Shown here: positions 1 to 46,921 of the stretch, piece by piece | How the letters are laid out: each line of letters starts with the position of its first letter | Position numbering within the stretch: position 1 is the first letter of the stretch | Origin: Bacteroidales bacterium | GTDB taxonomy: Bacteria; Bacteroidota; Bacteroidia; Bacteroidales; UBA932 | Assembly: GCA_017615615.1 (NCBI GenBank) | Contig: JAFZZW010000091.1 | Coordinates: 1-46,921 of the forward strand | Reading direction: 5' to 3' | Length of the DNA stretch: 46,921 nt | The notes under the pieces: model-generated | The model's input: the letters and a program-made list of their open reading frames with translations, nothing else | What the model was told of the DNA's origin: nothing | The model's database searches: none | Made by a program: the position numbers and the translations under genes

Positions 1-16
1 CCTTTACGTCTTTTTC

Positions 17-50
17 AAAAAAAGGATGGCTCCCCCGTTGGGAGCCACCC
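17..50 (-). terminator. Intrinsic terminator of rpsO
   Basis: Read on the minus strand, an 11-bp stem (50-40 paired with 34-24, one G-U pair) with a 5-nt loop is followed directly by seven T residues (23-17). It lies 20 nt past the rpsO stop codon, as expected for a rho-independent terminator. Confidence 0.85.
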
Positions 51-70
51 CATAGCTTTTCCTATTGTGA

Positions 71-346
71 TTATCGACGGAGGCCGAGCTCCTTGATAAT
101 TTTACGGTATCTCTCGATGTCCACCTTCTGGAGATAATCCAGGACCTGGCGGCGCTTACCGACGAGGCGGAGAAGACTGCGGCGCGTTACGACGTCCTTC
201 TTGTTCTTCTTCACGTGCTCGGTAAGGTGAGCGATACGGTAGGAAAATAGAGCAACTTGACTCTCAGGAGAGCCGGTGTCTTTATTGGACTTCCCGTACT
301 TCGCGAAAATCTCTTGCTTCTTCTCAGGCATTAAATATTCAGCCAT
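71..346 (-). CDS. rpsO: 30S ribosomal protein S15
   Basis: S15 binds 16S rRNA early in assembly of the small-subunit platform. The 91-aa product has the normal family length. It shows the conserved block [19 protein letters not shown], the [18 protein letters not shown] helix and the C-terminal [11 protein letters not shown]. The open frame extends 15 codons further upstream, but the extension is not S15-like. I place the start at the Met of [13 protein letters not shown] because homologues begin just before the KKQEIFxKYG segment. The gene stands alone, with a consensus promoter upstream and a terminator downstream. A 13-nt palindrome (386-398) lies in the leader between promoter and start; some bacteria have S15 autoregulatory leaders, but nothing here proves one. 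Confidence 0.97.
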
Positions 347-408
347 TGCGTGCAAAAAATTTATGATTGTTTTGATTGTCTTTGATGCCACCGTGGCAAA
401 AAAGCCTG

Positions 409-439
409 CAAATATAGGAATATTTCTTCAATTATCAAA
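409..439 (-). promoter_or_regulatory. rpsO promoter (Bacteroidetes consensus)
   Basis: On the minus strand TTTG (439-436), a 19-nt spacer and TATATTTG (416-409) match the Bacteroidetes -33/-7 promoter exactly. Transcription would start near position 403, giving a leader of roughly 57 nt. The leader contains the short palindrome TGCCACCGTGGCA (386-398). Confidence 0.75.
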
Positions 440-572
440 CAATAATATCCAAAGAATCAGGCCTTGAGCACCGCTGCGCCTATTTTACAAACAAATTGGT
501 TCGAATGTTCATACTCTTCAAATTTACTCTTTCTATAGGACTTTAACAAAAAAAGATATTTTTACTGTTTTT

Positions 573-604
573 CTTGCGTTGTAACTAAATTATAGTTACA
601 TTTG
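573..604 (+). promoter_or_regulatory. hicAB promoter with overlapping palindromic operator
   Basis: A -7 element TACATTTG (597-604) lies 20 nt after a CTTG -33-like element (573-576). A perfect inverted repeat, GTAACTA-5 nt-TAGTTAC (581-599), fills the spacer and runs into the -7 box. That is where a HicB-type repressor would block RNA polymerase. The -7 box ends only 3 nt before the hicA ATG, so the transcript may be nearly leaderless. Confidence 0.6.
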
Positions 605-607
605 CAT

Positions 608-883
608 ATGAGCACTAAAGAAAAACTAATGGAAAGGTTCAAGACGTTGCCATCGGATTTCTCGTTCGATGAATTGTCAACGCTATTATGCCGACTTGGC
701 TACAGGAAGGAGGAAAAAGGAAAGACATCCGGTTCGAGAGCCATTTTCACTTGCGACGATGCTACTCCTTTGTTGATTCACAAGCCGCATCCGGGAAATA
801 TTGTCCAGAAATATGTTATGAAACGAATAATGAAACAATTGACAGACGATGGAAAAATCAAGAAATGGAATGAAAACTCTTAA
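608..883 (+). CDS. hicA: HicA-family mRNA interferase toxin
   Basis: A 91-aa protein of the HicA type, a small double-stranded-RNA-binding-fold ribonuclease that cleaves mRNA when free of its antitoxin. The family pattern is visible: an N-terminal helix, the LCRLGYRKEEKGKTSGSR segment, then IHKPHPGN and a C-terminal helix. In classical HicA the catalytic His sits in a GSHH motif; here the aligned residues read GSRA, as in a Bacteroidetes subgroup, so HKPHP may hold the active His. I chose ATG at 608 over an in-frame TTG at 602 that lies within the -7 box. The stop overlaps hicB by 14 nt, which implies translational coupling. Confidence 0.85.
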   Translation: MSTKEKLMERFKTLPSDFSFDELSTLLCRLGYRKEEKGKTSGSRAIFTCDDATPLLIHKPHPGNIVQKYVMKRIMKQLTDDGKIKKWNENS

Positions 884-1334
884 GTATAAAGGATACGTCG
901 GGTCTATCGAATTCAGTGCCGAGGACAGCGTACTGTTTGGCGAAATACTCGGAATAAACAGCCTGGTCACATATCAGGGAAAGACGACTCAAGAATTGAC
1001 ATCATCTTTCCATGAGGCGGTTGATGACTACCTGGCTTTTTGCCAGGATAACGGAATTAAGCCGCAGAAGAGTTATTCCGGTGTTTTTAACGTAAGAATC
1101 TCTCCCGAGACCCACAGGGCGGTCTCCGACATGGCTGCAGAGGCAGGAATTACCCTCAACAGCTTTGTGAAAAGAGCATTGAACAACGCCTTGTTGCTGC
1201 ACGATTCTGGTATCCTCATGGAACCGGAAGGGCCGGTCTACGGCTCCCGGACGTCAGTCACTTTTCGTATACCCAGCGCAGACAAGGGCTTTGCGAAGGA
1301 ACTGGCAATAAAGATGGGATGGGAAATTGAATAG
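870..1334 (+). CDS. hicB: HicB-family antitoxin
   Basis: The 154-aa partner of hicA. The N-terminal part (KYKGYVGSIEFSAEDSVLFG ... SFHEAVDDYLAFC) is the degenerate RNase-H-like HicB domain that caps the toxin. The C-terminal part, with NVRISPETHRAVSDMAAEAG, is a ribbon-helix-helix DNA-binding motif, so this is the autoregulating two-domain type and probably binds the palindrome at 581-599. The start is Met at 870 (MKTLKYKGY), within the hicA 3' end; an upstream in-frame Met at 849 would add seven non-conserved residues. About 25 residues after the helix-helix (GSRTSVTFRIPSADKGFAKEL) resemble a further strand-helix element. Confidence 0.88.
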   Translation: MKTLKYKGYVGSIEFSAEDSVLFGEILGINSLVTYQGKTTQELTSSFHEAVDDYLAFCQDNGIKPQKSYSGVFNVRISPETHRAVSDMAAEAGITLNSFVKRALNNALLLHDSGILMEPEGPVYGSRTSVTFRIPSADKGFAKELAIKMGWEIE

Positions 1335-1382
1335 CATCTGAGAGAAAAAATCACTACATTCGCAAGAGATTCTGTTTACTAT

Positions 1383-3968
1383 ATGAGATTCACAAGTATT
1401 CTTGCCGCATTGGCTCTCATCCTTTACGGCTGCAGCGGCAACAGCGTGTCCGCAGGAACCCGCTGCGAAGCGCTGGACGATTCCTGCTGGGACTCGTCGG
1501 AATGGATTTCCGCGGCAAACGCACCCGTCATTACGGGAGTGGTCAATTCCAAGCAGAACCGCAGGGCCGCGGACGGCGCCAGCTGGTTCGTGTCCACGGT
1601 GGAGAATCCGTCACAAGTCAAATCGGCTAGATGGATGACCACCGGCCTGGGCATTTATCAGCTGTACCTCAACGGCAAGCCGGTGGGCGAAGATTTCCTC
1701 AAGCCAGGCTTCACCCATGCGGCCAAGACCAAGATTTCATACACCTACGACATCACGGACGCCTTCAACAAGGCCGCCGGCGCAGAGAATGTCCTTTCGG
1801 CGCAGGTCACTCCCGGATGGTGGGCAGACAAGATAGTGACGCCCAACGGCCATGACGGCATGGTGGGTGACAAATGCGCCTTCCGCGCCGTCCTGGAGCT
1901 TACTCTGGCCGACGGCAGCATTCTCTTGAAGGGCACCGACACCACCGGCTGGGCCGCCGGAATCGCCGGCCCCGTCGTGCACGCCGCCATATTTGACGGC
2001 GAGGAGTACGACGCCCGCATCCCCGCAGGCTACGATACTCCGGAGAAACTCTCCACGCCTGAAGTGAACACCGAATTCAACGGCGAGATAGTTCTCACCG
2101 CAGGAGCCGAAATCGTCCTCCGCCGCGACCTCACCCTCGAACCGGTGGAATCTTACGTCTGGAAGGATATCACTGGAGCCGCAGAAGGCGAATACGGCAC
2201 CGTCGTCAAACTGCGCGAGGGCAAGGGACAGATGGCCCTCCACGAGGGCGAGACGCTGGTTGTCGACTTCGGCCAGAATGCCGCGGCAGTCCCCTGCTTC
2301 GAGTTCAAGGCCGCCGAAGGCACCGTCCTCACCTGCCTTCCCGCCGAAATCCTCAACGACGGCAACGGCGCCACGAGCCGCGGCATGGACGGCCCCGAGG
2401 GCAGCGTTCACCGCACCAACCTGCGTGCGCAGGACGACTGTTTCATCCTTAAATACACCTTCGCCGGCGACAAGGGCTACGTGAGCTATATGCCGCAGTG
2501 CACCTTCTTCGGCTACCGCTTCCTGTCCATTACCGCAAATGCGGACGTGAAGATCCGGAGCATCCGCTCCATCCCCGTGACGTCCATCACAAAGGAGATG
2601 GAAACAGGCACCCTCGCCACAGGCAGCGAGCTGATCAACAAACTGATATCCAACACAATCTGGGGCCAGCGGTCCAACTACCTGTCCGTCCCCACCGACT
2701 GCCCGCAGCGCAACGAACGCCTCGGATGGATGGCAGACACCCAGGTATTTGCCAAGACAGGCAGCTTCTTCGCCGATACCGACGGCTTCTTCCACAAGTG
2801 GATGCGCGACGTACGCGATTCCCAGGGCGAGTCCGGAGGTTTCCCGGGAGTCGCCCCCATAGCCCAGTACGGATCCGGCACTGAGCATATGATGCGCCTG
2901 GGCTGGTCCGACGCCAACATAATCGTCCCCTGGACCGTGTGGAAGCAGTTCGGAGACAAGGCCATAATCGACGAGAACTGGGAGGCGATGAACCGATTCC
3001 TCGCCCATGTTACGCAAACGCGGTACGACCACAAGACCAACATCCTGGAAAACGGCGACTACCAATGGGCCGACTGGCTCAGCTACGAGCCCCTCGAGAG
3101 CCACAGCCACAGGGCGCAGACTTCCAAGGACGCAAACGGCAAACGCCATCCCCTTCCGGAGGCCGTCGATTACTGGAACTACCTGGGCGCCTGCTACTGG
3201 GCGATCGACGCCGCCATGATGCGTGATATGGCGGCCGCGACAGGTAGGGACGTTGCAGAGTACGACGCCATTGCGCAGCAGGCGCGTGATTACATACTCG
3301 CTAACTTCATCACTGCCGACGGGTTTTTCCGGACGGAGATACTCAACACCATGCAGACCCCCGCCCTGTTCGCCCTGAAAACCGGACTGGTCGAGGGAGA
3401 AGCCCGCGAGGCCATGATCCGGCGCCTGCGGCAGAACTTCGCCGACCACGACGGCTGTCTGCAGACCGGGTTCCTCGGCACATCGATCCTGATGCAGACC
3501 CTTACGGAAAACGGCATGGCCGACATCGCCTGGGACCTTCTCTTCCAGCGCAAGAACCCCAGCTGGCTGTATTCCGTTGACAACGGCGCCACCACCATCT
3601 GGGAACGCTGGAACAGCTACACCCTGGAGAACGGCATGGGTCCCAAGGGCATGAACAGTTTCAACCACTACGCCTACGGATGCGTCTGCGAGTGGATCTG
3701 GGAGACCGCCGCAGGCATCGCCGCAGACACCGCGCAGCCGGGCTTCAAGCATATCATCATGAAACCTGTTCCGGACAAGCGCCTCGGCAGCATCGACGCC
3801 GTTTACAACAGCGCCGCCGGCACCATCAAGAGCTCCTGGAAGTACAATGGAGACGTCTGCACCTGGCATTTCACCATCCCCGAAGGCGCCACCGCATCAG
3901 TCACTCTCCCGGGACAGGAAGAGCCCGAAACCTATGGCCCGGGCTCGTATACTCTTAGGATCGAGTAG
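1383..3968 (+). CDS. GH78 alpha-L-rhamnosidase, lipoprotein
   Basis: Removes terminal alpha-L-rhamnose from glycans by the inverting mechanism. Residues 1-17 are a lipoprotein signal (ILYGC, Cys17). The order is that of the family: N-terminal beta domain (about 60-240), the concanavalin-like domain, an (alpha/alpha)6 catalytic barrel (about 400-760) and a C-terminal beta domain. The catalytic signature DCPQRNERLGWMAD is present with Asp439, Glu445 and Asp452, and TTIWERW supplies the second acid Glu741. These correspond to the Asp/Glu/Asp/Glu set of Bacillus RhaB. At 861 aa the length is normal. It is transcribed away from the rhamnose operon and converges on it, and it starts 48 nt after hicB with no clear promoter, so read-through from hicAB is possible. 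The product would feed rhamnose to the RhaT-RhaD pathway. Confidence 0.93.
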   Translation: MRFTSILAALALILYGCSGNSVSAGTRCEALDDSCWDSSEWISAANAPVITGVVNSKQNRRAADGASWFVSTVENPSQVKSARWMTTGLGIYQLYLNGKPVGEDFLKPGFTHAAKTKISYTYDITDAFNKAAGAENVLSAQVTPGWWADKIVTPNGHDGMVGDKCAFRAVLELTLADGSILLKGTDTTGWAAGIAGPVVHAAIFDGEEYDARIPAGYDTPEKLSTPEVNTEFNGEIVLTAGAEIVLRRDLTLEPVESYVWKDITGAAEGEYGTVVKLREGKGQMALHEGETLVVDFGQNAAAVPCFEFKAAEGTVLTCLPAEILNDGNGATSRGMDGPEGSVHRTNLRAQDDCFILKYTFAGDKGYVSYMPQCTFFGYRFLSITANADVKIRSIRSIPVTSITKEMETGTLATGSELINKLISNTIWGQRSNYLSVPTDCPQRNERLGWMADTQVFAKTGSFFADTDGFFHKWMRDVRDSQGESGGFPGVAPIAQYGSGTEHMMRLGWSDANIIVPWTVWKQFGDKAIIDENWEAMNRFLAHVTQTRYDHKTNILENGDYQWADWLSYEPLESHSHRAQTSKDANGKRHPLPEAVDYWNYLGACYWAIDAAMMRDMAAATGRDVAEYDAIAQQARDYILANFITADGFFRTEILNTMQTPALFALKTGLVEGEAREAMIRRLRQNFADHDGCLQTGFLGTSILMQTLTENGMADIAWDLLFQRKNPSWLYSVDNGATTIWERWNSYTLENGMGPKGMNSFNHYAYGCVCEWIWETAAGIAADTAQPGFKHIIMKPVPDKRLGSIDAVYNSAAGTIKSSWKYNGDVCTWHFTIPEGATASVTLPGQEEPETYGPGSYTLRIE

Positions 3969-4111
3969 CGAAGCGTCCAGTTTTACCTGCCTCATTTTTT
4001 CACCTTCGGACCCTGCGGGTCCTCGTCCCTCCCGCAAGCGGGCCCCTCCCATTCATAGGCCATGGGCGGCCACGTTCCAAAATGAGGCAGGTAAAACAGT
4101 ACGCTTCGCTA
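3966..4111. repeat. 146-bp inverted-repeat element between convergent genes
   Basis: Two 33-nt arms (3966-3998 and 4079-4111) are inverted copies differing at two positions. The left arm begins with the TAG stop of the GH78 gene and the right arm ends with the TAG stop of the glpT-like gene, so the element supplies both stop codons. The 80-nt centre holds three further small palindromes: GGACCC/GGGTCC (4008-4022), CCCGC/GCGGG (4031-4042) and GGCC/GGCC (4058-4071). It could act as a bidirectional terminator or barrier hairpin, or be a non-autonomous MITE- or REP-like element. No transposase is nearby and no target-site duplication is evident. Confidence 0.8.
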
Positions 4112-5437
4112 GGCTTCGTCGTGGATGTATCCGTCGTCCTTGATGTTCCAGAGGAACGCACACAGGATGCCGCCCAGGACGGCAAATCCGGCCATGAGCA
4201 GGAACAGGTAATCCCAGCCGAAGTGGTCGCTGAACCATCCGAGGCCCGCGCCGGTAATCAGTACGGACACATAGCTCATAAGGCCGATGAGGCCAACTGC
4301 AGCCGACGCAGCCTTCTTGGTGGCGTTCTTGGATGCCGTTACACCAAGAAGCGCCTGGGGGCCGTAAAGGAAGAAACCGGCGAGGGCAAGGATGCACAGC
4401 ACGAGTATGGGAGAAGCCGTAGGAGGAAGCAGCTGCAGCACCACGAGGCAGATGGCCACCAGAATCATTTCTATGACGCAGACGCGATGTGCCTTTCCTG
4501 CGAAGACGTGGTCTGAAATCCATCCGGCGCAAAGCATTCCGGCGCAACCGGCGATCTCGAAGATGCCGATGGTCCAGCCAGCGAGCTGGGGAGAGAGGGG
4601 CACAGCCATCTTGCCGAGGAAAGTGGGGCCCCAGTCAAGCACCGCGAAACGCACCACGTAAACGAATAGGTCGGTTATCGCAAGAACCCAGATTACCGGA
4701 TTGAGGAAGACCTTTTTCTTGACGAAAGCCTTGTATGCAGCGGAAGTGTCGTTGTCGTCGAGTTCGGTTTTGGTGTCCGGCAGTTCCGGGAGACCGACCG
4801 ATTTAGGAGTGTCGCGGAGCGTAATGATGACGAAGAGGATGCCGGCGGCGGCGATGATTCCGGGGATCCAGAAACAGAGCCGCCAGTCCCCGGTACGGCT
4901 TACTATATACCCGCACAGAACCGCAAGGATACCCGCTCCGATGGAGTGAGAGGTATTCCAGATGGACATCTTGGTGGCAAGTTCCTTGGGAGGCACCCAG
5001 TGATTCATCAGGCGGTTGCACGGAGGGAAACCGCAACCCTGGAAAATATTGTTCAGGACAAGCAGGATGCCCATGACGAGCACCATGGTGCCCACGAAAT
5101 CGGGCCCGTCGGTCTGTCCCGTGAGCATCGTGGATATCTTGTCGCTCCAGCCGAAGAGGAAGTTGAGCAGCACGCAGGCGGACAGGCCGATGACCATGTG
5201 CCAGCGGGCGTTGAAACGGTCTCCGATGAAACCGTTAAGGAACTTCGACACTCCGTAGATGATGCCTACGAGGCTGAGAATGATACCGAAGTCGGTATTG
5301 GTGATGCCGTATTGGGCGCTCAGCACCGGCATGGCGAAGGAGAAGTTCTTCCGCACGAAGTAGAACATGGAGTAGCCTATCATCGAACAGATGATGACCC
5401 TCCACTGCCAGTAGCTGAAGCTTTTCTTGGTCTTCAT
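4109..5437 (-). CDS. glpT: GlpT/UhpT-type organophosphate:phosphate antiporter (MFS)
   Basis: A 442-aa, 12-helix major-facilitator protein of the organophosphate:phosphate antiporter group. The start (FSYWQWRVIICSMIGYSMFY, then VRKNFSFAMP) and the GDRFNARWHMVIGL loop are typical of GlpT and UhpT. These carriers swap cytoplasmic phosphate for sn-glycerol-3-phosphate, hexose phosphates or phosphoglycerate. The exact substrate cannot be read from sequence, but gpsA 2 nt upstream and a glycerol-1-phosphate dehydrogenase in the same operon favour a glycerol phosphate. It is the last gene of the long minus-strand operon, and its stop codon is the end of the inverted repeat at 3966-4111. Confidence 0.82.
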   Translation of the reverse strand: MKTKKSFSYWQWRVIICSMIGYSMFYFVRKNFSFAMPVLSAQYGITNTDFGIILSLVGIIYGVSKFLNGFIGDRFNARWHMVIGLSACVLLNFLFGWSDKISTMLTGQTDGPDFVGTMVLVMGILLVLNNIFQGCGFPPCNRLMNHWVPPKELATKMSIWNTSHSIGAGILAVLCGYIVSRTGDWRLCFWIPGIIAAAGILFVIITLRDTPKSVGLPELPDTKTELDDNDTSAAYKAFVKKKVFLNPVIWVLAITDLFVYVVRFAVLDWGPTFLGKMAVPLSPQLAGWTIGIFEIAGCAGMLCAGWISDHVFAGKAHRVCVIEMILVAICLVVLQLLPPTASPILVLCILALAGFFLYGPQALLGVTASKNATKKAASAAVGLIGLMSYVSVLITGAGLGWFSDHFGWDYLFLLMAGFAVLGGILCAFLWNIKDDGYIHDEA

Positions 5438-5439
5438 GC

Positions 5440-6495
5440 TTATCTGAACTGCTCAAAGGTGAAGGACTCCCAGGGAAGGTCGGCGTCGGCCATGCCTTTG
5501 TCCAGAATGTCCACTATATGCATGAGGAGAGGGAAATTCTTGAGGTCGAGCAGGCCGAGCTCGGCTTTCTTCTTGACGGCGATGCCCATCACGCGGGTGA
5601 TTACCAGCGACTCCAGGGTGATGCCGGCGAGGGCTTCCGTGACCTGGTCGTAGTCGAGGCCCTTGCCCATCAGCACGCCGCAGCGGCGGGTACGGCCGGA
5701 GAAGATGGTGACATAGAGGTCGCCAAGGCCGATTGCCTCGGAGTCGAAGGTACCGCCCTGCATCTGCATGAGGGCGTGGGTCTCGCGGACGGCCTGCGTG
5801 AATGTGCCGGCCTGCGAGTTATAGTGCTGGGGCTCGTCCTCACCGTGCCAGCGGATGTTGAGGCCGACGGCGAGCGTGACTGCCATGGCATACGCGTTCT
5901 TGAGGGCCACTGCGCTCTCCAGGCCGATGACGTCGTCCGTAAGTGAAATATGGTAATAAGGACGCTGCATGGCCTCTTTCATCATGCGGAGGGCCTTGCG
6001 GTCGCGTCCGCAGAAGCCGACCTCGGAAGGGTCCATGAACACGAGTTCATAACTGGTGCAGGGGCCGCCGATCGCGCAGATTTCCCTGTGGATGCCAACC
6101 TTTGCAAGCTCGCTCTCCCAGTAGCCGGGATACGAAATGAGGGTGCCGTCGGGAAGGCCGCGCAGGCCCTTGGTGACGCTGAGGACGGGAATCGAAGGAT
6201 CGAGGTTCTTGAGAATCTCTTCAAGGAACCACTCCACTCCGAATGAAGAAACGCCGCAGATGACGAAGTCCGCACCTTCCACCGCCGTCTTCCAATCCTT
6301 GAAATAGTAATACTTTACATTGTCCGGGAAGGGACGGCAGAACTTCTCGTGCTTGTGGGTCTTGATGTAGCCGTCGATTATTTCGTCGTCAAGGCAGGTG
6401 CCTACTATGCGTACGTCGTTTCCGTTCTCTGCTGCGGGGAATGCGAGTGCGGAACCCATCATGCCCGCGCCGATGATCGTGATAGTCTTTTTCAT
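5440..6495 (-). CDS. gpsA: NAD(P)-dependent glycerol-3-phosphate dehydrogenase (GpsA family)
   Basis: Interconverts dihydroxyacetone phosphate and sn-glycerol-3-phosphate. The Rossmann motif IIGAGMMGSA lies at residues 7-16. The middle has SVTKGLRG and GGPCTSYEL. The catalytic-Lys segment ALKNAYAMAVTLAVG and the C-terminal GLGDLYVTIFSGRTRRCG match the family. The 351-aa length is a little above the roughly 335-aa norm, and an insert (NIRWHGEDEPQHYN) differs from housekeeping GpsA, so this may be a dedicated catabolic or redox paralogue. The gene is 2 nt before glpT, and a good promoter-like sequence sits immediately upstream. RhaD in the same operon makes DHAP, the substrate this enzyme would use. 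Confidence 0.85.
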   Translation of the reverse strand: MKKTITIIGAGMMGSALAFPAAENGNDVRIVGTCLDDEIIDGYIKTHKHEKFCRPFPDNVKYYYFKDWKTAVEGADFVICGVSSFGVEWFLEEILKNLDPSIPVLSVTKGLRGLPDGTLISYPGYWESELAKVGIHREICAIGGPCTSYELVFMDPSEVGFCGRDRKALRMMKEAMQRPYYHISLTDDVIGLESAVALKNAYAMAVTLAVGLNIRWHGEDEPQHYNSQAGTFTQAVRETHALMQMQGGTFDSEAIGLGDLYVTIFSGRTRRCGVLMGKGLDYDQVTEALAGITLESLVITRVMGIAVKKKAELGLLDLKNFPLLMHIVDILDKGMADADLPWESFTFEQFR

Positions 6496-6499
6496 GTTT

Positions 6500-6530
6500 C
6501 AAAGGTATATAATTCCGGATAATAATCCAA
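6500..6530 (-). promoter_or_regulatory. Candidate internal promoter for gpsA-glpT
   Basis: On the minus strand TTG (6530-6528), a 20-nt spacer and TACCTTTG (6507-6500) fit the Bacteroidetes promoter form in the only gap (35 nt) of this part of the operon. The -7 box ends 4 nt before the gpsA ATG, so any transcript would be leaderless or nearly so. This is based on sequence match only. Confidence 0.4.
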
Positions 6531-7334
6531 CTACAGCCCGATGGCCTCCGCAAGCGCGCCTACGTTCTCAAACACATAGTCCGGGGTCTGGGAGAGCGGG
6601 ACCGTTTCCAGCATCTGAGGCGTCGTTTCCCCGGAAAGGACGAGGATGCCGACGGCGCCGGCGTTGCGGGCCATGGCCATGTCGGTATAGACGCGGTCTC
6701 CTACCATTGCCACCTCCGACGGCTTGAGGCCGTGGCGCTGCATGATCCACTCCAGCATGGAAGGGTCGGGCTTGCCGAGTACGATGTCGGGACGCCGCCC
6801 GGTGGCCTCCTCGATGCATTTCTGGATGGAGCCGCAGTCCACGAGGACCGTTTCCTTCTCAGTGGGGCAGACGCGGTCGGGGTTGGTGGCGATATAGGGA
6901 ATTCCCTGCTTTGCCCACCATGCGGCGCGGCACAGGCGGTCGTAAGTGAGAGTCATATCGAAGGACACCACAAGCGCGTCCGGGCGGTCCGCGGGGTCGT
7001 CAGCCGCAGCCTCGAAGCCGGCCTTCTCGAACTGCGAGACCATGGAGGGCGTACCCAGCATGAAGAGCCGCCGGGCGCCGGGGAGGTGGGATCTGATCCA
7101 GTCGATGGCGGCGAGGGAGGTCGTCAGCATATTGTCCTCGGTGGCCTCGATGCCCATTCCGGCCAGCTTGGCAAGGTAGTCGGCGACGCTTCTGGTAGGA
7201 TTATTGGTGAGGAAGGTATAGCCGATACCCTTGTCCCTCAGCGTCTTGAGGAAGCCTTGCGTCCAGGGGAACAGACGGCTGCCGAGGTACAGCGTGCCGT
7301 CCATGTCGAGGGCCATGTGCTTTATCCCCTTCAT
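6531..7334 (-). CDS. HAD-IIA family phosphatase (NagD/PGP type), possible glycerol-phosphate phosphatase
   Basis: A 267-aa haloacid-dehalogenase hydrolase with a C2A cap. Motif I is DMDGTLYLG (Asp10, Asp12), motif II is the Thr of FLTNNPTRS, motif III is the Lys of VLGKPDP and motif IV is GDRVYTDM. The family contains NagD, phosphoglycolate phosphatases, and glycerol-3-phosphate phosphatases such as mammalian PGP and mycobacterial Rv1692. The gene overlaps the glycerol-1-phosphate dehydrogenase gene by 4 nt (ATGA) and precedes gpsA. A role in dephosphorylating glycerol 1- or 3-phosphate to glycerol is therefore plausible, but it is inferred from context only. Confidence 0.85.
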   Translation of the reverse strand: MKGIKHMALDMDGTLYLGSRLFPWTQGFLKTLRDKGIGYTFLTNNPTRSVADYLAKLAGMGIEATEDNMLTTSLAAIDWIRSHLPGARRLFMLGTPSMVSQFEKAGFEAAADDPADRPDALVVSFDMTLTYDRLCRAAWWAKQGIPYIATNPDRVCPTEKETVLVDCGSIQKCIEEATGRRPDIVLGKPDPSMLEWIMQRHGLKPSEVAMVGDRVYTDMAMARNAGAVGILVLSGETTPQMLETVPLSQTPDYVFENVGALAEAIGL

Positions 7335-8674
7335 ATTTCGAAGGCCCCTCCCTTGGCGAACAGGGGATCCACGATGGCGTCGTAGAAGCCGCCGCGCTTG
7401 CCGAGGTCGAGCAGGTTGAAGCGGAAGCGCATGAGCTGCACGAGCGGGAACATGTCGCGGAGGCGCTCACGGCTGAGGCCGATCTGGGAAGGATCATAAG
7501 GCGCGCCGGCGGCCTTGAACAGCTGCTGCATCTTGCTGAAGCTGTATACCTGTCCCTGCAGACGGGCCTTGAGCTCCGGCCATTCGGCCTTGAGTTTGGT
7601 AAGCTGCTCGCGGATAACGTCGGGGCCGTCGTATTTCTTGGTGATCTCGTCATAGCCGAGGCGCGGGGCGGGAAAATCCTTGAACAACTCCAGGGCGCGC
7701 GCCTGCTCCTGCTCCAGCGTAGGCCAGGCGGCAACGCATGCATCGACATCGATACCGGAGAGGTCGAGCTTGAACAGTTCGTCGAACACGGCGCACATGG
7801 TAAGGGTGCCGATTGCGACCTGGAAGCCGTGCGACTGGAGTTTGCCCTTGTAGCGGTGCTCCGTCATGTCAAGTATATGGCTGAACAGGTGGTCGCAGCA
7901 GGAGGCGGGGCGCGAGGAGCGAGCGGCCTGCATGGCGATTCCGCTGAGGGTCAGGCCCTCGAAGACGTCGGCGATCGCGGTGGGGTCTCCGGCGGCGACG
8001 CCTTCCGGATTGGACAGGAAGTCGTCCAGATAGTCCTGCAGCACATGCCAGGCGTCGTGGTGCAAAGGGGCCTTGCCGACGAAATCGGCGACCATCCACT
8101 CCCCTCCTGCGGGCACCTTGGCGGCGAGGTCGGCGTAGCCTGCAGCCGTCATTTCCTTAGGTGCGGCGGCGATTACGTCGATGTCGGCAAGTATGGCGAC
8201 CGGAGCGGGGCAACTGAAGGTCTGCTTGGCTCCCTGATAGGTAATGGATGCGCCGAAGGACGAGTATCCGTCGACAGAAGCCGCCGTGGGCAGCGTGAGG
8301 TACGACTGCCCGTGGTGGTGGGAGCTGAGTTTGCACAGGTCGTTTATGACGCCGGAGCCGACGGACACAAGGACTGCGCCCGGATTGGCGTCCAGTTGGG
8401 CGTCGACCATCTCCACATACTTCCATTCGGCATGGAACTCCTCCTCCATTATGATGAACTTGAGGGTAGGGACGCCCTCGGAGAGCATAAGGTCATATAC
8501 TCTTTCGCCGAGAGCCGGCCATGTATGGACGTCCGCTATTATGAGCGCCGTCTTGCCGGGAAAATACTCACGGAACACTGCAGGGGCCTTCCTGTATGCC
8601 CCGGGGCCCATCTCGAACAGTTTGGTGTCGGTCGAGATCGAAAGCGCAAAGTCGATTCTTTCTTTGCTTGTCAT
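7331..8674 (-). CDS. egsA: sn-glycerol-1-phosphate dehydrogenase (AraM/EgsA family)
   Basis: An iron-alcohol-dehydrogenase-fold enzyme that interconverts DHAP and sn-glycerol-1-phosphate. Characteristic segments are VSVGSGVINDLCK (nucleotide binding), PTAASVDGYSSFGASI, AGYADLAAK, and CCDHLFSHILDM with HGFQVAIGT, which carry metal-binding His residues. The 447-aa length includes an extra C-terminal helical region seen in the larger AraM-type proteins. Bacillus AraM is encoded in an arabinose operon, so a sugar-operon setting has precedent. The gene follows the GH28-CE15 gene by 2 nt and overlaps the HAD gene by 4 nt. Together with gpsA the operon can handle both glycerol-phosphate enantiomers, which is unusual for a sugar locus. 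Confidence 0.85.
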   Translation of the reverse strand: MTSKERIDFALSISTDTKLFEMGPGAYRKAPAVFREYFPGKTALIIADVHTWPALGERVYDLMLSEGVPTLKFIIMEEEFHAEWKYVEMVDAQLDANPGAVLVSVGSGVINDLCKLSSHHHGQSYLTLPTAASVDGYSSFGASITYQGAKQTFSCPAPVAILADIDVIAAAPKEMTAAGYADLAAKVPAGGEWMVADFVGKAPLHHDAWHVLQDYLDDFLSNPEGVAAGDPTAIADVFEGLTLSGIAMQAARSSRPASCCDHLFSHILDMTEHRYKGKLQSHGFQVAIGTLTMCAVFDELFKLDLSGIDVDACVAAWPTLEQEQARALELFKDFPAPRLGYDEITKKYDGPDVIREQLTKLKAEWPELKARLQGQVYSFSKMQQLFKAAGAPYDPSQIGLSRERLRDMFPLVQLMRFRFNLLDLGKRGGFYDAIVDPLFAKGGAFEI

Positions 8675-8676
8675 AG

Positions 8677-10995
8677 CTATGGTAGTTGTTTATTGGCGAA
8701 ATCGAGCATCCAGCGCCAGTCGTCGGCGTCGATGCCGTGGAGGCCGTCGCGGCGGACGTATCCGAGGTTATGTCCGATGGCCCCGGTGTCTTTATTGGAC
8801 GGCCATTCGTACAGCGGCAGGCCTTCTTCTCCCAGCAGATTCCATACCGGAGATGCCGACTGCAGGGAGAGGTACTCGCCGTAAGTGTCGAACCAGGGGT
8901 TGTTGAAGCCCTCGACGAGGAGGCGGCGCGGGGCCACGCAGGCAAGCAGCATGTGCTGGTCGAAGGGCATTTTCTTCTCGTTCCCGGCGTATTTTGCGAA
9001 CTCCTTGCACCACCAGTAGCCGAAGTGGTCGATCTCGGAGCCGACATACTCTCCGAAGTTGCGTTTGGCAAGCGGCACTCCCCCGCCACCTGTCTGGTTG
9101 ACGCAGACGTTCTTGAAGCGCTCGTCGAACGCTGCGGCGACAAGGGCGGCCTTGCCGAGGCGGGAGCTGCCCGTAAGGAGCACGCGGGATGCATCTATAC
9201 CGGCATCCTTTTCCAGCATGTCCATACCGCGGCACAGGCCCCAGGCCCAGGCCATGATGGAGCCGGTGGTGCAGTCCTTGTCCCAGAGTCCGTACATTCC
9301 TGTCCTGGCGATTGCAAGCTGCTCGCCGGCATTCTGAAGGCTGTCCGGGTCGGGAGAGATATCTTCGTAGCAGGCGGTTACGAAAGCGTAGCCGCGGGAG
9401 AGGATTTCATCTATGGGGAAGACGGTTGCCGACTTGGGGTGGCGGGTGCCGGAGAGGACATCATCGTTGCCGTAATAGTTGAGCAGCATGACTGCGGGAA
9501 CGCTGCCCTGAGTGTCCCCGGGATATACTATCATCCAGTCGATGTGCGGCCCGGCGCCGTCCTCACGGAACGTCATCCGCACGCGCTTGATGTTCCGGGT
9601 GCCCTCCTGCGAGGGGATCTCTCCGCTCGCTCGAGATGACAAAGGTGTCAGATACACCGGGCTTGCGGGGGGCATGTCGCCGTACATTTCCTTCTGGAAG
9701 ATGTCGAGTATCTCCCGGCGCCTGGCTGGCCACTGCCCGGGACTTTCCACCTTCCTGCCGTCGGCGAATACCAGAGGGTCCGGAAGGACGTAGGGCTTGA
9801 CTTTTTCTTCCTTCTTGTTGTAGTTCCAGGACCATTTGTTATCCTGGAAATGGAGGTTCCGCACCGTGTACTGGTCGGGGGCCTCGACAATGTTGCGGCT
9901 GCGGGTGCACTTGAGGGTGCAGCGCTGGACGGTAATGTCTTCCGCAACCGATACCGGAAGGTCAGTGCGGCCTCCCAGGTCGAAAAACTGCGTCCATGGC
10001 TTGATGTAGACGACATTCTTAACTTTCCCGCTGACGTCTTCAACCAGGATGCCGGCATAACGCTGCGGGGTGTCGGGGCGCATCTTGAGCCAGAGGAGGC
10101 GGTCGGTGCCGTCGGCCTTGCAGCGGCGCAGGATGACGTTTTCCGCTCCTATGCATTCGCTCCCGAATACCAGCGCACCGGGGCCGTGGCCGAACTCGCA
10201 ATCCTCCACGAGGATGTTGGAATTGGTGCCGTTGTCGGGGTTCTCGTCGGCCCAGGGACCCTTTCCGCCCTTGATGGCGATGAGGTCGTCGCCGGTGGCG
10301 AGTTTGCAGCCCGAGATGTGGACGTTGCAGCAGGCGTCGAGGTCGATGCCATCGGAAGACGGGGCCTTGACGGGTTTAATCGGAGCGTAAATATCAACAC
10401 CCTTTATGGAAACGTTGTCGCATTTGTACAGGTGGATGTTCCAGAATGCCGAATTGCGAAGCTTCACCCCCTCTATGCGGACGTCCGAACTGCGGCTGAC
10501 GCTCACAAGACGGGCGCGCCGCACCTCCAGATTGGTGCACTGGGGGTTCTCCTTGCGCCTTGCCCAGAACGCCTCCCAGGCAGGAAGGCCGTTGCCGTCG
10601 AGCGTACCCTTGCCGGTGATGGAGAAACCGTCGCAGCCGTCGGCATTCACCAGCGCCGCCGACCATGGCTGCAGCACGCCCTCTATGTGTACCTGCACGT
10701 CGGGATAATCCTCCTGCGCCGTGCTGCCCTTGAGCACCGCTCCTTCTTCCAGCCGCAGCCTGGTGCCGGGCTTGAAAAAGAGCGCTCCGGACATCCAGAC
10801 ACCGGCAGGCACCACCACCGTTCCACCCCTGACAGCAGCAGCGTCGATGGCCTTCTGGATGGCACGGGTCTGGACTAGCGTGCTGTCCGGCACTGCGCCG
10901 TAAGACGTTATGGCATAATTCTTTTCCCGTTTGCAGTTGCCTTGTGCGGGAAGTGCCATGGCACAGCAGATAAGAATGGCGGCGAGAGTTCTCAT
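8677..10995 (-). CDS. GH28 polygalacturonase-like / CE15 glucuronoyl-esterase-like fusion
   Basis: A 772-aa secreted two-enzyme protein with a signal peptide (about 1-19, cut after LPAQG). Residues about 22-395 form a GH28 right-handed beta-helix with SSDGID, GDDLIAIK, GHGPGALVFGSE and the late LLWLKMR segment, equivalent to the NTD/DD/GHG/RIK set of polygalacturonases and rhamnogalacturonases. From about 400 comes an alpha/beta-hydrolase of CE15 type. Its GSSRLGK motif carries the likely nucleophile Ser611, and HMLLACVAPRRLLVEGF follows. CE15 enzymes cleave esters of glucuronic acid. The combination suggests a uronate-containing, possibly pectic, substrate. A REP-like palindrome is inserted in frame at about residues 451-462. 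Chain order with the rhamnose genes implies co-expression. Confidence 0.85.
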   Translation of the reverse strand: MRTLAAILICCAMALPAQGNCKREKNYAITSYGAVPDSTLVQTRAIQKAIDAAAVRGGTVVVPAGVWMSGALFFKPGTRLRLEEGAVLKGSTAQEDYPDVQVHIEGVLQPWSAALVNADGCDGFSITGKGTLDGNGLPAWEAFWARRKENPQCTNLEVRRARLVSVSRSSDVRIEGVKLRNSAFWNIHLYKCDNVSIKGVDIYAPIKPVKAPSSDGIDLDACCNVHISGCKLATGDDLIAIKGGKGPWADENPDNGTNSNILVEDCEFGHGPGALVFGSECIGAENVILRRCKADGTDRLLWLKMRPDTPQRYAGILVEDVSGKVKNVVYIKPWTQFFDLGGRTDLPVSVAEDITVQRCTLKCTRSRNIVEAPDQYTVRNLHFQDNKWSWNYNKKEEKVKPYVLPDPLVFADGRKVESPGQWPARRREILDIFQKEMYGDMPPASPVYLTPLSSRASGEIPSQEGTRNIKRVRMTFREDGAGPHIDWMIVYPGDTQGSVPAVMLLNYYGNDDVLSGTRHPKSATVFPIDEILSRGYAFVTACYEDISPDPDSLQNAGEQLAIARTGMYGLWDKDCTTGSIMAWAWGLCRGMDMLEKDAGIDASRVLLTGSSRLGKAALVAAAFDERFKNVCVNQTGGGGVPLAKRNFGEYVGSEIDHFGYWWCKEFAKYAGNEKKMPFDQHMLLACVAPRRLLVEGFNNPWFDTYGEYLSLQSASPVWNLLGEEGLPLYEWPSNKDTGAIGHNLGYVRRDGLHGIDADDWRWMLDFANKQLP
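9611..9643 (-). repeat. REP-like palindrome inside the GH28-CE15 gene
   Basis: Minus-strand sequence resembling TGTCATCTCGAGCGAGCGG followed by AGAGATCC is a variant of the palindrome at 14406, 18160, 18231 and 19459. It is read in a different frame from the rhaB and GH2 copies (LSSRASGEIPS) and lies in a loop of the esterase half. No stop or frameshift results. Confidence 0.65.
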
Positions 10996-11005
10996 GACGG
11001 GGCTG

Positions 11006-11815
11006 TTATTTCGGGAGGCCGAAGACGGTGCTGAGCTGCCGCATCTGGGCGTCCGTCATGCCTTCCGGCTCGAAGCCCATGTTGCGTGAGGCAATATAGA
11101 TCTGCGCGGCCTTGTTGAGGACATCGACCTGGTCGAAGGCGTCCATGATGTCGGCATCGACGGCGAAGACACCGTGCTTTTCCCACATCACCACGTCGTA
11201 ATCATCGTCTATGGCCTTGATTGTTGCGTCCGCCAGTTCCACGCTGGACGGGAGCATATACGGAACCATGCCGAGGCCGCGGGGGCAGAAGGCCTTGGTC
11301 TCCGGAATCATGGACCACAGCATGCGGGTGGCGGCGTCCTTTTCCATCCACGCCTTGCTGTGCGTGAGCGCAACAAGTTCGATGGGATGAGTGTGCAGGG
11401 ATGCCCGGTAGGGCGAACCTTTGGCCAGCAGATAATCGTGTACTGCCAGATGGGACGGCAACTCCGAAGTAGGCGCGACCGGCTGGTCCGCAACTATTTC
11501 GTAGTGGGCGCAGTCGGCGGTGATACGGATAATGGAGCCGTTGGCCATGGGCTCGCGTGCGAGGTCGCGCATCCGTTTGCCTGTGCCTTTGCAGTAGAAC
11601 CAGCAGCCGGCCAGGTGCGGAAGCGTCTTGCCTATGGGCCTGGGCGCGCTTATGGCGGGAAGCGCCCGCATGGCGTCGTCCGCCCACTCGGTGACGTTGA
11701 CCGTTATGTTGCCGCCGTTGCGCTCGGCCCATCCCTTCTGCCAGAGGTATCCGGCGACTTCCGCCACCTTGTCTATCTGCCCTTTGAGGGCCGGTCTGTT
11801 ATCAAGGATACTCAT
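11006..11815 (-). CDS. rhaD: Rhamnulose-1-phosphate aldolase
   Basis: Splits L-rhamnulose 1-phosphate into DHAP and L-lactaldehyde, the last step of phosphorylating rhamnose catabolism. The protein is 269 aa (Escherichia coli RhaD is 274). The zinc ligands are visible as SLHTHPIEL (His141, His143) and WEKHGVFAV (His214), with the N-terminal GGNITVNVT phosphate-binding segment. The open frame extends far upstream into the rhaT region, but the true start is ATG at 11815, overlapping the rhaT stop by 4 nt (ATGA). No lactaldehyde reductase or dehydrogenase gene is in the window. Confidence 0.95.
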   Translation of the reverse strand: MSILDNRPALKGQIDKVAEVAGYLWQKGWAERNGGNITVNVTEWADDAMRALPAISAPRPIGKTLPHLAGCWFYCKGTGKRMRDLAREPMANGSIIRITADCAHYEIVADQPVAPTSELPSHLAVHDYLLAKGSPYRASLHTHPIELVALTHSKAWMEKDAATRMLWSMIPETKAFCPRGLGMVPYMLPSSVELADATIKAIDDDYDVVMWEKHGVFAVDADIMDAFDQVDVLNKAAQIYIASRNMGFEPEGMTDAQMRQLSTVFGLPK

Positions 11816-12831
11816 ATGAGCTGAGGCAGGAAAGTACTGATAATAAGGACGATGATGCCTGCGACAAGCACGGCGACGGTCTTGCGGGAGACGCCTTTCC
11901 ACTCCTTGAGGATAATGCCCCAGACGTTGCTGAACACGACGTTGAGCGACATCAGGATACACCAGCTGAAGGTGATGAGGACGGGATACCCGGCGAGGAA
12001 GCCCTTGCCGAGGCTGAGCCCGAAGAACTGGCTGTACCACAGGAGGCCGGCGAGGCAGCAGAAGACTATGTTGTTGCCCCAGAGACTCCCCTTGCGGTAA
12101 TCGCCCCAGGTCTTGTTCCTTCCGTTCTGGTACAGGCAGTAGCATGCGTTGGTAAGGAATCCGCCGAATGTCACCAGCAGGGTTGCCGGAAGCGTCTGGA
12201 ATATGGGACGGGTACCCTCCAGATACAGGTTCTGGCCGAAGCTGAGGCCGATGTTGAAGCAAGCGCTCATGAAGCCGGCGAGCAGGGCGACGAAGATGCC
12301 CTTGCCGAAGTTGAAGTCCTTGACGGCCTTCTTCTTTTCTTCTTCCGGAAGAGCGGCGCTCTTCATGGCGCCTGCGATTCCGATGATGGCGATTCCGATG
12401 AGCGTTACCACGACTCCGATTATTACGGCGCCTGTGAGGTCCGCGGCATGTCCGGTAAATACGGGGCCGAGGATGGCGCCGAGGCCGGAGCAGGTGCCGA
12501 GGGCGATGCTCTGGCCCAGAGCGACGCCGAGGTAGCGCATGCTGAGGCCGAAGGTGAGGCCGCCGACGCCCCAAAGGGCTCCGAAGAGGATGGTGAGAAG
12601 GGTACTCTTGGGGTCAGCCTGCATGAGGCCCAGCAGGTCCCCGAAGCTTCCGGAGGTGCCGGACACGGAAAGCAGCGCTCCCAGCAGCGGGAACAGCAGC
12701 CATGCGAACACGCCCTGCACCAGCCAGTAGCTCTCCCAGCTCCAGGACTTTATCTTGTTGATCGGAACATAGCTGCTGCTCTGGCAGAACGCTCCGACTG
12801 CAATAATCAGTAGACCGATAATCAGATACAT
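11812..12831 (-). CDS. rhaT: L-rhamnose/H+ symporter
   Basis: A 339-aa inner-membrane carrier with ten hydrophobic segments, of the RhaT family in the drug/metabolite transporter superfamily. Family hallmarks are the N-terminal AVGAFCQSSSYVPINKIKSWSWE, GALWGVGGLTFGLSMRYLG and GQSIALGTCSGLGAILGP. It would bring free rhamnose, released in the periplasm or outside, into the cytoplasm for the isomerase 5 nt upstream. Its stop overlaps the rhaD start. Confidence 0.95.
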   Translation of the reverse strand: MYLIIGLLIIAVGAFCQSSSYVPINKIKSWSWESYWLVQGVFAWLLFPLLGALLSVSGTSGSFGDLLGLMQADPKSTLLTILFGALWGVGGLTFGLSMRYLGVALGQSIALGTCSGLGAILGPVFTGHAADLTGAVIIGVVVTLIGIAIIGIAGAMKSAALPEEEKKKAVKDFNFGKGIFVALLAGFMSACFNIGLSFGQNLYLEGTRPIFQTLPATLLVTFGGFLTNACYCLYQNGRNKTWGDYRKGSLWGNNIVFCCLAGLLWYSQFFGLSLGKGFLAGYPVLITFSWCILMSLNVVFSNVWGIILKEWKGVSRKTVAVLVAGIIVLIISTFLPQLI

Positions 12832-12836
12832 AATAA

Positions 12837-14087
12837 TTATCGTTTACTTGTAACGTCTTTTTCGTACTTTTCTATGGCGGGGATGAACTCTTCGCCGACG
12901 GGGACGCCGTTCTTGAGGTTGAAGTAATCGAAGACGGCGCCGAAGGGCATGGTCTTGGCCTCTTCCAGGAGGGCGAGGCGCTGGAAGCCCTTGCCGGCGT
13001 CCTCGTACTCACGGAGCTTTGCGAGAGGCTCCAGAAGGGCGCTGAGGAGGCACTTCTGGGTGGCGCGGGTGCCGATTACGTAGGCGCCGATACGGTTGAT
13101 GGCGGCGTCGAAGTAATCGAGGCCGATATGTGCGCGACTGAGTGCGTCCGCACGGACTATTTCCTTGAAGAGGTCCAGCGTCTGGTCGTTCATGATGGTC
13201 ACGTGGTCGGAGTCCCAGCGGATGGGGCGGCTGACATGGAGCATCAGCTCAGGAACGAACAGCAGCAGGGACGCCACCATGTCGGACACGTTCTCGGTCA
13301 TTTCGTAATGGCCGGTGTCGAGGGTGTACATCAGCTTGCGGGTGGCGCAGTAGCCGGCGACGAAATCGTGGCTGCCGACAGTATAACTCTCGAGCCCGAT
13401 GCCGAAGAGCTTGGCCTCAAGGCAGGTCTTCATGCCCGGGAGGTCCTCCTTGAGGATTTCATCTAGCGACCGGGCGAAAATTTCGCGGTAGCGCTTGCGT
13501 TCCACGGTCTGGTCCTTGGAGCCGTCGTGCACCCATATATTCATGATGCAAGGGTCGTTCTGGGCCTTTCCCATGGCGTCCGCGATGCGGCGGCAGCGCT
13601 TGGTATGCTCGATCCAGAATTCGCGGATGGCGGGATCGGGGTTGGAGAGGCTGAGGTCGCCGCTCTTGGGGTGCCCGAAGGATGTGGAGTTGAAATCCAG
13701 CTTGAGTCCGTTCTCCCGGGCCCACTGGATCCAGCTTTCAAAATGCTTTACCTCTACCTGGTCGCGGTCGACGTATTTGCCGCCGAAGTCGCCGTAAATC
13801 TCGTGCAGATTGAGCCTGTGGTTGCCTGCGATGAGGCTTTTGGCGAAGAGGACGTCGGCGCGGACTTCGTCTATGTTGCGGGCGCGGCCGGGATAATTGC
13901 CGGTGGTCTGGATGCCGCCGGAGAGGCCCGCGGCGCTCTCGAAACCTATTACGTCGTCTGTCTGCCAGCAATGGAGCGAAATGGGTGTGCGCTCCAGCGT
14001 TTCAATCGCTTTGTCGGTGTCGACTCCGAGTGCCGCGTAACGCTCGCGCGCGATCTCGTAGGACTTGAGGATTTGGGATTCGTTCAT
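12837..14087 (-). CDS. rhaA: L-rhamnose isomerase
   Basis: Converts L-rhamnose to L-rhamnulose; a metal-dependent TIM-barrel sugar isomerase. The 416-aa length is normal. Recognisable family segments are ISLHCWQTDDVIGFE near the N-terminus, EAKLFGIGLESYTVGSHDF, YTLDTGHYEMTENVSDM, HVSRPIRWDSDHV (metal-binding His and Asp) and AHIGLDYFDAAINRI. It lies 1 nt after rhaB and 5 nt before rhaT, so the four rhamnose genes form one translational block. Confidence 0.96.
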   Translation of the reverse strand: MNESQILKSYEIARERYAALGVDTDKAIETLERTPISLHCWQTDDVIGFESAAGLSGGIQTTGNYPGRARNIDEVRADVLFAKSLIAGNHRLNLHEIYGDFGGKYVDRDQVEVKHFESWIQWARENGLKLDFNSTSFGHPKSGDLSLSNPDPAIREFWIEHTKRCRRIADAMGKAQNDPCIMNIWVHDGSKDQTVERKRYREIFARSLDEILKEDLPGMKTCLEAKLFGIGLESYTVGSHDFVAGYCATRKLMYTLDTGHYEMTENVSDMVASLLLFVPELMLHVSRPIRWDSDHVTIMNDQTLDLFKEIVRADALSRAHIGLDYFDAAINRIGAYVIGTRATQKCLLSALLEPLAKLREYEDAGKGFQRLALLEEAKTMPFGAVFDYFNLKNGVPVGEEFIPAIEKYEKDVTSKR

Positions 14088-14088
14088 G

Positions 14089-15486
14089 TTATTTCGGGTT
14101 ATATGTTTTTACTTCGAATGCCTGTGCTATCATGCGCCGCATCTCCCAGCGGTCGGCCACGAGCCCGGCGGCCTTGGCCTGGACCATTATGTTGCCTATG
14201 GCGGTGGCCTCAGTTGGGCCAGCCACCACCGGGATGCCGATGGCGTCCGCCGTCCATTGGTTGAGCAGGACGTTGGCGCTGCCGCCGCCGATTATATGGA
14301 GTTTCTCTATCTTGAACGGGGCGAATTGCTGCAGCATGCCCAGCACCTCCGCGTACCGCTCGGCAAGAGAGTGGTAGATACAGGAAACGACCTGCGCGTC
14401 GGAAGGAGATTTCTCGAATCCGCCCTTCGGGCTCCGCTCGAAAAGACAAGAGACGATTTCTTCAACCATATTGGATGGGTTGGCGAAGCGGGGGTCGTCG
14501 GGGTTGATGCGCCCGGGGAAGGACTCCTCGGCCTTGGCCATCCGGACCAGTTCATCGTACGAATAATCCTTTCCGGCGGCCTTCCAGACCTTGCGGCACT
14601 GCTCCAGGAGCCACATGCCGGTGATGTTCTTGAGGAAGCGCGTGGTGCCCTCGATGCCGCCTTCGTTGGTGAAATTGAGGCGGGCCGATTCGGAATTGAC
14701 AATCGGTTCCGGCACCTCTATTCCCATCAGGCTCCATGTTCCGCTGGAGAGGTAGGCGAAATTTCCGTCGGCGGCCGGGACGGCGGCGATGGCAGATGCC
14801 GTATCGTGCCCCGCAACCGCTACCACAGGGATTCCGTGGTATTTGCCGATCTCCACTCCGGGCTGGACTATTGGAAGGAGGACGTCGGTCCTGAGGCCCA
14901 GCTTCTCCAGCAGCCCCTTGTTGAACTGGCGGGAAGACTGGTCCATCATACCGGAAGTAGATGCGATGGTGTATTCGCAAACCTTATTCCCCGTCAGCAT
15001 ATATGACAGGAGGTCCGGGATGAAGAGGATATCGGCGGCATGCCTCAACGGTGCGAAGCCTTCACGCTGCTGGGCATAAAGCTGGAAAATGGAGTTGAAA
15101 TTCATTATCTGTATGCCAGTGGCGGCATAAAGCTCCTCCCGGGGAACCGTTTCGTAAACCTTTTCCGGGATGCCGTCGGTGTACGGGTCCCTGTATGCGC
15201 GGGGATTGCCGAGCAGCGAACCGTCGGACGCCACGAAACCGAAGTCCACGCCCCAGGTGTCTATGCCGATGGAATCGGGCCGTATGCCCTCCCCTTCCAG
15301 CTGCGAGAGGCATTTGCAGAAATGGTCGTAAATGGCGAGGATGTCCCAGTAGTACTTCCCGCCGAGCTCTATTATGCCGCTGGGAAAGCGGTAAACCTCC
15401 TTCATTTCAAAGCTGCCGCCGTCGAAGGTGGCCAGCACGGCACGCCCGGAAGTGGCGCCGCAGTCGAAGGCTAAGAATCTTTTCAT
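14089..15486 (-). CDS. rhaB: Rhamnulokinase with an in-frame REP-derived segment
   Basis: Phosphorylates L-rhamnulose at C1; FGGY/ASKHA kinase fold, 465 aa. Visible are the phosphate-1 motif FDCGATSGRAV, IGIDTWGVDFGFV, the SSGTWSLMGIE phosphate-2 region and the adenosine motif HIIGGGSANVLLNQWTADA. Residues about 345-360 (SCLFERSPKGGFEKSP) are encoded by a REP-like palindrome. They stand where homologues carry a conserved YCRETGQ-type helix before the RCIxxSLALKY helix. The rest of the kinase appears intact, so activity is likely, but this replacement is odd. The gene overlaps the upstream phosphatase gene by 4 nt. Confidence 0.94.
   Translation of the reverse strand: MKRFLAFDCGATSGRAVLATFDGGSFEMKEVYRFPSGIIELGGKYYWDILAIYDHFCKCLSQLEGEGIRPDSIGIDTWGVDFGFVASDGSLLGNPRAYRDPYTDGIPEKVYETVPREELYAATGIQIMNFNSIFQLYAQQREGFAPLRHAADILFIPDLLSYMLTGNKVCEYTIASTSGMMDQSSRQFNKGLLEKLGLRTDVLLPIVQPGVEIGKYHGIPVVAVAGHDTASAIAAVPAADGNFAYLSSGTWSLMGIEVPEPIVNSESARLNFTNEGGIEGTTRFLKNITGMWLLEQCRKVWKAAGKDYSYDELVRMAKAEESFPGRINPDDPRFANPSNMVEEIVSCLFERSPKGGFEKSPSDAQVVSCIYHSLAERYAEVLGMLQQFAPFKIEKLHIIGGGSANVLLNQWTADAIGIPVVAGPTEATAIGNIMVQAKAAGLVADRWEMRRMIAQAFEVKTYNPK
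14406..14454 (-). repeat. REP-like palindrome inside rhaB
   Basis: On the minus strand the unit runs CTTTTCGAGCGGAGC, then CCGAAGGGCGG, then ATTCGAGAAATC. An inner perfect hairpin (GCCC-TTC-GGGC) is flanked by outer complementary ends. It is translated in the same frame as two copies in the GH2 gene (FERSPKGG-EKS) and adds no stop. Confidence 0.75.
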
Positions 15487-16742
15487 TTTCTTGTTTCCAG
15501 GTAAGCTTTGACTTCATCCCAGTCGTAATAGGGGCCCGAGACGGCCTGGAGCTCCGGGATGAGGGTTTCCTGTTCGTTGACGAGGAATTTCACGAGCACT
15601 CTGCCTTTGCCGTTGCGGTAAAAGACAAGCTGGAGATTCGCGGCAAACGGGCAGTTCCGGGTACCGTTCCATGTACGGACGGCCTGGTCCGCGGTAAGGC
15701 GCGGGTAACCGTAGCCCTCGAGCCCGAAGAAAGAGCAGAGGCCCAGGAACGGCCAGTCGTGCCCGAAGCACAGATCGGCGGCGACGGGCGCACCGGCAAT
15801 CGCCTCGTCCGCCTTCCTTACCATCTCGAACGCCATATTTGCGGCACGGGGCATGCGCCTGTCGCCGAAGTCGACGGAATTGCAATTCAGCAGGTACGCA
15901 TGCAAGGCCCTGCGGCAGTATGACCCGACCACGGCGTCCCACGGCAGCATCGAGAAATAGTTGTCTTCTATACCGTATGCCTGGGCATAGGAAGCGACTG
16001 TGAAAATGTATGCGACTATGCGCCTGGGATTGCTGATGATCATCCTTCCGCGGGCAGGGTCCGTGAACAGTCTGGAATAAACGGCTGCAGTGTCAAAGGG
16101 GAAGGTTGCATTCGAGGCAATTATGGCTGAAGCTTCAGCCTCCCATTCTCTCTTGTACGAGCGGGCTATGTAATACTGGTATTTCTCTCCGCAGTCCCAG
16201 CTGAAGACAAGCTTGTTGTTGCATGCAGCAAGGGAAGAAGTAAACGCAGACATGCTCACCAGGCAGCGCGGCACCGTGGAAGACAATGCGTGTACCTCCC
16301 CTTTGCGGAACACTCCGGGGAAACGGTGATACATCCTTTCCGCCAGCCTGGAGTGCTCCTGTGCGCCGCGGGGCGTCAGGCGCCCGGGCATCCCGTCATG
16401 CAGGGCAAAAACCCTGTCGGCCAGCGCGAGCAAAGAATCCCCTGCCGGAGTCAGGATGCCCTCGGCGGCCCCTACACGCAGCGAATCCCTCAGCTTGGCG
16501 TAGCTTGAGCCGTCACCACCGTCCGAACGGGACCCGTGACGACCGTAATGGCTGATGTAGAACGGTTTGAATCCGCACGGGGGCGGCGTATCCTTAACGG
16601 GAAGGAACTCGTAGGAATGGACATTTAACGCAGCCCTCAGCGGATATTCCCGCAGATAAGCGTCTATCTCATCCGACACCTGTGCGAAAGCCCCCAGCGG
16701 GAAGAGCAGGGCGAGCAGTAATATCAATCGTTGTTTCATCAT
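15483..16742 (-). CDS. Secreted histidine-type phosphatase (branch 2, MINPP/AgpA-like)
   Basis: A 419-aa protein with a cleavable signal peptide (MMKQRLILLLALLFPLGAFAQ). The histidine-phosphatase motif HYGRHGSRSD is present with nucleophilic His69, and a late CFGHDWPF gives the His328-Asp329 proton-donor pair. This is branch 2 of the superfamily, which includes phytases, glucose-1-phosphatase and inositol polyphosphate phosphatases. The substrate is unknown. The start is the first Met of the MM pair, whose ATG overlaps the DUF4861 stop (ATGA); an upstream in-frame Met at 16766 is inside that gene. It overlaps rhaB by 4 nt, so a periplasmic phosphatase is embedded in the rhamnose operon. Confidence 0.82.
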   Translation of the reverse strand: MMKQRLILLLALLFPLGAFAQVSDEIDAYLREYPLRAALNVHSYEFLPVKDTPPPCGFKPFYISHYGRHGSRSDGGDGSSYAKLRDSLRVGAAEGILTPAGDSLLALADRVFALHDGMPGRLTPRGAQEHSRLAERMYHRFPGVFRKGEVHALSSTVPRCLVSMSAFTSSLAACNNKLVFSWDCGEKYQYYIARSYKREWEAEASAIIASNATFPFDTAAVYSRLFTDPARGRMIISNPRRIVAYIFTVASYAQAYGIEDNYFSMLPWDAVVGSYCRRALHAYLLNCNSVDFGDRRMPRAANMAFEMVRKADEAIAGAPVAADLCFGHDWPFLGLCSFFGLEGYGYPRLTADQAVRTWNGTRNCPFAANLQLVFYRNGKGRVLVKFLVNEQETLIPELQAVSGPYYDWDEVKAYLETRK

Positions 16743-17605
16743 ATATCCTTGATAAGTCTGACCCAATCGTCCAGGCCCGCGATGCCGGCTTTGGACCAGC
16801 CGCTGCCGAACCAGTAGATGAAGGTAGTGCCGGGGATGTATGTGGCATGCCCCAGAACGTGGCCGATGGCAGTACCTTGAGGCTGTTCAAACGGCTCGAA
16901 GCCCCAGCTGTCGAAGCCTCCGGGAAGCACTGCGCCGCAGTACATTTCGCCATTCTCTCCGATGTTGCGGTCTCCAAGGTCGGCCGTGGCAATCACCCTG
17001 CTGTCTGCATAATACCCCTGGGGATTCTCAGCATGGACGACTATACCGATTACCATGGGGCACGGGGCATCGAGACCGTCGTAGGTTATTTCTACGCGAT
17101 TGAGGCGCTTGCCGCTGTCCAGTGTGATTAGCCTATGCTCCGTGACCTCCCTGCCGTTGACAATGACAGGGGAATAAGAAAGCCGCACCTGGAAGCGCCT
17201 GGGGCCGTTCTTTAAGATTTCTGCCTCCTTCCAGCACCAGGGATAGACTATGCCGGACGAATCCACCAGCGCCGCGGTGCCGCAGCCGAGCGTGGGGCCG
17301 ACGCCGTAGGAATCCATGCCGTCGCCGTGGTCTGTATGGAATGACAGCTTTTCCGGGCCGAGCGCTTTCTCATAGCGGTCGTGAAGGACGGGGTAAGTGA
17401 CGCTCTTGGTAAAGATATCGTAACCGAAGGCCCGTTCTCCCTTTGCCTGCAAAGCAGGGCCGAACGCCCGGTAGCCGCTGTACTCGTTCTCCCAGATGAG
17501 GTCGTCCTTGCGGTCGGCACGGATTTCTCCGCAGACCGTCACGCTGCGGGAGCATCCGACAAGGCAGAGAAGGCAAGACAGGATAAGAAAAAACCGTAGT
17601 TTCAT
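16739..17605 (-). CDS. DUF4861 family lipoprotein
   Basis: A 288-aa protein with a lipoprotein signal (LCLVGC, Cys18). The body has the DUF4861 pattern: WENEYSGYRAFGPALQ, GYDIFTKSVTYPVLHDRY, FHTDHGDGMDSYGVGPTLG and the aromatic-rich GFEPFEQPQGTAIGHVLG. Members are common in Bacteroidetes loci for pectin, alginate or ulvan-like uronate polysaccharides. No catalytic role is firmly known to me; a lyase- or epimerase-like or sugar-binding beta-sandwich fold is possible. It is co-directional between the GH2 gene (59-nt gap with a weak hairpin) and the phosphatase (4-nt overlap). Confidence 0.75.
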   Translation of the reverse strand: MKLRFFLILSCLLCLVGCSRSVTVCGEIRADRKDDLIWENEYSGYRAFGPALQAKGERAFGYDIFTKSVTYPVLHDRYEKALGPEKLSFHTDHGDGMDSYGVGPTLGCGTAALVDSSGIVYPWCWKEAEILKNGPRRFQVRLSYSPVIVNGREVTEHRLITLDSGKRLNRVEITYDGLDAPCPMVIGIVVHAENPQGYYADSRVIATADLGDRNIGENGEMYCGAVLPGGFDSWGFEPFEQPQGTAIGHVLGHATYIPGTTFIYWFGSGWSKAGIAGLDDWVRLIKDI

Positions 17606-17623
17606 AATCTTCCGACAAGATAA

Positions 17624-17642
17624 TCATTTTTCCCGAAAATGA
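17624..17642 (-). other. Small intercistronic hairpin
   Basis: TCATTTT-5 nt-AAAATGA forms a 7-bp stem in the 59-nt gap between the GH2 and DUF4861 genes. It is too AT-rich and short to be a convincing terminator. It could protect or process the long transcript. Confidence 0.25.
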
Positions 17643-17664
17643 CTACCGAAAAAGGCCGGAGATT

Positions 17665-20600
17665 CTAATACCTGGTCCTGATAGTAAGCGTGGCATCCTC
17701 CAGGCCCGGTGAAGAGGCTCCGAGGAGAATTTTGCCTGCTTCTGCATCGGAAGACTGTACGATAACGGTGAGTTTGCCGTTGAACGCATGCATCTGCGGG
17801 TTCTGGAAGGGTTCCATACACGTGGGGTCTCCGTTGGCGCAGGCCCGGAAGGTGCCCGGGCCGGAGACGTCAAACGAAACGCTGGCGTCCGACATCGGGC
17901 AGAGGTTGCCTTCGGCGTCAACTATGCTGACGGTAACGTATGCAAGGTCATCGCCGTCGGCAATGAGCCTCCGGCCGTCGTATTCGAGCCTGATGCCCGC
18001 CGGCTCTCCGGCAGTGCGTACGCGGACGGTGTCCTGCGACGCTCCGGATGCATCCAGCGATACCGCCATGAGCTCACCGGGTTCGTATTTCACGTCCCAG
18101 CGCAGCCGGTAGCGGGCCTCCACGTTCTCGCTGCGGTCGCCGGTGGTCAAGTTGCGGGGGGATTCCTCGACTCCGCCCTTCGGGCTCCGCTCGGAATGAC
18201 AAGAGGTGTGGACCTTGCCAGCGCTTTTCCTGTCATTTCGACCGAGCGAAGCGAGTGGAGAAATATCCTTGCATCTTATTCCGAGGCTCCTGCCATTGAG
18301 GAAGAGTTCCGCGGCGGGCGCATCGGTGTAAACATATACGGGAACTTCCTGGCCGGTGGACCAGTTCCAGTGTGGCAGCATATGCATCGTATGATCAGAG
18401 GTGTTCCAAACGCTGCGGAACAGCCAGTAACGATCCTTAGGAATGGAGGCAAGGTCAACTATGCCGAACATCGAGCTGTGATTCGGATAGGTATTCTCCT
18501 CATACGGGGTAGGCTCTCCAAGATAATCGAACCCTGTCCAGACAAACTGGCCTATAGCCCAGTTCCAGTCCTCGTGCATGGCAATGTCGCAATCCGGAGT
18601 ATTGGACCATGTCGTGGATTCCAGATCATAGGAAGAGCACTGCTGATCGGGGCTTAATCCCATATCGCGCTTCTTTTCGGCCGGAAGATGATAAACGCCC
18701 CTGGAGCTCAACGTAGAGCCGCTTTCCGCCCCGAGGATAAGCCTGTCGCCGATAGTTTCCCTGAGTTCCAGGAACTTCCATGGATGATAATTAATGCCGA
18801 TGACGTCAAACGCTTCCACCCATTCCTTCTTGAGGAACCTGTTCCACATATGCATGCCCACGGTTACAGGGCGCGTGGGATCTTCCCGATGGCAAATCTC
18901 CGTGAGGAACTTGGCCTCGGTCAGCCCTTCCTGCGGGTCGTCCTTAACGCGGCACACCTCGTTGCCCGTGCTCCACATAATCACGCTGGGATTGTTGCGG
19001 AAGGCACGTATCATGCCGCTGAGGTCCTTCTCCGCCCACTCGTCGAAGTAATTGTGATAGCCGTTGGCGCATTTTGCCGATTTCCACTCGTCAAAGGCCT
19101 CCACCATCATCATGAAGCCCATCTCGTCGCACAGTTGCACCAGTTCGGGTGCGGGCTGATTGTGGGAGGTGCGAACGGCGTTGCAGCCCATATCCTTGAG
19201 AATCTGCAGCTGATGCCTGAGCGCAGGTACGCTCACTGCGGCTCCCAAGGGCCCCAAATCGTGATGCAGGCACACGCCCTTGAACTTTGCGGGCTCCCCG
19301 TTCAGGTAGAACCCTTTGCCGTCGATAAACTCCGCCTTGCGTATGCCGAAGGAGGTAGTCGTTTCGTCCACCAGCTTTCCGTCAGCATAGACACTGCTTA
19401 CGGCTTTATAAAGATTCGGCTCCTCCGGGCTCCAGAGCTTTGGCGATTCGATAGTTATGTCATTTCGACCGACAGATTTCTCGACTCCGCCTTTCAGGCT
19501 CCGCTCGAAATGACAAGAGACCACTGTCCCGTCGGGGCCAAGGATCGTTGTGCAGACTGAGATATTCCGCCCCTTGGCGCCTTCTACGGTCGTTTCAATA
19601 TGCACTGTCGCTTGATCTGCGGATACCTCGGGGGTGGTAATATGTACGCCCCAGACAGGGATGTGGATTGCATCTGTGGTAATCAGGTGGACATTGCGGT
19701 ACAGGCCGGCACCGGGATACCAGCGGGAACTGGCCGGGAGGTTTTCCATGCGCACAAGAACAGTGTTCTCACCCGGGACTGCCACGTCGCTTACATCAAC
19801 GGGAACGGCGCTGTAGCCATTGGGCCAGGAACAAAGCTCCTTTCCGTTTACAGATACCGTTGCGTGGCTCATGGCCCCGTCGAACAGGAGCGTAACATTC
19901 TTGCCTTCCGGAACAGAGAATGTCGTTCTGTACCAACCGATTCCCTCCCAGGGCAGAGCTCCGGTTCGTCCGGGAACATTAACCCAGCCCTCCGAACCGT
20001 TCCACAATTCACTGTTTTCCGCAAACGGGCCGTTTATGGCCCAGTCATGGGGCACCCGCACGTTTTGCCATTCCTCCCCTTCCCGGCGGAATTCCCAGTC
20101 ATGAAGCATGATTTCACGGCGCGGGGATGTATGCAGGGCAAGGTGAGTGACGCGCAAGCCCTCTATGGGTCCAGACGCAACCACCTCCTTCACCTCTCCG
20201 GGCATCAGGTTGAAGCTGTTGTCGGAGAAACGCTTGACGCCGGGGGCGGATAGCCAGACATAGTAAGCCGGCTTGTCGGTGGTAAGGGAAATCACCCATT
20301 TGCCGCCGCGCTCGGAGACGTCAGCAGTCACGTTGGCGTCAGGAACATCTTTGAGGTCCGGGAAAACCGACGGCTCCAGCGGCGCGTCAGGGGCGAATAT
20401 ACGTTTGAGGTGGTAATGCGCGGGCTTCCAGCTGCCGTCGTATTCCAGAGTGGACCAGGACGGCCCGGGCCAGATGTCGTTCAGCTGCCATACGAGTATG
20501 CCGTTGCACTCCGGCAGCGAGCGCCAGTACGATGCCGCCGTCTCCAGGCCGATGGCCTGCTCCAGTTGGGAGAGGTAGATGAGGTCGGCGGAGGAAGACG

Positions 20601-22113
20601 GATTGAACAGATTGCCGATACGCTTCATTATGTTCTCATACCCGCCCTTTTCCCGCATGTGGGCCTTCTGCTCTTCCATGGTAGAAAGCATGCCGGAGAA
20701 GCTGGAGTGCCCGAACTCCGACATGAAGTGCGGGTGATACTTGTAATATTCAGACAGCGGGCGGGCATTCTTGGAGACGTCCCATAGGTGCATGTCACCA
20801 TTGGAATCATCGTTCCAGCCGTTGGTGCTGTAGTCTCCCGGACCTCCGCAGGGCGAAGTGGGCCAGTACAGCCGCTCCGGGTCCAGGGATGCGACCAAAT
20901 TGCCGCGAAGGTCGATAAGAGCCTTATAATCGGACAGGTAGAGCTGCGGATTCTGCTTCCAGATGCGCTTGTTCATGTTGTCCATACCCTCGTTGTCGCC
21001 GCACCAGAGGGCGATGGAAGGATGGCTCTGGAGCCGTTTGACCTGATGGGTAATCTCCTCCCGCACCTGGCCCAAAAACTCTTCGCTTGCCGGATACATG
21101 CCGCAGGCGAACATGAAGTCGTGCCAGATCAGAAGGCCCAGCGAGTCGCAGATCTCGTAGAAACAGTCGGGCTCGAATTTGCCGCCGCCCCAGAGGCGTA
21201 TCATGTTCATGTTGGCGTCGCGGGCGGAGGACAGCAGGTCGCGGTAACGTTCGCGCGTCTGGGCTGTCTCCGAGGTGTCGCATGGGATCCAGTTAGCCCC
21301 CCTTGCGAATATGGGCTTGCCGTTGACCTTGAAGGCAAGATTATCGCCGACTTCAATCTTGCGCAGGCCTACTTTCTTCGCCAGAGTCTGACCGTCTGCG
21401 TTCACGCTTGCCTCGTACAGATACTGACTGCCCATTCCGGCGGGCCACCAGAGCTTCGGACGGCAGATGCTGAAAGACTGTTCGACAGTATTGACACCCG
21501 GAGCAAGCGTCACCTTCTGCCTGCGAACCTTTTTGCCGAATCGGAATTCAACTTCGGTAGTGCCACCTTCAGGAGAAAAAAATTCCGCAGCTAGCGTAAC
21601 CTTACATCTGCCGGAGTGCGAATGGTCCTGGGTACAGCGCAGGTAATCCACCCGCGCCACGTTCACCGTAATCAGCTTCACAGGACCGGCAAACCCTGCG
21701 TACATGCACTTGGGGCCCCAGTCCCATCCGCCGTGATACTGCGGCTTGCGTATCAGGTTGAGGTGCGGCACAAAACCCATTCCACCCATCGGTACGGGAT
21801 ATGCCAGGGCGTCGTTAAGCTGTTCGGAGACGGCTTCCGCATCATGGAATTCTCCCTTCAGTTCGTTCTCTCCCGCATGCAGCAGCGGCTTCACATTCCA
21901 CTCCCACCTGCGGAAGCGGTTGCTGGTAGAGCCAACATACTGTCCGTTAATACTAACGTCGCAAAACGTATCCACATCCTCAGCCCGCAAGTACACCGCC
22001 TTGGCCTCCAGCATTTCACCAGTTACATCCAAGGTTTTGGTTACAACTGTCTGGGCCGAAGCCAGCACGGCACCTGCCATCATCAACCAACCGATAGTAA
22101 GGGCTTTTTTCAT
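17665..22113 (-). CDS. Double glycoside hydrolase: GH2 beta-mannosidase-like plus GH2 beta-galactosidase-like
   Basis: A 1482-aa secreted protein (signal peptide 1-20, ASAQ) made of two complete GH2 catalytic units. The first (about 22-640) is beta-mannosidase-like, with acid/base Glu375 in WCGDNEGMD and nucleophile Glu466 in MSEFGHSSF. Its N-terminal sugar-binding domain is shortened: the usual VPG-x-VH opening is missing after the signal peptide. The second (from about 665, [13 protein letters not shown] ... [11 protein letters not shown]) is of beta-galactosidase/beta-glucuronidase type, with acid/base Glu1052 in WSTGNEV and nucleophile Glu1130 in ILGAESGS. Three REP-like units are read through in frame (about 865-885 and 1282-1320), all in loops between strands. 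The sugar specificity of either half is not certain. First of the twelve operon genes, 17 nt after the DUF1016 gene. Confidence 0.87.
18160..18268. repeat. Inverted pair of REP-like palindromes inside the GH2 gene
   Basis: Two copies face each other. One (18160-18205) is in minus orientation and reads [14 protein letters not shown] in the protein. The other (18231-18268) is in plus orientation, with the core TTTCGACCGAGCGAAGCGAG. About 25 nt separate them. They account for most of a roughly 45-residue insert between the conserved LFLNGRSLG and [14 protein letters not shown] strands of the GH2 C-terminal domain. Confidence 0.75.
19459..19521. repeat. REP-like palindrome with partial inverted copy inside the GH2 gene
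   Basis: A 12-14 nt plus-orientation start of the unit (GTCATTTCGACC, 19459-19470) abuts a complete minus-orientation copy ending in GAAATGACAAGAGA. In the protein it reads [20 protein letters not shown], just before the conserved [14 protein letters not shown] segment of the second GH2 unit. Confidence 0.75.
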
Positions 22114-22130
22114 TTCAATATATGATAATA

Positions 22131-23273
22131 CTAAAGGAGTTTCTTGAGTTCCTCGATGTCCGGCAGAGCTTTTCTGAACTTCTCCGGCATATCTTCCTTG
22201 GTCCGGAAAGTGGCCACGCCCATCGGCTTGTTGTAGTCCTTGATAAGGTACTCGACGATTGCTTTGTCTGCACTCTTGCAGAGAATCAAACCTATGGAAG
22301 GGTTCTCGTTCGGCTTACGGACATAATCATCCAAGACAGTCAGATAGCTGTTCAGTTGACCAAGATAGGCGGTTTTGAAAGGACCTCGTTTCAATTCCAC
22401 GGCTACGAGTGATCCCAGCTCCCGATTGTAGAACAGCAGGTCAATCTTGAAAGTGTGGCCTTTGACCTCAACGGCATACTGATTCCTGATAAAGAGGAAA
22501 TCCTGGCCGAAACGAAGTATGAAATCCCGGATATTGTCCACAATCTCATTCTCCAGGACGCGCTCGTCTACATCTTCAATGTCGCCGGCATCAAGTTCTT
22601 CCGTGTTGATGAAATCAAGTAAGTACTCATCCTTGAATGCACGAAGGGCTTGGCGGGCACTTTTGGCATCAGTAATGGTAGCAAGGAAGTTGTTCGGCAA
22701 GACACCATGATGATGGAAATCGTCTTCTGCTATTGATTTGAGAAGCGCCTCCTTTGAAAGGTGAGACAGCGCCGTATGGCGGATGTAGAACAATCGAGCG
22801 TCTCGTTCCTTCACCTTCTCCAGAATTCGGATATGGTGAGTGAATGGCACGGCCAAAAACTCTTCCAGGGGAAGGCCCTCGTAATTCGCCAACCGGAATT
22901 GGCGAATTGCAATTGGCTCAGAATCCAACACTTGTAAATCGCCAACCGCGATTGGCGATTTAGGCGGTTCGATAGACCAGGCTTCATAGAAAAGCCGCAT
23001 ATTCTTGAGGCTGCTCACACCGAAGCCCATCAGACCCGGAAGATCCTCTTTCAGCTGAGTGCTGATTAACTCCAAGGCCCCAGTACCCCAATAACCGGTA
23101 CGCGAATTCTCCGATATGTATCGGCCGATGGCGTAATACAACTGTAATTGCTCCTGATTCGCAAGCCGGATGGCGTTGTACTGGCTTTGGAGAATGGCTG
23201 TCTTGATCAGTTCGACGGCCTGGAGGTATTTGGGCTCTATCTTGTCCATAGGTTGTCGTGTTAAACGATTCAT
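22131..23273 (-). CDS. DUF1016 / YhcG-type PDDEXK nuclease family protein
   Basis: A 380-aa protein of the DUF1016 family: an N-terminal helical domain ([53 protein letters not shown]) and a C-terminal PDDEXK-like nuclease domain ([37 protein letters not shown]). The expected Asp and Glu-x-Lys occur in KIDLLFYN and AVELKRG. The biochemical role is poorly defined; relatives often sit near restriction or defence genes. Residues about 105-130, between the halves, are encoded by two small palindromes and look like a variable linker. A second Met at 23249 is also a credible start. It has its own promoter-like sequence, and the GH2 operon starts only 17 nt downstream. Confidence 0.85.
22883..22961 (-). 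repeat. Two intragenic palindromes in the DUF1016 linker
   Basis: AATTCGCCAA-6 nt-TTGGCGAATT (22883-22908) and AAATCGCCAA-6 nt-TTGGCGATTT (22936-22961) are perfect 10-bp inverted repeats sharing the TTGGCGA core, 27 nt apart. Both are translated ([12 protein letters not shown] and [10 protein letters not shown]). They form a repeat pair independent of the REP-like family in the rhamnose operon. Confidence 0.8.
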
Positions 23274-23291
23274 AATGAATCATGGCAATTG

Positions 23292-23322
23292 TAAATATAC
23301 AAAATCTTTATCAAGATTGCAA
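23292..23322 (-). promoter_or_regulatory. Candidate promoter for DUF1016 gene and downstream operon
   Basis: Minus strand: TTG (23322-23320), 20-nt spacer, TATATTTA (23299-23292). It matches the Bacteroidetes promoter except for the last base of the -7 box. It sits between the terminator at 23339-23384 and the gene start at 23273, so a new transcript is expected to begin here. Confidence 0.45.
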
Positions 23323-23338
23323 TTCACCAGTATAGAAT

Positions 23339-23384
23339 TAAGATAAAAGGCTGCCGGGTTTCTCCCCGGCAGCCTTTTATCTTA
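23339..23384 (-). terminator. Strong intrinsic terminator ending the PUL transcript
   Basis: A perfect 20-bp inverted repeat (23339-23358 with 23365-23384) and a 6-nt loop, with A/T-rich outer ends giving a TTTTATCTTA run on both strands. It lies 13 nt after the SGNH gene stop and should end the 42385-23398 transcript. It separates the PUL from the DUF1016 and rhamnose operon. Confidence 0.9.
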
Positions 23385-23397
23385 GTGGTGCGGAAGG

Positions 23398-24093
23398 TTA
23401 CTCCTTGGCGGAATAGGCCTGCAGAATAGGCAGTATTACGCTTTCCATGATGCTGTAGCCGTCCTTGTTGGGGTGGGTGCCGTCGGAGGAGAGGGATGAC
23501 GGAAGGCCGCCGTACTCATCGGCCAGAGCGGAGTGATAGTCGGCGTAGCCATACCCTTTCTCCTCGGCTAGCGCCTTGATGAGCTTGTTGAGCTCGACTA
23601 TGGTGACTTCCGGATGTGAGATGGACGTGGACCAGCTGAACCCCCGACTAGGCGTAACGGAGCACAGCACCACACGAATTCCGGCACTGGAGGCTTCAGC
23701 TGCCATCGCCGCGATATTGTCGCGAATCTCCTCAATCGGCACGTACCGGCCGTCGTTCTGCGCAATGTCGTTGGTGCCACCGGAAATGACTGCCTGCCTC
23801 GGATGCTTGTCTATCACGGACAATTTAAAGAGCCGTTTCAGGTAGTCAGTAGTTTTCCCGGAATAGCCCATGCCAAGATAATTATGTTCATGGAAGAAAT
23901 CCGGATGGCCCCGGTCCTCCCTTATCCAGTTGGCGGTGATGGAATCCCCGATGAAGACGGCTTCATACTTGTAGCCGTCTTCATCCGGGGTTTCCTCCAG
24001 ACCGCTGCATGCACAAACCAGTGCAATGCAGCAGAGGATCAGCAAACGCCTAATCAGCAGAATACTCAACGTGAACGGTGACGTTGGCGCCAC
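23398..24093 (-). CDS. SGNH/GDSL-family hydrolase (esterase), lipoprotein
   Basis: A small serine esterase, probably removing acetyl or other acyl groups from glycans. Block I is FIGDSITANW with the catalytic Ser, block II is GMGYSGKTT, block III is GGTNDIAQ and block V is SDGTHPNKDGY with the catalytic Asp and His. A lipoprotein signal ends in ALVCAC. The start is uncertain: the longest frame begins with GTG at 24093, overlapping the FN3/GLUG gene by 44 nt. A TTG at 24069 would give a more typical signal peptide. There is no ATG before the signal core, so a non-ATG start with translational coupling is likely. Last gene of the PUL. Confidence 0.88.
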   Translation of the reverse strand: MAPTSPFTLSILLIRRLLILCCIALVCACSGLEETPDEDGYKYEAVFIGDSITANWIREDRGHPDFFHEHNYLGMGYSGKTTDYLKRLFKLSVIDKHPRQAVISGGTNDIAQNDGRYVPIEEIRDNIAAMAAEASSAGIRVVLCSVTPSRGFSWSTSISHPEVTIVELNKLIKALAEEKGYGYADYHSALADEYGGLPSSLSSDGTHPNKDGYSIMESVILPILQAYSAKE

Positions 24094-26338
24094 TTTGAAT
24101 ATGACCTACTGCATAAGTGTCAACATTGTCTGCCGAGATGGTCACTGCAGGAAGGTCTTTCTTGGCAATGGTTCCGCTGGCCTGGATCTTGCCGGCCGCT
24201 TCGCCGAATTCAATGGTCTTTCCTTCGCCTCTGATGTCGCCGAAAAGCAGACCGACACTTGTATTCAACGTGCTTGAAGATACGGAGCCCTTGAAAGTAC
24301 AGGGAACTTCGTCACGCGTTCCATAGGCTGGGTATCCGCTGGTATTGGCACCGCCCCAGCGGCCCAGCAAGCCGCCTACTGCAAGCCATTCTTCATCGTC
24401 TCCGTTGAAGTTGTCAGCTTTGACCGTAGCGGCGCAGGAACAGGCTCTTACAATGTAATTTGCCACAGGGCCGTCCACGTAACCGGTTAGACCGCCTATG
24501 GAACCCTTATACCCGACAAAAGTAATCTTGCATTCTTCTGTTACCTGGTTTCCTATCTGCTTTCCGCCAATTCCGAAGATACCTCCTGCAGATGCACTTC
24601 CCTTGCCGTTTACGGTGATGCTGCCTTTGTTCTTGCAGTAATAGGCATAGCTGCCGGCATGCCCTTCGATAGAGTCGTCGTCGGGATTCTGACGTCCGCA
24701 GATACCGCCGACCGCTCCATGGACACGGTTGCCCATATAGGTGCCGTCGTATTCTGCTGTGATGTCGGCTTCGTTTGAGCAGCCCTCAAATCCCAATCCC
24801 CAGGTTCCGGTGCCGGCGATTCCGCCGACGTGTATGACGTAATTGCGGAGTTTTACACCCTCCCTGTCGCTGGAAATGGCAGTAACGTTGATGGGCCCCC
24901 AGTTCTTGCACTTGGTTGCGTCGCCGCGGGCACGGCCGGTAATGCCTCCAACACCTACCATACCTTGGCTGTCTTCAGACTTAAGGTTGTTTATCTTCGT
25001 ATGATTGAGCGTAATTACGCCTGAGGTCTCGTTCTGGCATTCGGTGAAGACGCAATAATTGTCTCCGCTTAAATCCTGGCCGCCACCGAGGATACCGCCT
25101 ACGCTGATACCTCCGTTATCCCTGCCGGCAAGCTTTGTCCTGGGATTGCCGTAATCGGCATTCAGGGTAACGGGACCGCGGTTCACGCAGGACTCAAATG
25201 TGGCGCTTTCTGCATATCCCACAAGTCCGCCAAGGCCTGCAGCTTTGTGGCTATGGCCTCCGGCCTCGATTGAAATTGCTCCGCTGTTGGAGCAGTTGTT
25301 GAAGATGCCGCCTATAGACTCGCCCACCAGACCGCCGATAGCAATATAATCACTTACGTCAGAGTCGGTCTTGAAAGTGACGCTGGCGCGATTCTTCACT
25401 GCAATATAGTTGCCGTGGCTGTCTTTGCCTACCAGTGCACCGAAAACAGTGCTGCCGGTGGTGAATTTGCAGGATTCATCTATGACAAGGTCGTTGATTG
25501 TGCCGCAGTTGGTTGCAAAGAGAGGAACGCTCGACTTAAGATTCTTGATGGAGAATCCCTGGCCTGCCAGAGTTCCTGAGAATCCGGATGCGCTGGTGAT
25601 GGATACGCCGCTCATATCTATGTCGGTTGTGATGGCGGTCACGTCTCTGGTATCCTCGGAAATGCTGCTCAGCCATGCAACCAACTGAGCTGCAGAGCTG
25701 ATGGAGTTGGCCGCTTCTGCGGTGGTGGCTACGGTTTTTATCTCCGAATAAGCCATGCTGTATCCTTCGGCTATGACGCCCACACGCACATCATAGGACA
25801 CCCCGCTTTCAAGTCCGGTGATCCTGTACGATGTTTCCGTTACCGAGGCATCAGTCTTGAATTCGGTGTCAATGGACAGCCTGTGCTCAACTTGATAGTT
25901 TGCTGCGCCCTCGACGGCATCCCAGACGACGTTAAGGAAACCGATTCCGGAAGTCACCTGAATGACAGGACTGGGAAGGTACCTTACGATATCTACTGTG
26001 ACGACGTTTGAATAAGGACTCTCAGATTCGCCGCATGTGGCTTTGACCCGGAAATCATAGCTGAGTCCGAATTCAAGACCGGTAACCTGATATGGGCTGT
26101 ACGTAGGAGTGCCGGAGACGGCGAATTCACTGTCCGTCGTTTTTTTATACTCCACTTTATATCCTGTGGCATTGGTTACAGACGACCAGGAAACAGAGAC
26201 TGTGGTTCCGTCGGCAACGGCAGAAATCACAGGAGCCTTAAGATCCACCTTCTCGGGCTCGGGTTCCGGCTTCTCGCATGAGATGACGAATGCCCCCATG
26301 AGGGCCAGGCCTGTAATGGCAAGGATGATTCTTTTCAT
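24050..26338 (-). CDS. Surface lipoprotein: two fibronectin-III domains plus GLUG-type repeats
   Basis: A 762-aa lipoprotein (FVISC, Cys21, followed by EKPEPEPE, an acidic stretch like the Bacteroidetes surface-export signal). Two fibronectin type III domains (about 35-115 and 120-205) are followed by a long series of GLUG-like repeats (about 230-720). In these, VGGLVG or VGGIxG strands alternate with CxNxGxIT turns, predicted to form a beta-helix. The repeats are clearly related to those in the two upstream EEP proteins, but there is no catalytic domain here. A role in glycan or host-surface binding is plausible. It follows the lyase-GH88 gene by 8 nt. Confidence 0.78.
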   Translation of the reverse strand: MKRIILAITGLALMGAFVISCEKPEPEPEKVDLKAPVISAVADGTTVSVSWSSVTNATGYKVEYKKTTDSEFAVSGTPTYSPYQVTGLEFGLSYDFRVKATCGESESPYSNVVTVDIVRYLPSPVIQVTSGIGFLNVVWDAVEGAANYQVEHRLSIDTEFKTDASVTETSYRITGLESGVSYDVRVGVIAEGYSMAYSEIKTVATTAEAANSISSAAQLVAWLSSISEDTRDVTAITTDIDMSGVSITSASGFSGTLAGQGFSIKNLKSSVPLFATNCGTINDLVIDESCKFTTGSTVFGALVGKDSHGNYIAVKNRASVTFKTDSDVSDYIAIGGLVGESIGGIFNNCSNSGAISIEAGGHSHKAAGLGGLVGYAESATFESCVNRGPVTLNADYGNPRTKLAGRDNGGISVGGILGGGQDLSGDNYCVFTECQNETSGVITLNHTKINNLKSEDSQGMVGVGGITGRARGDATKCKNWGPINVTAISSDREGVKLRNYVIHVGGIAGTGTWGLGFEGCSNEADITAEYDGTYMGNRVHGAVGGICGRQNPDDDSIEGHAGSYAYYCKNKGSITVNGKGSASAGGIFGIGGKQIGNQVTEECKITFVGYKGSIGGLTGYVDGPVANYIVRACSCAATVKADNFNGDDEEWLAVGGLLGRWGGANTSGYPAYGTRDEVPCTFKGSVSSSTLNTSVGLLFGDIRGEGKTIEFGEAAGKIQASGTIAKKDLPAVTISADNVDTYAVGHIQSGANVTVHVEYSAD

Positions 26339-26346
26339 GTTGGTTG

Positions 26347-29307
26347 CTATTTTAATGTTTTTATTCTGTTCAAGGCTTCAAGGAAGTAATAATCCGCATA
26401 AGGGAGGGGAACGTCAATCTCGGAGCCTCCGGGGAGATTGCCCACGCTGTGCTTCAACAGGAAATTTCCGTTGGTGCCGACCGGGGCAAGGTATTCGGGA
26501 CCGGCGAGAGTGCGGATCTGTCTTTCGGCCATCTGCAGACAAGATTTGGCGAGCTTTTTGTCTGCTGTCTGCCCGCTAAGTTCGATAAATGCCGAGCACA
26601 TAATGGCTCCGGCAGAAGCGTCCCTGTAAGTGGGGATGCCGGGGTCGTCGAAGTCCCAATATGGGATGCCGTTATGCGGCAAGCGCTGCAGAAGCATACG
26701 TGCCACCGCCTCCGCCTGGGCCAGGTATTCGGGACGTCCGGTTTCGCGGTACATCATGGAATAACCGTAAATCGCCCATGCCTGGCCACGAGCCCAGGCA
26801 CTGTCGTCGGAATAACCCTGTACGGTTACGCGCCGCAACACTTCGCCGGTGCAAGGGTCGTAATCCAGCATATGCCAGCTTGTGGCATCGGGACGGAAAT
26901 GGTTGCGGAGAGTCGTCTCCGCGTGTGCTACTGCAATAGTTTGCAACGAATCACAGCTGAAGAGCTTGCCGGCGTACTCCAGCAGCTCCAGGTTCATCAT
27001 ATTGTCAATGATGACAGGGTATTTTCCCCTTTCGCCCGCGGTCCAGCTGAGAGTTGCGCCGACAGCAGGATTAAAGCGCCCCGCAAGGGCGGCTGCGGCC
27101 TCTTCAATAAGCGGCAGGTACTGCTCCTCCCCGGTAATCCTGTAAGCGTTGCCATAGCTGCAATTTACCTGGAAGCCGATGTCGTGGCTCAGGGGGAAAC
27201 TGAGTATGTCTGCTAGCTTGGCGGTTTCCTTACGGGCGAGGTCCAACACCTCCGGGGATTCAGTAAATTGATACAGCATCCACAGCGAGCCGGAGTAGAA
27301 GCCGCTGCCCCAGTATCCAATGCCTGAATCTTTGACGCTGCCGTCAGGCTTGAGGGTACGTGGAACAGTGGTGTCAGAAAGACGGGAAGACATAAGTGCA
27401 TACTGCTCACAGGCCCTATTGGCGACTTTTCCCGTCAGGGAGTCGATAGATTCGGGGGCATCAGGGACGAACCTGATCTTGTAGGTCCCCTTGCTCCGGA
27501 CCTGACTGTCTGTAAGGCTCAAACGGTACAGGGCGTCGCCCCAGCGGGGACTGAACCCCAGGCCTTTCAGGCACTTCTTTTCTATGCTTGCCGTGAAGGT
27601 TTGCGGGTCGAAAAGAATGCTGACGCCGGAAGGAAGGGTAACGCGGCCTTCCTGGATGACCGGCTCGTCAGTCAGCAGGAAATGAAGCTCGTTGGGCTTG
27701 CCGGCATTCTCCAGCAAAAATTTGTGCTTGATGGTCATGCCGCCTTTGCGGTCCAGCCTGTAGCTTACGCGCCAGGATTTGACTCCGGCGGAATCCGGAT
27801 ATGCCCCGGCGATGTCAGTGGTGAACCGGCGCATGCATTTACTTGCATTGCTGCCGGTTGCTTTATAATCGGCGCCGAATTCCTGCTCGCAGCCGTTTAC
27901 CACCGGGAGGTTGTGCCAGCCACTCTGTATGAACCAGTTGCGGAAGCGGCCGGAGCCGAAGGTGTCGCGGGTGTAAGTGCCTACGCCCGCATCAATCAGG
28001 ACGGGCGCGCAGTCGTAGAAGTAGATGCAGGAGCCTACGTCGTTGTGATTGTGGCGTTCAAGGTTGTTACCTCCCTTGGCGGCAAGGAAAGCCTTTCCGG
28101 AACGGATGAAAGCCACTTGGGCATCTGGATAATACACGAAATCATGCGGCTTGTATTCTGCATCAGGCTGTTGTTTGAGGGTACGTATGGCCTTGAGATT
28201 CTCCATTGACTGGTAGAAAAGAGTCCAGTCCAGAGTAGTCACTGGATTGTGGAGGAAAACCTTGCTGCGGCTGACGGCAAAATCAATCATGGTCTTGTTG
28301 CCGCTGTCGCGACCATAGCGAAATATCATATGATTGAGTGGATTCCGGGACGGCTTGCCATCTGCAAAGTTCACCTGCCAGTTGTCGCCTATATCGGCAT
28401 TCACTATATAATCTCCAAGTCTGCGGATGAGCGGGTCGCTCCAGAGCGATACTTCGCCGCCGGTAATCATTTCCAGGCACTCCAGACAGTCCATTACATG
28501 ACCGGTTGACTTGTACCAGTACGTAGTGCCTTCGTCGCAGGCGCCGTCTGCCGTTACAGATTCCAGATACAGGTTCAGTGAGCGGACGGCTTTGTCAATC
28601 GCAGCGGCAAGGGTATCCCGGTCATTCTCCAGAAGCATGAAGCACAGCATGGCATTGGCATTGCACCAGGGATTCCAGTTGTTCAGGACTTTCCCGGGAA
28701 CAGGCTTGAAGCCCATCCACCAGAAATCGTCCCGTTGCAAGAACAGGTCAAGTTCCCTCCTTTGCAGTTCCGAACGCAGCCTTGCAGCCAGCCCAGGCTG
28801 AACCTCGTCCAGCTGTTCGTGGAAGTAGTAATAGGTCCACGACAGCAACTGTGAGATATTGCCCTGGTACAATGCCAGAATGGGGTCGTCCGGATCCGGA
28901 AGCGGGCTCTTGCTCTTCTGGTATTTGGCAAGGTGGGCCGAGACAGCCCAGGCAGGAGCGTCGCAGAACCAATTTACGCCTTTTACGATGTCGGGAATAA
29001 ACCGGCCTTGGCCTTCGGCCAGCTCGGCAATTACCATGCGGCTGAGGGCGTCGGTGTTTGCCTCCTGCTTGTCTTCCATGATGGCGCGGTCTCCGGTGAG
29101 TTCGTAGGCCATATAATCGTCAGAGGTAATGGTAACCCACTGGAAGTCCAGCTGGGCCTCCCCCTGTGCAATCAGCGGCGCCTGATACTCTCCCAGAACC
29201 TCAGCCCAGCCGTCCCTGTCGGAGTATGCCGGATAAGGCACCCATCCCTGGTTCATCACCAGAGATGGGGCCGATAGGAAGAGTGCAAGTAGTAACGACT
29301 TGAACAT
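26347..29307 (-). CDS. Heparinase-II/III-like polysaccharide lyase fused to GH88 unsaturated glucuronyl hydrolase
   Basis: A 986-aa secreted two-enzyme protein with an N-terminal signal (LLLALFLSAPSLV). Residues about 30-620 show the alpha-helical toroid plus beta-sandwich of heparinase II/III-like lyases, with the hallmark RHNHNDVGSC (His419, His421, Asp423) and VLIDAGVGTYTRDTF. Residues about 640-986 are GH88: IIDNMMN (Asp768), GYSDDSAWARGQAW (Asp834/835), DASAGAI and the closing GGSEIDVPLPYADYYFLEA. The lyase would leave a 4,5-unsaturated uronic acid that the attached GH88 removes, so the substrate contains uronic acid. The exact lyase family cannot be assigned by eye. Its ATG overlaps the stop of the upstream 42-aa gene (TAATG). 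Confidence 0.87.
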   Translation of the reverse strand: MFKSLLLALFLSAPSLVMNQGWVPYPAYSDRDGWAEVLGEYQAPLIAQGEAQLDFQWVTITSDDYMAYELTGDRAIMEDKQEANTDALSRMVIAELAEGQGRFIPDIVKGVNWFCDAPAWAVSAHLAKYQKSKSPLPDPDDPILALYQGNISQLLSWTYYYFHEQLDEVQPGLAARLRSELQRRELDLFLQRDDFWWMGFKPVPGKVLNNWNPWCNANAMLCFMLLENDRDTLAAAIDKAVRSLNLYLESVTADGACDEGTTYWYKSTGHVMDCLECLEMITGGEVSLWSDPLIRRLGDYIVNADIGDNWQVNFADGKPSRNPLNHMIFRYGRDSGNKTMIDFAVSRSKVFLHNPVTTLDWTLFYQSMENLKAIRTLKQQPDAEYKPHDFVYYPDAQVAFIRSGKAFLAAKGGNNLERHNHNDVGSCIYFYDCAPVLIDAGVGTYTRDTFGSGRFRNWFIQSGWHNLPVVNGCEQEFGADYKATGSNASKCMRRFTTDIAGAYPDSAGVKSWRVSYRLDRKGGMTIKHKFLLENAGKPNELHFLLTDEPVIQEGRVTLPSGVSILFDPQTFTASIEKKCLKGLGFSPRWGDALYRLSLTDSQVRSKGTYKIRFVPDAPESIDSLTGKVANRACEQYALMSSRLSDTTVPRTLKPDGSVKDSGIGYWGSGFYSGSLWMLYQFTESPEVLDLARKETAKLADILSFPLSHDIGFQVNCSYGNAYRITGEEQYLPLIEEAAAALAGRFNPAVGATLSWTAGERGKYPVIIDNMMNLELLEYAGKLFSCDSLQTIAVAHAETTLRNHFRPDATSWHMLDYDPCTGEVLRRVTVQGYSDDSAWARGQAWAIYGYSMMYRETGRPEYLAQAEAVARMLLQRLPHNGIPYWDFDDPGIPTYRDASAGAIMCSAFIELSGQTADKKLAKSCLQMAERQIRTLAGPEYLAPVGTNGNFLLKHSVGNLPGGSEIDVPLPYADYYFLEALNRIKTLK

Positions 29308-29435
29308 TAAATAGTTTCCTCGTCGTCAACGCCCATGTTCTCCGTGTATTGGCTGTTGAATGAAGCACATATCGGATAACAAGTATGCGCTATTTCAAGT
29401 ATGTTTACTTCGGGTACAATGTAATTATTTTTCAT
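29307..29435 (-). CDS. 42-aa small protein A, paired with GLUG-EEP gene
   Basis: An open frame of 42 codons beginning MKNNYIVPEVNILEI and ending VDDEETI. It starts 12 nt after the preceding GLUG-EEP gene, and its stop overlaps the next ATG (TAATG). The same arrangement recurs at 32922-33050: identical length, the same 12-nt gap, similar upstream bases, and a related protein sharing the YIxP opening and the xDDxExI ending. It resembles short Bacteroidales proteins with an N-terminal K/E-x-Y-I-x-P pattern that accompany surface lipoprotein genes. No signal peptide or membrane segment is evident, and the function is unknown. Confidence 0.65.
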   Translation of the reverse strand: MKNNYIVPEVNILEIAHTCYPICASFNSQYTENMGVDDEETI

Positions 29436-29447
29436 AACCGTTCGCTT

Positions 29448-32400
29448 TTAGGAAATGTGGGCGATGATGGGATAGTGGTCGGACAGGAAAGTCTCGCCGT
29501 TCGTGGTATAACCGCCGTAGTTACGGACGGCGGAAGTCAGGGTGACATAAGAATCCACCGTGATGGATTTGCTCACCCAGATGTGATCCACCTTATTGCG
29601 GTCCTTGCTGGTGTCCCCGAAAGCATTGTAGGTGTAAAGATTCTGGTTCTCTTCGCTGACAATCGAGGCTGCGGAATACCTGGTGTTATTCATCGATGAT
29701 TTGATGCTGTCCCAGCATGCGTTTCCAATCACACAGTTGAAATCGCCCATAAGGATAACCGGATAATTGTTGGTATTAAGCGCAGCAATCCGGCTTTCAA
29801 CCAGCGCTGTGGCTTTGGAGAAACCGCTGTTCGAGTCGTTCATCGGGAAATGGGTCGTGACGTAGAAGAAATAACGGCCGGTCGCCTTTTCCCGGACGGT
29901 AGCATAGAGGGCCGTCCTTTCATAACCGTCCCAACTGGTCCCTTCACTGGAATAGCTGTCGCGAAGCCAGAAGTGACCGATGTCGCTCAACTCTACCGTA
30001 CTTGTTTTGTAGAGGATAGCGTTTGACTTGTCGCTGTAACGATAACCCGTATAAGCACTGAGGTTGTCTGTCAGGTAATTCCAAGGGTGCTTGCCCTCTG
30101 TCGCAAGGTCCCACACGTCAAGATCCTTGACTTCCTGAAGACCGATGATGTCCGGGCTTTCGCCGTTTATCATCGACACGATGGGGCTCTTGCGATCGCT
30201 CCAGTTGCTTCCCTCGCGGATATTGAAGCTCATAAGATTGAGGTTGGCTGGGGCTGCGGTCTCGCTGGTGACATAAATGTTCACCGTGCCGGCCGTGGAA
30301 CCTATTGCATAATCCTCGACGTTTCCAGCGTGAATCGTCAGCGGCTCGCTCATGGCGTTATCATAATCATAGCCCCAGCGATGGATGGTACCGGTAACCA
30401 GAATCGGAGTCTCAGATGTACCGAACACTTTTTCATTATTGCCGCCAATCCAACCGATGACCATACCCACCTTCATCGAAGAGGTAGAAACGATATTGCC
30501 GGTATAATGGCAGCGCTGCGAATCGCTTGAATAAGGAACAAGGCTCGGATAACTTCCTGTTGCGCCGGTAGCAAAGTAGCCGATAAGGCCGCCGACAGAT
30601 ACTACGCTGCGGTCCGTATTCCATATATTCTCTGCCGTAATATCAGCCTCGCAATAGGAAGTGCGGATGTGCTGATACTGAGAGCTACCGTCTGCAAAAC
30701 CAAGCAGGCCGCCCACATAGCCCTTCTTGCATCTTACGTTGATAGGAGCAGTATCGTATACCCTGCACCCACGCATGGATCCTGAAGATCCGGTGATGCC
30801 GCCAACGGTAATATGGCTGTTTCCGGTAACGGTAATGGGACCGCGATTGGTGCTGAAGGTAACTTTTGCATTGGAGAGGCCGTAACCTTGTTTTCCGATG
30901 ATACCTCCGACAGCAGACATATTTCTTGTTGTATCATCCCAAGAGCCGTCGTAGTTGACGTTTATGGCACCCCTGTTGGAGCAAGAATTAATGCTAAGCC
31001 CTTCCCAGGTCAGGCCGGCGACTCCTCCGACTTTGAGCAGGCAGGGGCGTCTCGACCAATAATCATTATTCGCAGGACAGATGGCGATAGCCGTGATGGG
31101 CGCATAGTTGACGCAACTTTCCATGGATCCGTTACTCTGGCCGCAGATTCCCGCCACATTCAGGCATCCAGTCTTATCGACCTTCGGTAGTGCGTCCATA
31201 TGACCGTGATTCAGGGTAATGGCGCCTGCGGCAAGATTCTCACAGTGATTATAACTGCTCTTGACATCTGTAGTCTTCTCATGGTCCAATGCCCTTCCGC
31301 AAATACCGGCCACACTGATGTTGCCGTCAGTATCAGTAGTTTCACTGCTTATGAATGACCACTGGTGGGAATAGCCGTCACCGTACTGGGCATAGAGGGA
31401 TACAGGACCGCTGTTGGTGCAGTAATCAAATGTGGACTTCCTGGTCCAGCCAACAATGCCTGCCATGGCAACCGCCCAGTGGGAATATGCCGTAGCGTCG
31501 ATGGTGATGGCACCGCTGTTGGAGCAATGATCAAAAGTACTGCCGCTAGCGTTATTGGATGCACCGATCAGACCGCCAAGGGCAATGTTGTTGGTAATGT
31601 TCTCAGTTGCGGTAATAGTAATGCTTGCAGCGTTATTAACATTAGTGTAGGTTCCGCCGTTGTCAAGAGCCGCAAGGGCACCGAACTCGGTTACCGTTTG
31701 TGCCGGAGTAAATGCGCAGGTGCCGTCCAGAGTAAGGTTGCTCACGGAACCGCTGATCTCGGCAAACAGGGGAACGCTGGAAGTGATGTTGCTGATTACA
31801 TGGTCGTTACCGTTAAGAGTGCCGCCGAAGCCGGAGGCGCTGGTGATGGTGTAACCGGTCATGTCAAGGTCAGCTGTGATATTATAAGTACCCGTGTCAC
31901 TGGAGGAAGTGCCTGCAAGGAATGCAGCCAGTTCACGGGGCGAGTCGATACTGTTGTCGTAGCCGCCCATGACCGGCGTCCAGTTGGCGCTGGAAAGGTC
32001 GAGGTTGAGGGGCTTTATGGTAGCGCGCTTGTATTCCCTGGAGGAGCCGGAAACATAGGTATAATCTCCTGTACTGGTGCGGATTACATAGGTTCCGCCG
32101 TATGTTCCGGGGGCTACTACCATGTAGAAAACAGCGCCATTCTCTTTGCTGTTACCTACAGTTACAGGGCTGGCACCGTTGCCGGAAACGACTACGTCAT
32201 TTTCTGTATAACCGCTGATGGCGGGCATATTGTCCGCGTCAACGCTTGTAAGATTGTAGGTGAACGATCCTGCGCAGGCTGCTCCGGCCTGGAACGTCAC
32301 ATTCTCAATCTTTTCGCCTGCCGCAAAGCCGCTGCTCTTGTAGATGTTGAGTTTGATGACGGAGCCAAGGTTCATAAACTGAAGCGTGCCCACTTCGGTG

Positions 32401-32909
32401 TCTGTATATTTATCGACAGGTCCTGTAAGCTCAAAGGGGAGGGCAGCCATAGGCATGGCGGCGGCGGTCCCTGAAACCTGATTTCTGGGGATTTCCAGGG
32501 TAATCGCAGTAGCTTCCGCCTCGTTATTCACCTTATTGTAAGGTGCATAGGCATATACCATATCGCCTGCGGAAAGGGCAACGGTGCTCCTGATGGTCAT
32601 TGTTACGTTGCCGCTGACATCATCTATCTCAACATCGGTGTATTTATTCTTTGATGTCGAGGCAAATGCAGCAATTTGGTCACCGGTGGTCCACTTGACA
32701 TAATTGTTCTCAAAGGTGGATTTGGTGCCTTCGTCACCTTCGTTCTTGAGAATGAAGGTATAGGAATACTCACCGGAGTTTCCAGGCTCGATAGTTTCTT
32801 CCTGGTCCTGAGGGCCGGAAGGGACAGGCTCCGGTTCTTCTTTCTGCGTACAGGCGAAAAACAGCATGCCTGCCAGCAGACAAGGGATGATTAGGATTCT
32901 TGATTTCAT
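29448..32909 (-). CDS. Surface lipoprotein: fimbrillin-like domain, GLUG repeats and C-terminal EEP phosphodiesterase-fold domain (copy 1)
   Basis: 1153 aa. Lipoprotein signal LFFAC (Cys20) with acidic KEEPEPVP next. Residues about 45-310 resemble the Bacteroidetes fimbrillin-like or Mfa2-type beta domain (TKSTFENNYVKWTTGDQIAAFAS ... GDMVYAYAPYN). About 340-870 is a GLUG-type repeat beta-helix. From about 885 comes an endonuclease/exonuclease/phosphatase (EEP) domain with SFNIR, the metal Glu in IIGLQEV, TTHFPMN, MGDFNCV and the terminal LSDHYPI, plus KVDHIWV. All catalytic positions appear intact. EEP enzymes hydrolyse phosphodiesters (DNA, sphingomyelin, phosphoinositides), so the substrate is open. 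A paralogue of the gene at 33063-36401 and followed by small protein A. Confidence 0.82.
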   Translation of the reverse strand: MKSRILIIPCLLAGMLFFACTQKEEPEPVPSGPQDQEETIEPGNSGEYSYTFILKNEGDEGTKSTFENNYVKWTTGDQIAAFASTSKNKYTDVEIDDVSGNVTMTIRSTVALSAGDMVYAYAPYNKVNNEAEATAITLEIPRNQVSGTAAAMPMAALPFELTGPVDKYTDTEVGTLQFMNLGSVIKLNIYKSSGFAAGEKIENVTFQAGAACAGSFTYNLTSVDADNMPAISGYTENDVVVSGNGASPVTVGNSKENGAVFYMVVAPGTYGGTYVIRTSTGDYTYVSGSSREYKRATIKPLNLDLSSANWTPVMGGYDNSIDSPRELAAFLAGTSSSDTGTYNITADLDMTGYTITSASGFGGTLNGNDHVISNITSSVPLFAEISGSVSNLTLDGTCAFTPAQTVTEFGALAALDNGGTYTNVNNAASITITATENITNNIALGGLIGASNNASGSTFDHCSNSGAITIDATAYSHWAVAMAGIVGWTRKSTFDYCTNSGPVSLYAQYGDGYSHQWSFISSETTDTDGNISVAGICGRALDHEKTTDVKSSYNHCENLAAGAITLNHGHMDALPKVDKTGCLNVAGICGQSNGSMESCVNYAPITAIAICPANNDYWSRRPCLLKVGGVAGLTWEGLSINSCSNRGAINVNYDGSWDDTTRNMSAVGGIIGKQGYGLSNAKVTFSTNRGPITVTGNSHITVGGITGSSGSMRGCRVYDTAPINVRCKKGYVGGLLGFADGSSQYQHIRTSYCEADITAENIWNTDRSVVSVGGLIGYFATGATGSYPSLVPYSSDSQRCHYTGNIVSTSSMKVGMVIGWIGGNNEKVFGTSETPILVTGTIHRWGYDYDNAMSEPLTIHAGNVEDYAIGSTAGTVNIYVTSETAAPANLNLMSFNIREGSNWSDRKSPIVSMINGESPDIIGLQEVKDLDVWDLATEGKHPWNYLTDNLSAYTGYRYSDKSNAILYKTSTVELSDIGHFWLRDSYSSEGTSWDGYERTALYATVREKATGRYFFYVTTHFPMNDSNSGFSKATALVESRIAALNTNNYPVILMGDFNCVIGNACWDSIKSSMNNTRYSAASIVSEENQNLYTYNAFGDTSKDRNKVDHIWVSKSITVDSYVTLTSAVRNYGGYTTNGETFLSDHYPIIAHIS

Positions 32910-32921
32910 ACTTTTGTATTA

Positions 32922-33050
32922 TTAAATTTGTTCATTATCATCTATGATGAATATCTCTGTAGAATCGGTGAGATCGAAATTGGATTGACAGAGCACTTCG
33001 CCGTAATCCATTATCGACAATTCACAAACGGGTATTATATATTTTTCCAT
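32922..33050 (-). CDS. 42-aa small protein B, paired with GLUG-EEP gene
   Basis: A 42-codon frame beginning MEKYIIPVCELSIMDYG and ending IDDNEQI, located 12 nt after the GLUG-EEP copy 2 stop and 12 nt before the GLUG-EEP copy 1 start. Length, spacing and end motifs match small protein A at 29307-29435, although the middles differ. Conservation of the pair after duplication argues that it is translated. It has two Cys residues (positions 9 and 21), no hydrophobic segment and no recognised domain. Confidence 0.65.
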   Translation of the reverse strand: MEKYIIPVCELSIMDYGEVLCQSNFDLTDSTEIFIIDDNEQI

Positions 33051-33062
33051 AACCGGACTGTT

Positions 33063-36000
33063 TTAAGCGATAACTGCAATAATTGGATAATGGTCGGACA
33101 AGTACTCCTGGTCCCCATATTTCTTAATTTCCTGGGTAAGGGTAAGATAAGAAGCCACCGTTATGGATTTGCTAACCCAGATGTGGTCAATTTTGTTGCG
33201 GTCCGAACTGCTGTCGCCAAAGGCGTTATATGTGTAAAGGTTTTGGTTCTCGGCGCTATAAACGCTCACGCCGGGCGCATAACGGGTGTTGTACATCCAG
33301 GTCTTGATGCTATCCCAGCAGGAATTGCCATATACGCAGTTGAAGTCTCCCACCAGAATTACAGGATATTTGTTGGTATTCAGCTCCCCGATACGGCTCT
33401 CCAGAAGCGTTGCCGAATTAGTCTGGCCTGTCTGGTTCAGAGGGAAATGGGTGTTGACATAAAAGTAGTAATTACCGGTGGCTATATCCCGGACGGTAGC
33501 ATAGACAGCCGTTCTTTCGTAACTGTCCCAACTGTTGGCGGCACCGCTGGCGCTGTAATCCGTTCCCAGGTAAAAGAAACCGGTTTTGCTGAGTTCTACT
33601 GCGCTGGTTTTGTATAAAATGGCGTTGGTCTTTATGCCTGGGCGAAAACCGGAATAATCTGATAATTGAGAGGTAAGGTATTCCCAAGGCTCTATATTAT
33701 CGACCTCTTGAATGCCGATGATATCCGGGCTCTGGTCCTTGAACATTTCCACGATTCCACTTTTACGGGCACTCCAAGTGCTCGAACCCCGTATGTTAAA
33801 ACTCATCAGATTGAGGGCGGAGGCTGAGCTTTCTACATAGATTGTCACCGTGCCTGCCGTGGAACCGATAGCATATTCCTCAACATTGGAAGAATTGATC
33901 ATCAAAGGCTCACTCATGGCGTTGTCTGCGTCATAACCCCAGCGATGGATGGTGCCGGTAACCAGAATCGGAGTCTCTGCGGTGCCGAACACCTTTTCAT
34001 TATTACCGCCAATCTGACCGATGACCATACCCACCTTCATCTGTCCGGTGGAAACAATGTTGCCGGTATAATGGCAACGCTGTGTATCACTGGAATAGGG
34101 GATAAGGCTCGGATAGCTACCGGTTGCGCCGGTAGCGAAGTACCCGATCAGGCCGCCGACACATACTTTGTAGCGGTTCGTATCCCATATGTTCTCCGCC
34201 GTAATGTCAGCCTCGCAATAGGATGTGCGGATGTACTGATACTGAGAATTTCCGTCTGCAAAACCTAGCAAGCCTCCCACAAAGCCAGCCTTGCAACTCA
34301 CGTTGATTGGCGCCGTATCATATACCCTGTTTCCACGCATTGATCCAGATGATCCGGTAATACCACCGACAGCCACGTGCCCGTTTCCTGTAACAGTAAT
34401 GGGACCGTGATTGGTGCTGAACGTAACTTTTGCGTTGGAGAGGCCATATCCTTGTTTTCCGATTACACCTCCGACAGCCGACATATTTCTTTGAGTCTTT
34501 TCCCAAGAACCGTCATAGTTGACGAAAATGCTCCCCCTGTTGGAGCAGGAGTTAATGGCGAGTCCTTCCCAGGTCAGGCCAGCGACTCCTCCTACCTTGA
34601 GTAAGCAATTACGTCTCTCCCAATAATCATTATTCGCAGGACATATGGCGATAGCCGTAATGGGCGCATAGTTTACACACTTTTCCATAGAGCCGTTACT
34701 CTGGCCGCAGATTCCGGCCACATTCAGGCATCCGGTCTTGTCAAGCTTCGGAAGCGCGTCCATATGACCGTGATTGAGAGTAATAGCACCTGCGGCGAGA
34801 TTCTCACAGTGATTATAGCTGCTCATGACATCTTTAGTTTGCTCATGATCCAGAGCCCTTCCGGCAATGCCGGCTACACTGATATTACCGTCAGTATCAG
34901 AAGTTTCACTACTTATGAAAGACCACTGATGGGAATAGCCGTCGCCGCACTGGGCATAAAGGGATATAGGACCGTTGTTTGTGCAGTAATCGAAAGAGGA
35001 TTTCCTGGTCCAGCCGACTATACCTGCCATGGCAACCGCCCAATGGGTGTACTCGGTAGCATCGATTGTGATGGCGCCGCTGTTGGAGCAGGTGGTGAAA
35101 GTGCTTCCGTCAACGTTGTTGGATGCACCGACAAGGCCTCCGAGGGCTATGTTGTTGGTAATATTCTCGGTAGCGGTGATTGTAATGCTTGCAGCGGTAT
35201 TAATATTTTCATACGTACCACCGTTGTCCATTGCCGCAATTGCTCCAAACTCTGTTACCGTTTGTGCCGGGGTGAACGCGCAGGTCTCGTCCAGGGTAAG
35301 GTTACTGATGCTGCCGCTGTTCTGCGCGAACAGGGGGACATCGGAAATCAGATTGCTGATGGTGTGACTGCCGCCGTCCAGAGAGCCGCCGAAGCCGGAG
35401 GCGCTGGTGATGCTTATTCCGGACATGTCAAGGTCGGTGGTGATGGTGTAGCTGGCTGTGTCTTCTGCGGAAGTCCCTGCCAGGAAGGCCTTGAACTCAG
35501 CCGGCGAATCTATGCTTGTGTCGTACCCGCCGGTCTCCGCAGTCCAGTTGGCGCTGCCAAGGTCGAAGTCGAAGGGCTTGAGCCCTGCGCGGGCGTAGGT
35601 CCTGTCCTTGCTGGAGGTGTAGGTGTATTCTCCTTTGTCCGTGCTGACGGTAAAACTGCCGGCGTAAGTACCCGGGGCTACGACCAGATACAGGACGCCG
35701 CCGTCAGCAGCGCTTGAGCCGACCGTTACTGAGTTTCCGGCGGAAACCGTCACCTGGGTGGCCTCATAACCGCTGATTGATGCATTCGAAGCATCCGCTG
35801 CAGTCAGGTCGAACGTAAACTCTCCGGCACAGGGAACGCCGGCGTTGAAAGTAACTCTCTGTATGGTCTCGCCCTGATAAGCGGAGTTGCTCGAAAAGAT
35901 GTTCATCTTTATAACCGAACCGAGGTTGAGGAACCTCAGGGTGCCGACCTCAGTATCGGTGTCCGGCGAGACGGATCCGGTCAAAGTGAAAGGCAGAGCG

Positions 36001-36401
36001 GCCATGGGCATCGCATCCGCAGTGCCGATTACCTGTTTGGAAGGGATCTCCATCTTTACCGCAGACGCAGAGGATGCGTCGTTCCTGTCGTTGTACGGAT
36101 AGTAGGCGTACACCATATCCCCTGCGGAGAGGGCTACAGAACTCTTGACTTTTACAGTCACATTGCTGCCGACCGTGACGGCCGCAGCCTGGTTTTTGGA
36201 AGTCAGGGCAAAGCAGGCGACCCGGTCGCCGTCCTGCCATGCGACGTGGTCCGGACTGAATTCCGTTTTGGTATCCTCGGAACCCAGCTTGAAAGTGTAG
36301 GCGAATTCCAGGACGTCCGGTCCCGCTAGTTCTTTCTCCACGCAGGCGACGAGAGCCAGCGCAAAGACCGAAATGCTGAAAATACGAAGGAATCTATTCA
36401 T
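33063..36401 (-). CDS. Surface lipoprotein: fimbrillin-like domain, GLUG repeats and C-terminal EEP domain (copy 2)
   Basis: 1112 aa, same architecture as the gene at 29448-32909: lipobox ALVAC (Cys20), a fimbrillin-like domain (about 35-295, TKTEFSPDHVAWQDGDRVACFA), GLUG repeats (about 320-840), and EEP from about 860 with SFNIRG, IIGIQEV, NTHFPLN, VGDFNCV, KIDHIWV and LSDHYPI. The GLUG section is nearly the same as in copy 1, while the N-terminal domain and the EEP domain have diverged more. That suggests gene conversion or strong constraint in the middle. It lies 9 nt after susD, so it occupies the position of a surface glycan-binding protein in a PUL. Confidence 0.82.
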   Translation of the reverse strand: MNRFLRIFSISVFALALVACVEKELAGPDVLEFAYTFKLGSEDTKTEFSPDHVAWQDGDRVACFALTSKNQAAAVTVGSNVTVKVKSSVALSAGDMVYAYYPYNDRNDASSASAVKMEIPSKQVIGTADAMPMAALPFTLTGSVSPDTDTEVGTLRFLNLGSVIKMNIFSSNSAYQGETIQRVTFNAGVPCAGEFTFDLTAADASNASISGYEATQVTVSAGNSVTVGSSAADGGVLYLVVAPGTYAGSFTVSTDKGEYTYTSSKDRTYARAGLKPFDFDLGSANWTAETGGYDTSIDSPAEFKAFLAGTSAEDTASYTITTDLDMSGISITSASGFGGSLDGGSHTISNLISDVPLFAQNSGSISNLTLDETCAFTPAQTVTEFGAIAAMDNGGTYENINTAASITITATENITNNIALGGLVGASNNVDGSTFTTCSNSGAITIDATEYTHWAVAMAGIVGWTRKSSFDYCTNNGPISLYAQCGDGYSHQWSFISSETSDTDGNISVAGIAGRALDHEQTKDVMSSYNHCENLAAGAITLNHGHMDALPKLDKTGCLNVAGICGQSNGSMEKCVNYAPITAIAICPANNDYWERRNCLLKVGGVAGLTWEGLAINSCSNRGSIFVNYDGSWEKTQRNMSAVGGVIGKQGYGLSNAKVTFSTNHGPITVTGNGHVAVGGITGSSGSMRGNRVYDTAPINVSCKAGFVGGLLGFADGNSQYQYIRTSYCEADITAENIWDTNRYKVCVGGLIGYFATGATGSYPSLIPYSSDTQRCHYTGNIVSTGQMKVGMVIGQIGGNNEKVFGTAETPILVTGTIHRWGYDADNAMSEPLMINSSNVEEYAIGSTAGTVTIYVESSASALNLMSFNIRGSSTWSARKSGIVEMFKDQSPDIIGIQEVDNIEPWEYLTSQLSDYSGFRPGIKTNAILYKTSAVELSKTGFFYLGTDYSASGAANSWDSYERTAVYATVRDIATGNYYFYVNTHFPLNQTGQTNSATLLESRIGELNTNKYPVILVGDFNCVYGNSCWDSIKTWMYNTRYAPGVSVYSAENQNLYTYNAFGDSSSDRNKIDHIWVSKSITVASYLTLTQEIKKYGDQEYLSDHYPIIAVIA

Positions 36402-36410
36402 AATAAACTG

Positions 36411-38195
36411 TTAATATTCAGGGTTGTTCGGCAGAAGGTTCTGGTTCATGGTGATATCTACGGTAGCAATGGGCTCGAGATACATTTTGTCCTGCCAGGT
36501 GCGGCCGGGGAGATTGTGGGTGACAAAATATCCTCCGGGGACGGAAATATAATTGGGAGTAACCGCTATGCTGGCATATTCAGCCGCAGAACCGGCTCCC
36601 GTTCCGACGAACAGCACATCGTATTTGCCGTCGCCGTTGACATCCATGGGCTTGTCGAGCTCGGGAACGAAGATGCCTGTCCATTTGGCATTGGCCCAGA
36701 GTTCACCGCAGGCCCAGCGGAAGAGATCCCTCTTGCGGAATCCTTCCAGGCACAGTTCACAGGTGCGCTCGCGGCGGATCTCGAGAATGACGGGATCATT
36801 GATGCCGGGGTAGAAATTGCCCTTCAGGTAGGGGTCCACCTTGGTGGGCTTGGCATCGAGGTCTCCTCCTGTGATGCCGGCACGGCGGCGAAGTGCGCCT
36901 ATCGTCATCTTCCAGTCGTCATTGGTCAGGGTGCCCAGTTCGGCCTTGGCTTCTGCATAATTGAGCAGCACTTCGGCATAACGCATAACCGGAATGTCGT
37001 TGCCGTTGGCTCCGTACACATTGTATGCGACATCGTCTTGCGTGAACTTGATGATGTGATAGCCCGTCAGTGAGTAACCGAAGTCCGGAGTAGTGGGAAC
37101 CATAGAGCCTTTGGCGTCCTTGCAGGTGTAGTCATACGCCCTGATGGTCTGGTTTAGACGCAGGTCCCTGCCTGTGGTTTCTTCCAGGAAAGCCTTGTAC
37201 TTGCCGTCGCTGCCGGTCTCCGAGTAGAAGGAGCCGTCGCGGTTGAGGTAAGTGTTGATGAAAGGCCTGGTCAGCGAGTGCTTGCTTGCCTGAACGTTAT
37301 AGAAGTAGTTGGCGTAGCCTACGGACAACTTGGAATCGTTCTGAATTGCAAGCATCACTTCGTCCGCGGGGGCAGTCTCGCTGGAGAACAGGTCGCGGTA
37401 AGAACCGCGCCCGTGCGAGTATTCCGTTCCCGTGTGCAGCGAGAAAATACCGCTCTGGATGATTTCCCATGCAGCGTCGGCTGCGAGGCTGAACAGTTCG
37501 TCGGAGCTCATCTCGCACCCTGCAACATATGGTGTGCCTGCGTGATACTTGCGCCAGGAGGCCTCAAAGAGACAAATCCTGGACTTGAGCAGAAGGGCGC
37601 ACCATTTGTTCACCAGGCAGGCGTTGCTGTTCTTTGAATTGTCGGCCAGAATGTGCTGGTAGGCAAAGTCGCAGTCCTCTATGATATGTTTGACAATCAC
37701 ATCCCTGCTGTCACGCGGAGCGGTGAGTTCCGGGTCTCCGGGATTGAGCACGCGGCCCACCCAGGGAACCTCTCCGTAGCGGACCAGCTTGTTGTAGTAC
37801 AGCATTGCGCGGAAGAAGCAGGCTATGCCGCTGTAATTGTCGCGCACCTGCTGGGGAACGGCCGGGTTGACGTTGTGGTCCAGGAAATAATTGACATTGC
37901 GGATGTCTTCCCAGTCCCAGGACTTCTGGGCGTCCGGGGTGATGCCTCCGGACTCATAAAGCTCCAGGCTTGACTTGGCTACGTATTCAGCCATTTCGTC
38001 GTCCTGGCTGTGGGCGTTGCTTCCGCTGGGGAGAAGTCCGTAGAAGGAATAGCAATATGACCGCAGACCGGTTTCGGAACCGAACACCAGCGAAGTGCCT
38101 GCCGAAGACTGCGGAGACTCTGTAAGATCGCAGGAAGTGGCGGCGGCAAAGCCGGTCAGAAGCATAACAATAAAAGGTATTATTGACTTTCTCAT
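36411..38195 (-). CDS. susD: SusD/RagB-family glycan-binding lipoprotein
   Basis: The 594-aa outer-membrane lipoprotein that lids the SusC transporter and binds the oligosaccharide. Lipobox AATSC (Cys22). The tetratricopeptide-rich SusD fold is recognisable from WDWEDIRNVNYFLDHN, GIACFFRAMLYYNKLVRYGEVPWVGR, NKWCALLLKSRICLFEASWRKYH and the C-terminal VMRYAEVLLNYAEAKAELG with IRRERTCELCLEGFRKRDLFRWA. It follows susC by 12 nt. SusD family members recognise many glycans, so this does not fix the substrate. Confidence 0.96.
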   Translation of the reverse strand: MRKSIIPFIVMLLTGFAAATSCDLTESPQSSAGTSLVFGSETGLRSYCYSFYGLLPSGSNAHSQDDEMAEYVAKSSLELYESGGITPDAQKSWDWEDIRNVNYFLDHNVNPAVPQQVRDNYSGIACFFRAMLYYNKLVRYGEVPWVGRVLNPGDPELTAPRDSRDVIVKHIIEDCDFAYQHILADNSKNSNACLVNKWCALLLKSRICLFEASWRKYHAGTPYVAGCEMSSDELFSLAADAAWEIIQSGIFSLHTGTEYSHGRGSYRDLFSSETAPADEVMLAIQNDSKLSVGYANYFYNVQASKHSLTRPFINTYLNRDGSFYSETGSDGKYKAFLEETTGRDLRLNQTIRAYDYTCKDAKGSMVPTTPDFGYSLTGYHIIKFTQDDVAYNVYGANGNDIPVMRYAEVLLNYAEAKAELGTLTNDDWKMTIGALRRRAGITGGDLDAKPTKVDPYLKGNFYPGINDPVILEIRRERTCELCLEGFRKRDLFRWACGELWANAKWTGIFVPELDKPMDVNGDGKYDVLFVGTGAGSAAEYASIAVTPNYISVPGGYFVTHNLPGRTWQDKMYLEPIATVDITMNQNLLPNNPEY

Positions 38196-38207
38196 GGTTG
38201 CCGGGGA

Positions 38208-41200
38208 TTAGAATGTGATATTGATTCCGAAACTGTAGGAGCTCATGATAGGGTAACAGCCACCGGATCCGGCGGTAGAGTCGGAATTCTCGGGGTCCTC
38301 GCCGAGACCGAGGACGTCGACCGTGCCCCATACATGTTCATACATGGGAGACCAGTCCCAGAGATTCTCTCCGGAGAAGAAAATGCTTGCGCGGGAGATG
38401 CGCAGGGGTTTAACCCATTTTTCCGGGAGAGTGTAGCCAAACTGGACATTCTTGAGCCTGATATAGGAAGCGTCGAGGATATACCTGGTATTCGCGCGCC
38501 TCTGGATGGAGTAGAACGGACTCATACGGGCTGAATAGCGGGGCATCCAGGCGTCGCGGTTGTCTTCGGTCCAATAGTTGCCGAGCTGCCACATGGGCAT
38601 CTGGTTGTACTGCCTGTTGTACTGGCCCCAGATCATGCCGCTGTCGCCTCCGGTGATGTAATCGCGCTTGCCCACGCCCTGGAAGAATATGGAAGCAAAG
38701 AAGTTGTTCCAGTCGGCGCCAAGGGTGAAGCTGTAAAGGAACCGGGGCTCCACGTTGCCGATAATGCGGCGGTCGCCGGGATTGTCGAGAGTCTGGTCGC
38801 CGCGGTCGATGTAGCCATTGCCGTTGAGGTCCTCAATCTTGATGTCTCCCGGATGCAGGGAATAATTGGAAGCCATCTGGTTGAGGGAGTCATAATGGGG
38901 CTGCCCGGCTGCAGCGGCACCGGCCTCGGCTACGTCAATATCTTCCTGGCTCTGCCACAGGCCGTTGCACTCGAATCCCCAGCGCTCGCCGATGATCATT
39001 CCCACATAATACTCAGGAGTATTGCTGCCGCCGATGAAGTTGGTGTCGTTGTTGAATTTGTCTATTCTGGATACGTAGTCGGCAAGGGTGGCTTTGACGC
39101 TGTAGTTGAACGTCTTGCTTCCGAGTTTGAATCCGTCTTTCCAGGACAGCAAAACTTCAAAGCCACGGGTGGAGAGCTCGGCATAGTTGCCTTTGGGGGA
39201 TTCTGCGCCGTAGATGGCCTGGATTGAAGGACCGTCGGTGAACATGTCCTCCGTCTTGCGGAGGTAAATATCGGCCACAAGCTGGAGCCTGTCGTTGAAG
39301 AAGCCGAGGTCCACGCCGGCGTCGTAGGTGGTGGAGCGCTCCCATGTGAGGTTGCCGGGGATGGGGTCCGGCGACGAGGTCTTGCGGTAGATGGTGCCGT
39401 CGAGCAGGCGGCTGTTGCCGAAGCTGAAAGTCTCGTCGTAATAATAAGGATCGACGTTGCTGTTGCCAAGGGTACCCCAGGAGAGGCGCAGTTTAGCGTT
39501 GGAGAGAACATCTTTTCCGATGGGTTTGACCCAGGGTTCTTCGGTTATCCTCCAGCCTGCCGACAGCGAAGGGAAGAAAGCCCAGCGCTCGTTGGAAGGG
39601 AACTTGGAAGAGCCGTCATAGCGCCCGTTGAACTGCAACAGATAGCGGTCGTCGAAACTGTAGTTGAGGCGGCTGAATACGCCTACTGAACGCCATTTGC
39701 TCCACTTGTCGGTGGCTCTTTTCTTCTCGGTGCCGAACGACAGGCTGATGCTCTCGACATCTTCGGAAAGGAGGTCAGTATTATAGGTAGTGAGAGTGCT
39801 CTTGGAGCGCTGCTCGTAGTTATATCCGATCAAGCCCTTTATGTAGTGCTTGCCGAAAGTCTTTGTGTAGTCGGCGTAAATGTTCGCCGCCAGATACTTG
39901 GTGTCGCTGTGGTCTTTCTGCATGGAAGAGACCAGGCCGGGCTTGGTTGAAACGGTGCCGGGAGCTTCAGAGAACTCGTCGGGGTAGAGGCGGATCATGC
40001 CATTGTAGTCGTCCAGCTTGTAGGTGGCGTCTCCGTTGATTGTCAGGGCTTTGTCGAAGAAGGATGCGGTGAAGCCCATCGTGTTGCGGATGTAATCGGT
40101 CTCGTACACATTCTTGCTGTTGCCGTACAGGAAACCGCCTACGGTATATGCGGCGGCCTTGGTCATGGTGCCGTCCGGATTGTAGAAAGGCATGCAGACA
40201 GGAGCGTTGCCGTTGATTACCGCCCATATATTGCCGGCTGCGCCGCTGGAAACGAAGGGGTTGTTGTAATGGCGGTGCCCCATCTCGAAGTTGTTGGAAA
40301 GCTTGAGCCAGGGGAAAGCCTGGTAGCCAACCTTCACTCTCATGTTCTGGCTGTTGCAATCGTCGGTGTTGGTCTTGGAGTCGTACAGACCGTAATAATT
40401 GTACATACGGCCGGACACGTAGTACTCAAAGTCACCGGAGGAACCCGAAACCGAGAAATTATGGGTCTGTGCGAAGGTGTGGTCCTTGTAGAGCAAGCCG
40501 AACCAGTCCGTGCCCTCGCCGAAGTAGGCATAGTTGCCGGCGTTCACCCTGTATGAACCGTCGCTGATGATGGTGCCCAGGTTGCCTGTCTCCTTCCTCA
40601 ATGCGTATTCGGAGAGCCAGTTTGTATTGAACGGCATCATGGTGTTCATGTCGGTGGGGTTGGAGCCGTTGTAATTGTAGTACCCCAGATAGAAGTGCTC
40701 TGCCCAGGTAAAGCCGTCAGTCACATACTGAGGCTTGACCACAGGCTGGGAGATGGTGAAGTTGTTGGAATAATTCACCACTATCTTGCTCTTGGAAGGG
40801 TTCTTGGTGGTGATCAGCACCACGCCGTAAGGGGCGCGGGAACCGTAAATCGCCGCAGACGCGGCATCCTTCAATACCGTAACTGAAGCTATGTCGTCCG
40901 GATTGAGGTAGGCAGGGTCGCCTTCCACGCCGTCTATGAGGATGAGGGCGCTGCCTCCCTGGCCTATTGATGTTGTACCGCGGATATTGTATTCTGCGGT
41001 ACGTATCGGCTTGCCGTCCTCCAGGGAAATGTTGAGATTGGGGATTGCACCTTCCAGCATCTGGGTGACGTTGGAGTTGGGCCTGGAGGCAAATACATCG
41101 CTGCCAACCTGGTCAACCGCGCCGGTAAGGTCTATCTTGCGCTGGGTACCGTAACCTACAACGACCGTTTCTTCAAGGAGGAAGGAGTCTTCCTTGAGAG

Positions 41201-41489
41201 TGATGTCTATTACGGACTTGCTGCCTACCGCGACGGTTTGGGAAACGTAGCCGAATGATGAGAACTCGAGAGTCTCGTTTGCTGAAGCATTGATGGAATA
41301 ATGGCCGTCCATATCTGCGGATGTGCCTCGCGATGTCCCGGAGACCATTACAACCGCACCCGGGATGGGCTGGCCGGTCTCGTCCAGTACCTTACCGGAA
41401 ACGGTATGTTTGTCCTGGGCCTGCAAAACAGCGGGCAAGACTACGCACAGGCAGGCTGCTGCAAAGAAAATCTTAAGACGTTTCAGCAT
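38208..41489 (-). CDS. susC: SusC/RagA-family TonB-dependent outer-membrane transporter
   Basis: A 1093-aa TonB-dependent receptor. After the signal peptide (LPAVLQAQ) comes a carboxypeptidase-regulatory-like domain (HTVSGKVLDETGQPIPGAVV), the SusC TonB-box region ETVVVGYGTQRKIDLTGAV, a plug (IRGTTSIGQGGSALILIDGVEG, VTVLKDAASAAIYGSRAPYGVVLITTK) and a 22-strand barrel. No N-terminal STN domain is present, so it is not an anti-sigma-coupled receptor. The start is Met 41489; the open frame extends 34 codons further, but that overlaps the upstream EEP gene and lacks a signal sequence. With SusD it imports the oligosaccharide produced outside. Confidence 0.96.
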   Translation of the reverse strand: MLKRLKIFFAAACLCVVLPAVLQAQDKHTVSGKVLDETGQPIPGAVVMVSGTSRGTSADMDGHYSINASANETLEFSSFGYVSQTVAVGSKSVIDITLKEDSFLLEETVVVGYGTQRKIDLTGAVDQVGSDVFASRPNSNVTQMLEGAIPNLNISLEDGKPIRTAEYNIRGTTSIGQGGSALILIDGVEGDPAYLNPDDIASVTVLKDAASAAIYGSRAPYGVVLITTKNPSKSKIVVNYSNNFTISQPVVKPQYVTDGFTWAEHFYLGYYNYNGSNPTDMNTMMPFNTNWLSEYALRKETGNLGTIISDGSYRVNAGNYAYFGEGTDWFGLLYKDHTFAQTHNFSVSGSSGDFEYYVSGRMYNYYGLYDSKTNTDDCNSQNMRVKVGYQAFPWLKLSNNFEMGHRHYNNPFVSSGAAGNIWAVINGNAPVCMPFYNPDGTMTKAAAYTVGGFLYGNSKNVYETDYIRNTMGFTASFFDKALTINGDATYKLDDYNGMIRLYPDEFSEAPGTVSTKPGLVSSMQKDHSDTKYLAANIYADYTKTFGKHYIKGLIGYNYEQRSKSTLTTYNTDLLSEDVESISLSFGTEKKRATDKWSKWRSVGVFSRLNYSFDDRYLLQFNGRYDGSSKFPSNERWAFFPSLSAGWRITEEPWVKPIGKDVLSNAKLRLSWGTLGNSNVDPYYYDETFSFGNSRLLDGTIYRKTSSPDPIPGNLTWERSTTYDAGVDLGFFNDRLQLVADIYLRKTEDMFTDGPSIQAIYGAESPKGNYAELSTRGFEVLLSWKDGFKLGSKTFNYSVKATLADYVSRIDKFNNDTNFIGGSNTPEYYVGMIIGERWGFECNGLWQSQEDIDVAEAGAAAAGQPHYDSLNQMASNYSLHPGDIKIEDLNGNGYIDRGDQTLDNPGDRRIIGNVEPRFLYSFTLGADWNNFFASIFFQGVGKRDYITGGDSGMIWGQYNRQYNQMPMWQLGNYWTEDNRDAWMPRYSARMSPFYSIQRRANTRYILDASYIRLKNVQFGYTLPEKWVKPLRISRASIFFSGENLWDWSPMYEHVWGTVDVLGLGEDPENSDSTAGSGGCYPIMSSYSFGINITF

Positions 41490-41500
41490 ACTGCAGAGGG

Positions 41501-42385
41501 TTAGAATTTGATGATTGAATATACGGGATAATGGTCCGAAATGAGTGTGTGGCCATCGTATGACTGAGTGACGGTCTTGTACTCGGAGCACGATATGCTG
41601 CTTGTAATCCAGATGTGGTCGCAGACATAGGGTCTGTTGTCCGGAAGGTTCCAGCCGTTATATGTGTCGAGGTTGTCCGTGATTGGAGCGACGTCCCTGG
41701 TGCATACCATGGTCTTTCGGAAACTGTCGAATACAGAATCTGTTGAAAGGGTGTTGCAGTCTCCCATAAAGACCACAGGAAGGTTTTCAGGGTTGTACTG
41801 GGGCAAGCGGTTCATAATGACATTCATCCCGGTTTTCCTCGACTGCGTGTTAAGCCCAAAGTGGGAGTTCATAAAGAAGAAACACTGCCCTGTGGCGGTT
41901 ATCTTCATTATCGCCCACTTTACGTAGCGCTCGAAGCCGTCCGAGCTCGTGGATGGCACGTCGGGAGTGTCGGTGAGCCAGAAATTGCCGCCGGAGACAT
42001 ACTCCAGAATATCCCTCCTGTACATGAAGGCGTTCTTGACGTCCTGGGTTGCAACTCCGGAATATCCATACCGTGACAAGCCTTCGCTCATATAGTTCCA
42101 CTGGGTTTCCGAAAGCTCCTGGAGGCCAAGGATGGTGGGTTTCTGGTCAATAACCATCAACTTGCAGGAGTTGGAGCGCAAAGACCAGTGATTCCAGGCG
42201 TCTTTCTCCGTCGTTTGCTGGCGGATATTGAAGCTCATAACCTTGAGTTGCCCGGGTTCCAGGGTGTTGACGGGAATCGTGTCGCCGCCGGAGGGCTTGT
42301 CCTTGCCAGGGTCCACTTTCCCGCCGTTGGGATTGCAGGAGGCCAGCAAAACGGCTGTCAGGAATAAGGCGAATTGATTTCTCAT
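41501..42385 (-). CDS. EEP-fold lipoprotein (endonuclease/exonuclease/phosphatase family), first gene of the PUL
   Basis: A 294-aa lipoprotein (LLASC, Cys17) followed by a linker and one EEP domain from about residue 45: MSFNIRQQTTEKDAW, ILGLQEL, NSHFGLN, MGDCNTL, VCDHIWI and LISDHYP. In the GD(F/C)N motif the usual Phe is Cys, but the metal-binding Asp and Asn are kept. It is the simple form of the EEP domain found at the ends of the two GLUG proteins, without fimbrillin or repeat modules. It sits 11 nt before susC and is first after the divergent promoter region, so it should be the most strongly expressed PUL gene. Confidence 0.87.
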   Translation of the reverse strand: MRNQFALFLTAVLLASCNPNGGKVDPGKDKPSGGDTIPVNTLEPGQLKVMSFNIRQQTTEKDAWNHWSLRSNSCKLMVIDQKPTILGLQELSETQWNYMSEGLSRYGYSGVATQDVKNAFMYRRDILEYVSGGNFWLTDTPDVPSTSSDGFERYVKWAIMKITATGQCFFFMNSHFGLNTQSRKTGMNVIMNRLPQYNPENLPVVFMGDCNTLSTDSVFDSFRKTMVCTRDVAPITDNLDTYNGWNLPDNRPYVCDHIWITSSISCSEYKTVTQSYDGHTLISDHYPVYSIIKF

Positions 42386-42420
42386 ATGGATGATTTTTGG
42401 TTACTCGTGCGTGTTTGTTG

Positions 42421-42428
42421 CAAAAGTA
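42421..42428 (-). promoter_or_regulatory. -7 element of PUL promoter
   Basis: On the minus strand TACTTTTG (42428-42421) matches TAnnTTTG and lies about 35 nt before the EEP-susC operon ATG (42385). A good -33 element at the correct distance is not present, as expected for a promoter that needs an activator. Confidence 0.45.
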
Positions 42429-42439
42429 TGCAGGTTTAT

Positions 42440-42481
42440 TGTCAATAATATTTAATAATGTCAAATAATGTTTTAATTTTG
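42440..42481 (+). promoter_or_regulatory. Regulator-gene promoter with direct repeats
   Basis: TTTA (42451-42454), a 19-nt spacer and TAATTTTG (42474-42481) resemble a promoter for the sensor-regulator. Two direct repeats beginning TGTCAA (42440 and 42459, 19 bp apart, about two helical turns) lie between the divergent genes. This is the spacing and orientation used by AraC-family DNA-binding domains, so they are candidate sites for the product of 42487-45222. Confidence 0.4.
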
Positions 42482-42486
42482 TGCAA

Positions 42487-45222
42487 ATGTTGTTTTTGTT
42501 AAACATACTGGCTTCCCTGGTTTCCAGCTCGCTGTTTTTCCATTCTTTGCCCGTGCAGTCCACGGGAGTGAATGTTCGCACCGTTTGCCAGGACTCCCAT
42601 GGAAACATGTGGTTCGGAGGAACGGACGGCATTACGCGATACGACGGGACGCGATATACCGACTTCCGTTACAACTCCGGCGGCGCGGCAGAATCCGGAG
42701 AAGACCACATCTACCGCATCTTATGCGATTCCCGCGGAACCGTATGGGCAACGCATCTTGCCGGAGTCTCATCTTATGACGCCGGGACCGGAATGTTCCG
42801 ATTGTACAACGGCCCCGAGGATGTTGCAAGGGAAATGCAGGAGCTTTCCGACGGCCGTTTCCTCGTTTCCTTCGGCTACCGCCTGTGGCTGTTTGACGGG
42901 GCCTCCGGCTCGTTCTCCAGGGACGGGATACCGGAGACGCTGTCCAATCTTTCGATAAGCGGAATATACATTTCCCCGGAAGACGGCAGCCTTCTGCTGG
43001 GAAGCCGGGACGGACGCGTTTTCTCCGCTTCTTCGGACCTGAAGGACGTTCACGAACTTTCCCTCAACATCGGAAACGTACAGATTAATTGTTTCCTTAG
43101 GGACTCCCCTTTCCGCCTGTTGGTAGGAACGGAAGGAAACGGCCTCTGGGAGTTCTCGCTGTCCGGAGAAGAACCCCGTCATTACGACCTTGACTATGTA
43201 AGGTCGCTCTGCGGGGATGATGACGGCGCCCTCTGGATCGGGACGAAGAACGGCCTTGTCATTATGAGGAACGGGCGCGCGGACGAGTATCACCATGATT
43301 ATTACGACATCAGCAGCATCACGCACGACAGCGTTCTGGATATCTTCAGGGACGCGCAGGGCACTATGTGGCTCGGCACCTATTATGGCGGCGTCTGCTA
43401 TTGCACCTCCAGGCCTACCGTATTCAAGGGAATGGTCTCGCGCCCGGGGGACAATTCCCTCAACGGCAACGTCATATCGGACATCGTGGAAGATTCCGAC
43501 GGCAGCCTCTGGATAGGGACCAATTCCGGCGGCCTCAACCATCTCCTCCCCGACGGCAGCTTCCGGCATATCAAGGGACTCGGCGACGCATGGTCGGACC
43601 AGCCGGACATCAAGTCCATCATCGTCAGCAAGAGTACCGGGCTTATATACATCGGCGCCGACAAGGGAGACCTCTCGATTCTCCGGCCCGGGAGCAAGCG
43701 GCTTCAGACGCTCAACTCCGGCATAGGCAACGGTTCATACGCCCTGGAGGAAGGCTCCGACGGCACCCTTTATGTGGGCTCTCCGGACGGGCTTTTCCGG
43801 TACGATCAGCGTTCAGGCAGGCTTTCGGCAATTCCGGTCAAGGGCGTACGCTCCCACATTTGGGCTCTGCGGCTGGTCAGCGACGGCACACTCTGGATCG
43901 GCCAGAAGTTCGGCGCCGTGGCCATTAACCCGGAGACCGGAGAGGAAATCAGCCTTCCGGAGGAATTGGCGGACATCCGTTACGTGGAGGATTTCCTGGA
44001 AGATTCGGCAGGACGTATCTGGATCAGCTCCAGCGACGGCCTGTTCTGCTACTCTGACGGGGAGGTCCGTTCTTATACGGTTCAGGACGGCATGCCTGAC
44101 AACGTGGTTCACGGGGTGGAGGAAGACGCCGGCGGAAGGCTTTGGATCAGCACCAACAAGGGCCTGTGCCGCATGGATCCCTTGTCCGGGGAAAAGTGGA
44201 TATTCACGGTCGCCGACGGCCTCCCGGGGGACCGTTTTACCCCGTATGCCCATTGCAGGACGAGGAGCGGGGAGATGTACTTCGGAGGCCTCTCCTGGAT
44301 CGTTCATTTCAACCCGGATGACGTGAATACTTCGTACAAAATGGTGTCGCCGGTGCTTTCGGGCATTGAGGTAAACGGCCGCTGGCAGAACCTTTCCGGC
44401 AGTTCCGTCACCCTTCGGCCAGGAGACCGCGACATCAGCCTCATGTTCTCCGCCCCGGATTATCTGTCGGGCCAGAACGGGCACTTCTTTTATACCCTCA
44501 AGGGCGAGGGAATCAAGGACGTGCGGCATGAGGCCGGCGCGGACAGGATTGCGTCCTATCACGGTCTGGCTCATGGCAGGTACACCTTCCTTCTGGAATA
44601 CCGCAACAGCGCCGGTATCCTGAGTCCGGACGGGCTGGAATTCGAATTTACCATCCCGCCTTACTGGTACGAAACCCTGGCCGCGAGGGTCGCTTTCGCC
44701 GTCCTGATGGTCCTGGGTTTCGCCGTTTTCGTGCTGTGGCTTCTGTCCAAGAAGAAGGCCGAATACCGCTCCGAGATGGAGAAAGTGCGCAATGAGCTCC
44801 TCAATGAGTTCTCGCTGGAGTTCGTGCGCATCGGAGCCAACAAATCCGATTCGGAGGAGACCAGCGTCGCCAAGGTGTTCTACAAGGGGGACGAGGAATT
44901 CATGCGCAAGGCAATGCAGGTGGTGAAGAAGAACCTGGACAACGCGGAGTTCTCCGTAGAGGCGCTGGCGTCCGCCATGAACATGAGCCGCAGCAATCTG
45001 CACATCCGCTCCAAGGCGCTCTTCGGCGTGTCGGCGCACGAGTTCATCAAGACGGTGCGCTTCAACGAGGCCTGCCGCCTGCTGCTGGAGAAGAAGCATT
45101 CCGTGGCCGAAATCAGCGACATGGTGGGCTTCGCCACACCATCCTACTTTGCCTCGGCCTTCCACAAATTCATAGGCGTCACCCCCACCGAATACGTCCG
45201 CCAGAATTCTCCGGCGGGTTGA
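42487..45222 (+). CDS. Membrane sensor-regulator: two-component-type beta-propeller plus AraC-type HTH, no kinase
   Basis: 911 aa. A signal or anchor segment (about 1-23) is followed by a periplasmic sensor made of Reg_prop beta-propeller repeats (VCQDSHGNMWFGG, GDDDGALWIGT, VEDSDGSLWIGTNSGG and others) and a Y_Y_Y domain ending FTIPPYWYETL. A single membrane helix lies at about 730-752. The cytoplasmic part is only about 160 residues: a linker, then two AraC-type helix-turn-helices (FSVEALASAMNMSRSNLHIR; SVAEISDMVGFATPSYFASA). The kinase, ATPase and receiver domains of a hybrid two-component system are absent. This is the SusR-like one-protein layout, in which ligand binding outside directly changes DNA binding inside. 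It is divergent from, and presumably activates, the PUL. Start ATG 42487; GTG at 42481 is in the -7 box. Confidence 0.9.
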   Translation: MLFLLNILASLVSSSLFFHSLPVQSTGVNVRTVCQDSHGNMWFGGTDGITRYDGTRYTDFRYNSGGAAESGEDHIYRILCDSRGTVWATHLAGVSSYDAGTGMFRLYNGPEDVAREMQELSDGRFLVSFGYRLWLFDGASGSFSRDGIPETLSNLSISGIYISPEDGSLLLGSRDGRVFSASSDLKDVHELSLNIGNVQINCFLRDSPFRLLVGTEGNGLWEFSLSGEEPRHYDLDYVRSLCGDDDGALWIGTKNGLVIMRNGRADEYHHDYYDISSITHDSVLDIFRDAQGTMWLGTYYGGVCYCTSRPTVFKGMVSRPGDNSLNGNVISDIVEDSDGSLWIGTNSGGLNHLLPDGSFRHIKGLGDAWSDQPDIKSIIVSKSTGLIYIGADKGDLSILRPGSKRLQTLNSGIGNGSYALEEGSDGTLYVGSPDGLFRYDQRSGRLSAIPVKGVRSHIWALRLVSDGTLWIGQKFGAVAINPETGEEISLPEELADIRYVEDFLEDSAGRIWISSSDGLFCYSDGEVRSYTVQDGMPDNVVHGVEEDAGGRLWISTNKGLCRMDPLSGEKWIFTVADGLPGDRFTPYAHCRTRSGEMYFGGLSWIVHFNPDDVNTSYKMVSPVLSGIEVNGRWQNLSGSSVTLRPGDRDISLMFSAPDYLSGQNGHFFYTLKGEGIKDVRHEAGADRIASYHGLAHGRYTFLLEYRNSAGILSPDGLEFEFTIPPYWYETLAARVAFAVLMVLGFAVFVLWLLSKKKAEYRSEMEKVRNELLNEFSLEFVRIGANKSDSEETSVAKVFYKGDEEFMRKAMQVVKKNLDNAEFSVEALASAMNMSRSNLHIRSKALFGVSAHEFIKTVRFNEACRLLLEKKHSVAEISDMVGFATPSYFASAFHKFIGVTPTEYVRQNSPAG

Positions 45223-45252
45223 GTCAGGTATTTAGCACTTACGCAAGAGAGC

Positions 45253-46500
45253 TCAAATCAACAATGTCTTGATGACTTTCCAAATCCGGTCTGTCCATTC
45301 GCCAGGAATACCGGCTGCAGTACAGCGGTCCGGGAATGATGCCACAACCCGGCTGATGGAGCGGACTATCTCCCGGCAGCCGTATATGCCGATATCTTCT
45401 CCAAAATCCACGCAATCTTCCAATGTAATATGAGATCGCTTCTGCCACATTCCCAGACAGTGGGATATGGCTGATGGATTCTCCCATGTATTTGAAGAAA
45501 ACATGACGTCATAGGCCGGAGCAAGCGACCACCGGCCGGTTTTATCCATCAAGAAAGAGAAATTCCGGTTGTGGTCGTCACTGACTCCGGAAAGGAAGTT
45601 GAAAACCATCCTCCGGAACAGATCCTCTTTCTGCCCCTCCGGCACATGAAGTTTATTACATAGCCAAAACAGGTTCATATAATCACCGGCTGACGGGCTA
45701 AGTGCCCTGAGCGACTGGACATGAACCTTTTCACCTCCGGGAAGTCGGTCAAAACGTTCCGTCAGAAAGTGATTGACACCTGCAATTGGGAACAGCTCTG
45801 AATGCATCATCGTTATGCCGGCATCTACAGCCATCTTATAGAAAACATGCTCAATCTCACAAGCCGGCACCTTCGTGTCCTCGTTGAACTTCAACAGGCA
45901 GTATCGGTAATCGGCCGGAAGGGGTACTTGCCCGGAACGTACTTCTCCCCTGCCATTCATGGCAATGACACCCTTGGCATGTTTACCTCCGGCCGATGTC
46001 CCCAACGTAATCAATTGCTGCAAGGTGCTGTTGTTCACAATATCCAAATGCTTCGCCTCGCGATCATGAAGCACCTGCATCGCTACCTCATACAGAGACC
46101 CCATGTCAATAGTATCATCTGGAGTGTCCGTATCAATTTCCGGAACGAACTCAAGGGCGCCCATCCCTCTTTTCCCTATAAAAGACAGTTTCATGAGGGA
46201 TCGCATATCATTAAGCGGTATATGGTGGTCGCTGGTCCACTTGTCGAAAAGGGTGTTTCCCCAATCGTCCGGAAGCGAGTCAGCCAGAAACTCCGGCAGC
46301 CCCTCGGTTGCCTTGTTCCCATAGAATGACTTATAACGGAACCGATCTTTAGAGAAAGCCGACGGGGAGATGTCAAATGGCGCGTCCAGATACTCCTCGC
46401 TGAACGAAAAGACAGAAAGCATAGCTGACGAGTCCCAGGAAAGCTTTCCTATCAATACATCCCAAAGGAATACTTTAACGGTGATTTCATCTTTCTTCAT
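45253..46500 (-). CDS. hipA: HipA-family serine/threonine kinase toxin
   Basis: 415 aa (Escherichia coli HipA is 440). The N-terminal HipA-1 domain (VFLWDVLIGKLSW ... SLPDDWGNTLFDKW) leads to a kinase core with the lysine segment YRYCLLKFNEDTK, GVNHFLTERFDRLPG, the catalytic loop SDDHNRNFSF (Asp308, Asp309) and the magnesium-binding LAPAYDVMF. HipA kinases phosphorylate aminoacyl-tRNA synthetases and cause growth arrest; the target here is unknown. The start overlaps hipB by 14 nt. It ends 30 nt from the convergent regulator gene. Confidence 0.92.
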   Translation of the reverse strand: MKKDEITVKVFLWDVLIGKLSWDSSAMLSVFSFSEEYLDAPFDISPSAFSKDRFRYKSFYGNKATEGLPEFLADSLPDDWGNTLFDKWTSDHHIPLNDMRSLMKLSFIGKRGMGALEFVPEIDTDTPDDTIDMGSLYEVAMQVLHDREAKHLDIVNNSTLQQLITLGTSAGGKHAKGVIAMNGRGEVRSGQVPLPADYRYCLLKFNEDTKVPACEIEHVFYKMAVDAGITMMHSELFPIAGVNHFLTERFDRLPGGEKVHVQSLRALSPSAGDYMNLFWLCNKLHVPEGQKEDLFRRMVFNFLSGVSDDHNRNFSFLMDKTGRWSLAPAYDVMFSSNTWENPSAISHCLGMWQKRSHITLEDCVDFGEDIGIYGCREIVRSISRVVASFPDRCTAAGIPGEWTDRIWKVIKTLLI

Positions 46501-46831
46501 AACGCTCTCTCATTTTTGATGAAGCATAAGGCCGTTTGGATAAAGGTTTGTTCAGCGCCGGATGAATGGGAACATCTTCCACAAGGTCAGCCAACCCGTC
46601 AAGCATCCCCCCGGCCCGGAGGATACGCAAAAGGTTACCGAAGGACACTTCAAACAACCTTCCGGATTCCGCCCTTCTGATTGTAGACAAAGAGACTCCG
46701 GAAAGACTGGCAAACTCGCTTTGGGAGACACATGAGCTAAGACGCAGTGCCTTCAACCGGGCACTTAACACCCGGGCTATCTCTTCATCCGAAAAGGAAT
46801 AGACATTCTCTTTTGCAAAAAAAACCTTCAT
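46487..46831 (-). CDS. hipB: HipB-family antitoxin/repressor (XRE helix-turn-helix)
   Basis: 114 aa with a Cro/C1-type helix-turn-helix in the middle (SQSEFASLSGVSLSTIRRAESGR, about residues 36-58). A C-terminal tail rich in Lys and Arg (LSKRPYASSKMRERYEER) may contact HipA or DNA. It is upstream of and overlaps hipA, the usual order, so it neutralises the kinase and represses its own promoter. Two identical-pattern palindromes flank the -7 box upstream. Confidence 0.9.
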   Translation of the reverse strand: MKVFFAKENVYSFSDEEIARVLSARLKALRLSSCVSQSEFASLSGVSLSTIRRAESGRLFEVSFGNLLRILRAGGMLDGLADLVEDVPIHPALNKPLSKRPYASSKMRERYEER

Positions 46832-46833
46832 GA

Positions 46834-46882
46834 TTTGCTCAAATTTGACACAAAGGTAATAATTTGTTCAAATATAAGCAAA
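46834..46882 (-). promoter_or_regulatory. hipBA promoter with paired palindromic operators
   Basis: Minus strand: TTTG (46882-46879), 20-nt spacer, TACCTTTG (46858-46851) is a full consensus promoter. Two 10-bp palindromes of the form TTTGYTCAAA (46834-46843 and 46863-46872, 29 bp apart) sit on either side of the -7 box, one of them inside the spacer. They are likely HipB binding sites. Confidence 0.7.
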
Positions 46883-46889
46883 TTTATAC

Positions 46890-46915
46890 TTTTTTTTTTG
46901 GGGGGGGGGGGGGGG
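46890..46915. repeat. T10/G16 homopolymer at the window end
   Basis: Ten T residues (46890-46899) run into sixteen G residues (46900-46915), followed by AATAAA. A poly-G run at a sequence end is typical of sequencing or assembly artefact, though slipping G tracts also act as phase switches. Confidence 0.8.
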
Positions 46916-46921
46916 AATAAA

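Follow-up and report, generated by a model that had tools for sequence, protein, structure and literature searches.

The closest described counterparts of the palindromes reported here are the CGTC REPs, which, in the accessible part of Di Nocera et al. 2013 (PMC3733652), are characterised by a CGTC or TGTC tag, an AT at the start of the stem, a stem of 8-9 bp with a loop of 4-5 nt, and a short unpaired tail that is mostly CCA. According to the same part of that paper, these elements are known from five phyla including Bacteroidetes, some copies are intragenic, most REPs being intergenic, and they were described without a dedicated transposase, no RAYT having been found flanked by CGTC units. 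The class is stated there to include RPE-4 and RPE-6 of Rickettsia conorii, and different REPs are mentioned at about the same recB site in Xanthomonas campestris and X. oryzae. For RPEs in general, the excerpts of PMC10969869 and PMC6649704 give a length of about 150 bp; of those of R. conorii, nearly half are located in ORFs according to this source. The Bacteroidetes subclass 2.6 of RAYT/TnpA-REP proteins is described, in the available excerpt of PMC6006769, as having atypical palindromes beside its genes. Intragenic REPs in Rickettsia and some other bacteria are already known; no report of in-frame REPs in Bacteroidales was found in the literature searched, a scope outside which most subscription papers fall. 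What is new here is that core enzymes of one genome are decorated with such elements and that the same protein loops are repeatedly occupied by different REP families across a genus. This provides a natural comparative series in which the movement of mobile palindromes, the limits of what a protein will accept and the origin of new protein segments can be studied.

The stretch of DNA analysed here (the window, 46,921 nt) is contig C61 of a 1.93-Mb assembly, a MAG that is 72% complete. A first-pass annotation of the window had claimed at least five palindromic units within the coding sequences of GH28-CE15, rhaB and, three times, the double GH2, with no frame broken. Five two-ended units of one palindrome family were indeed located in these genes, all of which are read from the minus strand, and each unit is read through with the frame intact. 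The units and their host genes are as follows.

8677..10995, minus strand: GH28-CE15 host gene
9614..9641, minus strand: REP unit of 28 nt, peptide LSSRASGEIP, between the GH28 and CE15 matches of GH28-CE15
14089..15486, minus strand: rhaB host gene (FGGY kinase)
14406..14448, minus strand: REP unit of 43 nt, peptide CLFERSPKGGFEKSP, in a variable loop of RhaB
17665..22113, minus strand: double GH2 host gene
18159..18201, minus strand: REP unit of 43 nt, in-frame 15-residue peptide, within the DUF4982 match of the double GH2
18231..18267, plus strand (opposite to the gene): REP unit of 37 nt, 13-residue peptide, adjoining the 18159..18201 unit in the double GH2
19458..19470, plus strand: lone left end encoding GRND, adjoining the 19473..19515 unit
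19473..19515, minus strand: REP unit of 43 nt, 15-residue peptide, within the Glyco_hydro_2 match of the double GH2

The shortest of the window copies is the one in GH28-CE15, which differs from the end consensus by 3 mismatches. The core, with up to 3 mismatches allowed, matched the window three times as compared to a mean of 0.07 in 100 shuffles. A generic CGTC-type detector (pattern [CT]GTCATNNN ... complementary NNN ... ATC[CT]) found 3 units against a shuffle mean of 0.22 and a maximum of 2 (50 shuffles), a count that overlooks the rhaB copy, mutated at its left end, and the 18231 copy, mutated at its right end. The earlier statement that five of the six frames of the unit are free of stops holds exactly for three window copies; of the other two, that in rhaB has six open frames and that at 19473 has four.

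The ends of the family read TGTCATTTCGA(G/C)C and (C/G)GAGAAATC(T/C)C. With one unit as BLAST query, 67 matches were obtained in the genome (E up to 10), and the stretches fetched around them contained 44 two-ended units. The tag is TGTC in 43 of these and GGTC in one, the search having itself asked for a TGTC-like end (up to 2 mismatches); in the units of relatives both CGTC and TGTC tags were seen. Nearly all 44 units have AT...AT at the start of the stem, the rhaB copy being mutated there (TGTCTTTT). The inner stem pair is kept as G-C in 26 and C-G in 16 units and broken in two, the compound call L023 and the GH28-CE15 copy, and several units show T/C changes in the terminal stem together with a matching change on the opposite side. 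Owing to the variable centre, the units measure 28-44 nt; two compound calls are longer, at 64 and 69 nt.

The units share with the CGTC superfamily the CGTC/TGTC tag, the AT stem start and the presence of intragenic copies. Family A departs from the published stem (8-9 bp) and loop (4-5 nt), its stem being interrupted and its inner hairpin variable. A short tail is present, reading mostly CTC or CCC where CCA is published. A D-type unit (L035:1856-1883) has an 8-bp stem and a 6-nt loop. The units carry TGTC instead of a GTAG tag, and their class is CGTC/TGTC, not GTAG. Judged by sequence, they are best described as a variant of the CGTC/TGTC-type REP, with most, not all, of the published description fitting. 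The parallel with Rickettsia drawn in the first-pass annotation is apt, since this class includes RPE-4 and RPE-6, a link made through the published class definition, as far as the excerpt gives it, and not through comparison with RPE sequences. As in Rickettsia, the palindromes are read in frame within unrelated genes (here at 16 sites in 15 genes); the excerpts differ from the present case in concerning another phylum and elements of about 150 bp, whereas here several families occupy one loop across a genus.

A search with the left-end pattern gave 65 matches in the genome, against 5 with a reversed control. Places newly covered in this way added 7 units, two of which (L255 and L030:3157) have a diverged right end; left-end matches in L260 and L261 were judged to be chance. 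The resulting census comprises 51 units at 36 sites, and copies cut by contig ends (L025, the end of L018) and lone left ends (e.g. the L012 row and L033) lie outside this number. It is partial because the MAG is 72% complete and contigs break at REPs: contigs C17 and C31 end inside REP copies, and C25 and C28 end near them. Gene calls were made from open frames, third-position GC and family matches, with no gene finder. On this basis, 25 units at 16 sites in 15 genes are in frame within coding sequence. Ten of these sites have a family match that spans the insert or matches to either side of it, and the other six have a match on one side only.

Sites with a family match spanning the insert or on both sides of it (10): BacA, IspE, HI0933-like protein, AtpG (ATP synthase gamma), PheT, YgiQ, GH28-CE15, RhaB and double GH2 (two sites)
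Sites with a family match on one side only (6): TsaB, TilS, RlmI-like methyltransferase, AtpB, TrmB and RNase R

Some of the latter six are leaders or tails. The TsaB gene (L012:4716-4969) contains two full units with a series of REP left halves in between, which gives a long in-frame repeat (PVISSGGREE...). The remaining 26 units are distributed over 20 sites that are either extragenic or at a gene edge, although one of them, the L034 unit, can be read as a C-terminal tail. That no copy lies between genes is true within the window, but with 20 of 36 sites outside genes or at their edges the idea that copies shun intergenic space is rejected for the genome; the 16 genic sites nevertheless contrast with the mostly intergenic location given in the available part of PMC3733652. 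Matches to the palindrome were also obtained in 28 of 100 other genomes of the same genus (E up to 0.001), and together with the 51 copies in the genome this disposes of the possibility that the element is unique to the window loci.

That REP copies were joined into genes by faulty assembly or binning is hardly credible. The genome is a MAG, the four contig ends just mentioned lie in or near REPs, and the TilS site lies at the end of a contig, its 5' side lacking a family match, all of which would suit such an artefact; the frames are, however, open across the inserts, family matches span the insert or flank it on both sides at ten sites, and many independent assemblies carry inserts at the same RhaB loop (see below). 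It is also improbable that the palindromes are kept for a DNA or RNA hairpin role, such as mRNA stability, termination or protein binding, with the peptide as a side effect. Such a role would agree with an inner pair kept in two alternative forms even within genes and with the location of over half of the sites outside genes or at edges, but at these sites orthologues often carry a different hairpin or none, and kept pairs are equally expected if only intact units move.

The 25 in-gene units are spread over all five open frames, three of them used by units oriented like the gene (11, 4 and 3 units) and two by units oriented against it (4 and 3 units). The frame that contains TGA is used by none of the 25, as required for an unbroken gene. 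The frame encoding FERSPKGG had been taken as favoured, and it is indeed used by three of the five window copies; genome-wide it accounts for only 3 of the 25 in-gene copies, is one of the two rarest frames and is rejected as the favoured one. The suggestion that the unit can enter genes harmlessly fits particular loops, linkers and tails, not genes at large.

The most extensive comparison was made for rhaB, with 81 genes consisting of the window gene and the best 80 of 414 candidates. The generic detector located 29 units in a single RhaB loop, in 18 of the 81 genes, not counting the mutated copy of the window gene, and a further 5 units outside this loop, all within 65 nt of the 3' end of the open frame; shuffling predicts 1.3 units in total. 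The term loop is used here on the basis of alignments, namely a gap of RhaB relative to 4c23, a variable stretch of AtpG relative to 4xd7 and, for BacA, a position between two segments matched to 5oon. The RhaB-loop units belong to at least three sequence types (TTTCGA; TTCTGA/CCTGAG; CCCGG and TTGCCG) and occur in both orientations, and 11 genes hold two or more of them. A 63-nt query representing one type matched 54 of 101 genomes, the present one included, and this type is multi-copy, with at least 9 matches in each of the query's two source genomes. Many rhaB relatives are without insert. Among the 80 orthologues, those with a REP mostly have one of another family, and the same broad family occurs in three (L116, L134 and L178), the L178 unit being read in the same frame as that of the window gene and giving a related peptide, CHFDQAKRAEKS. 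Two rhaB genes assigned to one MAG (Tb.RUG.384), L134 and L149, carry different REPs in the same loop, as a result of either a strain mixture or two gene copies.

That the inserted peptides are adaptive, for example by tuning loop function or binding partners, we regard as highly improbable. The repeated use of one loop and the presence of inserts in core enzymes are what selection for a peptide could produce; the use of five frames genome-wide and the occurrence of several families and both orientations at one site argue that no common peptide is selected, and the insert is absent from many relatives.

The distribution of REPs was examined on a rhaB tree inferred for this one gene by a quick method with the loop left out, in which 23 of 78 inner branches are weak. 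Labels had been assigned by hand before the detector was available, and 20 genes were labelled as REP-bearing (A 4, B 11, CD 5). REP-free and REP-bearing genes are intermingled, and the REP label needs at least 14 changes, a figure that counts four 'remnants' and three other inserts as 'no'; two of these hand-labelled remnants, L129 and L149, hold full units according to the detector. By type, 4 (A), 8 (B) and 4 (CD) changes are needed, of which well-supported branches force 3, 6 and 4. The tree places the same-family REPs of L116, L134 and L178 as separate gains. The label 'none', which includes L147 and L151 with a degenerate REP-like stretch, requires 15 changes as compared to a shuffled mean of 22.9, and well-supported branches alone force 9 of the 15. 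REP labels are thus more clustered than in shuffled sets, which implies that some REPs were inherited. Close sisters show in-frame differences in the loop, L157 exceeding L147 by 45 nt and L158 exceeding L157 by 27 nt.

In 11 of the 18 REP-bearing rhaB genes the first unit starts at an identical offset, across more than one type, and the AGAT end of these units coincides with the GAGAT of Glu-Ile codons. Furthermore, the REP in rhaB seems to replace an older loop of 18 residues instead of simply extending it. These observations bear on an alternative that dispenses with a transposase, in which short stretches of shared sequence allow copies to spread through recombination or gene conversion, and a REP already present in a loop is exchanged for one of another family, since all share GTCAT and ATCT ends. 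Occupation of exactly one offset by more than one family with AGAT placed on GAGAT, replacement of the classical loop and the fact that no cognate transposase is shown all favour this proposal. We nevertheless consider it rather unlikely: the shared ends comprise only 4-6 nt, the mixing of REP-free and REP-bearing genes on the tree means that gains into REP-free loops would be needed too, the common offset would also be expected if a transposase chose its target or if some of the 11 genes inherited the unit together, and GAGAT is also present at this site in 14 of the 63 genes without a unit.

Similar observations were made for the double GH2 and for AtpG, for which the detector scans were done without shuffle control. 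Four of the searches for matches contributed 30 loci each to the reading, and a further one 12. Two full-length GH2 orthologues (79% identity, among the matches listed) are both without the 18159/18231 pair. At the 19473 site one of them (L069) is plain, the other (L068) has a decayed TGTC-type unit that is different and starts with TGTCATTCCGAGCG, and a partial orthologue (L070, 75%) has a complete unit of another family. A further site, plain in the window gene, is occupied in both, by a unit in L068 and by a REP-like insert in L069. Two GH2 sites are thus shared landing places. Among 30 AtpG frames listed, that of the genome itself included, five (its own, L196, L199, L203 and L206) have units of differing type in one or both of two variable loops; the AtpG of L210 has a unit at the start of the open frame. 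The recB case of Xanthomonas is a direct precedent for a shared landing site, with differing REPs at one gene site in two species; as excerpted, it covers one gene and two species with the REP type unstated, whereas here 18 of 81 rhaB genes as well as GH2 and AtpG are involved. The nearest orthologues used for the window copies have 75-87% protein identity, with no DNA-level empty site among them. As to presence and absence among orthologues, which the first-pass annotation had proposed as a check, GH2 and rhaB orthologues are mostly plain or carry another family. The orthologues compared, which are relatives and not unrelated lineages, do not share the same insert, so that the finding named there as refuting, one peptide at one site in unrelated lineages, was not observed. 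Its description of REP-like palindromes read in frame is borne out by the evidence from the genome as a whole and from the relatives.

We consider it probable (about 0.8) that CGTC-type REPs have inserted time and again, and that copies in frame persist in protein loops that tolerate them. REP units would copy themselves around the genome, landing between as well as inside genes, and a copy in a gene would persist only if its length keeps the frame, if the frame read lacks a stop and if the site, a loop, linker or tail, tolerates extra residues. In related species the same tolerant loops would be hit repeatedly by whichever REP family is at hand, so that REPs would act as a recurrent source of loop length and sequence. 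The units with their frames and copy number, the conserved hairpin pair, the differences between orthologues and the recurrence at common sites are direct results. We infer from them that the units arrived by insertion, most likely through single-strand transposition with a Y1/RAYT-type enzyme working in trans, and the inserted peptides are presumably near-neutral. Several results count against repeated insertion with survival in tolerant loops, namely the six in-gene sites with a one-sided family match (TsaB to RNase R above), the replacement of the rhaB loop, the clustering of labels on the tree, the missing DNA-level empty site, the partial census and the lack of a transposase tied to the window family.

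A RAYT-type Y1 transposase, which the first-pass annotation had advised looking for, is represented in the genome by at least seven candidate genes, none of which is closely bracketed by the window family.

Y1/RAYT-like genes: L109-L114 and L262, on contigs C62, C29, C45, C13, C48, C34 and C53

Six of these came from one search, the last three only at E values of 0.0035 to 0.049, and the seventh is C53:26877-27704. L109 is just above the Pfam Y1_Tnp cutoff and L110 below it, and both are under the NCBIfam cutoff for REP-associated transposases. Five of the seven have their own palindromes on both sides, as recognised by eye, and these are unlike each other. In the flanks of all seven genes no full units of the window family were found close on both sides, and no copies were found immediately beside a RAYT gene at the loci examined. 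The strongest candidate (L109 on C62) has flanking palindromes with a TTTCGACC end, one side of which reads CATTTCGACC, equal to 10 nt of the left end of the window family. A RAYT gene of a relative (L251) has palindromes starting with TGTCATCC on both sides, without the ATCT tail. The presence of several Y1-type proteins of about 300 amino acids with atypical palindromes alongside resembles RAYT subclass 2.6, a likeness by description as far as the excerpt of PMC6006769 goes, but the palindromes of this kind found here are not the family of the window genes.

Upstream of L111, three units lie at 270-370 nt, on this side only. At the homologous loci L233 and L234, units lie about 0.4-0.6 kb off on both sides, in or beside neighbouring open frames (in them for L233). 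The 16 L111-type loci (L225-L240) gave 15 detector hits in 60 kb, at 7 of the 16 loci, some of which look spurious. The resulting density is 0.25 per kb; it is 0.04-0.13 per kb for the loci of rhaB, AtpG and GH2 and 0.06 for 14 other RAYT loci, and 12 Y1 loci gave no hit. This excess could be a pointer to the cognate enzyme, and the matter bears on the question of 2013 as to what mobilises CGTC REPs. A more specific scheme is possible, if tentative: CGTC-type REPs would insert at an AGAT/ATCT equal to their own tail, driven by one of many Y1 enzymes in trans, and particular loops of conserved proteins would serve as lasting docking sites for successive families, so that REP turnover would keep loops evolving throughout a large genus of Bacteroidales from the rumen.

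Three other features of the window were noted. The gene adjoining that of the double GH2 (22131-23273) encodes a YhcG/DUF1016 PDDEXK nuclease. An inverted repeat of 33 nt (3966-3998 and 4079-4111, 94% complementary, arms 80 nt apart) is located between two convergent open frames. The large neighbouring open frames at 29448-32909 and 33063-36401 have several long stretches in common (73-82% DNA identity), which suggests a tandem duplication.
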